Source: Prorocentrum cordatum (taxonomy: Eukaryota; Sar; Dinophyceae; Prorocentrales; Prorocentraceae). Taken from it: a stretch of DNA of 64,000 bases. The stretch spans positions 1 to 64,000 of the forward strand of contig CAUYUJ010001349.1 in assembly GCA_963575745.1 (NCBI GenBank), read 5' to 3'. Positions within the stretch are counted from its first letter, which is position 1, and each line of letters starts with the position of its first letter. Under the pieces are notes generated by a model that did no database searches, had not been told where the DNA came from, and worked only from the letters and a program-made list of their open reading frames with translations. Position numbers and translations under genes: made by a program. This document shows, one piece after another, positions 1 through 64,000 of this stretch.

Positions 1-130
1 CCCCCTCCCCCCGCTTGAGCTCGACCCCCTCCTCCGTCCCCGCTCGAGCTTCCTCCTTGGAGCCCCTCCCCCCGCTTGAGCTCGACCCCCCCCCCCGTCC
101 TCGCTCGAGCTCCCCCCCCCCACCCTCGAT
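1..130. repeat. C-rich tandem repeat at window start
   Basis: Two and a bit copies of a ~55-bp C-rich unit containing GCTTGAGCTCGACCCCC and CGCTCGAGCT. No coding potential is evident. The array probably continues beyond the window edge. Confidence 0.6.
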
Positions 131-1853
131 TCTTGGACCCCCCCCCCGCGCTGGAGCGTGCAGTGAATTGCGTGGATAATTCGCCGGATCCCGACCCCCC
201 CCCCCCCCCCCAGAGCGAAGCATTTATGACCCGCAAGCTATCGGGCAGCGTTATGGGGGGTTGACTTCGTGTGGGGAATGCATCGGCACCCAATCAGAAA
301 CGAGCGAACTCGCTATCGGAGGCGCATCGCTGATCTATCGGCGATGCGTTGCCGATTCCAGTCGATGCTCCCCTCCCCCCCTGAGCTTCGAGTAGGGGAT
401 CGATTCCAACATAGATTTACGTCAACATTGATTTCCCGTAGAATGTACAGCAAATTCACATCAGGTTCGCAGGTACACAAACCTTTATACGGTTTTTTCG
501 TAGATTCGACGAACAAATGAATTTCGGGGTAAATCAATTCTGTAGTAGATCCCCTACTCGAGAGCTGGTCCCCCCGAGCGCTGCCCCTCGGCACTGCCCC
601 ACGTTCGGCCCGCCGCGTGAGGCCCAGGGGTCCCAGAGGCCGCCTGGCGACGGAGCGTCGCAGCAAAGGGCCCCAGATCTCCGACGATGTATGTGTGTGT
701 GTGTGTGTGTGTGTCCTCCCTCCACGTGCACCGCGGCCCAGTGTGCATCTAGTTTGCCCCCCTGATGCCCGATCGCCGGAGCAGTCGCCCCCTTCCCAGC
801 CGCCGACGCAACAAGTGCGTGTAGTTATGTGTATGTGTGTGTGTATGTGTGTGTATGTGTTTCTCCAGCGCGGCACCGCTGCCTGAGAGTGCCCCCGCGC
901 TCTGGCCCACTCTGCGGCGCTTTCTCTCCAATTTCCTCTCCTCTTGCATGCGGGCCCACCCGCGACGCTGTAATTAGCCATGTGTTGCTACTCGCGCGAG
1001 CGGATTGCCTCTGCCGCGACGTGACGTTACAAGTTCTTGTTCTAGCCGGGCGCTCTTGTTCCCTGATCTCGGCTTCCGGGGCCCGCTGTCGAGACCACCA
1101 GATATGGGCCTGCCCGACAACGAGTCCAGGACGCAGAAAAAATAGAGACAAACACCAATCAGTGGATGGTTTTCGCTGAGGAGATCGACCGGGAGCCTGG
1201 GAACCCAGAACCCACCGAAATCGGCCCAGAACCATCAGCCAGGAACCCGGGAACCCGGGACCGGGAACCCGGAAACCCAGCCTGCCACCAAGATCGGCGG
1301 GAACTGTTCGCCAAATCTTTCACCTCTGCTCGGACCCCTTCAATACAAGCACCGGTAGAGGGAAACAATTACTAAACACCCCTGTTGCCCCCCAAACTCA
1401 AAGTTGGCACGCGCGGGGGAGACTGCGGTCGAGGTGCAACTCAGCAGACCGACCGCCAATTTGAACATTGGGGGGAGGGGGAGGCGTTGACAGATGAATG
1501 TGGCATGAGTGTCCGCTATGTTTCTCCGAGGCCTGCCTGATTGGGGGGAAAAAAACACCAGGGGGAGGGCGCACTTCAAAGCTCCTCGGAGGATGTTCTG
1601 GGGCCGTGGCAGCTGCCTCTCCCGAGAGCTCGGCCTCCCGGGAGGCCGCTCCCATGGCCCCTGGAAGGGGGCGGTCAAGGCACGGCCGGGGTCGGGGCGC
1701 CTGCTCATGGAGGAGGGGGTCGGCATTGCCCTGGGGGCCCACCTCTTCGTGAAAGAGGGGAAAAAGCTTACAAAACCACAGGCAAATGGAAGGAAGTAGC
1801 CCTGACAAAAAAACAGCCCTGAAAACGCAACACGCAAACTGAAAACACACACG

Positions 1854-1885
<32 letters not shown>

Positions 1886-3265
1886 AAAAAAAACAGCCCT
1901 GGAAACGCTGCAACAAACGCTACAACAAAACACACACACACACAAGGAAAACATACAAAACACAGTACAAAACACAGTTCTGTAAACGCTACAAAAAAAC
2001 GTAGTGTTTTTCATGGCGTTTTCAGCCTGTCAAGAGCCCAAATCAGAAAAGGCAAACAAAAAAACGCCCAGGGCGTTTCTAAGGCGAGCCAAGCTCTCAG
2101 GGGCCCACCTAAACTGTCTGGTGACAGCAGGGCTCGATCCGATCGATCCGATTCGACAACGGTTCTTGCCGGCTCGAGCCGATTCGGTTCCGATATGGCA
2201 GCGATTTGGTGCGGCCCGATGCTCAGGGCGCCTATTGTGCATCTTGGCGCAGCCGATCCGATTCGCCTGCGACCTCAATGCCGATGCGGCCCGATCCGAC
2301 GCACATTCCAATCCGATCCGTTCCGACCTCCCGATTCGATGCCGAGCGGTCCTAGCCGTGGCGTTCAAAGCCCCGAAGGCCTCACCACACGGCGCAAGCC
2401 GATTGTCAGATGGGGAGGTTCAATCGGGAAACAACAGATCGGGAGGTTCAAGCGCCGATCCGAGAAATCCGCGCGGACCTCCGAGAGTTCATGTGTACAC
2501 AACTGCTTGTTTCCCCACTGTTGCTGAGTTTGAAGGCTCCTTGCGCTCGAGAGGCATCCTCAGACAGGCGACCCAGGTCCCAAAGAGCGGCCCCCTGGCT
2601 CCGGGTCACCCTGGGCGCTCTTCTCTGGTCGAGAGGCCACCGCACCGTTTGGGGACCCTTGATTGCCCGGAGGACTTGACTACTTGTCTCCGATCTGCTT
2701 GCGGGGATCAAGCCACATAAATCGGGGTAGAGCCAGATGAGCGACGCAGACAAACGGGGTCGACTGCGCCGTCCTCGCTGCAAAAACAGCGTGCCGCGCC
2801 CTTTGCCTGCGTAAGCCGCGGCGTGAGGGCGTTATGCCATCTCGCGTAAGACCCGTTTCTGGTCGTCGCCCACATGAATCACGCGAATCTGGGATGGATC
2901 CGCATAAATCTACGCACCTCCAGAGCGACCGGGAGAAAACCAGAGATCTTCGGTGCGAGTCGGGGGGCAGCAGAAGTCGTTACGCCCTGAACGAGGACTG
3001 ACCTCGCTTCCTTCTTGTCCCTGTCTGTAGGTCTGCCTGTCTGCCTCTCTCTCGCTCTGCCTCTGCCTTGCTTGATGGTGCTCCAGATGGGAGCGCGGCC
3101 AGGGAGCTCTCGGGTTAATTCCGGCCCCATGAGAAAACGGCCCCGCCTGGAGGCCGCTGACTGACGTAGGGGGCGTAGGCGCAGGGGCGGGCCCGAGCAC
3201 GGAGGGAGAGGAGGAGGATGTTGGCCGAACAGGAGGAAGGGAGAAGGATGGGGGAGATGAGGGCT
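131..3265. other. Non-coding, repeat-rich stretch
   Basis: No convincing gene. It holds poly-C runs (to ~215), a TG microsatellite (about 690-714 and again 823-862), a CA-rich stretch with A-runs and a repeated AAACGCTACAA-like unit (about 1836-2000), and a segment dense in CGATCCGATTCG-like words (about 2110-2350). Overlapping open frames on both strands are low-complexity and share no family signature. A solo fragment resembling one arm of the MITE at 4033-4164 lies at about 2454-2498. Confidence 0.5.
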
Positions 3266-3459
3266 GGCGGCGAGCCCAGGGGGGAAGTAAGGAGGGGCGG
3301 GCCCTCTCAGAAGGCTCGGGAGTCCCCCGGCCTTCCGAGAAGTTCTCTGAGCCGTTTCCCGAGGACGCGGAAAGCTTCCCGTTGGGCGCAAGGGGATTCC
3401 GAGAAGTCACGCCGCCTTTGAGCAGGCCTTCTCCTCATTTCCCCCCCTTGCTCGCCGCC
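3266..3459. mobile_element. Foldback MITE-like repeat, copy 1
   Basis: About 194 bp. The left end begins GGCGGCGAGC followed by a G-run and AAGTAAGGAGG. The right end is its approximate reverse complement, ending CTCGCCGCC. The interior has repeated GAGAAG/CTTCTC words. A diverged second copy with the same ends and interior lies at 8126-8321. There is no coding capacity, consistent with a non-autonomous foldback element. No target duplication was identified. Confidence 0.6.
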
Positions 3460-4032
3460 GAGAGGAGGTGGTCGAAGCGGAGGTCAGGGGCAACGTTCGG
3501 TAGAAGGTTTTCACACGCCTTCGTCGATGCTCGTCGGCTTTCCACAGCCTCGGGCGGCCTTCGGCGGCTGCGGCTCGCCGAGAGCGTTCTGGGGGGTGCC
3601 CGGATAGTCCCGAACGGCAGCCGGAGAGCCAAGTTATGACCCGAAGGCCAGAAGGCAACGCGGGGATCCTTCCATTTAGGGAACGCGTCGGCCCCCAATC
3701 GCCCATTAGTCGCTGATGGATGCCTGATATGGCCCACCCCGCCCAGCAGCGTCGATCGGGGGCTGGCGCCGATCGGACGGCGATGCACCACCGAATCACG
3801 TTCGATGTGTGTCCCCCCGTGTGGCAGTCTCCCCTCATGGTCCCCCGAGAGTCGTGTATCACCTGTGAGTCGTGTACAACCCGTGAGGGTTGCCGACTGC
3901 CGCTTGAAGCCCGAAGGTATTCGTCGGCACGACGGGTGCGAAGGGCTGGCTGTGGGGTCATCTGACAGGGTCCGCTGCAGGTTCTGGCTTTCTGATTCTC
4001 GAAGACGCCACGCGGCAGAATGATGGATCATG
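3460..4032. other. Non-coding stretch
   Basis: Nothing recognisable apart from GC-rich unique-looking sequence. Open frames here lack family motifs. Confidence 0.4.
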
Positions 4033-4164
4033 TCAGAGACTCGCGCGGATTTCTTGGATATTCCTTGGACCCCCCTGGCGGCGCTTCTGGCGCCGCCCCT
4101 CGCGCGCTCTTGATGCTGGGCAGTGGGGTCCAGTGCCGATCTCAGGAATCCGCGCGGACCTCCG
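4033..4164. mobile_element. Foldback MITE-like repeat of a second family, copy 1
   Basis: Left arm starts TCAGAGACTCGCGCGGATTT and includes TTCCTTGGACCCC. The right arm is the approximate reverse complement, with GGGGTCCAGTGCC and AATCCGCGCGGACCTC. The second copy at 8341-8503 has the same paired arms, and single arms occur near 2454 and 40225. Arms are about 35-40 bp; no protein is encoded. Confidence 0.6.
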
Positions 4165-4358
4165 TTTGTTTCCCGATTTACACTCCCCAACAGACAGTCG
4201 GCTGGCGCCGTCTGGTGAGGTGCATGCGGGAGCGCATAGTGTGCGAACGAATACGGTGCTCGACTAAAACGACTGAAGCAGAACCCAGCCTCACCGAATG
4301 GTGCCTTAACGCATGCCTTTGTACGCTGGATTTCTCGACGTAAAGAGTACAGGCCTGG

Positions 4359-6518
4359 ATGGCGTGGCGCACGAAATCGGTCAGATTGAGTCGGGGAGGG
4401 GATGATCGGAAGCACGAGTCTGCATGCTCGAAGGTGAGCGTCCCTGCTACAGCACGCCCAGTGATACCCCTTCGCCCGCTCCGGCTCTGCCCCCTTCCGG
4501 CGACACGCTGTTCATGTTGCATTGCTTCCAGTTCGTGGACGCTCCTCCGCCCCCCGCGCGTCCTCCGCTGCTTTCACCTCGCTCGACCCCCCCACTCCGT
4601 CTGTCCAGGCGCGCCCCCGCCGCTGCACAGCCCCGCCCGCGCCGGCCCCGCGACCCTGGCCTCAGGGCTTGCGCGTCCCGGCCCCGTGTCCCCGCCGCCG
4701 GCGATGGACCGCGCCCGCATCGGCAGCCCGCCGCCGCCGAGGGCGCCCGCGCGCCTGGCCCCGCCGATCCTGGCGCTGGACCACGCTGGCGCTGGGCCGC
4801 CGCTGCCGCTGCGGCAGCCTGCGCGCGCGGGCGCAGCCTCGTCCGCCCTGGGAGTGGCGCGCTCCGGGCCCATGGTCTCGCCGCCGGTGATGGAGGCGTC
4901 CGAGTTGGGCAGCCCGCCGCCCTTGCGGAGCCATGCGTGCCTCGGGTTCGCACCGCCGGTGCTGAACGCCTGCAACGCTGGGTCGGCGCTGCCGCCCAGG
5001 CAGCCCGCCCGCTTGGGCCCCGCGACGCCGTCGCCTGGCATGACGCGCCTCGGGCCAGCTGCGTCGGCTGCCGATCATCTCACCGTGGGCCCACCCGCGC
5101 CGCCTCGCAACCCCGCGCGCCTTGGGCCCACGTCGCCAGCGCCGGGCACGTGCCGCATTGGCCCCTTGTCCTTGCTGCCGGCGACGGAAACGACTGAAGC
5201 AGGCTCCCCGTTACCCTTGCGACACCTTGTTCGGGCTGGCTCGGCAGCCCCTGCTATGGGCCTGGCCCGCTCGGGTCCCGTATCCCCGCCGCCAGCGCCG
5301 GAGAGCGTCAATTCGGGCAGCCCGCCGCCACTGAGGACGCCCGCACGCTTGGCCTCGCCGCCCCCAGCGCTGAGCCACGCTGGCACCGGGCCGCCGATGC
5401 CGCTGCGGTCACACACGCGCTCAGGCGCAGCCCTGTCCGCCGTGGGATCGTCGCGCTCTGGGCTGCTGTCCTCGCCACCAGTGCTGGAGGCGGCCCAGCT
5501 GGGCAGCCCTCTCCCCCTGCGGGGCCATGCGCGCCTCGGATTCGCATCGCCGGTGTTGGACCCCTTGCACCTCGGGTTGCCGCCACCGCCCAGGCAAGCT
5601 GCTCGCCTCGGCCCCAGGTTTCCGTCGGCTGGCATGGCGCGCCTCGGGTTGGCTGCATCGGCCGCCGAACATCTCACTGTGGGCCCGCCCACGCCCCCAC
5701 GCAGCCCCGCGCGCCTGGGGTTCCCGATCCCAACAGTTGGCCTATCTCGCTTTGGCCCCATTTGCAAGCTGCCAGCCCTGGAGAGTGTTTACATCGGCAG
5801 CACGCTGCTGCCGCGCAGCTACTTGCGGCCAGAGGCGCCATCACCTGCCCTGGACAATTTGAAGGCCGGGCCGCTGCTGCCACCAAGGTCTTCAGCGCAC
5901 TCCGGCGCTCCACCTCCACCCTCTGGCATTGCGCGGCCTGGCCCTCTGCCGCCGCCCGCCGACAGCTCTAGCACTGGTCCTTCGCCGCCCCCGCGAGACC
6001 CCAAGCGCCCAGGCTCGAGCCCGCCAGCGTTGGGGCTGTCGCGATCCAGCTCCTCCCTGTCTGCACCCGACACGTCCACATCTGGCAGCTCGGCTTCGCC
6101 CAGGAGCCCTGTGCGCCTCGAACCCTCGCTTCCGGCTCAGGACTTCGCGCACACCGAGCCGCCTCCGCCGCCGCGAAGCATGTTCCATTCGGGCTCGCCA
6201 CTGCTTATGGCTGGCTCGTCTCGCCCCGGGCCCGTGTTCTCGCCGCCAGCGACGGATACGACGCACATTGGCAGCCCAACGCCAGCACGGAGCGTTGTGC
6301 GCTTGGGTCCACTTCCGCCTGCCCTGGCCTCTGCACATGTGGGACCGCTGTCGCTGCTGAGGTCTGCCCCTTGCCAGCCGCTCCTCGTTGGCATGAAGAT
6401 GGTGGGGGGGAGGAGTCGAAGAGTCGTGTCAGTCAGAATCTACTGGCCTTCGGCCCATGCGGCCATCGTGGCAGGGTTGTGGACCAGAGTCTGCAGAGTG
6501 ATCTTGGAGGCCGCTTGA
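4359..6518 (+). CDS. Pro/Arg/Leu-rich protein made of a higher-order tandem repeat
   Basis: An open frame of 719 codons from an ATG. From about residue 85 the product is a continuous degenerate repeat of the pattern (A)RxGP-x4-P-x-xGxARxGP-x5-P-x7-GSPxPPR. At DNA level a higher-order unit of about 594 bp is visible: the segment starting near 4930 (GCCATGCGTGCCTCGGG) recurs near 5524 with the same order of sub-repeats, and the segment from 4740 recurs from about 5337. No signal peptide, membrane segment or catalytic motif is seen. I recall abundant dinoflagellate predicted proteins with an (A)RLGSxLSxxxxARLGS-type repeat; this looks like a diverged relative, but that is memory, not a search. 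It may be a repeat array that happens to be open rather than a gene: antisense frames are also long here. Confidence 0.35.
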   Translation: MAWRTKSVRLSRGGDDRKHESACSKVSVPATARPVIPLRPLRLCPLPATRCSCCIASSSWTLLRPPRVLRCFHLARPPHSVCPGAPPPLHSPARAGPATLASGLARPGPVSPPPAMDRARIGSPPPPRAPARLAPPILALDHAGAGPPLPLRQPARAGAASSALGVARSGPMVSPPVMEASELGSPPPLRSHACLGFAPPVLNACNAGSALPPRQPARLGPATPSPGMTRLGPAASAADHLTVGPPAPPRNPARLGPTSPAPGTCRIGPLSLLPATETTEAGSPLPLRHLVRAGSAAPAMGLARSGPVSPPPAPESVNSGSPPPLRTPARLASPPPALSHAGTGPPMPLRSHTRSGAALSAVGSSRSGLLSSPPVLEAAQLGSPLPLRGHARLGFASPVLDPLHLGLPPPPRQAARLGPRFPSAGMARLGLAASAAEHLTVGPPTPPRSPARLGFPIPTVGLSRFGPICKLPALESVYIGSTLLPRSYLRPEAPSPALDNLKAGPLLPPRSSAHSGAPPPPSGIARPGPLPPPADSSSTGPSPPPRDPKRPGSSPPALGLSRSSSSLSAPDTSTSGSSASPRSPVRLEPSLPAQDFAHTEPPPPPRSMFHSGSPLLMAGSSRPGPVFSPPATDTTHIGSPTPARSVVRLGPLPPALASAHVGPLSLLRSAPCQPLLVGMKMVGGRSRRVVSVRIYWPSAHAAIVAGLWTRVCRVILEAA

Positions 6519-8125
6519 GTCTTTTGGCAGTCTTTTGGGGGTGGCCTCTTCGTCCTCTTGGAGGCTCTTGGAGTCTCCCGAGAACCTTCTGATGCCCCCG
6601 GGGAGCCTCAGACCAGCGGGCTCTCAGCGATTCCTGACATGTCTGTCAGCCCGATGTTGTTTTTCTTCCTGCATTCGTGCTATCGAGAGACACGGTGCGG
6701 GCCCAGTGGACGACGGTAGGCGCAGAGTGTGGATTTTGATGTTGAACGCTTCGCGTATCCCCACCAGCCCATCCAAGAACATCTTATCGGGGAAGTGTGG
6801 CATCATTTGGATACCTCACCTCGGGGAGCCTCGAATCTACAGGCCTCTCGGATGCCTCTCGGAGTCGCTTTGGATGTTTCCTGGGGGGCTCTGTTTGGTC
6901 TCTTGAGGCGTCTAAGGGGCTTCTTGGGAGCTCTTGGGGGCCTCTTAAAGACGTCTGGGGGGCCTATTGAAGGCCTCCTTGAGAGCCTCTTCGGGACCTC
7001 TTCGGCCTTTTTAGAAGCCTTTGAGGCTGTCTCGGGACCATCTTCAAGGACATCGATCAAAGAAGGGGGGTCTCTTAATTAGCCAACCCCCCCTGTGGAG
7101 CCCTTGAGATCGCCTCTTGGAACTCTCGTGGGGCGCTTTTGGGCGCTCTTGAGGCCGCCTTGGAACCCTCCTGGTACGCTCTGGGGCCCTCTTGGAGCCA
7201 CCCGGAGGCTTCGGAAGCCCGTCGGAAGCGAACCATGCCGGAACGCAACAACTATTGTTTTCCAGATGTGTTGGAAGGATGTTTGAGGCCTTTTGGACCC
7301 ATCTTGGAGCGGCTTTGGGACCTATTGGAGCATGCTGGAAGCCATCTGGTGCGATTCTGCGCTATCCTTAGCCGTGTTTGAAGCCATCTTGGGCTATCTG
7401 GGGACCTTGTAGCCATCGTGGGCTATCTTTGGCGCTCGAACTGCTCGCGACCCCCCAGTCCAGACCCAGGGGTATGGGGATTGGGGGAGACGTAAATCTT
7501 CCCCCGAGGAAGAAGGGGATTTGAAGATGAAACGTTCGAAACCACCTACGCTCTTGCAGGGATGGTGGGATTCTTCGGCAGCGCAGGCTCAACTGGGAGA
7601 ACCTCGATGAGAGGCTGAGGTTCGTTGCCAGTTGCTCGACCCTGCCGTTCTCCCTTCGCAGGCAGGCTCTGTTCCCAGTCCCTCGATCGGAGGAAGCAGA
7701 GACGACAGCACCACCACCAGCAGGACAAACCCTCCGTCGAGGAGAACCGCGATGCCTCCCCGATCTCTCGATGGGAGTTTGCGGGACGCCAGAAAATAGC
7801 GGCACGGGGGCTTTCTTGTCCCTTGACCATGATGGTGGTGATGCACTTATTGTTGGTTCCAACACGGTCCAAACCCGACGAAGTCAAAGTAATGTTTCGG
7901 GCGGGAGTGGATACGCACACGTGCCAGGTGCAATGTGTTGCGCATTTTGGGGAGAGTTTATTCTCTGCAGGGGCCACAGAGATCTCGATTCGTGGAGATC
8001 TGGTGGCAGAGAGTGAAGGTGCCCTGGCTGCTCAATTCCCTCTTGTCCTCCTCTCCCCCACCTGTCTGCACCGTCCTTTGTCCTGCCCGACCGCGCAGTA
8101 TGTGATATACCAAATGCTACATATC
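6519..8125. other. Non-coding stretch with degenerate GGGGGCCTCTTGG-type repeats
   Basis: Between about 6840 and 7440 the sequence is dominated by degenerate words such as GGGGGCCTCTTGG and CTTGGGACC, which recur at 39.2-39.9 kb and 45.35-45.61 kb. At 6747-6774 there is a 28-nt stretch matching 44774-44801 with one mismatch. No gene signature was found. Confidence 0.4.
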
Positions 8126-8321
8126 GGCGGCGAGCGAGGGGGGGAAGTGAGAAGGCGCGGGCCTTTTCAGAAGGCTTGGAAGTCTCCTGGCCTTATGAGA
8201 AGCTTTCTAAACCTTCCCCGAAGACGCAGAACTTCTCAGAAGGCGCGAGGGCTTCTGAGAAGTCCCGCCGCCTTCTGAGTAGGCCTTCTCCTTCTCATTT
8301 CCCCCCCCCTCGCTCGCCGCC
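8126..8321. mobile_element. Foldback MITE-like repeat, copy 2
   Basis: Second copy of the family at 3266-3459. It begins GGCGGCGAGCGAGG, ends CTCGCTCGCCGCC, and has near-perfect inverted ends of about 30 bp including GAAGTGAGAAGGC / GCCTTCTCCTTCTCATTTC. It sits 19 bp before a member of another foldback family (8341-8503). Confidence 0.65.
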
Positions 8322-8340
8322 AAACATAGCACAGACATCG

Positions 8341-8503
8341 TCAGAGGTCCGCGCGGATTTCTTGGGTCGGCTCTGGACCCGAACCCCGCTCCTCACACCC
8401 CCTTCTCGGGAGCGCGGATTGGACTGGGCGCCGTCGGGGGCGTCGGGTGGGGAATGGCGGGGGTCCAGCGCTGACCCAAGAAACAATCCTCGCGGACCCC
8501 CGA
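8341..8503. mobile_element. Foldback MITE-like repeat of the second family, copy 2
   Basis: Left arm contains GGTCCGCGCGGATTTCTTGG and GGCTCTGGACCC. The right arm contains GGGTCCAGCGCTGACCCAAG and CCTCGCGGACCCCC, i.e. the left arm inverted with a 3-nt indel. No coding content. Confidence 0.65.
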
Positions 8504-9391
8504 AGGCTTATGTTTCTATTATCCGTATCTTTTCGAAATGGGGTTCTTCAGGTAATACGTAGGTAGGTGAATGCAGGGCGAACTGGGCGTCAGTAAATCC
8601 CTAGGCCGAGACCTGTCGGGCTAGTGGCCCCCTTGAGATAGACTCCCATACTTCTGGCACCCCCCTCCTTGGGACCAGTGTCTCACACCCGGGCCGTTGA
8701 TATTGGTGGCCCCGGGGCCCGATCATGGACCTCCGATTCCCGCAAGCGTGAAAAAGGCTGCAGGTTCTCTGGAGGCCTCTCTTTGAAGTCTCTCTCCGCG
8801 TCTGCCCCCAGAGGTCCCCTGAGCCCCCCTGGGGGCTTCTGGAGGTCCAGAAAGGATTAACAACTTCCTCTGTCCTCCTTCGTCCTCCTCCGACACGATT
8901 CACCGATCCCAGGAGCCCCAGCCAGCCAACCAACCTCACCCTCCTCCTCGTCCCAGGCCCGACCGCGCTAGGACGCAGACTGAAGAGCCAGGGACCCGTC
9001 AGGTCACGTGCCAGTATCTCTTCCTCCCTCCCCCCCTCCCTCTGTTGGCGGCGCGTAAAAAGGAGTGTCGCGAGGGGGGGGCTTCTAGAGGCCAAGTAGC
9101 TTCCTCGACGGCGGGGGTGGCTTCTTAGAAGCGCCTGTAGGCTTCCAAGAGGCCTCCTCAGAGTCCGCCGAAACGTAAAACCTGCGCGCCGAACACAACG
9201 CGCGCGCTGCGATCAGGGGAAGAGACCCATACATGCTCGCGTCCTGACAAACATCAGGACGGAGGGTTATCTCCATTGTCGGCCTTTGGGAGCCCTTGCC
9301 GGGCCCCGGGACCGTCAAACAACGACTGAGGAGGCCCTTGGGAAGGGGTGGGGCCTTCTGGAGAGCCCGTGCTGACAAAATCAGGACATCG
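8504..9391. other. Non-coding stretch
   Basis: No supported gene. Short CCTCTTGGAGG/TTCTAGAAGC-type words recur; open frames are short and without motifs. Confidence 0.4.
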
Positions 9392-9570
9392 CCAGACGGG
9401 ACTAGGACGAGGATACATGTGTTCCAGAGCGTTCCGGAACGCTCTCAGAGCGTCAGAACCGCTCTGAGAAGGGCATGTCGACGAGACATCTTCCAGAGCC
9501 GCCGGATCTCAGAGATTATCGATTTATCCTCAGCCGAGTTTCTCCTCGTAGTGGCTTCGTCTTACATGTC
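9392..9570. repeat. Dispersed repeat, copy 1 (GGACGAGGAT ... AGAGCGTTCC)
   Basis: About 180 bp that aligns well with 40020-40200: both have GGACGAGGAT, AGCGTTCC, GCTCTCAGAGCG, CTCTGAGAAGG, TCCAGAGCCGC, GGATCTCAGA, TTTATCC and TCTCGT in the same order. A shorter relative is at 41592-41690. No coding content inferred. Confidence 0.6.
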
Positions 9571-10157
9571 TGGGGAAGCGGCACCGCCACCATCAGGGGG
9601 GCCACCTCCAGCGAGGAGGTCCACGAGGCCTCCCCGAGCTGGGGACAGGGGACGCCTAGAGCCAGGCGGGGTGGGATTACACCACCACCACCATGGGGGC
9701 CCCGGTCGCTCTTCTCTGTTCTTGCGCGAGAGCTTGGGGCACACCGATGGGCCCCTGTCGCACGGCTGCCGCGCACGACGATCCCTCGATCCCCGATGTG
9801 CCCCTCGAGCCGTCAACGACGACGACGACGGCGACGAGGCGACGGCGACGGCGACGACGACAACGATTCAAAGCTGGGCGTCCTCGCCCAGAGCACAGCT
9901 GCCCCACCCGCGGCCGCTGCCCTCCCGGCCGCAGGTCCCGCTCGCGGCCGGGGCCCCCGCCGCCGCCGCCCGGCACGTCGCGCCCAGGCTGCGCGGAGCG
10001 CGGTAGCAGCTCGACGCCGCAGTCGACGCTGCCGCCGCTGTCCATGGCGCCGTCGGCGTCGCCCTCGTCGTCGTCGTGGTAGTCGTCGTCGGCGTCGGCG
10101 TCGTCGTCATGGTCGTCGTCATCGTCGTCATTTTGGTCGTCGTGATGAATCTTCAGT
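9571..10157. other. Non-coding, triplet-rich stretch
   Basis: CCACCACCACCATGG-like and CGACGACGACG / TCGTCGTCGT triplet runs (about 9675-10135) create long Arg-, Ser- or Asp-rich open frames on both strands. These are simple-sequence artefacts rather than genes. Confidence 0.5.
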
Positions 10158-10870
10158 TCTAAATGATAATTATTGTTGATCTCCCCTCCGGTAACCAGTT
10201 TTATTGTTCAACTGAAGTGCCCCCCTGGAGGCTCGCACCTTGATTTTATCTTGGAATGCTAGGCGTCACAAAACTGGTGCTTTGAGCCCCGAACTACACC
10301 AACAACAACAACAACAACGGCTCCCGCCTGATAGTTCCTCACAATTTATAGGACAATCGCGCTGTCGAGGCTGGACTTCCTCACAAGTTATGCAGGAATC
10401 GCGCTCTCGGGTGGGACTTCCTCGCAATGTATTCAGCTGCCGCGCCCTCAACTCTCAGGAATCACACTCTTTCGTTGGCCTTTTTCCAGATTTACTTGGG
10501 AATCTCGCTACCGCTCGAGATCTCCTTGCGATGCACGCAGTACTCACGCTCAGCAACACGCCTTCTCGACCTGGCCGCCTGAGCCCGCCTTCCCGACCCG
10601 CTCGTTAGTACCCGCCCGATGGGCCCGTCTGGTTCTGCCACGTGTTTTCTGATCCTAGCCCCCCTCCTGCTACCCTCTCTCTGTTTCCATCCTTCTCCCT
10701 CCCCCTTCCATCCGTCCTCTCTGTCCTTGTTTTAGGGACTGCGTTCCATGCAGGTGGCAGGTAAGGAATCTATATCCTCAAGAGGATACGATCGGTACCG
10801 AGGATTTGGATATACGTGTTGACTGGCACGCGAGCAGATAAGATCGAACAGTATGTAATTAGCTCCCATT
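10158..10870 (+). repeat. Dispersed ~0.7-1.4-kb repeat, copy A
   Basis: Starts near AATGATAATTATTGTTGATC. It contains degenerate ~50-bp sub-repeats (CTTCCTCACAAGTTATGCAG ... ATCGCGCTCTCG) and ends with a conserved module TTTAGGGACTGCG ... GGCAGGTAAGG ... GATATACGTGTTG ... GCGAGCAGA. The same layout is seen at 35385-36735 (copy C) and in a copy interrupted by the 16.5-kb element (10871-10911 plus 27385-27660, copy B). Both complete copies have a hairpin after GGCAGGTAAGG with different stem sequence (10773-10788 and 36638-36651), suggesting a structured RNA end. No protein is apparent. Confidence 0.6.
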
Positions 10871-10911
10871 TCTCAATGATATGCATTGTTGACCCCCCTC
10901 CGATAATTAAC

Positions 10912-11015
10912 ATAATCCAATAGCCCTTATAACGGCGACGATGGAACACAGTGCCGGGGAACTGCTTTGAACATCACCAGTCGTTCAAAGCAGTGCCCCG
11001 GCACTGCTTTGAACG
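10912..11015 (+). repeat. Left terminal inverted repeat
   Basis: ATAATCC (10912-10918), AGCCCTTATAACGGCGACGA (10922-10941), one degenerate palindrome (about 10946-10971) and one near-perfect palindrome with 16-bp arms and CC centre (10982-11015). Its inverted partner is 27281-27384. Confidence 0.85.
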
Positions 11016-11820
11016 ATGCGGAAATGCGATCAGCAGGAGCCTTCGTCTGTTCCTTCTCCTCTTCTCGTCGCTGTATGCTCTTCCTTGTCCTCCCTCCTCC
11101 CCCGTTCCCTCTCTAATTAATTACCTCGTTCTCCCAGTCTCACGCGCACTCTTCCTCCCCCCTCTCCTCCTCCTCTTCCTGCTTCTCCTCCTCGTCCTCC
11201 TCCTCCTCCGCCTCCTCCCCCTCATTTGTTATATTTCTCCGTCCTTGTCCTCCTGTCCCCGTTCTCCTTCTCCCTCTCCTCCTCCTCCTCCTCCTCGTCG
11301 TCGTCGTCCTCCTCCTCTTCCTCCTCCTCCTCCTCCTCCTCCTCCTCTTCCTCCTCCTCCTCCTCCTCCTCCTCCTCCTCCTCCTCACCTTCTTCCTCCT
11401 CCTCCTCCTCCCCCTTTTCCTCTCCCTCCTCCTCCTCCTCCTCCTCCTCCCCCTTCCCCCTCTTCCTCCTCTGCTATCACTCCTCCATAATTCCTGTCCG
11501 CTCCTCCCCTTCACTGATCTTCCTCTTCGTCATCATCATCCCTTTCGTCGCACGCCTCTTAATCCTCAATCGGTTCCCAATCTTCTCGACTTTCTTGTCA
11601 TCCGCGTCCTTGGCTGTTGGAGGGGCCTCAGGAATTCTCAGGGCTCTTGTGTTGCACGCGAAGGCACACCTCCCAGGAACGCATCATCCTCCTCACATTC
11701 ACCCTCCTCCTCCTCATCCTCCTCCTCCATGCACGTTCGGCTCAAGCCCGCGCCGACGGTAGGTTTCACGGCGGTTGGGCGGGCTCGCGCCCGCCTCCGC
11801 GGCCTGCAGTCGGGGCAGAG
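11016..11820 (+). promoter_or_regulatory. Pyrimidine-rich leader of the 16.5-kb element
   Basis: Almost pure CT sequence, largely CTC triplets, from about 11090 to 11490, then mixed sequence and a second CT tract (about 11690-11735) before the first gene. Similar tracts precede each downstream gene (13480-13610, 15690-16010, 18785-18930, 20630-20681, 24990-25117). In dinoflagellates pyrimidine tract plus AG is the acceptor for spliced-leader trans-splicing, so these are candidate acceptors (inference). Long Pro/Ser/Leu-rich open frames through this tract are simple-sequence artefacts. Confidence 0.45.
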
Positions 11821-12987
11821 ATGCGTGCAGGGTGGGATGACAAAGCGGAAGAGGAAACACGGGCCGCAGTTGCGGATTCTTCAAAGAGCAGCGGCGGCGG
11901 TTGGGGAACAAGTGGGGGTTGGGGCGGCCGCAGTGGCGGATACGGCGGCGGAGGTGACCGCAGTGGCGGCTGGGGCGGCGGAGATTCTCTTGGCGGATGG
12001 AGAGGAAAAGCGCAGGATGGCGGCGACGGAAGTGACCGCAGTCGCGGATGGGAGGGCGGCGGATGGGGCGGCAACGGATGCGAGGGTTGGGGAATGGAGG
12101 GCGCCCGCTGGTGGGACGACGAGGGTGGCTGGTGGAATGCATGGGAAGGTGGCCGCTCGAGTGCCTCGGCAGGTTCTCCTGCCGCGGAGCCCGCGGCCGC
12201 AACAGCGGCGGGCAAAGGAGGCGGTCCCCTGCTTCCCCCAGGGCGCGAAGAACAAGGCGCAGTTGCGCTGTTTCAAATTGTGCGCAATGAGCCGCTGCCA
12301 ATTTTCAAGTTGGAATTCTTCGAGAACTTCAGGGCGAACTGGAACGGCAATTATAAGCAGCACAACGCGGCCTTGAAGTGGTTCCGAGACGAGTACGAAG
12401 ACCGAGAAAACCCTTTCGGCAGCCGCACGCCCGTCTTCGGAGGTACCGCAGTTGCGGAGGAAATTTCGAAGATCCTTAAGTACCGCGCAAAGGGGAAGGC
12501 GCAGGACAACAGGGATTGGGACTGGGACCACACTGTCAAAGTGCCGTGGTCTTGGCTGGAGATGGTCGCGCAGATGGATGGACCTACAATGCTGCGCGTC
12601 GTGTGCGGCCCTGACAATGACCGCAGTCGCGGGTTGGTCCGCTGCGAGTGCCGCCCGTGCCCTAGCAGTCTCGACAACATGAGGCACACGAAAGGGGTGG
12701 ACAGAGGACAGGCGCAAAGAATCCCTCTGCCCCAGTGGGATTTCGTCCTCATCCGCGACGACGGCTCGGGCATTCGCGTCCACCCATCCTGGTCTAGCCC
12801 GAAGTTCAACACGTATGAGGTGGAGCCGCACTCGCATCCCGTGCGGGGCCCGAGGGCAGGTCTCGGCAAGAGCGATGGCCACGGAACGTTCACGTTCTGG
12901 AAGATGCTGCACGCCCATCCGAATCCTGGGCGGTTCGACGCGAGCAAGGGGGCGCAGCTGCAACCGCGGTGGTCCGCGCAGCCTTGA
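11821..12987 (+). CDS. Gly/Trp-rich protein with conserved-looking C-terminal domain (element gene 1)
   Basis: 388 aa from the first in-frame ATG after the pyrimidine tract; the frame is open further upstream, so the start could lie earlier. Residues ~25-115 are low complexity, rich in Gly, Trp and Ser, of the kind seen in RNA-binding or phase-separating regions. From ~150 the protein becomes mixed globular sequence with many aromatic residues and a short Cys cluster (CECRPC), ending near an HAHPNPGRF stretch. No known family recognised. The CCGCAGTNGCGG motif occurs repeatedly inside the frame, contributing AVA or RS(C/R)G peptides depending on frame. It is the first of six co-oriented genes. 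Confidence 0.6.
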   Translation: MRAGWDDKAEEETRAAVADSSKSSGGGWGTSGGWGGRSGGYGGGGDRSGGWGGGDSLGGWRGKAQDGGDGSDRSRGWEGGGWGGNGCEGWGMEGARWWDDEGGWWNAWEGGRSSASAGSPAAEPAAATAAGKGGGPLLPPGREEQGAVALFQIVRNEPLPIFKLEFFENFRANWNGNYKQHNAALKWFRDEYEDRENPFGSRTPVFGGTAVAEEISKILKYRAKGKAQDNRDWDWDHTVKVPWSWLEMVAQMDGPTMLRVVCGPDNDRSRGLVRCECRPCPSSLDNMRHTKGVDRGQAQRIPLPQWDFVLIRDDGSGIRVHPSWSSPKFNTYEVEPHSHPVRGPRAGLGKSDGHGTFTFWKMLHAHPNPGRFDASKGAQLQPRWSAQP

Positions 12988-13652
12988 CACCGCAGTTGCG
13001 GGATTGCGCAGCCATGGAACCGCAGTTGCGGGGACCGATCGCGTGACGCCGCGCTCGTTTGACTCACTATGCGCGCTTTCGGCCGCAGTTGCGGCGCTGC
13101 CTTCTAGCGACTTCATACAGCTTGGCCGCAGTTGCGGCGCTCCCACGACTGACCGCTGTAATTAGGTGCTTCGGGCGCGCATCACCTCCGTTGAAGCACT
13201 CGTGACGTTAATTAGCGCGGCCGCAGTTGCGGAGACAGGTACTTAAACAGATGGATCCGCAGTTGTTCGTCGTCCTCGTCGCCCCTTCCCCGTCGTCCTC
13301 GTCGCAGTCTCCTCCCTCCGCCTTTCCTCCTCGTCGCAGTTCCTTCCGTTGGCCGTAGCCCGCCTCCGTTGGCCGAGTCATTTCCCGTCGTCCTCGTCGC
13401 AGTCCCCCCCGAGGGCCGCAGTTGCGGACTTTGTTGATTCCTCCTCCTCCGTTTCTGCCCCGTCATCCTCGTCGCAGTCCCCTTGCTCCTTTCACCCTCG
13501 TCTGAGCTCTTCGCGCCATCCTCTTCCGTCGCGTCCTCTCCATCCTCCTCTTCGCCTTCCTCGTCCTCATCCCCGCCGTCTCCCTCGTTGCCCTTCCTCT
13601 CCCAAGCCGGCCGCAGTTCCCCCGTCGGACGGGGGCCGCGCGCGGCCACGCC
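12988..13652 (+). other. Intergenic spacer in the 16.5-kb element
   Basis: Contains six CCGCAGTTGCGG copies (12990, 13020, 13083, 13126, 13221, 13416) and then a C/T-rich tract with TCGTCCTCGTCGCAGT repeats leading to the next gene. The motif's presence here as well as in genes shows it is not simply a protein repeat. Confidence 0.6.
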
Positions 13653-15478
13653 ATGGACCCAGGTCGCAAAGCCGAGGTCGACAAGCGGTTCGCCGAGCTG
13701 AAGCAGCAACTGCGGGAAAGGTTCGGCCTGCAAGGGGCTGCCGCGGATGCCGCAGTCGCGGAGCCGACGGAGGACCGCAGTGCGGAAGCCCCGAGCGACC
13801 GCCGCGCGAGGCCTCCCCGCAGTCGTCTAGCTCCTCGCGGGAATATCGGCCGCCGCCGCCGATAAGCGCTGCGAGTGGGAGCTCTGCTGGTGGGAGGCGC
13901 GAAGAGGCGCAGTTGCGCAGGGCGCACTTGACCCCCAAGGCAAAATGGGGGCCTCGGGCGCAGACGCCGACGAAGCAGCAGGACCAACCAGCAGTGACGG
14001 GAGCCGCCACCGAGACCGCAGTTGCGGGGGTGGCCGGCGAGCCAGGTGCCGCGCGCGGCTCATCTGGGAGCAGCGCGCCCTCGGCCGTGCTGCTCGCAGC
14101 CGAGTCCAAACGAGGCGCCCAACCCGAAGACGAGGCCGCCTCCCAGGAGAAAGCCGCCGAGACAACCGCCTCGGCCGATTCGCGGCCGAGGAAAAGGCCG
14201 CCTCCCACGGAAGACTCGCCGCTGTCAGAACCGCAGTCGCGGGGTCGCGCGGGGCCTCCGTCGGAACCGCAGTTGCGGGAAGATGCGGGAGCACCGCGGA
14301 AGAAGCAGCGGACCAGGTCCCCTCCAGGGATAAACTACTTTGGGGAACGCCCCAAGTGGAACGAAGGATTCCTTCGTACAGAAGACGGCAATCGGGTTCC
14401 GTCCACCATCGCTTTGGTGTTCAACGTGGTGGTCATCACGAAGGTGGCAACAAAGGAAGATGTCTTCAGGTGCATCTTGCACCAAACTGCGGCGGTCGTC
14501 TTCGTCGTATGGGACCCCGAGCTGTTCCGCACGGGGAACGTCGAAGGCGCTTGCAGCTACGACGTTCCCGTTGGACTCAGGACTGCCGTCGAAGACGCTG
14601 TCACTTTGAAAAACAACACCGCGGAGCCTTACTGGACGACGGTTGGCCTGTTCAGAGACACGGGCGTGGTGCTCGTGCGCCCGCACATCATCGCAGAGAC
14701 CGCAGTTGCGGGTCATGTTGTTGGGGCCACCCACGCCGTCACGATCCTGCGCTTTCGCCTGAAGGGCTCCGACATGAATCCTGCCGCGGTGATCCGTTTT
14801 GCCGTCGTGTCCAGACACGCAGTCACCGAACGTCTCCAACAGAAGATCACGCAAACAGAACAAACAGCGTGGCAGCCAGGTTTCTTCAAGGACGCGGTTG
14901 CTTCCATCCATAAAAATGATGTGCGGTTCTTGTGCGGCCTGTTTGACATCCCGCCTGAGCAGCTCGCAGCATTTGGCCGCAGTTGCGGAGCCAGCTACAC
15001 CTGCCCGGTGGGGGTGGTGTTCAGGGCTGGACCCGCCCTGTTCGGAGGCATTGTGGAGGGCACACGCGTCATGCATCCGAATTACGTCCTCCCCATTGGC
15101 CCGTGCGACGTGCGCATTGCGGACTACAACCTGGATTTTGCAGGGAGGCCGTCGAAGAACGATCCCCAGTGGCTCCCTGATTGGATGCATCGAACAAGCG
15201 ACTCCATCATCTCTCGGCGCTGGGTCCCAGCGAAGTACATGCCCAAGTGGGAGGATGACCCTGACCGCAGTAGCGGAGTCAGAGAAAAGCTCGGCTTGGC
15301 AGCGCTGCCCCCAATCGGCAAGGTCATTCAGAAGGAGCTCAACGAGAAGACCTTCAGCACGCACTGGTGCGAGGGCATCCACCAAAACATCGTCTTCGTC
15401 GGCCACGGACGCGCAAGTCGGGCGAGCAAGCGGAAGCACGAAGAGCCGCGATCTGCCGCAGTTGCGGACGAGCGGTGA
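13653..15478 (+). pseudogene. Element gene 2, frame broken by 1-nt loss in a motif copy
   Basis: The likely start is the ATG at 13653, opening a charged, helix-prone segment. This frame ends at 13863, but the +2 frame continues without stops to 15478. The switch coincides with 13775-13785, where the 12-nt motif reads CCGCAGTGCGG, one T short. With a full motif the two frames join, as RSCG, the peptide other copies give in that phase. I therefore infer a ~608-aa ancestral protein: an N-terminal charged/low-complexity half (Ser/Pro/Glu-rich, Lys/Arg clusters near 14290-14320 that could be an NLS) and a globular C-terminal half (from ~14330) of unknown family. Whether the lost base is real or an assembly error cannot be told from one sequence. 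Confidence 0.55.
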
Positions 15479-16179
15479 GTGCGGCAAGACCGAGGAGCCG
15501 CAGTTGCGGAACAGAGCTCGGTACTACTGGGCGCCTGCTGCCTGCGTAGTGCATCCCATTAGCGATGGAGTGCATGTTGCGGTGTAGGATAGCCCGCAGT
15601 TGCGGGGTTGCGGTTGCCAAGCCGCAGTTGCGGTTGCGTATAATAGGAGAGCACGCGGTTGCGAAGCCGCAGTTTGCAATAAGTGTGCGCGCGCTGGGTC
15701 ATCATCATCGTCGTCGTCCGTCCTCGTCGTCGTCGCTGCCGTCGTCGTCGTCGCGTCTGTCGTCTGTCGTCAGCAGTCGTCGTCGGTCGTCGTCGTCGTC
15801 AAGTCTGTCGTCTGTCGTCAGCAGTCGTCGTCGTCGTCGTCCCTCCTCCCTCCTCCCTCCTCCCTCCTCCCTCCTCCCTCCTCCCTCCTCGTCCTCCTCC
15901 AGGCCGCATCCCCCCGCCACCTCCGTCCTAGCTCTCCTTCCCCTTCCCCTCCTCGTCCTCCTCCAGCTTGCACCCCCCTCCCTCCTCCAGCCTGCGCCCC
16001 CCCCAAGCTCTCGCCCGATATTTTGGATTAAAACTGAGCCTTCAGTCGTCCGCAGGCATTCGGCTCAGCAGGTCGTTGGGCTCCTGGCACACACGCCTCC
16101 ACCCTGAGCGACGGACGTCGTGCCATAGTCCGCCATATCGGAGCTCCGGGCCGCAGTGGCGGACAGCGTCGGCACAGAT
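15479..16179 (+). other. Spacer with motif copies and pyrimidine/CGT tract
   Basis: Motif copies at 15498, 15594 and 15622. Then TCGTCG-rich sequence (15700-15840), CCTCCCTCCTCCCT repeats (15840-15900) and more CT-rich DNA up to about 16015; further motif copies at 16151 and beyond lead into gene 3. Candidate trans-splice acceptor region. Confidence 0.5.
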
Positions 16180-18606
16180 ATGAACGACAGCGTCGGCACA
16201 GATAATGCCGCAGTGGCGGACAAGAAAGCCGCAGTGGCGGACGAGACAGCCGCAGTTCCAGGCGGAACGCAAGGGATCTTTCAGAGGGCCAACGCCTTGA
16301 GGTCTAGATTCAGGACAGGGGACAAGGTGCGCCTCCCTGTGCTCATGCTCGCCCCGCACACGGGCAACCGAGGCGGGCACTACCCTCAGCAGGAAAGGGT
16401 TCGGGAACTCGCTGTGAAAATCTTCCTGGCTGGATTCACGCAAGCCGAAGCTGACCACGAAGGTGTCTGCGTTCAGATGTACCCAGCACAAGAGCTGGTG
16501 CTGAGAAAAAAGGAGGACCCGAAGTTCCAGACGTACACAGAGTACAATCTGGAAAAAGCGACCGGCCACCTCGCTGCGTGCTTCGACCGCAGTTGCGGAA
16601 CAGACGTTGCGTATGGGACGTGTTCGCACTCCCACTTGTGCCTCGTGTTGCGGGCGTGCGCCCTGGGAGCCAAGTGGCCCATCCCCCAAGGCATGGAGTT
16701 CACGGAGGACGAGAGCGCGAGGCTGAAGCGCGTGCTCGATAAGGACGGCAATCTCGACATGGCCGCAGTGGCGGAACATGACCCTGTCGCTAAGAAACTC
16801 GTGCAGGGGGGTATGCTCATGGAAGTGCTTAGCTGGAAAATCATGGACGAGGAACCCACTGGTGCTTCGCTCATCAGCCAGTCCCTCAATAAAGGAGCCG
16901 ATTTTGCGTTGCGAACGACTGAACTCACCGCGCTCCGTGTTCTGTGCAAGGCTGTTGACGCGGAGCTGCACGCCGCAGTTGCGGATCAGGTTGCCTTTGA
17001 AAAGGTCAAGCTCTCCGTCATGCACGAACTCGATCGAGTCGTTCAGGACCCAGACTTCATTGAGCTGTTCTCGTTCGTTGTTGGGCTCGGGAGCACGAAA
17101 GCGCAGTTCATCCCCTTGCTGCTCCAGTTCTGCGAGGTCTACGTGAACTCCAGGAGAAGGGCCCTTCGGCTCGGTGCCTTCGGGGCAGCCAGCGAGCTTC
17201 CCGACGAAGTGCCGTGGGTCAAGGTTGCCGTGGTGATGCGATGCTACAGGAACGCGCCTGCGAGGAAGAGGGGCGTTGACACTCCTGTGTGGTGCCCTGA
17301 CCCAGAACAATCGTGGAAGAAGAAGGAGTTCCGAGACTTCCTCATCGACATGAACTCGGCTCTCCGTTTGTACTTGTTCACGCTGAGCAAGGCCATCGAC
17401 GGCATGGGCCCTGAGAAGGCGATCGAGTTCAAGGCGAACCTGTGCATACTGACCGCAGACGGCTTCATGCAGTACCTGAAGGACACCCACGTCAAGGAAC
17501 GAAGTATCCCAGGACATCGTCAGGCGCTCCTCCGCGCTTGCGCGGAGGCCACGGGGAAGGTGGAGCCGAAGTCCAATCGGGACGCCCTTGAGAAGGCCCT
17601 CGGCGAAGTGGGAGTCGGAGGCGGGAAGCCCGATTGGTTCGATTTCAACGCGTTGCCGCGCCCAGAACCGAATGAGCCCGCAGTGGCGGGGAAGACAAAG
17701 GCTTCCGCAGAGGAGCACGAGTTGATGCCGACGGTCATTTCCTTTGACCCCACGACGCAATTACCAACGAACCACCAGCGCAGCAGGGACACGACGGCCA
17801 TTCCACGCGGATCCTTCCCTTTGCCAATCGCCGAATGGAGGCGTTCAGCGGCAGCGAAGGAGCTGGGGCGGGAGCCTGCTTTGGTCAGCGCAGTGTTGCT
17901 GTGCCTTTGGGCGCGCCACATGTCCGCAGTTGCGGAAGCGCAAGTAGAGGTGTTGCAAGACGCTGACACAGAGAAACGCACCGTCAAGGCAACCGCTGCA
18001 AACGACGAAAAATGCATCGAGTTGTGGCCGTGCGTCCCAAAGGCATCCAAGGTGCACGCCGCAAGCACGCACCCCGAGAGGGTGGCCGTGCAAGTCTGGG
18101 TGAAAGGAGATCCAAATGGGGCCACGCCCACGACCTTCTACTTGCACCCCGAGTTCAAGCCGCCTGCGGACAAGACGCCCGCCGACGTGGCTGAGCACGA
18201 TGTGCGGTTGAGAGCATGGAAGTGGGATGCGCAAGAGACAATGCACGTCTTCTGGGCAGTCAACAGAGTCACGGAACAGGAGATCCAGCAGAGAAACAGC
18301 CGTAATGAAAGCGCAGTTGCGCGCATCAACATGGAGCTGGAGACGAAAGAATTGGCGGTGTGCGTGCCTGGGACAGGCGGGGTCGTGCTCGCCGTGAATG
18401 TCCCTGTGCTGGTGAATACCACGGCCGTGAAGAAAGGAGAAGAGCCCCTGTGGGAGGCGAGACCCAAAACCGCACCGAAGAAGAAGGCGGCCGAGGAGAC
18501 GTGGAAGACGGACGCGGCCAAGAGGGCCAAAGGGAAGCCTTCGGGCCAGCCCGCGCCGAAGAAATCGAAGAAAGGATTCGACGAAAGCGGGAAGATGTCG
18601 CTCTAA
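16180..18606 (+). CDS. Unknown 808-aa protein with basic C-terminus (element gene 3)
   Basis: Start taken at the first in-frame ATG; upstream in-frame codons exist but no earlier ATG. The N-terminus has AVAD/AVAE peptides from in-frame CCGCAGTGGCGG copies. The middle is a well-mixed globular sequence with no membrane segment, including a Cys/His patch (CSHSH ... C) near residues 150-165. The C-terminal ~50 residues are Lys-rich (APKKKAAEE, KRAKGKP, PKKSKKG), suggesting nuclear localisation or nucleic-acid binding. No family recognised; no catalytic motif could be assigned. A motif variant GCGCAGTTGCGC at 18311-18322 keeps the stem by paired changes. Long antisense open frames across this gene are shadows. 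Confidence 0.65.
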   Translation: MNDSVGTDNAAVADKKAAVADETAAVPGGTQGIFQRANALRSRFRTGDKVRLPVLMLAPHTGNRGGHYPQQERVRELAVKIFLAGFTQAEADHEGVCVQMYPAQELVLRKKEDPKFQTYTEYNLEKATGHLAACFDRSCGTDVAYGTCSHSHLCLVLRACALGAKWPIPQGMEFTEDESARLKRVLDKDGNLDMAAVAEHDPVAKKLVQGGMLMEVLSWKIMDEEPTGASLISQSLNKGADFALRTTELTALRVLCKAVDAELHAAVADQVAFEKVKLSVMHELDRVVQDPDFIELFSFVVGLGSTKAQFIPLLLQFCEVYVNSRRRALRLGAFGAASELPDEVPWVKVAVVMRCYRNAPARKRGVDTPVWCPDPEQSWKKKEFRDFLIDMNSALRLYLFTLSKAIDGMGPEKAIEFKANLCILTADGFMQYLKDTHVKERSIPGHRQALLRACAEATGKVEPKSNRDALEKALGEVGVGGGKPDWFDFNALPRPEPNEPAVAGKTKASAEEHELMPTVISFDPTTQLPTNHQRSRDTTAIPRGSFPLPIAEWRRSAAAKELGREPALVSAVLLCLWARHMSAVAEAQVEVLQDADTEKRTVKATAANDEKCIELWPCVPKASKVHAASTHPERVAVQVWVKGDPNGATPTTFYLHPEFKPPADKTPADVAEHDVRLRAWKWDAQETMHVFWAVNRVTEQEIQQRNSRNESAVARINMELETKELAVCVPGTGGVVLAVNVPVLVNTTAVKKGEEPLWEARPKTAPKKKAAEETWKTDAAKRAKGKPSGQPAPKKSKKGFDESGKMSL

Positions 18607-19361
18607 TTAATTAAGAAGCCGCAGTGGCGGCAGACGGGGGGCTTGCTCGCGTGACCGCAGTTGCGGGCAACAGGCCGAAGGGGGGGGCGCACGCGTGACC
18701 GCTGTTGCGGAGCGCTCGTGTAGTTTGCAGTGTCACTGCTTCTGTTAGCTGATGCCGCAGTAGCGGACCGCTGACGATCGAGCACGGAGGTTCGAAACGG
18801 ACCTCCTCCCTCCCTTCTCCCTCTCCTCCCTCGCCCTTCCTCCACTTCCTCCCTCTCTCCTCCTCCTTTCTCCCCTTCCTCCCAAGTTGGAAGCCGAAAC
18901 TACTCATTTCCTCACTCCCTCCCTCCCTCCCTGGAGGCCCTGGAGGGCCTCCGCCCTGGAGGGCCTGGAGGGCCCTGGAGGCCCTGGAGGGCCTCCCTGG
19001 AGGCCCTGGAGGGCCTCCCTGGAGGCCCTGGAGGCCCTGGAGGGCCTCCCTGGAGGCCCTGGAGGGCCTGGAGGGCCCTGGGCTGAGGGCGGAGGCCCTG
19101 GAGGGCCTCCGCCCTCAGAATGCTTCAAAGCAGTGCCGCGGCACTGCTTTGAAGCACCCAGGTGCTTCAAAGCAGTGCCCCGGCACTGCTTTGAAGCATT
19201 CTGAGGGCGGAGGCCCTCCAGGGAGGCGCGAGGATCGCAGGGACCGAGGGAGGCCCTCCAGGGAGGCGTTCAGCTCGCCATCTGGCTCAACCGCGCGCGG
19301 CCCCACTGCCCGCACCTCCGCCTTGCCCGCAGTTGCGGCTGTGTCCAGCGCAGTAGCACAC
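18607..19361 (+). repeat. Spacer with CCTGGAGGGC minisatellite and central palindromes
   Basis: Motif copies at 18619, 18655, 18755 and a variant at 18699; CT-rich tract 18785-18930. A GC-rich minisatellite of CCTGGAGGCCCTGGAGGG units spans 18931-19112. Two large palindromes follow (19121-19156 and 19163-19198), flanked by CCTCCGCCCTCAGAA and its inverse, so the whole of about 19100-19225 can fold as one large inverted repeat. The palindromes match those in the element's terminal repeats. Confidence 0.65.
19121..19198. repeat. Internal palindrome pair related to the element termini
   Basis: 19121-19156 is a perfect 36-bp palindrome, TGCTTCAAAGCAGTGCCG and its reverse complement. 19163-19198 has the same 17-bp arms with a CC centre. 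The core TTCAAAGCAGTGCC also forms the palindromes at 10982-11015, 27281-27314 and 27315-27343. Confidence 0.85.
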
Positions 19362-20360
19362 ATGCCGACTTCGAGCGAATGGAGCCCTGTGTGCGTTGAG
19401 AAGGTCTTGTGCATCCGTGGAGGTTGGCTTGCGCAGACCACCCCCATCCCCGAAAAGGATGTCAAGGTGCTCCACGCATGGCCCCTCGGAGAGATAACTT
19501 TCGTGCACGTGAACATGCAAAAGGCTTGGCTGCTCAAGGTGTGCGCCAAAGGTAAACCGACCGCAGGGGCCTTGAAGGCCTCCAAGGCCTGGGACGCGCT
19601 GAAGAAAGAAGTCGCGAAGCAGGGCGGCGCCGCAGTTGCGGGCGATGAGAGCGACGGCGACGCGGGGGACGAAGCAGATGACCCCATGTCGGCCCTGGTC
19701 AGCCCCACGGACGCCACGAAGAAGCAGGCAGCGACCCCGACCAGCGCCAAGAAGCAGAAGACTGGAACGCGTGCGGCGACTACTGGCCTGCCCAGGGGCG
19801 AGGCCGTGGAGTCGGCCATAGCCACTGTGCACTCTGTACAGATGCCCGCAAAGAGCCCCATGAAGTTTCCGCACGACACGGCCGTTCGAAACGTGCGGGT
19901 GGCCAGCTTCAAGCGGAGGACGTTGTGGCTGGACGCTGCAGACCTTGGGTGGCTGATCGACATGATCGTGGACGACGTGAGCCTCGGCGGTGTCCCCGAC
20001 ATCGGCGACGGCGACAAGGACGAGGCCGCAGTGGCGGACAGGGACTGGGCAACGGCGGTTGACCCTGCCACCCCGCTGGCGAAGCAAAAGGAGGTCGACC
20101 CCCCCGTGGCGCAGGGGAGCGGCTCTGGCTTCACCGTCGTTTGGGACTTCAAGGGCGCTTGGGTCGCGACCATCACGCGAGAGTGTGCCAACAAGGGCAA
20201 AAGGATCGAGATGGATGTGAAGAAACTTACAAAGAAGAAGTGGCAGTCGGCGCAGTCGGTGAAGGGCTACGACTACGAGTGGGAGGGCATGACGCAGCAC
20301 CAGCGCAAGCAAGCGGCTCTGGATTACCTCGAGCTCCAAATCCCCAGTCTGTTCGACTGA
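19362..20360 (+). CDS. Unknown 332-aa protein (element gene 4)
   Basis: Starts at the ATG at 19362, downstream of the minisatellite and palindromes. The N-terminal ~75 residues are compact and mixed; an acidic, low-complexity linker follows (~85-135, with a Lys-rich patch), then a second globular region (~150-215) and a C-terminal domain (~245-332) with basic and aromatic residues. No known family. Two CCGCAGTNGCGG copies in the frame (19630, 20026) each give an AVA peptide. Two more copies lie right after the stop (20379, 20407). Confidence 0.6.
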   Translation: MPTSSEWSPVCVEKVLCIRGGWLAQTTPIPEKDVKVLHAWPLGEITFVHVNMQKAWLLKVCAKGKPTAGALKASKAWDALKKEVAKQGGAAVAGDESDGDAGDEADDPMSALVSPTDATKKQAATPTSAKKQKTGTRAATTGLPRGEAVESAIATVHSVQMPAKSPMKFPHDTAVRNVRVASFKRRTLWLDAADLGWLIDMIVDDVSLGGVPDIGDGDKDEAAVADRDWATAVDPATPLAKQKEVDPPVAQGSGSGFTVVWDFKGAWVATITRECANKGKRIEMDVKKLTKKKWQSAQSVKGYDYEWEGMTQHQRKQAALDYLELQIPSLFD

Positions 20361-20735
20361 GGCCCGAAGCCGTATGGGCCGCAGTTGCGGTGGGGCTACT
20401 GAGTGCCCGCAGTTGCGGGGTGGCTGGGTGCGCGTGAACACGCGGAGGGCGAGGCGGTGTGAGGAGGCAGGCGGAAGGTTTAGGGTGTTCCACGGGTGCA
20501 CGCCTTAGTGCGCCAACTTGTGTGGGCGAGCGTTTTTCTTAGAGAAGCATGGAGTGAAGCATCGAAACCCTGTGCGCGCGATGATTGGGGCTTCCGCGCG
20601 GGCGTTGTTGAAAAGTACCTCCTTCTTCGCCCCTCCGCATCGTCTTCAGTTGCTCCTCCCTCCTCCCCTCCCTCTTCCTAGTTCTGTAGCCCGCAGCCGA
20701 GTGCCCGGCCCGAGTCGTTCGCCACGCGACCGCTC
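20361..20735 (+). other. Spacer with candidate trans-splice acceptor
   Basis: Two motif copies, then unremarkable sequence, then a clean pyrimidine tract (20650-20679) ending in TAG at 20679-20681, 55 nt before the ATG of the transposase gene. This is the best-defined acceptor-like site in the element. Confidence 0.5.
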
Positions 20736-23700
20736 ATGGATGTTCCCGTGGGGCGGACATGGTATGGCGAGGAGGACGGAACGCATTTCGAGGTGGAGTG
20801 GCTCCATTACGACAGCGGCTGCGCACCGAGGAAAACGAAGTATGGCACCACTGGGCTCGCCAACATCTTGGGCCGCAGTAGCGGCGTTCCGTGCCCCAAG
20901 AAGATAAAGGTGCACGCATGTGCGGATTTTCCGTGCCTAGCGAAGTGGCCCGCGTCGCAGTACGGCCTTGTTGAGCCGCCTCGCTTTCATTTGCGGCCGT
21001 CTGCTTGGCGACCGGGCGCGACGCCACCCCCCGCAGTTGCGGCTCCAGGCGGCACCGCAGTTGCGGCTCCCTCGGCCCCTGCACACATAGCACCAGCAAC
21101 ACCAGCAGAACTCGCAGCTCCTGCGCAAGAAGGACACGCAGCTCCAGCACCAGAAGCACCCGCAGAACCCAAACCTCCAGCAGCCCCTGTGCCCGAAGCA
21201 CCCGCAGCAGCAGTCCCTCCAGCTCCTCCAGCTCAAGTGCACGCAACACCAGACCCGCCTGCTGCGCAGGAGACCGCAATTGCGGTTGAAGCTCCTGAGG
21301 GAGTGGAAGCGGACAAAGACACACCACTTCCAGCACGCTTGCCACCAGCGCGGCCGCTGCCAGAGAACTGGTCGAAGACGCAGGTCGCATTCTTCCCGTG
21401 CCCAGACCCAAAGGCTGCAGCACGAGTTGCGGCGCCTGTTGGCGACGCCTTGCGGCCACGAGTCGCGGCGCCACCCCTGGCGCCAGAGAAAGGTGTACCT
21501 GTGGAAGACGCGCCAAAGATCCAGGCCGCAGTGGCGGCGACGGTGCCTGACGTCGTGATGGCTCTCCTGAGGCAGATTCTGTCCGAGAATTCCTACATCG
21601 GGCATTCAGCTTTCATGCCGTTTGCCTTGCGGTTCGGGCGTCGACCTTACGTGTGGGAAGGCGAGAACCGCAAGGACCTCCTTGACTTCTACATGCCTTG
21701 GGCAAAGGAGAAGTGCACTGAGCCATGCGCCGTCGACGGCGTGGCGTGCGTACTCGCCGCTGCTGAGGATCTGTTCGGGGAATGGACAACGGTGGAACTC
21801 AGGCCCGTGACTCCCGAGAACCCTCTCCATGAGGTGCGCCACTGGGTGGCCGCAGTTGCGGTGGGTGGCGTGTGCTCTGAGGGGGCGGACGCGTTGAACA
21901 GGTTCTACGGTCCTCTGGGACAATGGGTCCTAGGGACTGTTTGCGATGGAAACTGCGGCATTGACCTTATGGCGATGATGTTGCAGAAACCGCAAAATGC
22001 CGAGACGCGCAAATGGCTTCGGGAGGAACTGTACGATTTCGGGGTGCGCCGCTGGGACGAACCGTGGTTGCACGACATGCTCGTTGTCACGCAGGAACTA
22101 ACCTTGGAGGAGGTGCGGGCGTACCGCAGTTGCGGGGCCAGCGGCCCTGCTGGACCCATGGTCCTGCACGACTCCGAGGGCGAGGGCGAACCAGCAGAGG
22201 CGCCGAGAGAGGCGAGCGCGCCACGCCCCGCTCTCATGGCGGCGTTAGAGTGGCAGACGGGCGTGCAGGACATGGGTATATTGCTTGCCATGGCTGAGGC
22301 TATGCCCGAGGCGTTGCAGGAGGAGCAGATCAGGGCGCACGCACTGGCCAGCGCACGCCCAAAACCCGAAGTTGCGGAACAGAAGCGGCGCGTGTGCCCG
22401 CACATGCTCAGAGACCGCGAACTGGTTTGCAAAGAACTGGAGGCGCACGCACGCAGTTGTGGTTGGATGGGCGAGGGCGTTCTGCCACGGAATTCAATCG
22501 CGTCTTTTTGCGGGCGGTTCACGTGGCCGAAGGGCATGGGGGTCGTCCAGCAGCGCCAGGCCGTCTCCAAGTGGTTTCAAAACTGGCGCACACAAGGTGG
22601 ACATGGCACGGCGGGCGTGCATGGCCGACGCCGCGCGCGGGGCAACCAAGGGCGCCCGAACAAGGCTCCATGGCTGGAAGCCGCTCTGTACGAGTGGTGG
22701 TCCCACATGAGGTACTCCGTGGACTGGAAGGCGGTGGCCAAGCGAACCGCAGTTGCGGAGGAGAGGCCCAAGATGTTGGCCAGGTTCTCCCAATCCCTGC
22801 TGGTTACGAAGGCGAAGCAACTCGTCGCGGACTACTGCGTGGAGACAATGAAGCGGGGAGGCAAACCGATGGTGCCGCAGTTGCGGCCTCGGTGGTGGGT
22901 GAAGTGGCGGCGCTCCTACGGCCTGAGCATGAAGAAGCCGAACCGCAAGTACAAGGTGCCAAAATGGTTGCTCCAATCTCGTTTTGAGACTATGATCTTG
23001 AACGTGGCCAGGGTCCGCGCAGCTGCAGAGGAGCTTCTGGGGTACGACCCGCACATCCTGAACTGGGACCAGTCGCCCTTTCACCACAACGAGTCGTCGT
23101 CGGCCTCGAAGCCGACCTTGGCTGTGAAGGGTGGCATTGTCCCGCTTGTCGAGGCGCATGACGACAGCAGGGCTCGGTGGACAGCGAACCTGACGGTGTC
23201 GAGCGACGCGGAGGACATCCGCAGTTGCGGACCACCGCCGGCGGAGCTAATGTTCAAGGGGGGATCTGTCATCGCTGAGGGCTTGGCCGCACATGCCCGC
23301 AGTCGCGGCTATCCGTCTTGGGTGAGCACGGCGACGTCCGAGAAGGGGTCCTACCGCGCAGACGACGTTGTATCATTCTTGCAGCGGCACTTGCGGGCCT
23401 GGCCCGACGACCCGCAGTTGCGGGGAAAGTGGCGCATCCTCATGGCCGACGACCATTCCCCGCACAAAGCAGACGCTGTGCGGAGACTCGCCTGGCAGCG
23501 CGGCTACGTGCTGATCATTCACGGCGGGGGGACGACCGCAGTTGCGCAGCCCGTGGACACGGACTTGAACCAGCACGTGAAGCGCCGGTACATTGCCCTC
23601 GAGACCAAAGCGCTGGTGCAGCAAATGGCGTTGGGGAAGCACGTGCCGCAGTTGCGGCGTTCCGATTGCGCCGACTTGATGCTGTCAGTGTTGGAGAATG

Positions 23701-24851
23701 TGCAGTTGCACTTGGACGCCGCGAAAGGTTTCCTGAAAGTGGGAATTCGAGCGCCCTTCGACAAGTCAGGAGATCTCGAGATTTGCCGAGAGGCGGCGGA
23801 ACTCTGGGAAGCAGGGGGGCTGCGAGCAAAAGTGGACACCGCAGTCGCGGAGGTGAGGGAAGAATGCGAGCAGAAACGTTTGAAATGGTCCTACAATGAC
23901 GTGCTGCGTCTCATACACGAATACGAGAAACACGACGCCACAGATTCCGTGTTGGAGAAGCTCGGCGACGAAGCGCTAGGCCAGGAGCCAGGCCACGAGG
24001 AGGGCGATGAGGAGGGCGGGGAGGAGGAGGAGGAGGAGGTGCACGAGGAGCACGAGGAGGACGAAGAGCAAGAGGAGGCCTCGTGGGCCGAGGCTCTTGC
24101 GGAACAGTGCGATGCCGCAGTTGCGGCACCTGGGCCTCAAGGATCCTCGGTATCCATGGACTGCGTGGTCGACGCAGAGGCGGCCGAGCAGGTGGCAGTG
24201 GCGACGTCCTTGGCAGAAACGCTCCGCGAGGCGGAAGATATGCTGCGCCAAGTGGGCATGGAGAAACTAGCGCAGGATTGCCGACAGCAGCGACACAAAC
24301 AAAAGAAGCGGTTGAGAGAGCTGGCGCGGGAGGACAACGAGGTCCTACGAGCGTTGACTGCCCAGCGAGACCACGAAGCCGCCGTGGTGGCGAAAAAGCG
24401 GCGCCTGGCTCTGGAAGCGAACGACAGGACGAAGGCGTTGCACGATCTCAAGAAGCAGATTCGAGAGGCCGAGGCCGCCTTGAGGGCAAAGAAGGAGGCC
24501 GCAGTTGCGGTGGAAACGGCTTTGGCTAACAAACACGCCCTAGCGCAGTGGAATCCCGAGGAGTTCAAGATCAAGAAAAACAGGATGGCAGCTCTGGATC
24601 GCCTGGCTCGCGGAAAAGGCGTCCTCTCAGACGAGCAGAGGGGGGAGTGGGCATGGTTCAAGACGCATTGGGACGAGGAGATGTGCAAGCAGCACAAGGA
24701 GCAATGGCCGCTCACGTTTGCTGGGTGGCTGCAAAAAGTCGCGAACGACGCGGCGTCTGGGAACCGTTCGGCGCTGTCGCAGTTCGTGCATTCGGAAACA
24801 GTGAGAACCCTGGGAGGGCAAATGGCGCTGGTAATCCCAGCCCTAGCGTGA
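20736..24851 (+). CDS. DDE transposase with DGNC (OTU-like) N-terminal module (element gene 5)
   Basis: 1371 aa. In order: N-terminal globular segment (1-90); Ala/Pro-rich linker (~95-200); a region around residue 404 reading V-C-D-G-N-C-G-I-D, which resembles the DGNC catalytic-cysteine motif of OTU proteases but lacks the usual Phe-Arg after it; an HTH-like region ending with a CENP-B-type stretch (RWWVKWRRSYGLS, ~718-730); then a transposase core. Core residues visible are N-W-D778-Q-S, A-D905-D906-H-S-P-H and Q938-P-V-D941, the pattern of pogo/Tigger-type DDE_1 transposases (strand-end Q-P-x-D). C-terminally there is an acidic run (~1090-1125) and a long coiled coil (~1180-1290). It is the best candidate for mobilising the element through its 104-bp TIRs. 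The family usually encodes 350-600 aa, so this protein is greatly enlarged. Motif copies occur in all three phases (PQLR, AVA, RSCG). Confidence 0.75.
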   Translation: MDVPVGRTWYGEEDGTHFEVEWLHYDSGCAPRKTKYGTTGLANILGRSSGVPCPKKIKVHACADFPCLAKWPASQYGLVEPPRFHLRPSAWRPGATPPPAVAAPGGTAVAAPSAPAHIAPATPAELAAPAQEGHAAPAPEAPAEPKPPAAPVPEAPAAAVPPAPPAQVHATPDPPAAQETAIAVEAPEGVEADKDTPLPARLPPARPLPENWSKTQVAFFPCPDPKAAARVAAPVGDALRPRVAAPPLAPEKGVPVEDAPKIQAAVAATVPDVVMALLRQILSENSYIGHSAFMPFALRFGRRPYVWEGENRKDLLDFYMPWAKEKCTEPCAVDGVACVLAAAEDLFGEWTTVELRPVTPENPLHEVRHWVAAVAVGGVCSEGADALNRFYGPLGQWVLGTVCDGNCGIDLMAMMLQKPQNAETRKWLREELYDFGVRRWDEPWLHDMLVVTQELTLEEVRAYRSCGASGPAGPMVLHDSEGEGEPAEAPREASAPRPALMAALEWQTGVQDMGILLAMAEAMPEALQEEQIRAHALASARPKPEVAEQKRRVCPHMLRDRELVCKELEAHARSCGWMGEGVLPRNSIASFCGRFTWPKGMGVVQQRQAVSKWFQNWRTQGGHGTAGVHGRRRARGNQGRPNKAPWLEAALYEWWSHMRYSVDWKAVAKRTAVAEERPKMLARFSQSLLVTKAKQLVADYCVETMKRGGKPMVPQLRPRWWVKWRRSYGLSMKKPNRKYKVPKWLLQSRFETMILNVARVRAAAEELLGYDPHILNWDQSPFHHNESSSASKPTLAVKGGIVPLVEAHDDSRARWTANLTVSSDAEDIRSCGPPPAELMFKGGSVIAEGLAAHARSRGYPSWVSTATSEKGSYRADDVVSFLQRHLRAWPDDPQLRGKWRILMADDHSPHKADAVRRLAWQRGYVLIIHGGGTTAVAQPVDTDLNQHVKRRYIALETKALVQQMALGKHVPQLRRSDCADLMLSVLENVQLHLDAAKGFLKVGIRAPFDKSGDLEICREAAELWEAGGLRAKVDTAVAEVREECEQKRLKWSYNDVLRLIHEYEKHDATDSVLEKLGDEALGQEPGHEEGDEEGGEEEEEEVHEEHEEDEEQEEASWAEALAEQCDAAVAAPGPQGSSVSMDCVVDAEAAEQVAVATSLAETLREAEDMLRQVGMEKLAQDCRQQRHKQKKRLRELAREDNEVLRALTAQRDHEAAVVAKKRRLALEANDRTKALHDLKKQIREAEAALRAKKEAAVAVETALANKHALAQWNPEEFKIKKNRMAALDRLARGKGVLSDEQRGEWAWFKTHWDEEMCKQHKEQWPLTFAGWLQKVANDAASGNRSALSQFVHSETVRTLGGQMALVIPALA

Positions 24852-25178
24852 TGCAGGCCGCAGTTGCGGACCCACAGGAAGTCCAGAGGGAAGTTGTTTT
24901 TCCAAGCGGCTCCCGCGCGGGCAGGAGATGAGGCAAAACCGCAGTTGCGGTCTTCCTGCTGCTGTGAAAATAATCCTTTCACAGTCCCTTGCAATCGTCG
25001 CCCTCCTTCTGCTTCTCCGCCAGTCCATTTGTTGTTCTTTCGGTTCCTTTGAGTCCTCGCCCTCCTTCTGCCACTCCTCGAATCCTCTTTGTCTCCTCCC
25101 TCCATCCGACCCCATGCCCATTCACGATCCATTTCCGTAGCCACCGTGGCTCGAGGTGGCGCACGCGAAGACGCAAGC
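24852..25178 (+). other. Spacer with pyrimidine tract
   Basis: Motif copies at 24858 and 24938, then a CT-rich stretch (about 24990-25117) and the start of gene 6. Candidate trans-splice acceptor region. Confidence 0.45.
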
Positions 25179-27164
25179 ATGTGGCCGCCCGCGCGCCCGA
25201 GCGCATCCTCAGGGAGTATGGACCGTGGACCTCGATTCGCCAGAACGGTGTTCATCCACAACGCTGAGGAGGAGGAGGGAGGCAAAGACGAGGAAGCCGC
25301 AGTTGCGGATGATGACGACGACCAGCGGACGCAAGATGGCGACAGCACCGTCGCGTCCTCGGCTGCCTCCGCTGACGAGGCTGAGTCCCGGGGAGGTGCG
25401 GGAGCCGCAGTTGCGGCAGCACATGACTCCTACATGCCGAGAGTGTTGTCGTCGCGGAGACCCTGGAAACGGGTGCCCATCATCGAGACAAGCAATCTGT
25501 CGGAAAAACAAAGAGCTCTTGTCGACGCATGGGAGGAGAAAACGGAGTTCGAAGCGGGACGGGTCGGCTTCTACGTGGCCAACTTCGGAGGGGCTGCAGC
25601 TAGACCCACGCCACGCGCGGACGAGTGGGCGCAGCTCCGCGCGAACCCTGCCCAGATCATCGCCCTCTGCGAGTGCGACGACGAGACCTGCGCGGTACTC
25701 AGTGGGGAGCACGACGCGAGGGACAGTGCAGCCGCAGTTGCGGACGATAGGTTTCGGAGTCGGACTCAATACAACTACCTGTGCGTTAAGGGCGGCGAGC
25801 CATCAGGGACCCTCCTTGTTGGCATGAGGGACCGCAGTGGCGGCCACATTGAACACGTAGACTTTGCGAGACTCTTCCACAAGCAGGAGAAGTCCAAAAC
25901 GAAGAAGAAGAAGAAACAGTCCGCAGTTGCGGAGGCTCCTGCGCCAAAGCTGCACAACAAGTACTCCAGGGCGATGGTGGTGCGCGTCCACCTGGACCAG
26001 GCCGTGACCCATTTGGGGGGCTCCTTCAACGTCATGGCGGTGCACGTCCACCACAGCTTGGCCAACCAAGACTGGGGCGTCACGAAGCTCCATGAGTTCT
26101 ACAACTGGTTCGTCGCCTACGTCAGGGAATGGGACGTGAAGGTCTGCATGGGGGACTTCAACATGTGCATGTTCCAGCTTGTGTCCTGGTGCCGCAATTG
26201 CGGCCTGACTGTGGACGTCGCCGCGTGGACCCCCTGGAAGACAGCAGGCGGCCAGCCCAGGGCAGACAGCATGGCGATTTTGTTCATAAACTGTCCTGGG
26301 CAGTACAAGCTTCACCATGGCCTGAGTGTTCTGCACGACCGTGAGGGCGGATTCTTGACGACCCAGCATGATCCGTCTTTCCCTGTCTTCGACTACACGA
26401 ATGGCCCTGGGAAGATGCTTCAGACTTACGTGCCCAAGGCTGAGCCCGTTGAAAACAAGATGCGCGCCTTCCTGACGCCATCTGGCGAATCCTTGACCGC
26501 AGTTGCGGAGTTCGAGCAAAGGATGGCGCGCAGGGAACGCGACGATTGGGTGCGCCATCCCTTCAGAGTGAAGCAGGGCAACCTCGACGACAAGATATGG
26601 CATGGCGCCTTCGGCAGGGCGAGGCACGGAGCGCACTTCCCTCTGGTGGCTTTCACGCACAATACGTGCCGCAGGTCACCTGAAAGACTCGCCGCGAGGT
26701 TGGAACGCAGGAAGGGCGGCAGGAAGGGCGGCAAGAAGGGCGGCAAGAAGGGCAGCTACGCGGACACCGCAGTTGCGGGGAAGGGCGTCCGACCCCAGAT
26801 GGGAACCGCAGTTGCGGGGAGAGACGCTGGGGCTGAGCGAGCTGGGAACACGCCACCGCCGCAAGCTGCCAACGGCGACGATGCGACCCCTTCTTGTGCC
26901 GCAGTGGCGGCTGGGTCCTGGGACGCCAGCGGCAGCGGCGCATGGGAGGCGCGCAGTCCCGCCACGAGATGGCAGGGCTGGTCCTGGTGGGACTGGAGCT
27001 CGAGCGAATGGGGCGCTGATGGCGCGCAGTGGTGGCCCTCTGATCATGCCGCAGTTGCGGACAATGCCCCTGAGGGCTCGCCTCCTCAGCGTGAAGTCGA
27101 GTGGGGCTCGAGCGGGCGACCTGCCGAGCGCCCTCCGCGGAGCTTCGAGGGGCAGCGTTGGTGA
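25179..27164 (+). CDS. Endonuclease/exonuclease/phosphatase-fold protein (element gene 6)
   Basis: 661 aa from the first ATG. The EEP superfamily pattern (APE1/LINE endonuclease/DNase I fold) is visible: N135 in VANFGG, E165 in ALCECDDE, G-D326-F-N328-M, and a final G-A485-H486-F-P-L. The last element normally reads S-D-H; here the aspartate position is Ala, so catalysis may be impaired or altered. A Lys/Gly-rich tract (KGGRKGGKKGGKK, ~510-525) and a Trp/Ser/Gly-rich C-terminus resembling gene 1's low-complexity region follow. There is no reverse transcriptase next to it, so this is not a LINE ORF2 but a separate gene in a DNA element. Motif copies contribute AVA, RSGG and RNCG peptides. Confidence 0.65.
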   Translation: MWPPARPSASSGSMDRGPRFARTVFIHNAEEEEGGKDEEAAVADDDDDQRTQDGDSTVASSAASADEAESRGGAGAAVAAAHDSYMPRVLSSRRPWKRVPIIETSNLSEKQRALVDAWEEKTEFEAGRVGFYVANFGGAAARPTPRADEWAQLRANPAQIIALCECDDETCAVLSGEHDARDSAAAVADDRFRSRTQYNYLCVKGGEPSGTLLVGMRDRSGGHIEHVDFARLFHKQEKSKTKKKKKQSAVAEAPAPKLHNKYSRAMVVRVHLDQAVTHLGGSFNVMAVHVHHSLANQDWGVTKLHEFYNWFVAYVREWDVKVCMGDFNMCMFQLVSWCRNCGLTVDVAAWTPWKTAGGQPRADSMAILFINCPGQYKLHHGLSVLHDREGGFLTTQHDPSFPVFDYTNGPGKMLQTYVPKAEPVENKMRAFLTPSGESLTAVAEFEQRMARRERDDWVRHPFRVKQGNLDDKIWHGAFGRARHGAHFPLVAFTHNTCRRSPERLAARLERRKGGRKGGKKGGKKGSYADTAVAGKGVRPQMGTAVAGRDAGAERAGNTPPPQAANGDDATPSCAAVAAGSWDASGSGAWEARSPATRWQGWSWWDWSSSEWGADGAQWWPSDHAAVADNAPEGSPPQREVEWGSSGRPAERPPRSFEGQRW

Positions 27165-27280
27165 TGGCCGCAGTTGCGGGCAAGTGGAGCATGATGTTGA
27201 TTGCCGCAGTTGCGGACAGTGTACGCTGGAAAAATCATCATCATCATCAATCATAATCATCATCATATCATCATATCATA
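27165..27280 (+). repeat. Tail of the element: two motif copies and ATC-rich tract
   Basis: Motif at 27168 and 27204 followed by (ATC)n-like sequence (27234-27279) immediately inside the right terminal repeat. Confidence 0.6.
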
Positions 27281-27384
27281 CGTTCAAAGCAGTGCCGGGG
27301 CACTGCTTTGAACGCGTTCAAAGCAGTGCCGGGGCACTGCTTTCGATCGTCGCCTCGTCGCCGTTATAAGGGCTTTCGGATTAT
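27281..27384 (-). repeat. Right terminal inverted repeat
   Basis: A perfect-armed palindrome (27281-27314), a second truncated one (27315-27343), then TCGTCGCCGTTATAAGGGCT (27355-27374) and GGATTAT (27378-27384), the reverse complement order of the left terminus. Confidence 0.85.
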
Positions 27385-27660
27385 CATTATTTGTGCTCGC
27401 ATCCTGTTTCCCTCATAAGGGAAAGCGAGGTGTCACCAAACTGGGTCCCTGGCCCCCGAGTTACAATAACAGCGTCTCCCGCCAGATACTATCTCACAAG
27501 TTATTTCAAATACGCGCTCTCACGCGGGACTTCTTGTAATGCGTGTAGGAATCGCGCTCTCGCGTGGGACTTCTTCGCGACCAGGGCTCTCGCTCGATAC
27601 TTCCTTAACCTGTATTCAGGGACGGCGCCATTTTGCCCACCGCAGATGTTCCCATCGCGA
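27385..27660 (+). repeat. Dispersed repeat copy B, right part
   Basis: Continues the dispersed repeat begun at 10871-10911: GCTCGCATCCTG, CCAAACTGGG, CTCACAAGTTAT, ATCGCGCTCTCGCGTGGGAC match copies A and C. The 16.5-kb element splits this copy. The conserved 3' module is missing. Confidence 0.6.
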
Positions 27661-28049
27661 CCGGACGTCCTCGGCGGTCTTCGGCCTTCGGGGGCCCTTC
27701 CGGGGCCCCGAAGCCGTCGCAGCACGACGCGGGGGCCAGGAAAGACGCCTCTTGGGGGCCCCTTCTCGGATTGCCCCCCTTCCTCCGCAAGCTCCTCCTC
27801 CCCCTCCTTCTCCCCCCCGCTCCTCTTCTGCCTCCTCCTGGCTACGACTCCCTCCCCCATTCCTCCTCCTCCCCCTCCTTTTCTTCTTCCTCGGTTATCC
27901 TCGCCTCCTCCTCCTTCTCCTCCCCCTCCTCCTCCTTCTCCTCGTGCTCCGTCATCTTGCCTCCTCCCTCCACCCTCCCTTCCAGTTCCTCGTCCTCCTC
28001 TTCCTCCCCCTCCCCCTCCCCCTCCTCCTCCTCCTCCTCCTCCTCCTCC
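27661..28049 (+). repeat. CT-rich triplet tract before the LINE
   Basis: Mostly CTC/CCT triplets from about 27775 to 28058. Long Pro/Ser/Leu-rich or Glu/Gly-rich frames here are simple-sequence artefacts; no gene is supported. Confidence 0.6.
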
Positions 28050-28386
28050 TCCTCCTCCGAGAAGCAGGCGTGGGCTTGAGCTGGGGGAGGCCTTTCCCCC
28101 CAGTGCGTTTTGGCCGCCCGCGCCCAGCTCCCCTGCCCGCGGCCTCGGGCGGGAGCGAACTTCAGACTCACCAGAGCCATCGCGCCATTGGCTGGTGACT
28201 GGCACTACCGAGTGGGCTACATCCTCGAGGCTTCTGCGCCACGGAGGATTGCGGCACGTCGCCTAAGAGGGCCTCATCCCCGTCCTGGCACCGTCGGCTT
28301 CGGCGTAAGCGAAGTTGGGCAAGAGGGTTGCGAGGCTTGACGCGGCGAAGAAGCTGCTTTCATCGCATCACGGGTCTGCTCAGTTC

Positions 28387-29253
28387 ATGGGGAAGTTGCC
28401 CAAGTCTGCAGATCGAGATAATGCGAAGGAACCACGTTGGAGCTGTAAGGCTACTAGGCAGTGCGGTTTCACTCGCAATTTTGCATATAATAAGAGGTGC
28501 TACATGTGTGGACGAGATCAGAACGGGCTGCCCGACCCGAGTGGGCCGCCAGAGCGAGGTTCACGAGAGAGAGCACCTTCCACACCGAGGCGGCGCAAAG
28601 TTGCAGAAGGCGACGCCAAGGATTCAGATGAAGTTGGGCAAGCACGTAAGGCATTGGCCTCCTTGCGTCGCTGTGGCCTACCAGATGAACATGATCTGGT
28701 CGTGCGCGCCCGTGTTGCCCTCACTACAGCGGAGGCTGCTGAGCGGGCACGGCGCACACCAGATGATATGTTGCGCAGCGCTTTGGACCGTCAAAGCGCC
28801 AAAGGACGTGAAGTTGAGCAGCTCAAAGAAAGCATGGACACACTCAAGGAGCAATACGACGCCAAGGTCGAAGAGCACCGTGTCGCCAGTGAGGAGCTCG
28901 ACAGTATCAAGTTGGAGGTGGCCACGGCACGTGCAGCAGTTATGGGCACAGCTCGGCCAGCTCCAGACGGGACGACAGTGTCGGACGCCATGGGCAGGTT
29001 GCAGCAGGTGGTTCTGGGTGCCCCATCGGCACTTGCAGCAGGGAGCCCTCAGGCGGCTCTGGAGTCCCTCGTCACACACTTCAACCAGCTGCAGGGGGCA
29101 TGGCAACAGATGCAGTTGCAACAAGCGTCACCCCCTCTGCAGCTGCAGGTACCCGCACAAGTTCCTGGACAAGATCAAGTTGGCACTCATGCTGGTGGTA
29201 TGCAATGGGAGGACCCTTCCATCGGAGCAGCCCCAGCTACACCAGGGACGTGA
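28387..29253 (+). CDS. LINE ORF1: zinc finger plus coiled coil
   Basis: 288 aa from the first ATG. Residues ~16-45 contain W-S-C-x5-C-x11-C-x2-C, a RanBP2-like zinc ribbon suited to RNA binding. A basic/charged stretch follows, then a long coiled coil (~115-195, LEQLKE-type heptads), and a Gln/Pro/Ala-rich tail. Together this fits an RNA-binding, self-associating ORF1 protein of a non-LTR element. The stop is 19 nt upstream of the ORF2 start. I see no frameshift in it, unlike ORF2. Confidence 0.65.
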   Translation: MGKLPKSADRDNAKEPRWSCKATRQCGFTRNFAYNKRCYMCGRDQNGLPDPSGPPERGSRERAPSTPRRRKVAEGDAKDSDEVGQARKALASLRRCGLPDEHDLVVRARVALTTAEAAERARRTPDDMLRSALDRQSAKGREVEQLKESMDTLKEQYDAKVEEHRVASEELDSIKLEVATARAAVMGTARPAPDGTTVSDAMGRLQQVVLGAPSALAAGSPQAALESLVTHFNQLQGAWQQMQLQQASPPLQLQVPAQVPGQDQVGTHAGGMQWEDPSIGAAPATPGT

Positions 29254-29272
29254 CTTATCTTCACACATCGAT

Positions 29273-32200
29273 ATGCCGAGGCAGTTTCAGGGTCAAGTTC
29301 GTTCCTTAAATGACTTGAACCTAGTGGAGCTCACGGCAGTTACTCGCGGCGCTGCTAGACAGGATGATCACACATCATCGAGAGTGGTTGCTGCATCCTC
29401 CTCTTCCTCATACTTTTCTTCTGTCCAAGGTGATGTGGGTGGCGAGAGGCCACTACGTACATCGAGGGCTTCAGCGGCAACAGATACCGCGCCCCCAAGG
29501 GTACGGCAGGTTCAGTCGTCGCAAGTTTTGAAGGCGAAGGCCGACAGCAACCCTGAGCGACCACAGCGGCAGGGTCAGTTGTCGCCCGAAGTGCACACCA
29601 ACAGTGGCAGACGAGGGCGGCGGGCATGCAAGCATGGCAAGCGCAAGCCCTTCACCGTGGCCACGTTCAACGGTAGTGGATGGCCTCAACTTCAGGATTA
29701 TCTCGATCGATGTCGATCACATTCACTGGCGTTCGTTCAGGAGCACCGCTTGGCTGGGAACGCCAGATTGCAAGCGGAGGAATGGAGTATCAAACGCGGG
29801 TGGCGGCCATTTTTGACGGATGCTCGATCAGTGACGGGAGGTAAGTTCTCGGCTGGGGTGGGTATCTTTGTTCGGTCGCGTGTCGGTGCTACACTACTCG
29901 ACGCCTTTTTGGACGATCACGTTCTTATTCCATCGCGAGCGGTGGCCATATGGGTGCACACAGTTCATTGCGGCATCCATATATCTTGTGCAAGGGCAGA
30001 AGTTTGGTGGTGACAACGCTCGGCATTTAAAAAGATTGGGGCAGTGTCTGAGGTACTATGGTGCGCCCTTCATCGTTGGTGGTGACTGGAACATGCCTCT
30101 TAGTCAAGCTTCGGACGCGCGATATCACGAACGGCCTGTTGGCAGTTTCATAGGCAGCGATGAGGGCACGTATCGCGACCCCAAGACAGGCAACTTGGCC
30201 AACTTAGACTACTTCCTTGTCTCGGAAGGTTTGGCAGCCGTTATGACTGAGGTTCGTGTCACGGGAGGTTTTCCTGCCCGCAACCATTTTCTTTTGCAGG
30301 CTGAGGTTGGCCCTCGGCCACGCGCGCAGCAGGTTTACTCTATCAAAGGGCCAGCTATCCTGCCATTGGGGCCCCATGCGAAACCTGTAGAGCACCAAGA
30401 TGAGGATGAGGATGGCGAACTCCTCTTCGACGTGGAACGTGGGGGGCCTGGGCACTCCTGGACGCATCTTATGAGACAGGATGCTCATGATGGTTTCGGG
30501 GGCCCCTCAAATCACCAGGAACGGGTTGACGTGATTTGTCAACAGATCTTCAATGGGGTTGAGAAGGAATTATTGCCACTATTTCAAGTTGAAGAACCGA
30601 GTCGCTTTGTAGGGAGGTCTAGTGGCTTCGAATATCGCCATGTCACGGCGGGAGGCGCGCTTGCTCGTTACCAACCAGCAGGCGCAGCATATTCACGTGC
30701 ACTTCGATTGTTACGTCTGAAAGTATCGGACGTACTAATAGCACCGCGTGACATATATGAACGACGTGTTCCAGCGTGGCAGCACTTATATGATTTCGTG
30801 CGTGGTCGTGGGCGTGATGGGGGTATACGTCGACACATGCCACATCATGTGCTAGCAGACATTCATTATCGAGCAAGCATGTGCGCAGCCTGTGCAGTAC
30901 CACGGGCGCATGCTCGACTTTGTCTGCAGTTGCCTTGCTCGCCTGGCCGAAGCTGAAGAGCGTCGGCTTGCCCAAGCACGCTCCAAGTCGTTTGTGAACT
31001 GGATGAGGCGTCATCTCACGAGCACCCCTGGGCCCGTTCACAAATGGGCCAAACCAAAAGGCTGGAAGGTTGCGCAGGTCAGGACCTCCAAGGGCCTCTC
31101 GAGTTTTCCTGGGGACATTGCTGAAGCGCAACGGGGCTCCTGGGAAACCATGCGGGACGGGGGCCCTGAGCCAGTTGCACACGCAGGAGCAAGTATGTTT
31201 CAAGAGGAACCTGGCGAATTTCTTGGGGAGCTCAAAGGTTTACTGGAAGCAGGTCCTCGCCTTCCCCCACTTACTATAGCAGAATTGCGACAGGCAGCTC
31301 TGCGATTTCCGCGACGCACGGCAGTTGGACCAGATTTGTGGAGGCCCAGACACTGGGCTCTGGCGTCAAACGGCGCCCTCTCTGTGCTTGGATACATGCT
31401 TTTCCTGTGCGAGACATGGGGCTTGTGGCCACAGCTGTTATCGAGGGTACATATCGTTTTATTGTCCAAACCGTCAGGGGGGTATCGCCCCATTGCCCTA
31501 CGAATTTCCATTTATCGGATATGGGCAAAAGCAAGGGTGGATTTCGTAAGAAAGTGGGCCAGTCAATTAAATCGACCCTGGATAGCCCTTGGAGCTCAGA
31601 AGTCGACTACATATGTGGCCGCACGTATTCTGGTTCAGAGCGAGGCTGGAGGCTCGCTCGCTGGTGACACTCGAGTAAGTGTTCACAGCATTGTGGACAT
31701 CGAGAAATGCTTTGACAGAATTTCATGGGCACTCCTGATTGCAGCGGGACGAGCGCATGGTTTTCCTGGACAACTCATGGTTTTGGCCGTCAGAATGTAT
31801 ATGAGTGTCAGGAGGCTTTCCTGGGATGGTTGTTTTTCGACGCAGGTTCATGCAAGACAGGGAGCGCTACCAGGATGTGCCTTCGCCATGTTTTGCTTGC
31901 AGCGCGTCATGCTCACGCCCTTCGACTCGTTATATGCACGCACATCGCATATCTCGCGCTCGTTGCATGTGTACGCTGACGACATTACGGTATCTATTAT
32001 ATGTTCATTGCGCAGCATAGTTTCATCGGCTAGCAGAGTCTTACGCATACTGGCTCGCCTGCTCGCGCAGTTGGGTTTACCACCAGCCAGGAACAATATG
32101 AGTATTGCGTCCAGCATACCTGAAGTGGCTCGACGGGTGGCGGCACGGCTGCACAAATTTGGTTATGCCTATCGGAGTGCCCTGGAGGTTCTTGGGATCG

Positions 32201-34731
32201 AGGTGGCCTCAGGGAGGCCCCTTAAGTACCGTCGGCTTCGTGAACGGGTCTCGGTTGCCTCGAAACGAGTTCCTCGGCTTTCGAAAGTTCGGAAAGCGGG
32301 ACCCATCGTCTGCAAGTTTGTCCGACAGACATTACCCAGTGCAATGGGATATGGATTAGGAGTACATGGGGCGCCACCACAGTTGGTAGCCAAGATGCGC
32401 TCTGTGTTTCGCTCGTGCTGGTATACACCTTGGTCGACCACCTCGGCCTGGCTGACGAGTTGCCTTCAAGGCACAGTGCTGTCCGACCCACAGGTCCAGG
32501 CCTGGACAGCCCCTCTTGTACAGTGGGCTATGCTTTGTCGGGGCGTTGTGGTGACTCGTGGGGAGCTCCAGAGGGCCTGGAAGGCGCAGATCCAGAAGGT
32601 CTACTGGGCCACTCATCCCTGGAAACATGTTTCGGGTCCTGATGGGGCTATGCTCTTATCCTTAAAGGCCTTGAAATGGACCTCAAGCTCGGCATTTGTC
32701 TGGAAGACCGACATCGGGGACATCTTGGACCTCAGGACTTCTGCGCCGTCCACGGTTCGGGAATTAGGTCAGGCTGCTGCGCTCAGAAGGCTTTGGGAGT
32801 CCTGGGCAGCTCGAGAGAACCCTGCTGATGACGTTGGCATGGCCCCCAAGCAGCCACTCGGGCACTGGATTGAACCCGTCGTTGACCTGTTGAAGAGATA
32901 CAAGGGGGACGAATTTAACGAATCCTCAGAGGGCGAAGGTGCTGATTCTGACGGCGACGAGCCACAGGATACTAGCAGGACTCCCTGGGCCCCTTCGTTT
33001 AACGAGGCGGCGATGCTACGCGCCTTCGTAGGTGGCGGCATGTGGTCCCCGTCGCGGCTTCAAGCTTGTGCATATGTTGATCGCGCTGACTGTATGGCGT
33101 GCCCGCCCACGGCTTGCACTACCCATCATATATTGTGGGAATGTATTGGCAGTCGCGGAGAAAGGATACGTCACCTCTCGGATTTAGACGACCGAGGGCT
33201 TCCTCCCAAAGATGTTGGGTCCTGGTTCTGGGATCGAGGATTATGTCCCCGCAGTTGTTTTCCACCAGTGCCGCCGAAGGATAACTCGGGCAGGTGGATT
33301 GTCAAATACGGTACAGCAGATATGGCTAGTGGTGTCATATTTACTGATGGAGCCTGTAACAAGTTCTGGTACTGGCCCGAAGCGGCTCGCGCGGGATGGG
33401 GGTTTGCTAAGCTGGTGGATGATAAGATTGATCTACTAGTTTATGGTGCTCTCCCTGGGCCTCTGCAGTCCTCACCGCGGTCTGAGCTATATGCCTTCTT
33501 GCAGGTTTTGCAGATAGCCGTCTTGTCTATACTAGTATACTCAGATTATAAGGGCCTGATCGAAGGCATCACCTGGGGACCTCATTGGTGTAGACATCCT
33601 TCTAGGCCCAATGTGGATCTTTGGGGCCTAATTTGGACCAGGATCGACGATCTAGGAGGCCTCTCGGATAGTTTAGAAGTACGACACGTGCGAGGGCACC
33701 AGCGAGGCATGGACGTCTTGGCGCGGGGGAACCGATGGGCCGACTTTGGGGCGACCAGGGGGGCGGGATTTGCACTCGGTTCCCCGACGGCACGTCAAGG
33801 CCGTGCGGATTGCTCTGAAGTCTGTTCGGTCGATTTTGAAATGGCAGGTTGAAGCGTTGTTGGCCTTCGCGGCACATGGGCGCGTCACCACTGTGCCGCG
33901 ACGGGGCAAGAAGCCCACTCAGGCCAGGCAGGCCAAGAGTGAAGCTGACCCCACCCCCCTCCCTCCCACCTGGCTCACGCCTTCTCGCAAGTGCCGAAGC
34001 GCCTCATTTGGAGGTGCAATTTCTGCATGAAAGGTGCCGCGGCCAAGAGGGCGAGGGATCGTCTATCTCGTATAGCTTGTTTTGCTCGTGTCCTGGCGTC
34101 GAGGTCTTTCGACATGAGTTCGAGGGGCCCCCCGCGGATGGAGGGGTGTGTCGCTGGTGACCAGGCCAATGCAGACTCCCCTCAAGATCCCACGGGCCCA
34201 GCCAGTGACCTGCAGGATGCCCCCACTAAGCGAATAGGTGATTTTCTGGCTCGCTCAGGCTCGTCTGATGATAGGGGCGCGAGGCCGCGCGTCACTTTTG
34301 CCCCAATTCAACGTGTCTTGGCTCCAGATGCCGATGAGCTGGCCTTGGCGCAGAGGCAGATCCTGGAGCCAAACTCTAAACGCAGGAAGATGGGCAGGCC
34401 CGCGCTGGCAGAGTCTACTGTCCCTGCGTGTCCGCTTTCCGCGTCTGGTATCGTCGGGCACTTACGTGCGCGTGGCCGCCGATGTTGGGTCAGCCCAGGG
34501 CAGGTTGTTCTGTGCATTAAGTGCGGCTTTTACACTACTGGAGTTGCAGGCCACTTGCTCCTGGATTGCGCTGTCCCTCAAGTTTTGTCGGAGAGGGCTG
34601 CCCGTAACAGGAAGTTATTTTTGGAAGGCCTTCACCCAGCTGACGAGGGCGCCACCAGCAGCCGTCGAATTCCCGTTGCTCGTCCATTGCTCGCCAGTGA
34701 TCCAGAGGTCACATGGCTAAGGCTGGGATGA
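29273..34731 (+). pseudogene. LINE ORF2: endonuclease-reverse transcriptase-RNase H, frameshifted
   Basis: Domains in order: APE-like endonuclease (ATFNGSGW, FVQEH at ~29660-29745; GGDWNMP at ~30080; LDYFLVS; F-P-A-R-N-H where S-D-H is usual, ~30270), reverse transcriptase (KPSGGYRPIAL ~31468; D of motif A at 31696; Y-A-D-D at 31972-31983), RNase H (D in FTDGACNK at 33346; E in RSELYAF; D in VYSDYKG; RHVRGH and a final Asp), and a C-terminal Cys-containing region (CNFC ~34019; CIKCGF...H...C ~34513-34570). The reading frame changes about four times (near 29960, 30890, 33780 and 33985), so no full protein can be made from this copy, unless the indels are assembly errors. Frames between shifts are otherwise open, suggesting fairly recent decay. 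Confidence 0.75.
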
Positions 34732-35384
34732 GCTGCCTATGTTTGAGCCCGTTTCTGGTTTCTGGTCTCGGGGCTCCTTGGGCTTTATTTCTGGGCGGCC
34801 CCCTGCCGCTTCGGCCCTGGGAAACTCCTGGTCGGCCAATTCGCTTGTGTTTTGTTTGGCCTGGTGGGGCGGACGGTCGGAGCGGCGGTGCGCGCGGCCG
34901 CCCCGCGGCCCCCGCGTGGCGGCTCCTGCTCATCTTCCTCCACAGCAGGCGCGCCCACGCGCGCCGCCCGCCGCTGTGCTTCGCCGCCGCCGCCGCCAGG
35001 CCCGTTTTGCTTTGGAGTGCTCAACCGTGATCCCTTGGGTGGGTTGAGCCTCGTCCCTAGAGCGCAGGGGAGGCCTCTTGGGCTCGCCCTATTCTGCTGT
35101 GGCCGTCGGCGCCCTGCGCGACGGTGCCCAGTCAGTGCCGTATCCTCCTCCGAGAAGCAGGGCGCGGGCAATGCTATTATGACGGCGCTGTGCCATCCGA
35201 GCCGCAGAAGGTGAAGTTCCTCGGAAGAGGTGTTGGAAAGACCCCCTTGGGCGGAATTATCGTGCCCCCTTGTGCCATAAGACACATCCCACATGATGAA
35301 GGGAGTGATCATGAGGGGTGCATGCTTGTATTGAATGTTTGAGCCTCCAGGCAAAATGATTGTTATTGTTCCCGTTGAATTATT

Positions 35385-36735
35385 CATTTGCGAAGACAAA
35401 TTATTGTTGATCCCCGTCCACGCGGTGCTCACTGCGTTTTTCAATTGAGGTGTTCATCCCAGGGCTCGCACCCGGTCTCTTAGAAGGGAAACTGTTGCTG
35501 CTCAGGTCGGGCTGTTGGCTCCGAATTGCAACGAAATCCTTCTCGCCTGATTGTTCAAAGTCGCGCTCTCGCATAGAACGTCCTCACAACATATGCAGGG
35601 GTCGCGCTCTCGCGTTGGATATCTTTGGAATGGACTCAGACGCCGCGCCCTCGACGCTCAGGATTCGCGCTTTCGCTCTGGCTCTTCTTTGGCGATATAC
35701 TTGGGAACCGCGGTATCGCCCGAGACCACTTCGTAATTCGTGCAGGACTCGCGCTTCCGCAAACCGCCTGCTCGACTCCGCTGTCTTGGCCTCGCCCGAT
35801 CTGCCCGTCTGGTTCCGTCACGTGCTTTCTGGTCCAAGCCCAACTCCTGCTAATCTCTCGTGCTCCATCCATCCCCCTTCCCCGTCCATCTGTCTGGGAA
35901 GTTTATCCGAAGGGCTTAGGCGACACGCCCTCCTCCTCCTCCTCCTCCCTCCTCCTCCTCGTCCCTCCTCCGCTGGTCGCGGGTGTGGCGCCCCCACCAG
36001 CTCTCAGGGGACGGCCCTGAGCATCAGTTTTCGGGGTCGTGCACTAAACCGAGACCGCTTTGGGGCGTTGCAAAGTCCGAACTTGTTATCCACCTGTCAG
36101 GAGGGGGAGGAGGAGCAGGAGGAGGAGGAGGAGGGGGAGGGAGGCGAAAGGCCCGCGAGGCAGCAGGGGCGGCCAGGCAGGGGCGGGGACAGGAGAGAGG
36201 AGGGGCGGTCGGGGGGCGTTGGCGGTCGGTTCGGCGGTGGTGGTCGCCGTGGTCACGGCGCTGTCGTGCTGGTGGTGGTCGTGATCGTGGTGCCTGTCGG
36301 CGGTGGTCGCGCCAGTTGTCGTGTCCGCCCTGGTCGTGGTCGAGGCGCTGGTGGTCGTGGCGGTTGTCGTGCCTAGGGTCGTCGTCCCTCCTCCTCCTCC
36401 TCTTCCTCCTCCATCTCCTCCTCCTCCTCCTCCTCCTCCTCCTCCTCCTCCCCCTCCTCCTCCGCCTCCTCCTCCTCCTCCTCCTCCTCCTCCTCCTCCT
36501 CCTCCTCCTCCTCCCCCTCGTCCGCCTCCTCCTCCTCCTCGGGTCGCCTACGGCCCCGGGGGAAGCCGTGCACATCCGTCCTCTTTTCCCCTGCTTTAGG
36601 GGCTGCACCAATTACGCGTGGCAGGTAAGGTAGCCATACCCCCAAAGGGGTGCGATCGAAGACGAAGTGGCGGGCATCGAGGATGTAGGATATACGTGTT
36701 GGGTGGGCGCGCGAGCAGAAAAGAACGACCAGTCT
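35385..36735 (+). repeat. Dispersed repeat copy C
   Basis: Begins GACAAATTATTGTTGATCCCC, contains CCTCACAACATATGCAGGGG and ATCGCGCTCTCG-like sub-repeats, two CTC-triplet tracts (about 35930-35975 and 36380-36540) and an interposed G-rich part (36100-36380). It ends with the conserved module TTTAGGGGCTGCACC ... GGCAGGTAAGG ... GATATACGTGTTG ... GCGAGCAGA. The hairpin at 36638-36651 (ACCCC-CAAA-GGGGT) replaces TATCCTC-AA-GAGGATA of copy A at the same position. Confidence 0.6.
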
Positions 36736-37500
36736 CAACACTCTTGCTACTGTTGTTGGTGTTGTTGTTGGAGGTGGTGGTGTTGTTATTCTTATGTGTA
36801 CTGCTGGTGTTGTTGTGGATGTTGGGGCGGTGGTGGTTGTTGTTCTTTTGGTAGATGGATTCGTGTTGTTGTTGCTGGTGCTGCTTATGTTGTTGCTGTT
36901 GTTGGTGGTGGTGGGGTGGTTGTTGTTGCTGTTGGTGGTGCTGTTGTCGGTGTTTTTGTTCGTGTTGTCATCCGTGTTTGCGTTGGTGTTGGTGCTGGTG
37001 ATGTTGCTGGTGGTGGTGTTGCTGGTGCTGTTGTGTTGTTGTTGCTAGTGACTAGTGTTGGCTGTTGCTGTGCTTGTTAGTGTGGTTGCAGTTGTTGGTG
37101 TTGTTGTTTTTTGTTGTTGGTGTTGATGTTGTTGCTGCTGCTGTTGCTGTTGTGGTTGCTGTTGCTGTTGCTGTCGCTGTTGCTGTTGTTGCTGTTGTTG
37201 TTGTTGGTGGTGGTGGTGGTGTTGTTGTTGTTGTTGTCGTCGTTGTTGTTGGTGTTGTTGTTGTCGTCGTCGTTGTTGTTGTTGTTGTTGTTGTTGTTGT
37301 TGCTGTTGTTGTCGTTATCGTCGTCGTTGTTGCTGCTGTTGTTAGTGTTGCTGCTGCTGTTGTTGTTGTTGTAATTGTCGTCGCCGTCGTCGGCGTCGTC
37401 GTCGTTATCGCCGTTGTCGTCGTGTTCGTCGTCGCCCTCGTTTGTTGTCGTCGCAGTCGTCGTCGCCGTCATCGTCGTCGTCGTCGTCGTTTGTTGTTGT
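36736..37500 (+). repeat. GTT/GTC triplet-repeat tract
   Basis: About 760 bp of interrupted (TGT/GTT)n grading into (GTC/CGT)n after 37370. Open frames of poly-Val, poly-Leu or poly-Asn in this tract are not genes. Confidence 0.8.
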
Positions 37501-38600
37501 CGTCGACGTCTTTGTGTTTGCCCTCACGAGCCAGGAGCGAAAACGTTTACGCTGTACCGCTTTGCCACGGCGCTGAGACCTGAGGAGTTGGAGGAGGGGG
37601 AGGAGTCAGGCGGTCCTACAGGATGACAAATCTCTTCAGCGCGTTCTGGAACGTTCTCGGAGCGTTGGGCAGCGCAACGCCGCTCTCGGAGCATTGCGCA
37701 GCAGTCTTACGCTGGCCGCGGCGCCTGATGAGCCGTTCAGAACCTCCAGCTCCAATTGATTCCCGAGTTTGATCTACAAGCTTACGCCACATCCGCCGAC
37801 CCCACGGTAGTTTTCGAGGAGAGCGCTTCCAGCGCCGCAGCACCGTTGGGCAGGGAGCAGCGCTCGCAAGGAAACGTGACCGGGGTGTGGGGAGGGGAGC
37901 GGTAGACTACAGAGTAGCGGCCCTCAGAGAGGGTCCCAACGGTCGGCGTACTTCGCGCGCTGTGGGCGGCCGCAGAACTAAGAGGAGGAAACGCAAGAGG
38001 AAGTGGAGGGGAGGAGGAGGAAGAGGGCAGGAGGAGGTAAAGGAGGACGATGACAAAGACGAGGAGGCGGCTGAGGAGGACGGACCAGGAGGAGGAGGAG
38101 GAGGTTGTTCGGCGGAGTCGCTCAAATATCCTTCATACTGTTATCTTTCCAGTTGGCAAGCGTACGAGTGCTTCGGCACTTTCTAGAGGAAGCTTCCGAA
38201 ATCCCAGTTCGTCGTTGGGCCGCATGTCGCGCGTTCCTACTAGAACCGCGCCCTGAAGTGCAAGCCGTGCGCGTGAGGCCCGCTGAAGCGCTTGTGGCAG
38301 CGCGCGAATGCTCGAGGCTGCAGGGGGGAACAGGAGGAGGGGGATGTGGAGGTGGAGGAGGCGGAGGAGGAGGAGGATGAGGATGCGGAGGAGGAGGAGG
38401 AGGGTCGTCAGAGCCCGGAGGGATGCTTCTTCCGGGACGTTGTCTTCTCCGCGGCTGACATTTCAGTTTTCGCCGTGCGCGCATGTGGAAGAGGGGGAGA
38501 ACCCACATTCAGACGACGGGCATCCATCAAAACACCAGAGGAATGCTTCCCCAATCAGAGCTTGCCTCTGTAGGGGTCCTAGCAGATTAAAGGGTTCGGT
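37501..38600. other. Non-coding stretch
   Basis: GGA-rich patches (37985-38105 and 38330-38405) and AGCGTTCTGGAACG-like words (37640-37700) reminiscent of the dispersed repeat at 9392. No supported gene. Confidence 0.45.
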
Positions 38601-38725
38601 GAGGTGCGTCGCCGATTTCGGTGGCCGGGCCCGGGTGCCCGGGTGCCCGGGTGCCCGGGTGGCCAGTGAGGTGCGTGGCCGATTTCGGTAGCCGGGCCCG
38701 GGTGTCCGGGTGCCCGGGGGTGCTT
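38601..38725. repeat. Tandem CCCGGGTG repeat
   Basis: Two ~75-bp units beginning GTGAGGTGCGT and GCCGATTTCGGT, each with runs of GGGTGCCC. Confidence 0.65.
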
Positions 38726-38739
38726 GGGGGTGCCCAATA

Positions 38740-39120
38740 GCCCAACAACCCAGTAGCCCTATAGCCCTACATACAGCCGTATAGCCCTATAGCCTTGTAG
38801 CCCCCCCTCCCCTTTGCTCGGGCCCTGTGGGCGCGCTCTCTCTTATATCCCTATAGCCCTAATAGCCTCATATCCCTATAGCCCTATAGCCCCATAGCCC
38901 ATATAGCTCTATAGCCCCATAGCCCTATAGGCCTATGGCCCTATAGGTCACAATCCTATAGCCCGATAGCCCTATAGCCGCATAACCCTATAGCCCTATA
39001 GCCCTATAATATAGCCCTATAGCCCGATAGCCCTATAGCCCTATAGCCCTGTAGCCCGCCCTATAGCCCGATAGACCTATAGCCCTACAGCCCGAGAGCC
39101 CTATAGCCCGATAGCCCTAT
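38740..39120. repeat. TATAGCCC octanucleotide array
   Basis: Tandem TATAGCCC units, degenerate at the left edge and interrupted by CT/GC-rich sequence at 38795-38850, dense from about 38850 to 39117. The unit is self-complementary over GGGCTATAGCCC, so the array can fold back. It does not match TTTAGGG-type telomere repeats. Confidence 0.8.
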
Positions 39121-40019
39121 TACAAAGGCAGCAATTGGAATATTAAACACATCTGATTGGTTTTTCTCAGGTATCATTATCGAATGGTCTCCAGAATGTT
39201 GCAACTGCTTTTTCAATATCAAGGGTTCTCTTGGGGGGTCCCGGGGGCCTCTTGGGGGCTTCTCGGGGCAACCTGGGGGCGTCTTGGAGCCGAAGGCTCG
39301 AAATTGCAATTCGGGTTCCCCCTCAGTGCCCCCTTTGGGGGCCGTCTTGGGGCCTTCTTGGGTCGTCGTGGGGGCTTCTTTTGAGATCTTGACTTCTGAA
39401 GGAAGATCAAAAAAACAAAAGTTAGCATAGCGGACGTCTTGCCTGCGTCCGCCGCTGTCTGGCTCAAATTCACGCTGTCTTGTTAACCACCTCGCGTCAG
39501 CGAGGTACTATCGCATTTTAGCAACGTCCTCTCATCTCATACTTTGTCTCTGGTATATCGTCCTGCCCTTCAGTATGGGATAATCTTTGGGATGCCAGGA
39601 TACGTCTACGACGTCTGGGGCCGTCCTGGAGCCCTTCTGGGGGCTTCTTGGGCCGTTTTGGACACAGTGAAGTCCCACGGGGCGAATCTGCTAAACATAT
39701 ACGTTGTCCGGAGGGAATGGGACGGTCTTTGTTTTTGTTGCCCCCCCTTGGGGGGCTTCTTGGAGGTCTCTTTGGGTCGACACGGAGGCATCCCGTCTGG
39801 AGGTCATCTTTGGCGTTTTGGAAAGAGTTTGCGGAGATCCGGGACTTGACCGTCTTGGGGGCTTCTTGGGAGGCCCCAGGAACTGTCTTGGAGCTCCAAA
39901 GTGAACCCGGGGAAGCCCGGACCCCCCCTGATGAATTCGGCCGGGTGTCAGGGAAGGCGGGGGGGCGGGGTCAAATTCCCGGTTTGGGGTCCCGGGGGGG
40001 GAATTGTTTGGGGGCGAAA
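39121..40019. other. Non-coding stretch with GGGGGCTTCTTGG words
   Basis: Degenerate GGGGGCCTCTTGGGGG-type repeats similar to those at 6.9 kb and 45.4 kb, separated by unremarkable sequence. No gene supported. Confidence 0.4.
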
Positions 40020-40200
40020 AGTAGGACGGGGCCAGGACGAGGATGATTCGTTTCCAAAGCGTTCCAGACCGCTCTCAGAGCGTTCCGGGACGCTCTGAGA
40101 AGGCCGTGGCGCCCGAGAAATCCTCCAGAGCCGCTGGATCTCAGAACATTTCCGGTTTATCCGCAGCAGCGTTTATTCTCGTTCGTCTTGGCTTCGGCTT
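40020..40200. repeat. Dispersed repeat, copy 2 of the 9392 family
   Basis: Shares with 9392-9570 the ordered words GGACGAGGAT, AGCGTTCC, GCTCTCAGAGCG, GCTCTGAGAAGG, CTCCAGAGCCGC, GGATCTCAGA and TTTATCCGCAG-like sequence. Confidence 0.6.
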
Positions 40201-40317
40201 CCGTGAAGCGATGGAAGAACACAGAAGTTGTGCGAGGTCCGCGCGGATCTCTTGGCTCGGGGATGGGCCCCGCTCCATGGGCGCGCAGCGCGCCAGGGGC
40301 AGCGCCAGAGGCCCTGC

Positions 40318-40953
40318 CACGAGGAGGAGGAGGAGGAGTTGGAGGAGGAGGAGGAGGAGAAGGAGGAGGAGGAGGAGAGGAGGAGGAGGAGAGGAGGAGG
40401 AGGAGAGGAGGAGGAGGAGGAGGAGGATGAGGAGGAGGAGGAGGAGGAGGAGGAGTAGGAGGGGAGGGAGGAGGAGGAGGGAGGAGGGAGGAGGGAGGGA
40501 GGGAGGAGGGAGGAGGGAGGAGAGGAGGGAGGAGGGAGGAGGGAGAGGAGGAGGAGGAGGGAGGGAGGAGGGAGGAGGGAGGAGGGGAGGAGGGAGGAGG
40601 AGGAGGGAGGAGGGAGGAGGGAGGAGGGAGAGGGAGGGGGGGAGGGTGAGGAGGAGGAGGTGAGGAGGAGGAGGAGAGGAGGGAGGAGGAGGAGGAGAGG
40701 AGGAGGAGGAGGGGAGGGAGGAGGAGGAGGAGGAGGAGAGGAGAGGAGGAGAGGACGAGGAGGAGGGAGGGAGGAGGAGGAGGAAGAAGGAGGAAGAAGG
40801 AGAGGAGGAGGGAAGAGGAGGAGGAGGAGGAGGAGAACGAGGAGGACGGAGGAGAGAGAAGGAGGAGGAGGAGGAAGAGGAGGAAGAGGAGGAGAAGGAG
40901 GAGGAAGAGGAGGAGAAGGAGGAGGAAGAGGAGGAGGAGGAGGAGGAGGAGGA
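40318..40953. repeat. ~635-bp GGA/GAG purine tract
   Basis: Practically pure purine on the + strand, mixed (GGA)n and (GGAGGGA)n with very few interruptions. Long Glu/Arg/Gly-rich frames on + and Ser/Pro/Leu-rich frames on - are artefacts. Such tracts can form triplex DNA. Confidence 0.85.
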
Positions 40954-41591
40954 GGAATCTCGCCATGGCTTTGTCATAAAGAGGCCAACACACCTTGAGT
41001 CCCCAATGGGTCGGCGGATCCTTCTTCGTGCCCGTCCTCCTCCCGGCCTCGTCCTGAGGAGGCCCGCAGGGCCGCCCGAAGGGCGCCCTCCTCCTGCGAC
41101 CTTTTACGAACATGACCCCTGCGCGCCAGTCCCAGCTATTTTCGTTCACCAGAGCCTTTTGTTGAGACTCGGGAGCGTCGAACACCGATTCAGGATGAAT
41201 CACCAGTTCCGTGGAAGGGGTCTAGACTGTAGACCTCAGGGGGTCGACGTTGCCCGATAAAACACGACGTCGGGGGTTTGGGAAAATAGGTAAATATGGA
41301 TGTCCGCATGCCAATCTACTTCGAGCGCCTACGTAATTCAAGGGTCGGCATGCTTTCGTTTGTTTCTTGGTTCTGTCTTTTGGCGGGCCCGAACCCAAAC
41401 CACTTTATCCGCCTTCCGACTTCGCACTTCCGCCTACCTAATCATTCCGACCTGGCGGGTACGAGTCAGATCGACGCTGGGGAATCAGAAACCCTGCCTG
41501 GGGCCCACCTGGCTGCAGACACTGGCCAGATTCGGCCCTGGCCAGTCCTCGAGAAAATTCCGAACTGGCCGGCGCAGGGCTCGTCGCATGT
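40954..41591. other. Non-coding stretch
   Basis: Unique-looking sequence with no motif-bearing open frame. Nothing further recognised. Confidence 0.35.
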
Positions 41592-41690
41592 TCGGGCGGG
41601 GCTAGGACAAGGATGAATCGCTCCGCAGCGTTCTGGGACGCCCTCGGAACACTCGGGAAGGCTCTCAGAGTGGCCGCGGCGTCAGTTCGC
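41592..41690. repeat. Dispersed repeat, short copy 3 of the 9392 family
   Basis: GGGCGGGGCTAGGACAAGGAT, GCGTTCTGGGACGC, CTCTCAGAG and GGCCGCGGCG in the same order as the other copies, more diverged. Confidence 0.4.
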
Positions 41691-42299
41691 AATAAGCAGA
41701 ATGCAGCCCCTAACCCGAATAGCACAATGAACTCGATGGCCTGACTGAGGTTATCGGTTTCAGGGTTATCCCTAAGCATACGGGCGATTTCGTTTGAGAC
41801 AACTGCATGGACAAAAAAGCCCGCCTTATCCCTATTGTTGTTGGCCCTCCTAACTTAAGCCCCCCATCCCCCCCAAAGGAGTGAGGGTACTTCCATTGCT
41901 CACCACGGTGCCCGCTGCCCCCTCCAGAAACGCGGCACCTCCCCGGTGCTCGACTGGGGTATCAAGCACAGAATTGCTTTACTCCTGAATGATTCTTCCC
42001 GCCGAATGTGCAAGGAACGTGTAATTTGAATGTCCGTAGATCTACGGGACATTGGACGCATTTTCCGCAGATTCGGCGAGACAACTAATTTTGGGCACAT
42101 CCACTCTGCAGTCGATCCGCTCCTCGAGGTGTAGCCCTGTCCGAGCTTGCTCTGCCCTGGCTTCGTCCTGCGCGGGGCTGCCCACGCCGCTCGCGCCCGC
42201 CCCCCGCCCCCCCCGCGCGAGGCCCGCCGCCGCCGCCGGCGGACCGCGCGAGCGCTGGGCCCCCGCCGCCCCCGAGGAACCCGGCGCGCACAGGCCCGC
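41691..42299. other. Non-coding stretch
   Basis: No supported gene. A GC-rich CGCCGCCGCCGGCGG patch lies at 42220-42245. Confidence 0.35.
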
Positions 42300-42490
42300 G
42301 GCCCTCCCCCTCCTCCTCAACCTCCTCCTCCCCTCCTCCCCCTCCTCTTTCTCCTCCTCTCCTCCTGCTCCTCCCCCTCCTCCTCCCTCTCCTCCTCCTC
42401 CTCCTGCTCTCCTCCTCCTCCTCTTTTCTCCCTCCTCCTCCTCCTCCTCTCTCCTCCTCCCCCTCCTCTCTCCTCTCTCCTCCTCCATTC
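42300..42490. repeat. CCT/CTC triplet tract
   Basis: About 190 bp of interrupted (CCT)n. No gene. Confidence 0.8.
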
Positions 42491-42611
42491 CTTCTCCTGA
42501 TAAATAACTTCTCCCTGTCGCACCCCGAGGCCAGTTTTTCGGGCGGGCCGGGCGTTTCGCTTGAGACTTCCTCATTTTTTATGACTCTGAAGCTGAACAA
42601 GTGACAACAGG

Positions 42612-42873
42612 TTCACAGATAGAGGGCGGGTGGTTTGCAGCATGTGGCTCTCGCTTTAACTCGGCGCACCTTCGTTTCAAAATGTTGCAAGAGCTTCACG
42701 GGTTGAGGGCGAGACGTTTTCAAAGTGTTGTGGTTCTCGCCTTAGCGTGACGCACATTCGTCTTAGAAGTTTGCAAGAGCTTCACGGATTGAGGGTGGTT
42801 CCTTTTCAACAGGTGGTTCTCGTCTTAGCGCGGCGCACATTAGTTTAAACCTTTTTCAAGAATTTCACGGAGC
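42612..42873. repeat. Three tandem ~85-bp units
   Basis: Units share TTCACGGATTGAGGG, TTTTCAA, GTGGTTCTCGCCTTAGCG, GGCGCACATTCGT and TTGCAAGAGC in order. The third is most diverged and runs into the ATC tract. Confidence 0.65.
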
Positions 42874-42875
42874 CC

Positions 42876-42876
<1 letters not shown>

Positions 42877-42953
<77 letters not shown>

Positions 42954-42989
42954 TATCATCATCAGCATCAGCATCAGCATCAGCATCAG

Positions 42990-43067
<78 letters not shown>

Positions 43068-43077
43068 CATCATCAAC
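42877..43077. repeat. (ATC)n microsatellite with an (AGCATC)n core
   Basis: About 200 bp of (ATC)n with a TTATC interruption and a five-unit AGCATC segment near 42963-42992. Confidence 0.9.
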
Positions 43078-43382
43078 GAGCCAGAAATTGTGTGTTTGAA
43101 GGATTCAGGACTATGCGGGCGCAATGGTTACGTTGATTATCTGCGTTGAAGTCATAAGAAAGGCGTTCTGGCACGATTCAGGATCGCCAAGGCGCAACAG
43201 CCAGGTTGATCCGTGGGTTTGTAATCACGAGGACGATGTTGTCGCATGCTTCAGGGTCTTCAGACGGGTGTCTTTCAACGAGGCAGTTCCATCAATGGAA
43301 ATGAACCGTTGTATGGGGCCTATGAAGATGGAGCTTGGAGGGAGGGTTTCTTCAAACATCGTTGATGACTCTTGGGTTTGCA

Positions 43383-43767
43383 CTGGTCCTCCTCCTCCTC
43401 GTCCTTCTCCTCCTCCTCCTCCTCCTCCTCCTCCTCCTCCTTTCTCTTCCTCCTCTTCCTACTCCTCCTCCCATCCTCCTCCTCCCTCCTCCTTCTCCTC
43501 CTCCTCCTCCTCCTCCTCCTACTCTCTCCCTCCTCCCTCCTCCCTTCTCCCTCCCTCCTCCTCCCTCCTCCCTCCCCCTTCTCCCTCCTCCTCCCTCCTC
43601 CCTCCTCCTTCCTCCTCCTCCTGCTGCTGCTGCTCCTCCTCCTCCTCCCTCCTCCCTCCCCCTCCTCCCTCCTCCCCTCTTCCCTCCTCCCTCCTCCCTC
43701 CTCCCTCCTCCCTCCTCCTCCCACCTACTTTCTCTTCCTCCTACTTCCTTTTCCTCCTCCTCCTCCT
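43383..43767 (+). repeat. TCC pyrimidine tract
   Basis: About 385 bp of CCT/TCC repeats ending exactly at the spliced-leader relic at 43768. Pro/Ser/Leu frames here are artefacts. Confidence 0.8.
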
Positions 43768-44810
43768 TCCGTTGCTATTTTGGCTCAAGTTTGAAACACG
43801 TCCCTGGTGTTTCAAACTTGGACGCAGCCGAGGGGAAGGCCCGAGCGTCCATTTCCACGTGTGCGGCTTCGGGGTTCGCCAAAGGACCGTCCGCCGCCAC
43901 AGCTCTTTGGCTAGCACCAGCTTTAGTTTTCGCATTGCTTCGCTCACCCCGTCCAGCATCGCGATGGAGGTGAAATCAATGATGCAGGAGATCCAACGAC
44001 TGTTCGGAGCACAGAGCGCCTCGCTTCAGACATCTATGAAGGGAGCCGTCCAGGAGGAGATCCAGTCATCGATGTCAGGGATCCAAGGGCAGATCTCATC
44101 CCAAGGCGCCGGACTCTAGTCCATGAAAGATCTCCTCAACCAACAGGGTGCCCGCATCAAGACCCTGGGGGCTTCGGTTCCCACGGCGGCAAGTTCATGC
44201 AGTGGCAGTGTTCGCTCCATCGGCTCCTCCTCGTTCCGCCAGAGGATCGGAGACGGAAAGGCGCGTCGAGTCGACGGCCTCGACGCGGAGCAGGACATGG
44301 GCGACCCGACCGTCAAATTTGTGGGCACATTTTTTCGGCCACTCCTGGAGAAGACCCGTCGCGCCCACTTCGAACATATGAAGACGGTGTACCCCAGCGA
44401 ACTCGACAGCAGCAAGGCCACTCCAGAATTTCATGGCGTAAGCCAAACTTACAAACTCGTCTTCACGTCTAAGGTGTACGCCCTTGATTTCCAACAGAAG
44501 TGCAATGGCGCGGGGATGCGCTGAATTGATTTCAGAGGCCAGTCCCAGCACGACTCACGAATCCGAGGCGACTGACCTCTTCATGTCCGGCAGAAGAAAA
44601 GGGCGCGTTCGGCGATATATCAAACTGTGCTCGACGAGGTGCAGAACTCATCACACTGGTGCTCTTCGTGCTGTTTAGGCGATAGCGGGCACAAGGGAGT
44701 TCTCCAGCTCATCACCAAGAGCGATGTCTACGAGCTGATCCTCGCCACGCCAGCCGACCTTGACCAATTCTTTACGCTTCGCGTATCTCCACCAGCCCAT
44801 CTCACAGCTG
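43768..44810 (+). pseudogene. Spliced-leader-tagged retrocopy, decayed
   Basis: 43768-43789 matches the 22-nt dinoflagellate spliced leader at 20 of 22 positions (two substitutions, GTTGCT for GTAGCC), ending TTTTGGCTCAAG. A genomic leader at the head of a gene indicates a trans-spliced mRNA copied back into DNA. The reading frame starts at the ATG at 43964 and is interrupted by TAG at 44117-44119, with the same frame resuming to 44524. A frameshift then leads into the frame containing DVYELILATPADLDQF (about 44725-44770). The product is an N-terminal helical region, then a segment with VKFVGTFFRPLLEKTRR and YKLVFTSKVYALDFQQK. It resembles, from memory, ORF1-type proteins found with dinoflagellate LINEs, but I cannot name it with confidence. 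No poly-A tail seen. Confidence 0.7.
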
Positions 44811-44999
44811 CAACTCTCGCGAAGCATGCCGACAGTCGTGTTTTTCAGGCGTGTGTCCGCTTGGCCCCGCATATCTCCCCTGTTCCTCCTTCCTCCCGCC
44901 TCCTTGTACATCCTCCTTGTGGGGGGAGCGGGAGAAGGACGAGGCGAAGGAGGAGGGAGAGAAAACGCTCCTCGTGGTTTGAGTCGTTTGGGGTTTCTC

Positions 45000-45345
45000 G
45001 ACCTGGTCTGAGTCGTTCGGGCCCTTCTTCCTGGTGTGAGTCGTTCGGGCTCTTCGTGGTGTGAGTCGTTCGGGCTTTTCGTCCTGGTGTGAGTCGTTCG
45101 GGCTTCTCGTGGTGTGAGTCGTTCGGGCCCCTCCTCCTGGTGTGACTCGTTCGGGCTCCTCGTGGTGTGAGTCGTTCGGGGCCCGCGTCGTGGTGTGAGT
45201 CCTTCGGGCTCCTCGTGGTGTGAGTCGTTCGGGCGCCTCGTCCTGGTGTGAGTCGTTCGGGCCCCTCCTTGTGGTGTGAGTCGTTCGGGCTCTTCGTGGT
45301 GTGAGTCGTTCGGGCCCCTCGTCCTGATGTGAGTCGTTCGGGCTC
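45000..45345. repeat. GTGTGAGTCGTTCGGGC minisatellite
   Basis: About a dozen units of GTGTGAGTCGTTCGGGCtcctcgtg with length variation of roughly 22-30 bp. Peptides such as NDSHQDE on the - strand reflect the repeat only. Confidence 0.85.
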
Positions 45346-45612
45346 CTCGTGGGGCCTCTTGGGGGCCTCTTGGAGCCTCGTGGGGCCTCTTGGGGGCCTC
45401 TTGGGGGCCTCTCGGGGGCCTCTTGGGGGCCTCTTGGGGCGTTTGGGGCCTCTTGGGGGCCTCTCGGGGGCCTCTTGGGGGCCTCTTGGGGCCTCGTGGG
45501 GCCTCTTGGGGGCCTCTTGGGGGCCTCTTGGGGCCGCTTGGGGGCCTCTGGGGGGCCTCTTGGAGGCCTCTTGGGAGCCTCCTGGGGGCCTCTTGGGGCC
45601 ATCTTGGGGCCT
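45346..45612. repeat. GGGGGCCTCTTGG minisatellite
   Basis: Direct tandem continuation of 10-13-bp GGGGGCCTCTTG units. Similar degenerate words are scattered at 6.9 kb and 39 kb. Confidence 0.85.
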
Positions 45613-45624
45613 CTTGCGACCTCC

Positions 45625-45850
45625 GCAGAAGCGCAAAGGAGAGCTGCCCCCTGAGAAGGACAAAATGAAGCCAAAACCTTCGTAAACATCAATGATTTTG
45701 CTATGAGGGAAGAGAAGCGCGGCCCCCTCAGGAGGCCAAAATGGGGCCAAAACCTTAGTAACATCAATGATGTGGGCTTCAAAGAAACGCAGAGGGGCCA
45801 AACTGTGCCCCCCCGTCGGGGCCAGAATCCTCGTGAGGGTCGTCGTTTTT
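45625..45850. repeat. Three tandem ~83-bp units
   Basis: Units share CCCCCT(G/C)AG-AGG-CAAAATG, GGGCCAAAACCTT and AACATCAATGAT; the third is truncated. Confidence 0.6.
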
Positions 45851-45960
45851 TTGCCCTCCCAGGAGTCGGAAAAGACACCTCCAACGACCCGCGGGACCCC
45901 CTCTCCAGGTCCAGGGGGAGGGGGTAGGGGGAGGGGTAAACCCCTCCCCGAAGGGGAAGA

Positions 45961-46245
45961 ACTTTAAACGGAGAAGGTTAAAGGCGAGGTATAAATCGAG
46001 CATGTACCGCTGCCGTGCCTGGCTCAAGCCGGGCCCGGCCAAATATATGACTGTGCCTCACTGAGGCGCACGACTTGCATCAGAGATCGGAAAATACCTT
46101 TTCCATTGACGATGCCCATCCTATCCTTTACTCCAGATCCCATGCTTCGTCTTGCACTCTTGCTCATGCGATATGAGCCAAAGCCTGGGATATGGCAACG
46201 CTTAAAGCGTAACACATACCTAAGCTTACCAGCTTGTTTTCGACT
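45961..46245 (+). repeat. 5' LTR
   Basis: 285 bp, identical to the 3' LTR. Termini are ACTTTAAACGG...TTTTCGACT, not the usual TG...CA. Contains TATAAAT at 45990-45996 and, at 46006-46028, a sequence resembling the spliced leader (ACCG..GCC...TGGCTCAAG). The Gag-containing frame begins inside it (ATG at 46112). Confidence 0.9.
45990..45996 (+). promoter_or_regulatory. TATA-like box in the 5' LTR
   Basis: TATAAAT, 29 bp into the LTR, repeated at 62108-62114. Most dinoflagellate genes are thought to lack TATA boxes, so this may be the element's own promoter (inference). Confidence 0.4.
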
Positions 46246-49200
46246 TGGTAGCGGAGCTGGCTACACTCTCGTGTGGCTGGCTCTCGCTCTGATTCCTGTA
46301 ATCCACGGCACAACTTGGTGGACTACTACTACGGTGGAATACCATGTTGCGCCGGCTCTGCGAGGAGCGGAGCCAGTCCGCGATCGAGCTAGCGGGGCAA
46401 CCCGCGAACTCGAGACGCTCTCTCCTACTTCACTGCGCTACTTCACTCCCGACTTCCACCAGATGCCAATCGGCAACTCGATCGAGAACGTGGTCACCCT
46501 GCGGGGCTACCCGCAGCGGGGCCACCTGCATCCCGTGCCAGTCAGGCGCCTCACGGCTACTACGCCAGAGCCTGACAAACCACAGCCTAAACCAATCACC
46601 GAAGCCGAAATGCACATGCATTGGATCAAGATAACTATATTCGGCATTCTGTGGGTAATAATGGGATGTGCTGTGGGATACATGCGGCAGGGGATGGACG
46701 ACACGCGTACTACTGGCCCTTCATGGGACCCTGCCGGTACTACGCCTTTTCGCGAATACGTTCGCGAAGTACATGCATGGTTAAACGTAACGAGTGGCAA
46801 TATGACACCACCACAACAAGCTGCAGCACTACAACGAGGCCTTCAAGGTCTGGCTCGTCGTATCGCCATGCAGGTCCCCTCCCAGATCATCAATTATGGT
46901 GTAACTGTCAATGGACAGCCAACGGATGCAGTAACATATATACTGTACTTACTGAGCACCAAATTTGAAAATCTGGAAGATGAGCGCCAGCTCAACTCTG
47001 GCACTGCCCTTATCGACTTTCGCGTCGAAAGGGGCGAGCGAATCGACTCAGTGTTAGCTCGGTTCGAGATGGCCCGTGACGAGGCTAACTCCGTTGGCTT
47101 TGTCATCCCCAACTTTCAGATCCTAACGCTGATTCTCTTCAGAGCGTTAGGCGTTGGCGCGTCACGAGCCCAACACCTGCTTGAGCCCTTCAATCATCAG
47201 ATGCCCCGAACACAAGCAGACTATGACAGGCTGCTGACCAGAATGAGGAACTACGGACATGTTGCCGAGCGCTCTCCTGGCAACATAGCGGGTATCTTCA
47301 CAGGGCACCACTCACATGCAGGTGTCTACGCCACGACTGCGGGGTCACCCGCTGGTCCTGGCGAGCCAAATCCCTGGGCTGACCCAGCCGATATGCCCAA
47401 CGAGGCCACTGCCCTTCTAGGGCAGACCGGCCAGGCATCGGCAGAGGCAGCTGAGGCGAACGCCTGGTCGAACTACTCGCCAGGCGCCGCCTACACTGCA
47501 AGCCCGCCCTCGGGCACAACCCTCTGGGGCCAAGCGGAGTCATCCGCTCAATGGTCTCAGCCACCCTCACCGTTTGAATCTGGCACTGACACAGATACCT
47601 CATCTGACGATGAGCACAATGGAATAGTCTCTGCTGGTAATGACTACCCAGCGGATGACACTCACCTCTCTGAACAACAAAGGGCGGAAGCCGCTTTTAT
47701 GGCTTATCGCAAATCAAAACGCCGTTGGAGGCGCTTTATGAAGAAACCAGTCAGAAAGGTGAGACGTGCAGTACGCCGACATTTCAAACGATTTGGAAAG
47801 GGTCGTGGCAAAGGGGGTCGCAGACGCCGTATGCATGGTAGGGGTATTACTGCTTTCCTCACGTCCTTAACTGATATGGCTTTTGAAGAAGTTCTTATCG
47901 GAGGCAAAGGTCGGGGTCACAGGCGGACCTCCGGTAAGGGAAAGGGGCGGAGGGGCAACCCTAGGGACGCTTCTGGTAATACTATGAAGTGTCATACATG
48001 CGGTAGCACAGAGCATTTGCGCGATCAATGCCCGAAGGGGAAAGGAAAGGGATCCGTACATTTGGCTCAAAATTCTTTTATGGATGACATAGATTACATT
48101 GACTACGAGTTTTACGTCAATCCAGAAGCGGCTCCCGCTGCGGGCTCCTCCACGTATTACGTGATGGCCCGCTACGCTGAAGCAACTGTGGCCCTGGAAG
48201 ACTACGCAGTGACCCTCTTCGACGAGTTCCACGGCTGGGACGAGGTCGACGAGGTCGCGTACAATGCTTGGTTCGGTCTTCCAGCGGGGCCACCCGCCGG
48301 CGACGAGGTCTCCGAAGCCGAGACCGTCCCGGCAACAGAGGAAGAACTCACCGCCGTGCTGGCCCCGCAAGTGATTGGCATGCCGTTGCTGCCAAATCCT
48401 TCGTGGGCTGGTTCGGAGGCGGGAGACGCCGATGACGAAATGCGGGGCCATCCCGCGTATTCCGACTCCGAAGAAGCCGAAGAAGATTATAAGGACATGC
48501 TCCAAGAGCAGGCTTCAGAAGCCATCCGACTCCTGAGTGCGCCAGCACAGCAGCAGATAACTATGAACGAACTGCTGTCACACCCAGGAGTTGCACGTCT
48601 ACGTCCATACTTGGATTCGGACATGTCAGCATCTCAGATGCTGACAGCACTCCAAGCTCTAGCGGGGTCACCCGCCGAAGAGACGCCAGACGCAACAGCG
48701 GGGCCACCCGCTTGGTCTATGGATGTATTCATGCAAGGTTGTGATCAAATGGACATTAACGACCTCACGATGGAGCAGTTAAACGACATCGGGTACTTCC
48801 GAAGCCCGTATCAAAACGTGTTCATGGTCCAGGATAGCTCCGAGGACTCGGAGGACATGCGCTACGCCAAGAGGGACAGACGACCGTCGCCTCCCCGAGA
48901 CTCAGAACATGACGACCAAAGGCCAATGGCACGTGGTAGTGCGTCAGCGGGGCCAGCCCGCAGGAGGAGCCGTTCAGCTCCCAGACGCCCCACACATGAT
49001 GAATCGGGCTATCCATACAGTACTGAGCACTCCGTTGGAGTATCCGCTCAGCATGTGCCGGATTGGTACATCAAATGGTACCCCGGCTACTCGATGGACA
49101 CGCTTCGCCACTGGTATTCTAAAGAGTACTGCACTAAAAGGGACGAAACTGGCGCGATAATACGTACCAAGGGTGGCAAGACCAAGACGCCAGAGGCTTG

Positions 49201-52200
49201 GGACAAAAGGGCTAAGAAACAGGAGATCATCAACGATCGCAAGACATACAGGAAACAAGTATGTCAGTGCGAGCCCTTCAAAGGTCACATGCGCAGGTGT
49301 CCGATGGACCGCCCCTCCAGGAGCCCTCATCACGGTGAGACCCCGTGGAATTGGTCTCATGGAGATGACGCCGGCAACGTCCATGATCCTAATAAGGAGG
49401 TCCCTGGAGGAGGAAAGCGCATCACCGAAGCCGATCGTGTCCCTATGACCGAAGAGGTGGCCAACATCGTCAGGGAAAATTGGGTACAGCTTCCCAATGA
49501 CCATCGCCTCAAAGAATGGAACCGCCGATTCCATAAAGAGGCGGGGTCACCCGCAGGATCCAGTAAAGAGGCGGGGTCACCCGCAGGATCCAGTAAAGAG
49601 GCGGGGTCACCCGCAGGATCCAGCAAAGAAGCGGGGTCACCCGCAGACGCGGCGCCAGCCGCTGGGTCCGCGGAAGACGATTGGATAGCTGTTGCATCTG
49701 CTGCTGGGTCCGCCGCCGGCACTGACCACACCGAACTGAATGAAGAATGGGCGGCGGAAGACGGCTCAGAGAATCCATTCCCTGATGGAAGCGCCTGCTG
49801 GTACTACAGCTCTTCGGCGCAGAAGTGGTTTTGCACGAGGGTAATCTACCGCCATGAGAATGGCAAGTACAAGCTGGCCATAAAAGGTACTGCCGACATC
49901 GACCAGATGAGGCAGGTCATCCATGATCATGGCCAGCCAGAAGGCCCTCCTAGAGACCCTCCTGGTCCACAACCGGGCAAGGGCAGCAGACCACCTCCAA
50001 GACCTAAAGCCGACTCCTCGTCTTCACCGACTCCTGCGAAAAGGCACCCGTCCAAGAGCCCCGAAGGCACACAGGGGCGGGCGAAGGCCAGAGGGATCGC
50101 CAAGACGGACGACCCTGAGCCGGCAGATCCTCCTGGTCTGTCCGTGACAGAGAGGAAGAAGGCTTTTGCTGGACCATCGACCCCGATGCCACCGGCGACC
50201 CAAGGCGATGTCAAGGACGAAGTTCGCGACAAGCCTCAGGCAGCTTTCCGAGGTGACTGGACTCCAACTCTGCATCAGCCGCGCCTTGCACCACGACCAG
50301 GTTCGGCACGAATGAAAGCGCAGCCGAAGCCCGAAGCTGGGATGCGGTCGGTGCGGGCAGAAGCGGCCGCCAAAGCTAAGGAGGACAAGGGCTCTGCGGG
50401 GCCACCCGCTAAAGCGGCGCCAGCCGTAACAGCGGGGACACCCGCAGAAGGCACTCTCTCAAGAGAAGAACGCTTCAGAGTCCTCAAAGAATTCGGCGAC
50501 CAACAAAAACTAACCGATGATGCAGCTGCTGACGAAAGTCACCCGAACCCTGGCGCGGAGTCATCCGCTGGAGCTGCCTCGTCAGCCGCAGGCTCTGCTG
50601 GGCCACCCGTTAAAGCGCCGCCAGCGGCATTAGCGGGGCCACCCGCACACGGGCAGCCAATAATGTCTGTTCTTAGGAACATCCCTCTGGGAGCCATCGA
50701 ATACTGGCAAGGCATTGAAGGCAAAGGCCCGAAGCGCACCATAAACCCACGAGTCACTCCAGACGACACGGACCGATACGAGGTCATTAATTGTCCTGTT
50801 CGTCGTAACTTCGAGTGCCGCAACGACTGGGAACGTGAACAACAAACCGTGGGAAATATGTTGCGAGACAGGCCGCCACTACGCGTTGCGCAGCATAAAG
50901 CAGAGCTCCTGAAGGTCATGGAGAGGTTCGGCATGGATCCGACTTTGCCGCGTGAAGGGCAGATGACCAAGGTGTCAATATGGTTCTCTACAGCCCTACG
51001 ACACAGTCCATATTGGAAGGACGGATTCAGCCGACACTTCGAAAAGATCAGCACTTTCGATCCATACGATGGCTGGGTTGTCGTTGACGATCTGCTGACA
51101 AACTGGACTGAAAATGATCAGTGGAAAGGCTATCGTGAAATGCACGAGGTGCTGATCAAGGGCAGGCCCCACACGTCATACGTGTATTGGGTGCTGCTAA
51201 ACTGCTGTGAGATGATTGACCATCACGGCATGCAGAAGGGCAGGCTCCAGATGAAGTGCGTTGAGGACAGCATGCTGCTGCCTCCCAGGTTTCGACCAAA
51301 GGCACGCAGGCCACAGTACTTCATCAGAGCCACGAACGGCCACAGCAGTCCAGGCATCCACTGTCCCGAGTCGCTGTACAAGCCGATCACAACATGGATG
51401 AAAGAACCAGACGACCCAGTATATTTCATCCACGGGACACAGTGGGAGTATGTCAAGGACATTCTTGCTAATGGCCTTTCATGCCTCGCACAGGACAACC
51501 CTAAGAGGAAGGGGGGGCGCCAATTTGTGCACGGCTGCCCCTACCTCCCGGGCGACCCGAGGATTCAATCGGGCATCCGTCCTGACTCGGAGGTGCTCAT
51601 ATTCTGCAGCATCAACAAGATGCTGTCCAGTGGCTTCTCCCTATGGAGATCAGCAAATGACATAGTCATGACACGAGGCCACGACGGACGTATACCGCCC
51701 GATCATATCCTCCAGATTGTGAGCATTGCGAAATATCGGGTCGGCGAAGCCTGGAGCAATCCGCTGGCTTATGACAAGTCGCGGAGGCGGGGCCAACCCG
51801 CGGACAGGATTCGCACCGATGACTACCTGCCACTTAAAATGTGTGACAGAACTCTGGGTGTAATGGAAGATCACGCCATGTACCTAAAGGGCTGGACTAA
51901 GACGGACGGTCGTCCATTCAATTTGGTCATGACCGAGCAAGATGTTGCTCCACGACCGTACGACACACAGACAGTCCTCATGATGAATGCCCAGGAGGAC
52001 GAGGTCATGCCTGAAGCGGGGCCACCCGCAGGTGCGGGGACACCCGCTGTAGACACCTCGGACGGTTCATGGCAACAAGTGGTCACACCAGTGGCAACGG
52101 TAGCATCTCCTTGGAGGCCGGACCAGCAGTCATGGGTCCAGGCTCTCAACAGCCATTTGACATCAGCCGACGTCTCGGGACTGACCGATCAGCTATATCG

Positions 52201-55200
52201 TGCTGACCCGTGGGCGGTGCATGCAGGTATCCAAGACGCACAGCAGAGGAACCTGCGCCCTCCTGCGGGGCCACCAGGCATCCTGGGACCACAACCACAG
52301 CGCCCTCCGCAGCAAGCTGGAGGTGCGAGGTTTGTCCCTATGGGCGGATCAGATGGTGGCTCGCCGTTTCGGACTCCGCCGTCTGAAACGAGCGAGAACA
52401 GCTTGTGGCAAAGACTCCAGGCGATTCGCGGGAATCCGGCGCTCGCAGCAGCACTCCAGGCGACCACTCCCTTTGGCACTCCGAGGGGTAGTGAAGGAGG
52501 AGTGGCTGCGGGGACACCCGCCGAGCGAACGCCTGCGGAGTCACTCGCACATGCGGGGCCACCCGCTGACGGACAGCAAGGTTCAGACTACGAACGTCGG
52601 GCAGCCAACTTGAGAGCACAGGCTACCTTTCTGCAGCAACAAGCTGATAGAGTGCCCAGCCTGTTGCGGAACCGCAACATAGATGTTACGAATCATGGCG
52701 ACTTTCGGCCTCTCTGGAGCTGGACTTCTGAAGATGCTCCAAATGCTGATCCCACGAATCCATATCGACAGGTGTTTATTCCAGGAATAGCATCACACCC
52801 AATATATGGATGGGACAATCATGGACCAGCAGAGGCACAGGCCATGGACGCGCCGATGTACCCGGAGTACTACGCGCAGATGAATAACACTCCTATGATT
52901 GCGGGGCCACCTGCGAACGAATACACTCGGAATCTTGCCAATGAGATGTTTCGTTTGCAGTTTACACGAGCGGTCGATGCGCAGTCTATGCCGCACTACG
53001 CCTACATGCCCACGCCGACGGACCCCGAGACCGTGGTTCAGCCAGCTGGTCTCGCGGTGCCAGCCGCTATGGGCAGCATGCCAGACTACATCCGCGACGT
53101 GCACGACACGCAGCAAGCGATACTGGCATCTAGGCAGCAGGCTCGGGACAACGCCAGGCTGCGCCAACAACGCGCGATCCAGAGAAGGATCGAGCGTGAA
53201 AACCAAGCGGGGACACCCGCAGACGCGGGGCCACCCGCTGAACGGACAGATAGACGGCCGCCACCGACGCCATATCGGGAGGGCGAAACCACTTTCGAGC
53301 GCCAAGCTCGGACTCGCCCAGACGTGCCTGCTCCAGTCATTTCAGACTACAACTTCACACAGTGCCCAATCTGTATGGACACCTACGAGATGGGCACCAC
53401 AGTGTGGAGACTGGCGTGTGGGCACTTCTTCCACGATATATGCTGGGATCGTGTGGCACAGCAGCACGTCCGCAATCAGCGGCCAGGTGCGCCGAACGAG
53501 GCCCCCTGCGCTGTACGTCGTGGGCCGGGTATAATTACAGCACATTTCCCGTATGCTGGACAGCGCGACGCTGAGTCGGAACAAGCGCGCCAGCAGGAAA
53601 GGTACGTGGCAGATGCCCGGGAAATGCGTCGGCTCCGGGAAGCAGTGGAGGCACTAGAGGCTCGAGCCGCACACTCGGCGGAGCCATCCGCACGTGCCCC
53701 AGCTGCACAGGCATCCCCCTGGCCAGCGCCAGAGCAGGGCATCCAGATGCCAATCCTGCCTACGCTTCGAGCACAGGAGCCCCCAGCAGCGGGGCCACCC
53801 GCCGAAGTGGCTCCCGCCGCCAAAGCGGGGCCACCCGCAAGTGGACCTCCGAATCCAGGATTCCTGAGGGCAATGGAGGCCAACATCAGGCGGAGTGGCA
53901 GGAGCGGAGGCGGCACGCACAGGCCGACTGGATCATCCAGGACCTCACGTGTGGCAAGCCCGGTCAGCGCTAGGAGCCGGGCAAGCGCTGAGAGCGCGGA
54001 GGCAGCCCAGTTCCACACCACATTCATGATCGATACAAAAGGGCTGACCTATGCACGTGACGACACGGACACGCTGCCGCCAGGAGGTGAATGGATGTCC
54101 ACACTCTCTGCGAATTATTGGGTTCTTGAACAGGAACCAATTGCCGTAGAGGAGCGCCGCCAATATGAGCAGATGTGGTGCACCGAGTTAACCATGAGCC
54201 AATGGGTGCTTGAACAACGCCTGTTGAAAGGCACACTCGGTTCACAGATTACGTACCGCACCGATGACCATGGTACGATGGCTCTGGCAGCGCGGAATGG
54301 GACATTCTTTCCCGACGAAGACGGACTGCCGTGCATCTCGTTCATGCTAGACATTGGCTCCAACGTGAACATCATTGGAGCCAATACGGCGCGAACCTTC
54401 CAGGAGGCTATGGCCAGGTACAATCACAGACCTGCCATATGCACCCTGAGCAAGACCCTCTACATCAACGGTGTCGGTGAGGGTGCTGCGATATGTCGGA
54501 AAATGGGCAACTTCAAGATCGGGGTGCAATACGCCAATGAGGCAAGCCCCCGTATCGAGGAGTATGCCTCCAACATCGCAGAAGGCTCGGGTGCCAACCT
54601 CCCGGCCATCTGGGGCCTTGGTGCCATGGAAGCACGTGACACGATCATCGTGCTGAAGCCAGGCTACCAGAAGGTTATCTTCCCCAGCGGTGATTACACT
54701 CTGAAGCTGGGGAGGGGCGCCAAGGTCCTGAGGGCGAAGAAAACTCCCTCAGGACATCTAGCCATTCCCTGCGGTTTGTATGACGGGGCTAAAAGCCAGA
54801 CGGTCACGAACACCTTCACAATCCGCAGCAGTCGAGATGGCTACACCGAGACGGAGAACGAAGAGGACCCCGTCAGTGCGGGGTCACCCGCCGGTGTAGG
54901 TGCGGGGCCACCCGCCGGAGTAAGTGCGGGGCCACCCGCCGAGACCACAGCGGGGCAACCCGCGACGGGACAGTCCATGACCGTCACGACTGATACGTAC
55001 ATTGTCGAGCCGTATCTCGACAAGCAGCTCCTGGAAGACACGACCCGTTTGATCGTGGACAGGACGCTGAACAGCTGGTGGGAGGGCCAACAGTGTCCCG
55101 AAGGGACCTGGCCACATATGAAGGATGCCCTGAAGTCCAAGATATTTTGGGCAGTCCAGGAGGCGGTGAATAAATGGACGCCTGAGAACCAAGCGGGGCC

Positions 55201-55372
55201 ACCCGCGACACCGCCACCACCACCAAGCTACACGGGCGGAGGTTCGTCGGACTCTGCGGGGCCAACCCGCGTGGAGATCGTGAGCGTAGCCGCACCAGCG
55301 ACTCCTGCGGAGCCATCCGCTAACAGCATGCCCCCGAGTCAGACGGCAACGTGGTCACACGACCGCCGCTGA
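46112..55372 (+). CDS. Gag-protease polyprotein with Tpt1-like and RING domains
   Basis: 3086 aa, from the first ATG (in the LTR) to a UGA at 55370-55372. In order: two hydrophobic segments (~51-67 and ~172-192) likely spanning a membrane; Gag-like helical region (~210-400); basic Lys/Arg-rich stretch (~530-575); CCHC zinc knuckle C627-x2-C630-x4-H635-x4-C640; long acidic and low-complexity regions; a domain at ~1771-1870 with the Tpt1/KptA pattern HGT...GL...(H)G...SG.R...E.LIF...SGF..WRSAND.VMT.G; RING-H2-like finger from C2418 (CPIC...CGHFFHDIC) whose last Cys appears replaced; and an aspartic protease with D2747-I-G-S (DTGS in most families). Repeated AGSPAG/AGPPAG/AESSAG peptides are translations of the 14-nt motif. 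Pol follows in the same frame after the single stop. Confidence 0.8.
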   Translation: MPILSFTPDPMLRLALLLMRYEPKPGIWQRLKRNTYLSLPACFRLGSGAGYTLVWLALALIPVIHGTTWWTTTTVEYHVAPALRGAEPVRDRASGATRELETLSPTSLRYFTPDFHQMPIGNSIENVVTLRGYPQRGHLHPVPVRRLTATTPEPDKPQPKPITEAEMHMHWIKITIFGILWVIMGCAVGYMRQGMDDTRTTGPSWDPAGTTPFREYVREVHAWLNVTSGNMTPPQQAAALQRGLQGLARRIAMQVPSQIINYGVTVNGQPTDAVTYILYLLSTKFENLEDERQLNSGTALIDFRVERGERIDSVLARFEMARDEANSVGFVIPNFQILTLILFRALGVGASRAQHLLEPFNHQMPRTQADYDRLLTRMRNYGHVAERSPGNIAGIFTGHHSHAGVYATTAGSPAGPGEPNPWADPADMPNEATALLGQTGQASAEAAEANAWSNYSPGAAYTASPPSGTTLWGQAESSAQWSQPPSPFESGTDTDTSSDDEHNGIVSAGNDYPADDTHLSEQQRAEAAFMAYRKSKRRWRRFMKKPVRKVRRAVRRHFKRFGKGRGKGGRRRRMHGRGITAFLTSLTDMAFEEVLIGGKGRGHRRTSGKGKGRRGNPRDASGNTMKCHTCGSTEHLRDQCPKGKGKGSVHLAQNSFMDDIDYIDYEFYVNPEAAPAAGSSTYYVMARYAEATVALEDYAVTLFDEFHGWDEVDEVAYNAWFGLPAGPPAGDEVSEAETVPATEEELTAVLAPQVIGMPLLPNPSWAGSEAGDADDEMRGHPAYSDSEEAEEDYKDMLQEQASEAIRLLSAPAQQQITMNELLSHPGVARLRPYLDSDMSASQMLTALQALAGSPAEETPDATAGPPAWSMDVFMQGCDQMDINDLTMEQLNDIGYFRSPYQNVFMVQDSSEDSEDMRYAKRDRRPSPPRDSEHDDQRPMARGSASAGPARRRSRSAPRRPTHDESGYPYSTEHSVGVSAQHVPDWYIKWYPGYSMDTLRHWYSKEYCTKRDETGAIIRTKGGKTKTPEAWDKRAKKQEIINDRKTYRKQVCQCEPFKGHMRRCPMDRPSRSPHHGETPWNWSHGDDAGNVHDPNKEVPGGGKRITEADRVPMTEEVANIVRENWVQLPNDHRLKEWNRRFHKEAGSPAGSSKEAGSPAGSSKEAGSPAGSSKEAGSPADAAPAAGSAEDDWIAVASAAGSAAGTDHTELNEEWAAEDGSENPFPDGSACWYYSSSAQKWFCTRVIYRHENGKYKLAIKGTADIDQMRQVIHDHGQPEGPPRDPPGPQPGKGSRPPPRPKADSSSSPTPAKRHPSKSPEGTQGRAKARGIAKTDDPEPADPPGLSVTERKKAFAGPSTPMPPATQGDVKDEVRDKPQAAFRGDWTPTLHQPRLAPRPGSARMKAQPKPEAGMRSVRAEAAAKAKEDKGSAGPPAKAAPAVTAGTPAEGTLSREERFRVLKEFGDQQKLTDDAAADESHPNPGAESSAGAASSAAGSAGPPVKAPPAALAGPPAHGQPIMSVLRNIPLGAIEYWQGIEGKGPKRTINPRVTPDDTDRYEVINCPVRRNFECRNDWEREQQTVGNMLRDRPPLRVAQHKAELLKVMERFGMDPTLPREGQMTKVSIWFSTALRHSPYWKDGFSRHFEKISTFDPYDGWVVVDDLLTNWTENDQWKGYREMHEVLIKGRPHTSYVYWVLLNCCEMIDHHGMQKGRLQMKCVEDSMLLPPRFRPKARRPQYFIRATNGHSSPGIHCPESLYKPITTWMKEPDDPVYFIHGTQWEYVKDILANGLSCLAQDNPKRKGGRQFVHGCPYLPGDPRIQSGIRPDSEVLIFCSINKMLSSGFSLWRSANDIVMTRGHDGRIPPDHILQIVSIAKYRVGEAWSNPLAYDKSRRRGQPADRIRTDDYLPLKMCDRTLGVMEDHAMYLKGWTKTDGRPFNLVMTEQDVAPRPYDTQTVLMMNAQEDEVMPEAGPPAGAGTPAVDTSDGSWQQVVTPVATVASPWRPDQQSWVQALNSHLTSADVSGLTDQLYRADPWAVHAGIQDAQQRNLRPPAGPPGILGPQPQRPPQQAGGARFVPMGGSDGGSPFRTPPSETSENSLWQRLQAIRGNPALAAALQATTPFGTPRGSEGGVAAGTPAERTPAESLAHAGPPADGQQGSDYERRAANLRAQATFLQQQADRVPSLLRNRNIDVTNHGDFRPLWSWTSEDAPNADPTNPYRQVFIPGIASHPIYGWDNHGPAEAQAMDAPMYPEYYAQMNNTPMIAGPPANEYTRNLANEMFRLQFTRAVDAQSMPHYAYMPTPTDPETVVQPAGLAVPAAMGSMPDYIRDVHDTQQAILASRQQARDNARLRQQRAIQRRIERENQAGTPADAGPPAERTDRRPPPTPYREGETTFERQARTRPDVPAPVISDYNFTQCPICMDTYEMGTTVWRLACGHFFHDICWDRVAQQHVRNQRPGAPNEAPCAVRRGPGIITAHFPYAGQRDAESEQARQQERYVADAREMRRLREAVEALEARAAHSAEPSARAPAAQASPWPAPEQGIQMPILPTLRAQEPPAAGPPAEVAPAAKAGPPASGPPNPGFLRAMEANIRRSGRSGGGTHRPTGSSRTSRVASPVSARSRASAESAEAAQFHTTFMIDTKGLTYARDDTDTLPPGGEWMSTLSANYWVLEQEPIAVEERRQYEQMWCTELTMSQWVLEQRLLKGTLGSQITYRTDDHGTMALAARNGTFFPDEDGLPCISFMLDIGSNVNIIGANTARTFQEAMARYNHRPAICTLSKTLYINGVGEGAAICRKMGNFKIGVQYANEASPRIEEYASNIAEGSGANLPAIWGLGAMEARDTIIVLKPGYQKVIFPSGDYTLKLGRGAKVLRAKKTPSGHLAIPCGLYDGAKSQTVTNTFTIRSSRDGYTETENEEDPVSAGSPAGVGAGPPAGVSAGPPAETTAGQPATGQSMTVTTDTYIVEPYLDKQLLEDTTRLIVDRTLNSWWEGQQCPEGTWPHMKDALKSKIFWAVQEAVNKWTPENQAGPPATPPPPPSYTGGGSSDSAGPTRVEIVSVAAPATPAEPSANSMPPSQTATWSHDRR
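46246..46260 (+). promoter_or_regulatory. Primer-binding site
   Basis: TGGTAGCGGAGCTGG immediately follows the LTR. TGG complements the CCA end of a tRNA, and TGGTAGC matches the start of many initiator-Met primer-binding sites. Complementarity to the species' own tRNA was not tested. Confidence 0.6.
49535..49654 (+). repeat. Four tandem 30-bp units each carrying one hairpin
   Basis: Units of AAAGAGGCGGGGTCACCCGC plus AGGATCCAGT, in frame, giving four KEAGSPAGSS decapeptides; the fourth unit is truncated and runs into a GCGGC-GCCA-GCCGC copy at 49649. Confidence 0.9.
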
Positions 55373-55404
55373 CGGGGGCAGGCGGGCGCGCCGGCGGCGC
55401 TCGC
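55370..55404 (+). promoter_or_regulatory. Candidate type II stop-codon readthrough signal
   Basis: UGA followed directly by CGG. The stem GCGGGCGC (55382-55389) can pair with GCGCTCGC (55397-55404), one G-U pair, 7-nt loop, starting 9 nt after the stop. UGA-CGG/UGA-CUA plus a 3' stem-loop about 8 nt away is the known type II readthrough signal. The 67 codons between the stop and the next ATG (55574) are open and in frame. Confidence 0.55.
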
Positions 55405-55573
55405 TTGCGAAGAGAAGCCGAATACCGGCCTCCTCGCGACATACGTTGGCCGCGCTGAGGCCCGAGAAGAAAAATATCATTCAAAATGTCTCGTCATCGA
55501 AGATATTCGCACAGCTTGCGCTGAACTCCGAACCCGTGGATATATATGCGACCGGATTACCCATAATGAGGTA

Positions 55574-58500
55574 ATGACTTCAACTGGAACACAGTATTTG
55601 GGAAATTTGTTGGCAGGAGACTACAATATGTTGTGGGTGGCCACACCCTCTGATTGGTACGTTCGTACTCCAGGAAAGAGGGCGGGACCACATTATCAAC
55701 GTATACAAAATCTCCTGATCAAAGCGCGTGCTCTGAGAATGCAGATAGTTATCCTGGGGCCACCCGGGTATTTCTGGAAACAGGGTCCGATCAAAGATGT
55801 TATCGAAGATTTGAAGCTAAGCATTATACGAATCAGACTCTGTCATTTCGGTATCAAGTTTGACCGATCCAGTAAATATCCCAGTGGTTCTTATATACAA
55901 GTTGCTACATCTTGTCCTCATATACCGATAAACTTATGGAAATGTACTTGTGGATCACACAAGGAGCATGATTTGGATTGGTATGGCCAAGATCAGCAAC
56001 GTGCCGAGTTTCGGTATAAAACTTTGGCTATTATTATTGCACGCTTCCTTGATCAACTCGATAAAGCCAACATGATCAGGAATGAGCGGAGTGCGGTACA
56101 CCTCAGTGTGTGTACACGCGTTGACAAAAAGGTCAGACACTACGTCCAATGTCCACAAAAGGGCCCTCAATGGGACCATGTGGTTCGTAGGGTCACGACC
56201 GACCTGGACACGAACAAGATCGTTCAAGATATCAGAATCCAGGATCAGCCAACTGGGTACAATTATGTAGCTCCATTACCTGATGGGGTTACAAACATCA
56301 GTACTCGGCTATACTGGGAGCCTCCGGCTCCAGTTCTTCATGGCAATGGTGAGTCGCGAAGGCCACGCCCAAAGCGTGTGACGATCGTCGACGACGATCG
56401 ATCTCCTCCCCCTTCGATTGAGCGTTGCCAAACGCGACCCACCAACAACCTTCCTGAAATTCCGCCATTTCCTGACTTTACAGCGGATTCCTCCGCAGCG
56501 GATCTCTCCGCGGAAACTGCGTTGCCCACTGATGCCAGGATAAAACAGAAAGAAAAGCAGAAAGCTGACAAAGAAGCCGGCATCAAACCGAAGAAAGTCC
56601 CGAAGAAAGTGGAAGACGGTAACGACGACTGTGGAGAGGACCTCAAAGGGCTTGACTGCTCCACATATTTCAACGACGTTCCTCTTGACGACTCGGACTC
56701 GGACAGCGAATCAGAGGACATCTTCATGATGTTACCGGCGGGGCAACCCGCTGACTCACATGCTGATGTCTTCTCGATAGTCCAGTCATTATGCTACGGC
56801 AGAAACAATCAAGTGGACATGCTTGAATTATGTGGGGGCAAGGGTGGTATATCCATATTAGCCTTCAAGAGGGGACTCTCGTCAGGCGGGAACCTTGACA
56901 AGATATCTATGGTTGACCTTGGAAACTCGGAAGTACAAAGAGCAGTCCTCCACTACCTCAAGACTTGCTTTGTCAAGATCACGATTCTGCAGCCAAGCTG
57001 CAGAACTACTGGACTTCCCTCCTATTTCAACGCACAGGTCAATCATGATACGTGGCTTAAACACCACAAAGAGGACCTGCCTCACATCACGTTCTGTGGA
57101 ACAGTCGCTCTATTACAAGACGACCTAAGACGTTTCTTTCTCAGGGAACAACCAATGGGCACGTGGGTGGATGAGATCCAGCCATGGAAGGAACTGGCAC
57201 AACGCAAGGTCACTTGCCAAACGATTATTGATCAGTGCACGACTGGTCTCAAAGATTCATTTGGACAATACATCCGCAAGCCAACACAGATGATGGCAAA
57301 CAAAGAAGAGTTGTTGGCACCTTTCAGAGGCAAGCGTTGTCCAGGTAATCATGTGCACGCCAATGCTTGTAATAAAGAACTAGCAAGGGCGGCACAGTAT
57401 ACCTACAGAATGCAGTCACTGATCGTTGATGCGGTGCAAATCGCCAAAGACCTGTTTGCTTACGGTCGCGATCCATTCGCGAATCGTGAACGCAGCTATG
57501 CGTTCGTAACAAACAGTGCTGGCTACGACTTGGACGACCCAACAATCCGGAGACACCCAAACGGAGAAATCTGGCGACCACCACCTGGCGGTCTTGGGTG
57601 CCCTGGCTGTGTGGACAACAACTACAAGCAATCACCAAAGCACAGCAGGGATCCGAAGATGTGTCGGTGGTATGATGTTGAACCGTATTACTGGGACTGT
57701 CCAAGCTGTAAGAAGGAATATCAGAAGAGCAATCCTCACCACACCAAGATATCTGGCCAATGCAGATTCGCCGAAAAATGGAAGCTGCCAGATAACTTTG
57801 GCCAGCCGCGCCCGGCGGGGCAAGCCGCTCCTGCGGCGCCAGCCGCGGAAGCGGCTCCAGCCGCAGAAGCGGCGCCAGCCGCAAAAGCGGCGCCGGCCGC
57901 GAGAGCGCGCATACGCGCGCCTAGGCCGCCACGGCCTGGTGAGGGCGATCCAACCGCAGGCGCCAGCAGCCATGACATCACCAGAGCCGACGGGGCTAAT
58001 GGTGGCAACAGTGGCGCTGGCAGCTCTGACGATCACCGTAGACTGCCACAAGTTGCAGCAAGGCGCGGACGCATGGAGGGAGGAGATCCTCCACCACCGC
58101 CGCAGCCTCAAGCAGAGCCGAGGCCAAGGCCAAGGCTCCCTGATTGGACTCGCTTCGACGTTCAGCTCAGCCTCCAAAACCTGCGCAGCTTCGACCCAGC
58201 TGTAGTGCAGCGAGAACTCCGCAAACTCCACCTGAGATGGTTTCATGCCAAGGAGCCAAAAATGCGGATGATTCTAACCAAGGTTGGTCTGGGTGAAACC
58301 CGTTTGAGTCTGATCAAAGGCATTTGTGACTCGTGTAGAGAATGTCGAGCCTGGGACAAACCAGGCAACACGGTGATGCCTTCTGTGTCACTGCCAGGAC
58401 GTTTCAACGAGGAAGTCGAATGTGATCTTTTCTTTTACAAACAGGAACATATTGTTTTTCACATCATCGACCGTTGTATTCGCTGGGCAGCTGGCACAGA

Positions 58501-60775
58501 GATTCCTGATAAAGCCATGCATACTGTTCTCGATGCCTATCATACGACTTGGATGCAACATGGCCCTGCTAAAATCTTATACTCCGATGGGGAAGGAGCA
58601 CTGAATAATGATACAGCAAAGGCCATCCTTAAGGCTAAGGGAACAGAGCTTCGTATTCGAGCGCGTGGCCAACACGCTACAACTATCGAAGCTAGGAACG
58701 GCATCCTGCGACACCTCTTACACGTGATGGGAGAAGAATTGAATAGATTAAATATTCCTCTCAATTTCACTCGTCTCTTACATGAAGCCTTGTTTGCCAG
58801 CAACGCATTTACCTTCTACAATGAAGTGTCTCCGTACAATGCGCTGTATGGCAGACAACCAGCTATGCTTCCCGATTTCCCTGTCTTGGATCATGATCAG
58901 TCCGCTGAATCATCAGATCACTCAAGGGAGGAAACAATCAGGAGGGTTAGTCTGGAGGCAATCACGCAGGCCACTGCGGTTGCCAAGACGAACAGGGCTC
59001 TCCGTACGAAGACTACTGCTACGGGTGAATTTCACTACAAAGAGGGAGATCTCGTGGACTATCATCGCCCGACCACCACGAAAGACGACTGGGGTGGATG
59101 GAGTGGTCCATACCCGGTCATCCGCAACGAACCTGACCGAGGCCAGGTCATCGTGAAGGTCGGCAGTCGCGAAGTGCGAGTACAGTATCCTGACACACGA
59201 CACACACTGTACATCGAAGCACTTATGGTCCGCGAGATAGGATCGGACAATACGGCCCTTCGGACAGTATTGGCCTTTATTGCCGGTCTGCCAGCGGGGA
59301 AACCCGCCATGACTTTCGGATATCTACCAGCGAAACAGGGTCGGCTGCAGATGACTGCTGCGAGCCGACTTTCGCCTAAGGTGCACTTGGCTCTTCAGTA
59401 CCTCATACGCAACTACTTTCGTATTGAAAACGTTGTTGCTGTACGACTTGCCAAGAGCCTGACGAAGTTGCCTGCTGCACCCTATGCAGACAGCTGTACA
59501 CTAGTGCACTATGATAATGATGTGACCCCTGGTTTTCATTACTATGAAGCTGATGGCACTGCCTTGAACATCTATGACATCACAGGATCTACACACTCAC
59601 GCATCATCCAGTGTCTTAAATCCAGGAAGCCGTCTGCTGGATTCGACCAAGACCTCACTAAGTTTGAGGAACTCGCTGATGGTCCACCACCAAGCGAATC
59701 ACCTCCAGCAGCTGCTCCTGAGGAGCCTCCTACGGATAACGATGGTCGGCTCCCGACCATCATAGAGGAAACAGAAGAAGATCTGGATGCTTTTGTCTTG
59801 AAGTCGTGGTATGCTGAACTGATGGATGACAGAACACTCCTTGAAGCTGACACAGAGGAAGTCATGCATACAGTTCCCACATACATGACAGACACACAGT
59901 GTGTGTTAGTCTCTACGACCTGTGAAGATGTGCAAGGCCACTTGCCGGAGCGGGGTCACCCGCCAGGATACGACATGGACACTTCTTACTACGTTCCTTT
60001 ATGCTCCACGGATCCGGATAGCAAATATGATCTGGACTCCGATGAGCACGGGAAGTACATCGAGCTCTGCTTCACTGCAGACATGTCCAAAGTCGTCCTG
60101 TCCGAGCAGCAACACCGATTGTTGGATGACAGCAGCGTCACAACTATGCGAGTATACGTTAGCGCTGCCTCCAAACGTGCCGTGGTCGTCAAGGAAGACG
60201 ATCTACTCACGAAGGCCGACATCCAAGCAAATCCGGTCAAAGTTTCCAAAGCCCTCTACACAGAATTGAAGACTTGGCTTGACAACAAATGCTTCCAGAT
60301 GACTGACTTAAGCAAGGCGTCTAACATCATGACGTCACGCTACGTATACAAATGGAAGTTTGTCAAGAACGAAAAGGGCGAAATGGAAAGGACGATCAGG
60401 TTACGCTTGGTACTCCGTGGCTTCATGGACCTTGAAGCCTTTGATGTCGAAACCTTCTCTGGCACGGCAAGGAGGTCAAGCCAGAGACTGCTCGCAAGTT
60501 CTGCTGCATGCAACAAAGCTTGGATCATCGCTTCCCTGGACATCAACATGGCTTTCTTGAAGGGACTGACCTATGGCGAGCTCGCCGCGGCAACGGGCGA
60601 GAAAGAGCGTGTGGTGTGCTTCACACTACCACCTGGGTCAGCAGCTGTCCTTCGCACACTGCCAGGCTTTGAGTCATATGACGAATCAAAGCATTGTCTT
60701 CGGTGTCTGAAAGCCGGGGACGGGCACGAAGGATGCTCCCAGGGCATTCTCGCTGAAGCTCAGGTCCATCACTAG
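55574..60775 (+). CDS. Pol: methyltransferase-like modules, integrase, RT (N-terminal part)
   Basis: 1733 aa from ATG 55574; probably made by readthrough from gag-pro, since the 67 upstream codons are open and look like part of the first module. Residues ~10-190: a module resembling the next one but with TPSD where a catalytic PxC would lie. Residues ~416-640: methyltransferase-like domain with motif I LELCGGKGGIS, Q-P-S-C476, R-E525-Q-P and IDQC...IRKPT, similar in order to C5-cytosine methyltransferase motifs I, IV, VI and VIII. A Cys/His cluster (~676-735). Integrase zinc region H..H...CDSC, then core D951, D1005, E1039. RT begins ~1566 with motif A SLDINMAFLKG (D1656). The frame ends at 60775 because of a +1 shift near 60713; RT continues in the next frame. 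Confidence 0.75.
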   Translation: MTSTGTQYLGNLLAGDYNMLWVATPSDWYVRTPGKRAGPHYQRIQNLLIKARALRMQIVILGPPGYFWKQGPIKDVIEDLKLSIIRIRLCHFGIKFDRSSKYPSGSYIQVATSCPHIPINLWKCTCGSHKEHDLDWYGQDQQRAEFRYKTLAIIIARFLDQLDKANMIRNERSAVHLSVCTRVDKKVRHYVQCPQKGPQWDHVVRRVTTDLDTNKIVQDIRIQDQPTGYNYVAPLPDGVTNISTRLYWEPPAPVLHGNGESRRPRPKRVTIVDDDRSPPPSIERCQTRPTNNLPEIPPFPDFTADSSAADLSAETALPTDARIKQKEKQKADKEAGIKPKKVPKKVEDGNDDCGEDLKGLDCSTYFNDVPLDDSDSDSESEDIFMMLPAGQPADSHADVFSIVQSLCYGRNNQVDMLELCGGKGGISILAFKRGLSSGGNLDKISMVDLGNSEVQRAVLHYLKTCFVKITILQPSCRTTGLPSYFNAQVNHDTWLKHHKEDLPHITFCGTVALLQDDLRRFFLREQPMGTWVDEIQPWKELAQRKVTCQTIIDQCTTGLKDSFGQYIRKPTQMMANKEELLAPFRGKRCPGNHVHANACNKELARAAQYTYRMQSLIVDAVQIAKDLFAYGRDPFANRERSYAFVTNSAGYDLDDPTIRRHPNGEIWRPPPGGLGCPGCVDNNYKQSPKHSRDPKMCRWYDVEPYYWDCPSCKKEYQKSNPHHTKISGQCRFAEKWKLPDNFGQPRPAGQAAPAAPAAEAAPAAEAAPAAKAAPAARARIRAPRPPRPGEGDPTAGASSHDITRADGANGGNSGAGSSDDHRRLPQVAARRGRMEGGDPPPPPQPQAEPRPRPRLPDWTRFDVQLSLQNLRSFDPAVVQRELRKLHLRWFHAKEPKMRMILTKVGLGETRLSLIKGICDSCRECRAWDKPGNTVMPSVSLPGRFNEEVECDLFFYKQEHIVFHIIDRCIRWAAGTEIPDKAMHTVLDAYHTTWMQHGPAKILYSDGEGALNNDTAKAILKAKGTELRIRARGQHATTIEARNGILRHLLHVMGEELNRLNIPLNFTRLLHEALFASNAFTFYNEVSPYNALYGRQPAMLPDFPVLDHDQSAESSDHSREETIRRVSLEAITQATAVAKTNRALRTKTTATGEFHYKEGDLVDYHRPTTTKDDWGGWSGPYPVIRNEPDRGQVIVKVGSREVRVQYPDTRHTLYIEALMVREIGSDNTALRTVLAFIAGLPAGKPAMTFGYLPAKQGRLQMTAASRLSPKVHLALQYLIRNYFRIENVVAVRLAKSLTKLPAAPYADSCTLVHYDNDVTPGFHYYEADGTALNIYDITGSTHSRIIQCLKSRKPSAGFDQDLTKFEELADGPPPSESPPAAAPEEPPTDNDGRLPTIIEETEEDLDAFVLKSWYAELMDDRTLLEADTEEVMHTVPTYMTDTQCVLVSTTCEDVQGHLPERGHPPGYDMDTSYYVPLCSTDPDSKYDLDSDEHGKYIELCFTADMSKVVLSEQQHRLLDDSSVTTMRVYVSAASKRAVVVKEDDLLTKADIQANPVKVSKALYTELKTWLDNKCFQMTDLSKASNIMTSRYVYKWKFVKNEKGEMERTIRLRLVLRGFMDLEAFDVETFSGTARRSSQRLLASSAACNKAWIIASLDINMAFLKGLTYGELAAATGEKERVVCFTLPPGSAAVLRTLPGFESYDESKHCLRCLKAGDGHEGCSQGILAEAQVHH

Positions 60776-61973
60776 GAGCTTTGGGCTACAGCCTACTTCA
60801 TACGACGAAGAGTTCGAGATGAGCCCAAACCTCTTGACAGCCAAGCACGTTGATGACATCAATATGACTGGGAAGGAAGAGGCTATTGACAAGTATGTCA
60901 AGTGTGTTGAAGATACGTTTGGGAAGTGCAAACTGAACAAGCACACATACACAAACTGTGCCGTTCGGTACAACAAGACCGATGATGGGAGCGTCACTCT
61001 TGATCAGGACGAATACATCAAACAGCTTCGTCCTATCACACATCCAGAGCTCACAGGAGCTGATCCTGAGAGCAAAGCGACAAAGACGATTTCTGACATG
61101 TTCGTCAGTCTTCGTGGCGCTCTAGCCTATGCGTTGATCACGCAGGTATGGCTGATGGTCTATGTTGTCTCACTACAACGTATCCAGGAACCGACAAACA
61201 TCCAGGTACGACGACTAAACGCGGTTACCAGAAAACTACAGGCAGGTCCGAAGAAGATCGTGTATCAAGCTATGACTCCAACAGGAGAAGTTGACCTGCA
61301 TAGCGATTCTGGCTATCGTCGTCTCAACGGAGATGAAGACGACGAAGTCAAAGGCTATGGTATCCGCGGGGCTAACCTGCTGAGGCGTGGCCACACGCAA
61401 GCGGGGAAACCCGTCGTGCACCTGGTGGACGCATACTGCAAGTCTCATCGACTGCAGGTGCGTTCGAGCTACTCTGCGGAAACACTGGCAGCAGCCCACA
61501 ACTTGGAAGACTGCTACCCGACCATTGTAACGCTCCACGAGCTACACTCGGGACCATTGACCCCCACACAGTTAAAGAACATATTGGAAATGGGTGGTCT
61601 ATGTATCAAAGTCACTCTGACTATTGATGCCGAGTCTGTCTTCAAGTCTTTGTCTAGCAAAGATCTGAAGAAGCCCACAGAATGTACTCTGCTTGGGCAC
61701 ATCAGCTGGATCCGCCAGATGATGGAACGCGGAATCGTGGAAAGCGTCCAATGGTGTGACACGCGGGATATGACTGCCGATGGTCATACCAAAGGTAGTA
61801 TTGACCGCGCGTTGCTCCTACAAGTAATGGCCGGCCAGCAATCCTTCAAGCACGAGCTGAAGAAACATACGCCGTATAGGGCGGGCAGGTCGTCTCAGGA
61901 CGGCCCTGCCTCCCGAGCCAGCGGGGAAACCCGCGGGCAGGTGCGCTTTAGTAGCGAGGAAACTCGCCGGTAG
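60714..61973 (+). CDS. Pol continuation: RT (VDD) and RNase H
   Basis: Shifted +1 relative to the upstream pol frame. Copia RT sequence continues without loss (GTKDAPRAF at the junction, corresponding to the YGLKQAPR region), then H-V-D-D-I (catalytic aspartates, ~60850), then copia-type RNase H: D in HSDSGYR (~61303), E in SYSAETLA (~61480), D in IDAESVF (~61625) and D in ADGHTKG (~61780). The first ATG is at 60819, but initiation there would lack part of the RT, so fusion by +1 frameshifting, or an assembly error, is more likely. The C-terminal codons and 3' UTR hold GAAA-loop hairpins (61921, 61954) and a GCTA-loop one (61974). Confidence 0.7.
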   Translation, partial: PGTGTKDAPRAFSLKLRSITRSFGLQPTSYDEEFEMSPNLLTAKHVDDINMTGKEEAIDKYVKCVEDTFGKCKLNKHTYTNCAVRYNKTDDGSVTLDQDEYIKQLRPITHPELTGADPESKATKTISDMFVSLRGALAYALITQVWLMVYVVSLQRIQEPTNIQVRRLNAVTRKLQAGPKKIVYQAMTPTGEVDLHSDSGYRRLNGDEDDEVKGYGIRGANLLRRGHTQAGKPVVHLVDAYCKSHRLQVRSSYSAETLAAAHNLEDCYPTIVTLHELHSGPLTPTQLKNILEMGGLCIKVTLTIDAESVFKSLSSKDLKKPTECTLLGHISWIRQMMERGIVESVQWCDTRDMTADGHTKGSIDRALLLQVMAGQQSFKHELKKHTPYRAGRSSQDGPASRASGETRGQVRFSSEETRR

Positions 61974-62078
61974 CGAGGCTACTCGCGCGCCCTTTCCTTG
62001 TAGGCAGCCGCTGCTGCTTAGCACTGTTTTTTCCGCATAATGTAGAAGTGCGGTACCTGCTCGTCTCCTCCCCCTCCG
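61974..62078 (+). other. 3' untranslated region before the 3' LTR
   Basis: Holds the last hairpin (61974-61987). The 18 nt before the LTR are pyrimidine-rich (TCGTCTCCTCCCCCTCCG) rather than the purine tract expected for plus-strand priming. Confidence 0.6.
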
Positions 62079-62363
62079 ACTTTAAACGGAGAAGGTTAAA
62101 GGCGAGGTATAAATCGAGCATGTACCGCTGCCGTGCCTGGCTCAAGCCGGGCCCGGCCAAATATATGACTGTGCCTCACTGAGGCGCACGACTTGCATCA
62201 GAGATCGGAAAATACCTTTTCCATTGACGATGCCCATCCTATCCTTTACTCCAGATCCCATGCTTCGTCTTGCACTCTTGCTCATGCGATATGAGCCAAA
62301 GCCTGGGATATGGCAACGCTTAAAGCGTAACACATACCTAAGCTTACCAGCTTGTTTTCGACT
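62079..62363 (+). repeat. 3' LTR
   Basis: Identical to 45961-46245 at every position compared; followed by the GAAGA target duplication at 62364-62368. Confidence 0.9.
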
Positions 62364-62368
62364 GAAGA

Positions 62369-63129
62369 AGGGGGTTGGGGGATTGAGAACAGATAAAGCT
62401 CGCTAAACCACTCACGCCCAAAGGGCTGGTGGGATTCAAGTTCGAGCCAATGTATCCCGCCCTGGAGCACTGGGGCATCGCCGGCACGACAGTGCCGATC
62501 TGACGCAGTCCCCCCCGCTCCTCTTCCTTCTGGCCCGTCTGTGTGCGAAGGCTTTGCTTGCGCTAGCGTTGAAGATAACAGCTGGGGCCATTGGGGCTCC
62601 GCTCGGCCGCCCTCCCTTCCTCCTGTTTGTGCGTCAGCTGCGCTGCCTTTTGTTCCCAGCCACCCGCCTCAGTCTCAGGCGCCAATTCATTCTGTTTCGG
62701 GTCGAGTTCGCGAGCAGTCGGGAAGACACGGGGGGGGGGGGTGAGGCTTAGGAGAATCCGAAGCGTCTGCCGTGCTACAGATCAACATCGGATTCAGCGC
62801 GCATTCCATAAGGTACACAGTGTGTTTTTGAAACACGACACCGCCTGCAATCAAGAATCCCATGGGGCCCCTGGGGACCTCGTCAATCTCCGGCGCGAAT
62901 TCAAACGCCACCTCATCTTCCGATCCTTATGTCAGAGTGCTATTGCTGGCGGGCTGCTCTTTTTCGTTAGCTGCGGGTTCTTGGGAGTTCGACTCGCGCT
63001 CTCTGGTGGGGATTGCCCCAGGGCGCGCGGCCGCGCGATCACTTCGAGGGCCCAGGGGGGCGGTGCAACCATCGAACATGCACATCGACCCTGAACTGCC
63101 CGAGCCCCAGGTCCTTCCCCTCTTCCATC
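62369..63129. other. Flanking sequence, mostly unassigned
   Basis: No confident gene. From about 62760 onward the + strand frames may be the decayed start of the LINE endonuclease relic that is clearer after 63130. Confidence 0.35.
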
Positions 63130-63615
63130 GGATTCGTCGCTCTATCCTGGGCCCCCGCCCTTGCCTCGGTCTTTATCCCCGAGGACTTCAATTGTCGCGA
63201 AGAGGGGGGTATCGTTATTATGCCACCGCACGGACTGAACGGTTTCAACCTGCCTGGCGCGCTGCTGCCTCCGTCAGGTTTTCAGCGAGTTTGCCGAGCT
63301 CGAGCAAGAGAGGTACACCCACAAGCGTATCATCCACTCCCCCTACTCCGTCTCCTTCGCCAGACTCGACCGCATTTGCACGAACATCCCCTCCACCAAC
63401 ATCTGGACCATTGCCCTTCCTCCTCTACTGTTTGGGATATCTGTGACAACCCCTTTCCATCTGACAATGTTTCAGTTTATCCTGCGACGCGGCCGCGGCG
63501 GCCCGATGGTGGCATCTTTCTGCCGAGCTGGATGTTCAAGAGAGCGGCTTTTGCTGGACACTTTGAATCTCTGCTACAGGGTCAAGAACTCAGCGTTGAC
63601 CCACCTACAAGATGA
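63130..63615 (+). pseudogene. LINE endonuclease relic
   Basis: Frame-broken fragment resembling the second half of a LINE-type EEP endonuclease: P-E-D-F-N-C in place of G-D-F-N (about 63180), a FARLDRICTNIPS segment (about 63360-63400, like ARLDRIF), then P-S-D-N-V-S-V (SDH region, D-N for D-H) and LPSWMFKR. At least one frameshift between the last two. No RT follows inside the window. Confidence 0.5.
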
Positions 63616-64000
63616 ACTGAAGCCAAAGAAGTCATCATCGCAGCAGCTCAGAGAACCGAAGCTGAGATGTTCTCCTCGCGTGCGGTGTCCAGGCAACAGA
63701 GGATCTCCTGTTGCCTCAGGCTTGTTCGAGGTCATCGTTCCTCCCTGGGGTCACCTTGTGGCCTCTGCAGTGCGTGCCTATCCTGTCCTCGCCGCCTTTT
63801 AAAATGTCGAGCAGATGAGCTGGTCTGGCTGGGGGCAGTGCCACTCTCGTCTAAGTAACCTGGCGACTCGGGGGCTCAGGGGGCAATGGCGAAGCTGGAG
63901 GGGGGAGGGCACGCTAGGCAACAAGAGTGTAGACGACCAAATCATGCGCATTAAACGTCTGTCCAGGGCCTGGAAGGGGGTGCAGCGCACGATCTCACTA
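63616..64000. other. Non-coding stretch at window end
   Basis: No recognisable feature. It may be the continuing decayed LINE fragment. Confidence 0.3.

Follow-up and report, generated by a model that had tools for sequence, protein, structure and literature searches.

The transposon and its genes

A DNA transposon with six open reading frames (ORFs) and a copia-like element lie in the 64-kb window, by which we mean the whole stretch of DNA analysed (Table 1). The length of 16.5 kb that an earlier note gave for the transposon stands, and its bounds are corrected to 10915-27381, about 16.47 kb. TA flanks the element on both sides (10913-10914 and 27382-27383). Among 10 other copies the left-end anchor was found in nine, all nine of which read TAATCC, and the right-end anchor in six, five of which read GGATTA. 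The flanking TA could be a target-site duplication or part of the end repeat.

What kind of transposon is this? The match of the putative transposase, ORF5, to Pfam DDE_1 is weak (E 0.093, 12.7 bits, below the curated cut-off of 22), and the alignment of its homologs contains the conserved blocks NWDQSPFHHNE, MADDH and QxVDTDLN. The weak DDE_1 likeness of the putative transposase and the TA outside the inverted-repeat ends recall the Tc1/mariner-pogo superfamily. A typical member of that superfamily spans a few kb and has one or two genes, whereas the transposon described here has 16.5 kb, six ORFs and a hairpin array. None of the six transposon proteins has a Pfam match above the cut-off, and the Pfam scan recognised neither an RNA-binding domain nor a capsid-like match among them. 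Sequence searches of the PDB returned only chance-level matches for the ORF3 profile (E 0.43 upward), none for the transposase profile up to E 0.1 and none for ORF6 up to E 1. Likewise, Rfam at gathering thresholds gave no match across 10900-27400.

Table 1. Coordinates of the features in the window
Feature	Position	Strand	Remarks
Transposon, ~16.47 kb, ends ATCC...GGAT	10915..27381	+	Ends seen in the window and 10 other copies
ORF1, 388 aa, N-terminal part glycine-rich	11821..12987	+	No Pfam match
Array of dispersed CCGC-AGTN-GCGG hairpin motifs, n=68	11864..27215	+	Exact match count
Motif cluster after ORF1 stop, 5 copies	12990..13232	+	Starts within 234 nt
ORF2 region	13653..15478	+	No Pfam match for 13865-15475
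Motif cluster following ORF2	15498-15633	+	Noncoding copies 3' of stop
ORF3, 816 aa, no assigned function	16156..18606	+	13 full or partial homologs
Motif cluster following ORF3	18619-18766	+	Noncoding copies 3' of stop
ORF4, up to 403 aa (start approximate), no assigned function	19149..20360	+	
Motif cluster following ORF4	20379-20418	+	Noncoding copies 3' of stop
ORF5, 1371 aa, putative DDE transposase	20736..24851	+	Weak Pfam DDE_1 match
Motif cluster following ORF5	24858-24950	+	Noncoding copies 3' of stop
ORF6, up to 691 aa (start approximate)	25089..27164	+	No Pfam or PDB match
Motif cluster following ORF6	27168-27215	+	Noncoding copies 3' of stop
Second array, GCGGG-GNNA-CCCGC, 30 copies, in copia-like element	46392..61934	+	All sense
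Copia-like element ORFs	46106-55372, 55574-60775, 60819-61973	+	

A one-stranded array of short hairpins

The transposon contains 68 exact matches to CCGCAGTNGCGG, from the start of the first copy at 11864 to the end of the last at 27215; with both strands of the window searched, 68 lie on the plus strand and 0 on the minus strand. In 100 dinucleotide shuffles of the window the mean was 0.06 and the maximum 1. The earlier note had described about 70 copies in fixed orientation, absent from the rest of the 64 kb, and both statements hold, the former with its coordinates exact: outside the transposon there is no exact match on either strand in the window, and one-mismatch matches number four on the plus and three on the minus strand. 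Variation is centred on one loop base, as had been noted, this N being T in 47 copies, G in 12, C in six and A in three. The paired stem changes also reported there are present with the AGTN loop as GCGC/GCGC (three) and GTGC/GCAC (one). The minus strand of the transposon lacks any AGTN loop closed by a 4-bp stem, G-U pairs included. The predicted stem has 4-5 bp without further extension, and pairing shows no excess past the first flanking pair, either in the window or in C15, a relative at 59% identity. With a stem of 4 bp the hairpin is weakly stable (-5 kcal/mol computed), and folding is no less favourable for the antisense strand.

Coding copies make up 49 of the 68; they are dispersed and split over the three reading frames 32/12/5. 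A protein-level peptide repeat is therefore excluded by the three frames together with the noncoding copies. The open frame of ORF2 shifts around 13775-13785, at a motif copy without its N base (CCGCAGTGCGG). Of the 19 noncoding copies, 17 begin downstream of a stop codon at a distance of at most 234 nt, and these hairpin-rich stretches are probably 3' untranslated regions. Only the copy at 13416 lies in a pyrimidine-rich stretch upstream of a gene.

Does the motif act as DNA or as RNA? It could be bound as double-stranded DNA by a protein that the element encodes, and mark element chromatin, in the manner of VANC, which counters silencing of Arabidopsis VANDAL transposons. The VANC21 report (PMC5735166) describes a short motif in high-density arrays of one orientation, enriched in its own family, with motif and protein changing together. 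The array described here shares with that system a dense, family-specific, single-orientation short motif in a DNA transposon, whose copies change in concert throughout the element. A palindrome bound by a dimer could likewise favour matched changes in its arms. However, the VANC motifs are found for the most part in tandem repeats outside coding sequence (PMC5735166), whereas here most copies are coding and dispersed, nearly all others follow stop codons, and changes often keep the pairing. Moreover, a DNA site that does not spread by tandem duplication needs no single orientation, yet the count is 68 to 0. We consider a DNA site unlikely.

Conservation of letters and of pairing

The C15 relative carries 42 exact copies, all sense. 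Of the 61 window sites that align to it without gaps, 21 keep all 11 fixed bases there, against a baseline of 216 in 12,646 gap-free windows overall, and the N base differs at 12 of those 21 shared sites. Among codons whose first two bases agree, to which the comparison is limited, fourfold third positions identical to C15 number 66 of 78 where they fall on fixed bases of the motif, 420 of 935 outside the motif and, at N, 8 of 20. The copies are apparently kept by selection at the nucleotide level, to judge from these alignments. Similarly, a sense peptide trace of the motif is found in 97 of 98 transposase homologs (signatures 536/214/58 versus 11.7/7.0/2.8 in shuffles), and an Ala-Val-Ala (AVA) trace in all 13 ORF3 homologs counted, full or partial.

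Could the array have no function, the hairpin being a mobile 12-nt insert or the product of a mutational process that perfects palindromes? An insert of 12 nt leaves the frame intact, templated repair can generate palindromes, and homolog alignments have gaps near motif sites in variable regions. In conserved blocks, however, the homologs align without gaps across the motif sites; on this ground the mobile insert is rejected, and the copies do not behave like hairpins that come and go as 12-nt units, a point that the earlier note had raised for checking. Eleven bases are conserved, synonymous positions included, and a single one drifts; we regard a functionless array, the peptide repeat included, as scarcely credible.

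The stems themselves argue for pairing, if not uniformly for RNA. Five C15 counterparts differ by two stem changes and nothing else, and in four of them the changes are complementary within one pair; those whose sole change is one stem base give G-U in four of five; with one stem change and at most three mismatches, four of eight do not pair. The outer pair is switched on both sides to G-C in six copies in C15, three in the window and two in the C4 element, against one one-sided C-to-G or G-to-C change in each. The wobble counts that would tell RNA from DNA are few and do not uniformly favour RNA, a point in favour of the DNA site. Conservation and pairing-preserving changes support the CCGC-AGTN-GCGG hairpin as a predicted structure, and likewise the sense-oriented, element-specific interpretation that came with it.

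How does the motif behave across the 4.13-Gb genome? At least 79 near-identical transposase copies are present, and the motif occurs 16,045 times in forward and 17,588 times in reverse orientation, with a reversed-pattern control at 3,006 and 2,958. Equal orientation genome-wide had been proposed as a refutation, and near-equal counts were found; yet the criterion fails as stated because elements insert both ways, and all 30 loci retrieved, the window locus included, have the motif within the element exclusively on the transposase strand. Restriction of the motif to one element holds within the window, but not genome-wide, where single copies occur in other short repeats. The 30 near-identical copies vary alike at the motif (0.0051) and at other bases (0.0054), probably by drift after insertion. 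In the stem their variants run from G to A, with 12 row counts, and never from C to T; a lean towards wobble pairs on the sense strand would go the other way, and the RNA reading gains no support here. Nor does the genome-wide U-G variant TCGCAGTNGCGG give wobble support, since its count of 4,391 barely exceeds the reversed control (4,194).

The motif takes other forms elsewhere. In L059, a distant element from another host, CCGCAATNACGG occurs 21 times in sense and never in antisense; its predicted hairpin consists of five base pairs closing a CAATNA loop, with flanking-position pairing in 18 of 21 copies against 14.0 shuffled (P 0.003). The peptides of homolog P0006 suggest AATN loops. These versions bear on the proposal, also from the earlier note, that AGNN tetraloops mark sites for an RNase III like yeast Rnt1. 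The AGTN loop fits AGNN and is the feature shared with Rnt1 signals. Rnt1, however, cleaves stems well away from the loop, while the stem here is too short, its letters are conserved as well, and pairing stops at 4-5 bp. The L059 loop indicates that AGNN is not kept across the family, and the element's messages would presumably be ruined if they were cut dozens of times within their coding parts. These comparisons do not support the proposal, and we judge such processing very improbable.

The copia-like element in the window is unrelated to the DDE transposon, and each carries its own sense hairpin array, that of the copia-like element being GCGGGGNNACCCGC. In copia pol homologs the AGxPA trace occurs 6 times against 0.8, in 4 of 29, with no clear signal.

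A candidate identity tag on element RNA

We propose, as the best and on balance a probable explanation of these sequence patterns, that the hairpins are an RNA tag on the element's transcripts, read in trans by a co-evolving protein; the protein binding or self-marking raised in the earlier note thus keeps its place. Short RNA hairpins (4-5 bp stem, AGTN loop) would be selected in every transposon gene and would form a repeated identity tag carried by the element's own transcripts. A candidate protein would read this tag in trans, with many copies bound per RNA, and where the reader's specificity shifted in a lineage the copies would shift along. The reader would most likely be encoded by the element, which would use it to favour its own RNAs, the payoff being perhaps export, stability, translation, or co-retention of RNA and proteins. 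We infer RNA as the active form, a protein as reader and the purpose of the binding; that the element itself encodes the reader carries about half of our confidence.

Alternatively, the element might supply no dedicated reader; the hairpins might then attract or obstruct some general factor of the host, or work purely as RNA structure. The host factor could be an RNA-binding protein or belong to the decay, translation or small-RNA machinery. Dinoflagellates lean heavily on post-transcriptional control (PMC12787238), and the window contains a further element whose hairpin differs, loop included. Structure alone, however, leaves the fixed stem and loop letters unexplained, and a single host factor leaves the element-specific versions unexplained, with the caveat that L059 comes from another host. 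We rate this alternative as decidedly improbable.

The tag reading has a counterpart in the packaging signals of single-stranded RNA viruses such as MS2 and STNV (PMC6281560, PMC4751978, PMC3593212), which are many short sense stem-loops through coding sequence. Collective recognition belongs to the viruses; sense-strand stem-loops with a common loop, dispersed through coding sequence, are present here at the level of sequence. The systems differ in that the carrier here is a multi-gene DNA transposon without a recognised capsid gene and in that the stem letters are conserved along with the loop. Viral relatives in IMG/VR were considered and rejected. Motif pairs occurred in 12 stretches, mostly with two copies and in one with three; the richest were a pair of stretches from a single contig, with 8 and 7 copies, several of them spaced 72 bases apart, and the L059-type pattern occurred in two stretches, apparently phage, with two copies each. 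With the transposase profile, an encoded relative was found in none of the 18 viral stretches with pattern matches. Among the matches listed from literature outside paywalls, such a hairpin array in a transposon is undescribed, and the exact motif text occurs only in one unrelated Bdellovibrio paper.

More tentatively, it is conceivable that unrelated dinoflagellate mobile elements, the DDE transposon and the copia-like retroelement among them, bear RNA barcodes specific to the element, in the form of dozens of identical hairpins in sense orientation with a class-specific stem and loop, matched by an element-encoded RNA-binding reader, allowing recognition of an element's own messages where there is little transcriptional control. 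Which protein reads the tag, and is there one reader per element? If the tag reading is correct, a cut-and-paste transposon marks its own RNA at the expense of its protein sequences, and RNA marking is maintained across distant marine elements. The hairpins might then be used for sequence-based sorting of transposon RNAs, and the specific short RNA-protein pair could serve as a tool.

A one-stranded array within the transposon

Scanning of the whole 64-kb window revealed 68 exact copies of CCGCAGTNGCGG, the hairpin motif CCGC-AGTN-GCGG with a free loop base N, from 11864 to 27215 and exclusively on the + strand; shuffles of the window give a chance level of 0.06 copies. This agrees with the roughly 70 copies in a single orientation described in the earlier note, and 4-bp stems with an AGTN loop are absent from the minus strand of the element. 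The restriction to one element that the same note had claimed holds within the window, where zero exact copies lie outside the array, but is not strict genome-wide, since single copies also occur in short dispersed repeats. These repeats (L016-L020, and L014 and L015) carry one copy each, then ATAAGAGTGAGGGG or GGGGTCAGCATTTAC, and therefore explain part of the genome-wide motif count. The N base is T in 47/68 copies. Folding of the 12-mer gives a 4-bp hairpin at −5 kcal/mol, and because its reverse complement is equally stable, folding energy cannot separate the two strands. Two stretches of one viral contig (IMG/VR 3300020034_000040; L005 and L009) contain 8 and 7 motif copies on a single strand; with several at 72-base spacing, these look like a tandem repeat.

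Forty-nine of the 68 copies are coding, in the frames x-Ala-Val-Ala-x (32), Arg-Ser-x-Gly (12), and Pro-Gln-x-Arg (5). Of the 19 noncoding copies, 17 start no more than 234 nt 3′ of a stop codon. The other two are the copy at 13416, which is 429 nt beyond the stop of ORF1 and in pyrimidine-rich sequence ahead of ORF2, and the copy at 16151, which is 5 nt ahead of the nominal ORF3 start and within an open frame. Apart from copy 13416, the pyrimidine-rich stretches ahead of genes are motif-free, and their composition leaves scant room for the motif. Between 11821 and 27215 the density is 3.8 copies per kb in coding and 7.5 per kb in noncoding sequence, with ORF limits as set in this analysis and the true starts of ORF3, ORF4, and ORF6 uncertain. 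Judged by position, this placement would fit a feature of mature mRNA, encompassing coding sequence and 3′ untranslated region. At 13775-13785, a motif copy minus its N base coincides with a change of open frame in ORF2.

Features of the window
Feature	Position	Strand	Description
Transposon	10915-27381	+	TA at both outer edges; six ORF regions, all +
LINE-like ORF	30892-33852		Reverse transcriptase and RNase H
Copia-like element array	46392-61934	+ (sense)	30 copies of GCGGG-GNNA-CCCGC; element spans 46.1-62 kb

The genome searched comprises 4,128,499,153 bases in 21,875 contigs. Among ten other copies of the element, the left-junction anchor was present in nine, all nine with TAATCC, and the right-junction anchor in six, five with GGATTA. 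ORF5 is a putative DDE transposase whose Pfam DDE_1 match is weak and below the cut-off. A 549-aa stretch of ORF5 has 79 scored matches in the genome, each with a listed identity of 100% after rounding, so expansion of the family is recent. All 30 loci that were fetched, including that of the window, have the motif confined to the transposase strand, at 15-20 copies per locus. Variation among these near-identical copies is 0.0051 at motif bases versus 0.0054 at other bases; the motif is thus kept no better than other bases, as expected after insertion. A near-perfect palindrome lies mid-element at 19096-19223 (63-nt arms, 98% complementary) and contains a CAGTGCC...GGCACTGCTTTGAA repeat resembling those close to both element ends.

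Conservation and change in diverged relatives

What is held constant as the element diverges? The few diverged elements that were read as DNA are those on contigs C15 and C4 and L059, a distant relative from another host. The C15 element is collinear with that of the window (64-70% identity in matching blocks of at least 400 bases) and carries 42 exact motifs, every one sense. Sixty-one of the 68 window sites align to it without gaps, three align with gaps, and four lie beyond the aligned regions. All 11 fixed bases are identical at 21 of the 61 gap-free sites, compared with 216 of 12,646 gap-free windows and with 0.19 sites expected from the 59% mean identity; the N base differs at 12 of these 21. 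Similarly, in codons whose first two bases agree, and taking sites regardless of sharing, fourfold third positions are identical at 66/78 fixed motif positions, 420/935 positions elsewhere, and 8/20 at N. By this sequence comparison, eleven motif bases are conserved and the twelfth drifts like silent sites.

Where the stem does change, the changes are often paired. In four of five C15 counterparts with exactly two stem changes and nothing else, a single pair has changed in complementary fashion (GCGC/GCGC once, TCGC/GCGA twice, CCGT/ACGG once). The outer pair is changed two-sidedly to G-C six times in C15, three times in the window, and twice in the truncated C4 element, versus a single one-sided change (C-to-G or G-to-C) per element. 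The C4 element part holds 5 exact copies plus 2 with GCGC/GCGC stems, every one in sense orientation. The first pair beyond the stem is paired in 28/42 C15 copies (20.4 shuffled) and 22/68 window copies (16.7 shuffled).

The motif can also be followed in proteins. ORF5 has 98 homologs, the first of which is 100% identical and probably comes from the host genome itself. Counts of the three sense peptide signatures in these homologs are 536, 214, and 58, versus 11.7, 7.0, and 2.8 after shuffling; those of the antisense signatures are 16, 7, and 27 (6.5, 1.5, and 10.4 shuffled), the third being inflated by overlap with sense PQLR; and for six control peptides the ratio to the shuffled count ranges from 1.0 to 6.3. 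Of the 98 homologs, 97 contain one or more of the sense signatures. Likewise, the AVA form is present in all 13 ORF3 homologs counted (one from the host genome), out of 15 matches, two short partial matches named P. cordatum being left out. We read these signatures, from protein sequence, as peptide traces of the motif.

The earlier note had raised the idea that hairpins come and go as 12-nt units. Conserved blocks of the homologs instead align without gaps across motif sites (e.g., 22875, 23219, 23297, 23536, 23646, and 23839; for example, window HGGGTTAVAQPVDTDL versus HGGGTTPVAQPVDTDL in homolog P0003), which speaks against a mobile insert. Gaps fall in variable regions at 21031, 21055, 21274, and 24115, with a one-residue gap at 23412. 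Substitution, with amino-acid changes where needed, was therefore the main origin of the motif.

L059 (7,733 bases; transposase 42% identical to the window's) is filed under a Planctomycetia bin (MAG, TMED53), where it is probably eukaryotic contamination. It contains one exact CCGCAGTNGCGG and 21 copies of CCGCAATNACGG, all sense and none antisense, with N again free. Its first outer pair is C-G in 12 of the 21, T-A in three, T-G in two, and G-C in one (more pairing than in shuffles, P 0.003), and 19/21 copies have G-C as the second outer pair, so that the stem is extended outward. Seven in-ORF copies are alignable to the window transposase, and for two of them the nearest window motif site is no more than 6 nt away.

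A second array in the window

In the GCGGG-GNNA-CCCGC array of the copia-like element, 26/30 copies are in an A-G-x-P-A frame and four in others. Some copies are evenly spaced (every 30 nt at 49541-49631, every 24 nt at 54878-54950), indicating tandem growth of part of the array. The trace of this motif in copia pol homologs is unclear (AGxPA 6 versus 0.8 shuffled, in 4/29), and the array may therefore be young or in part a peptide repeat. Three of these homologs (P0121-P0123) have short repeated peptides, HGNV and PGNR, whose coding sequence could form GNAA-loop hairpins on different stems. The 3088-aa ORF of the copia-like element also matches the Tpt1/KptA and RING families. From 27.4 to 46 kb, no recurrent hairpin family was reported save the CCCTATAGCC tandem repeat.

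RNA tag or DNA-binding array

The main rival to an RNA function is a DNA-binding array as in the VANDAL elements of Arabidopsis, whose VANC motifs are likewise dense and of one orientation (PMC5735166); orientation alone thus does not decide between the two. The coding and 3′ location of the copies and their paired stem changes favor RNA. Wobble counts are mixed. C15 counterparts with one stem change as their sole change give G-U in four of five cases and C-A in one; with loop changes also allowed (up to 3 mismatches), four of eight single stem changes pair. One-mismatch stem variants across the whole C15 element are C-to-T 5, G-to-A 1, and C-to-G 2. Against a wobble lean, the U-G variant TCGCAGTNGCGG occurs 4,391 times genome-wide versus 4,194 for its reversed control, and the 30 near-identical copies show G-to-A 12, G-to-C 4, C-to-G 2, and C-to-T 0, counted as rows and probably reflecting few events.

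On balance we lean, by a little, toward the hairpins acting as a tag on the element's RNA that would be read in trans, a proposal that, like every RNA claim made here, is drawn from sequence. That the reader is encoded by the element itself is about half as probable, and a Pfam scan of the six element proteins found zero known RNA-binding domains. Such a reader would act on tagged RNA in trans and change together with the letters of the motif; in L059 the same letters have changed at some twenty places, as expected if a reader co-evolves with the motif.
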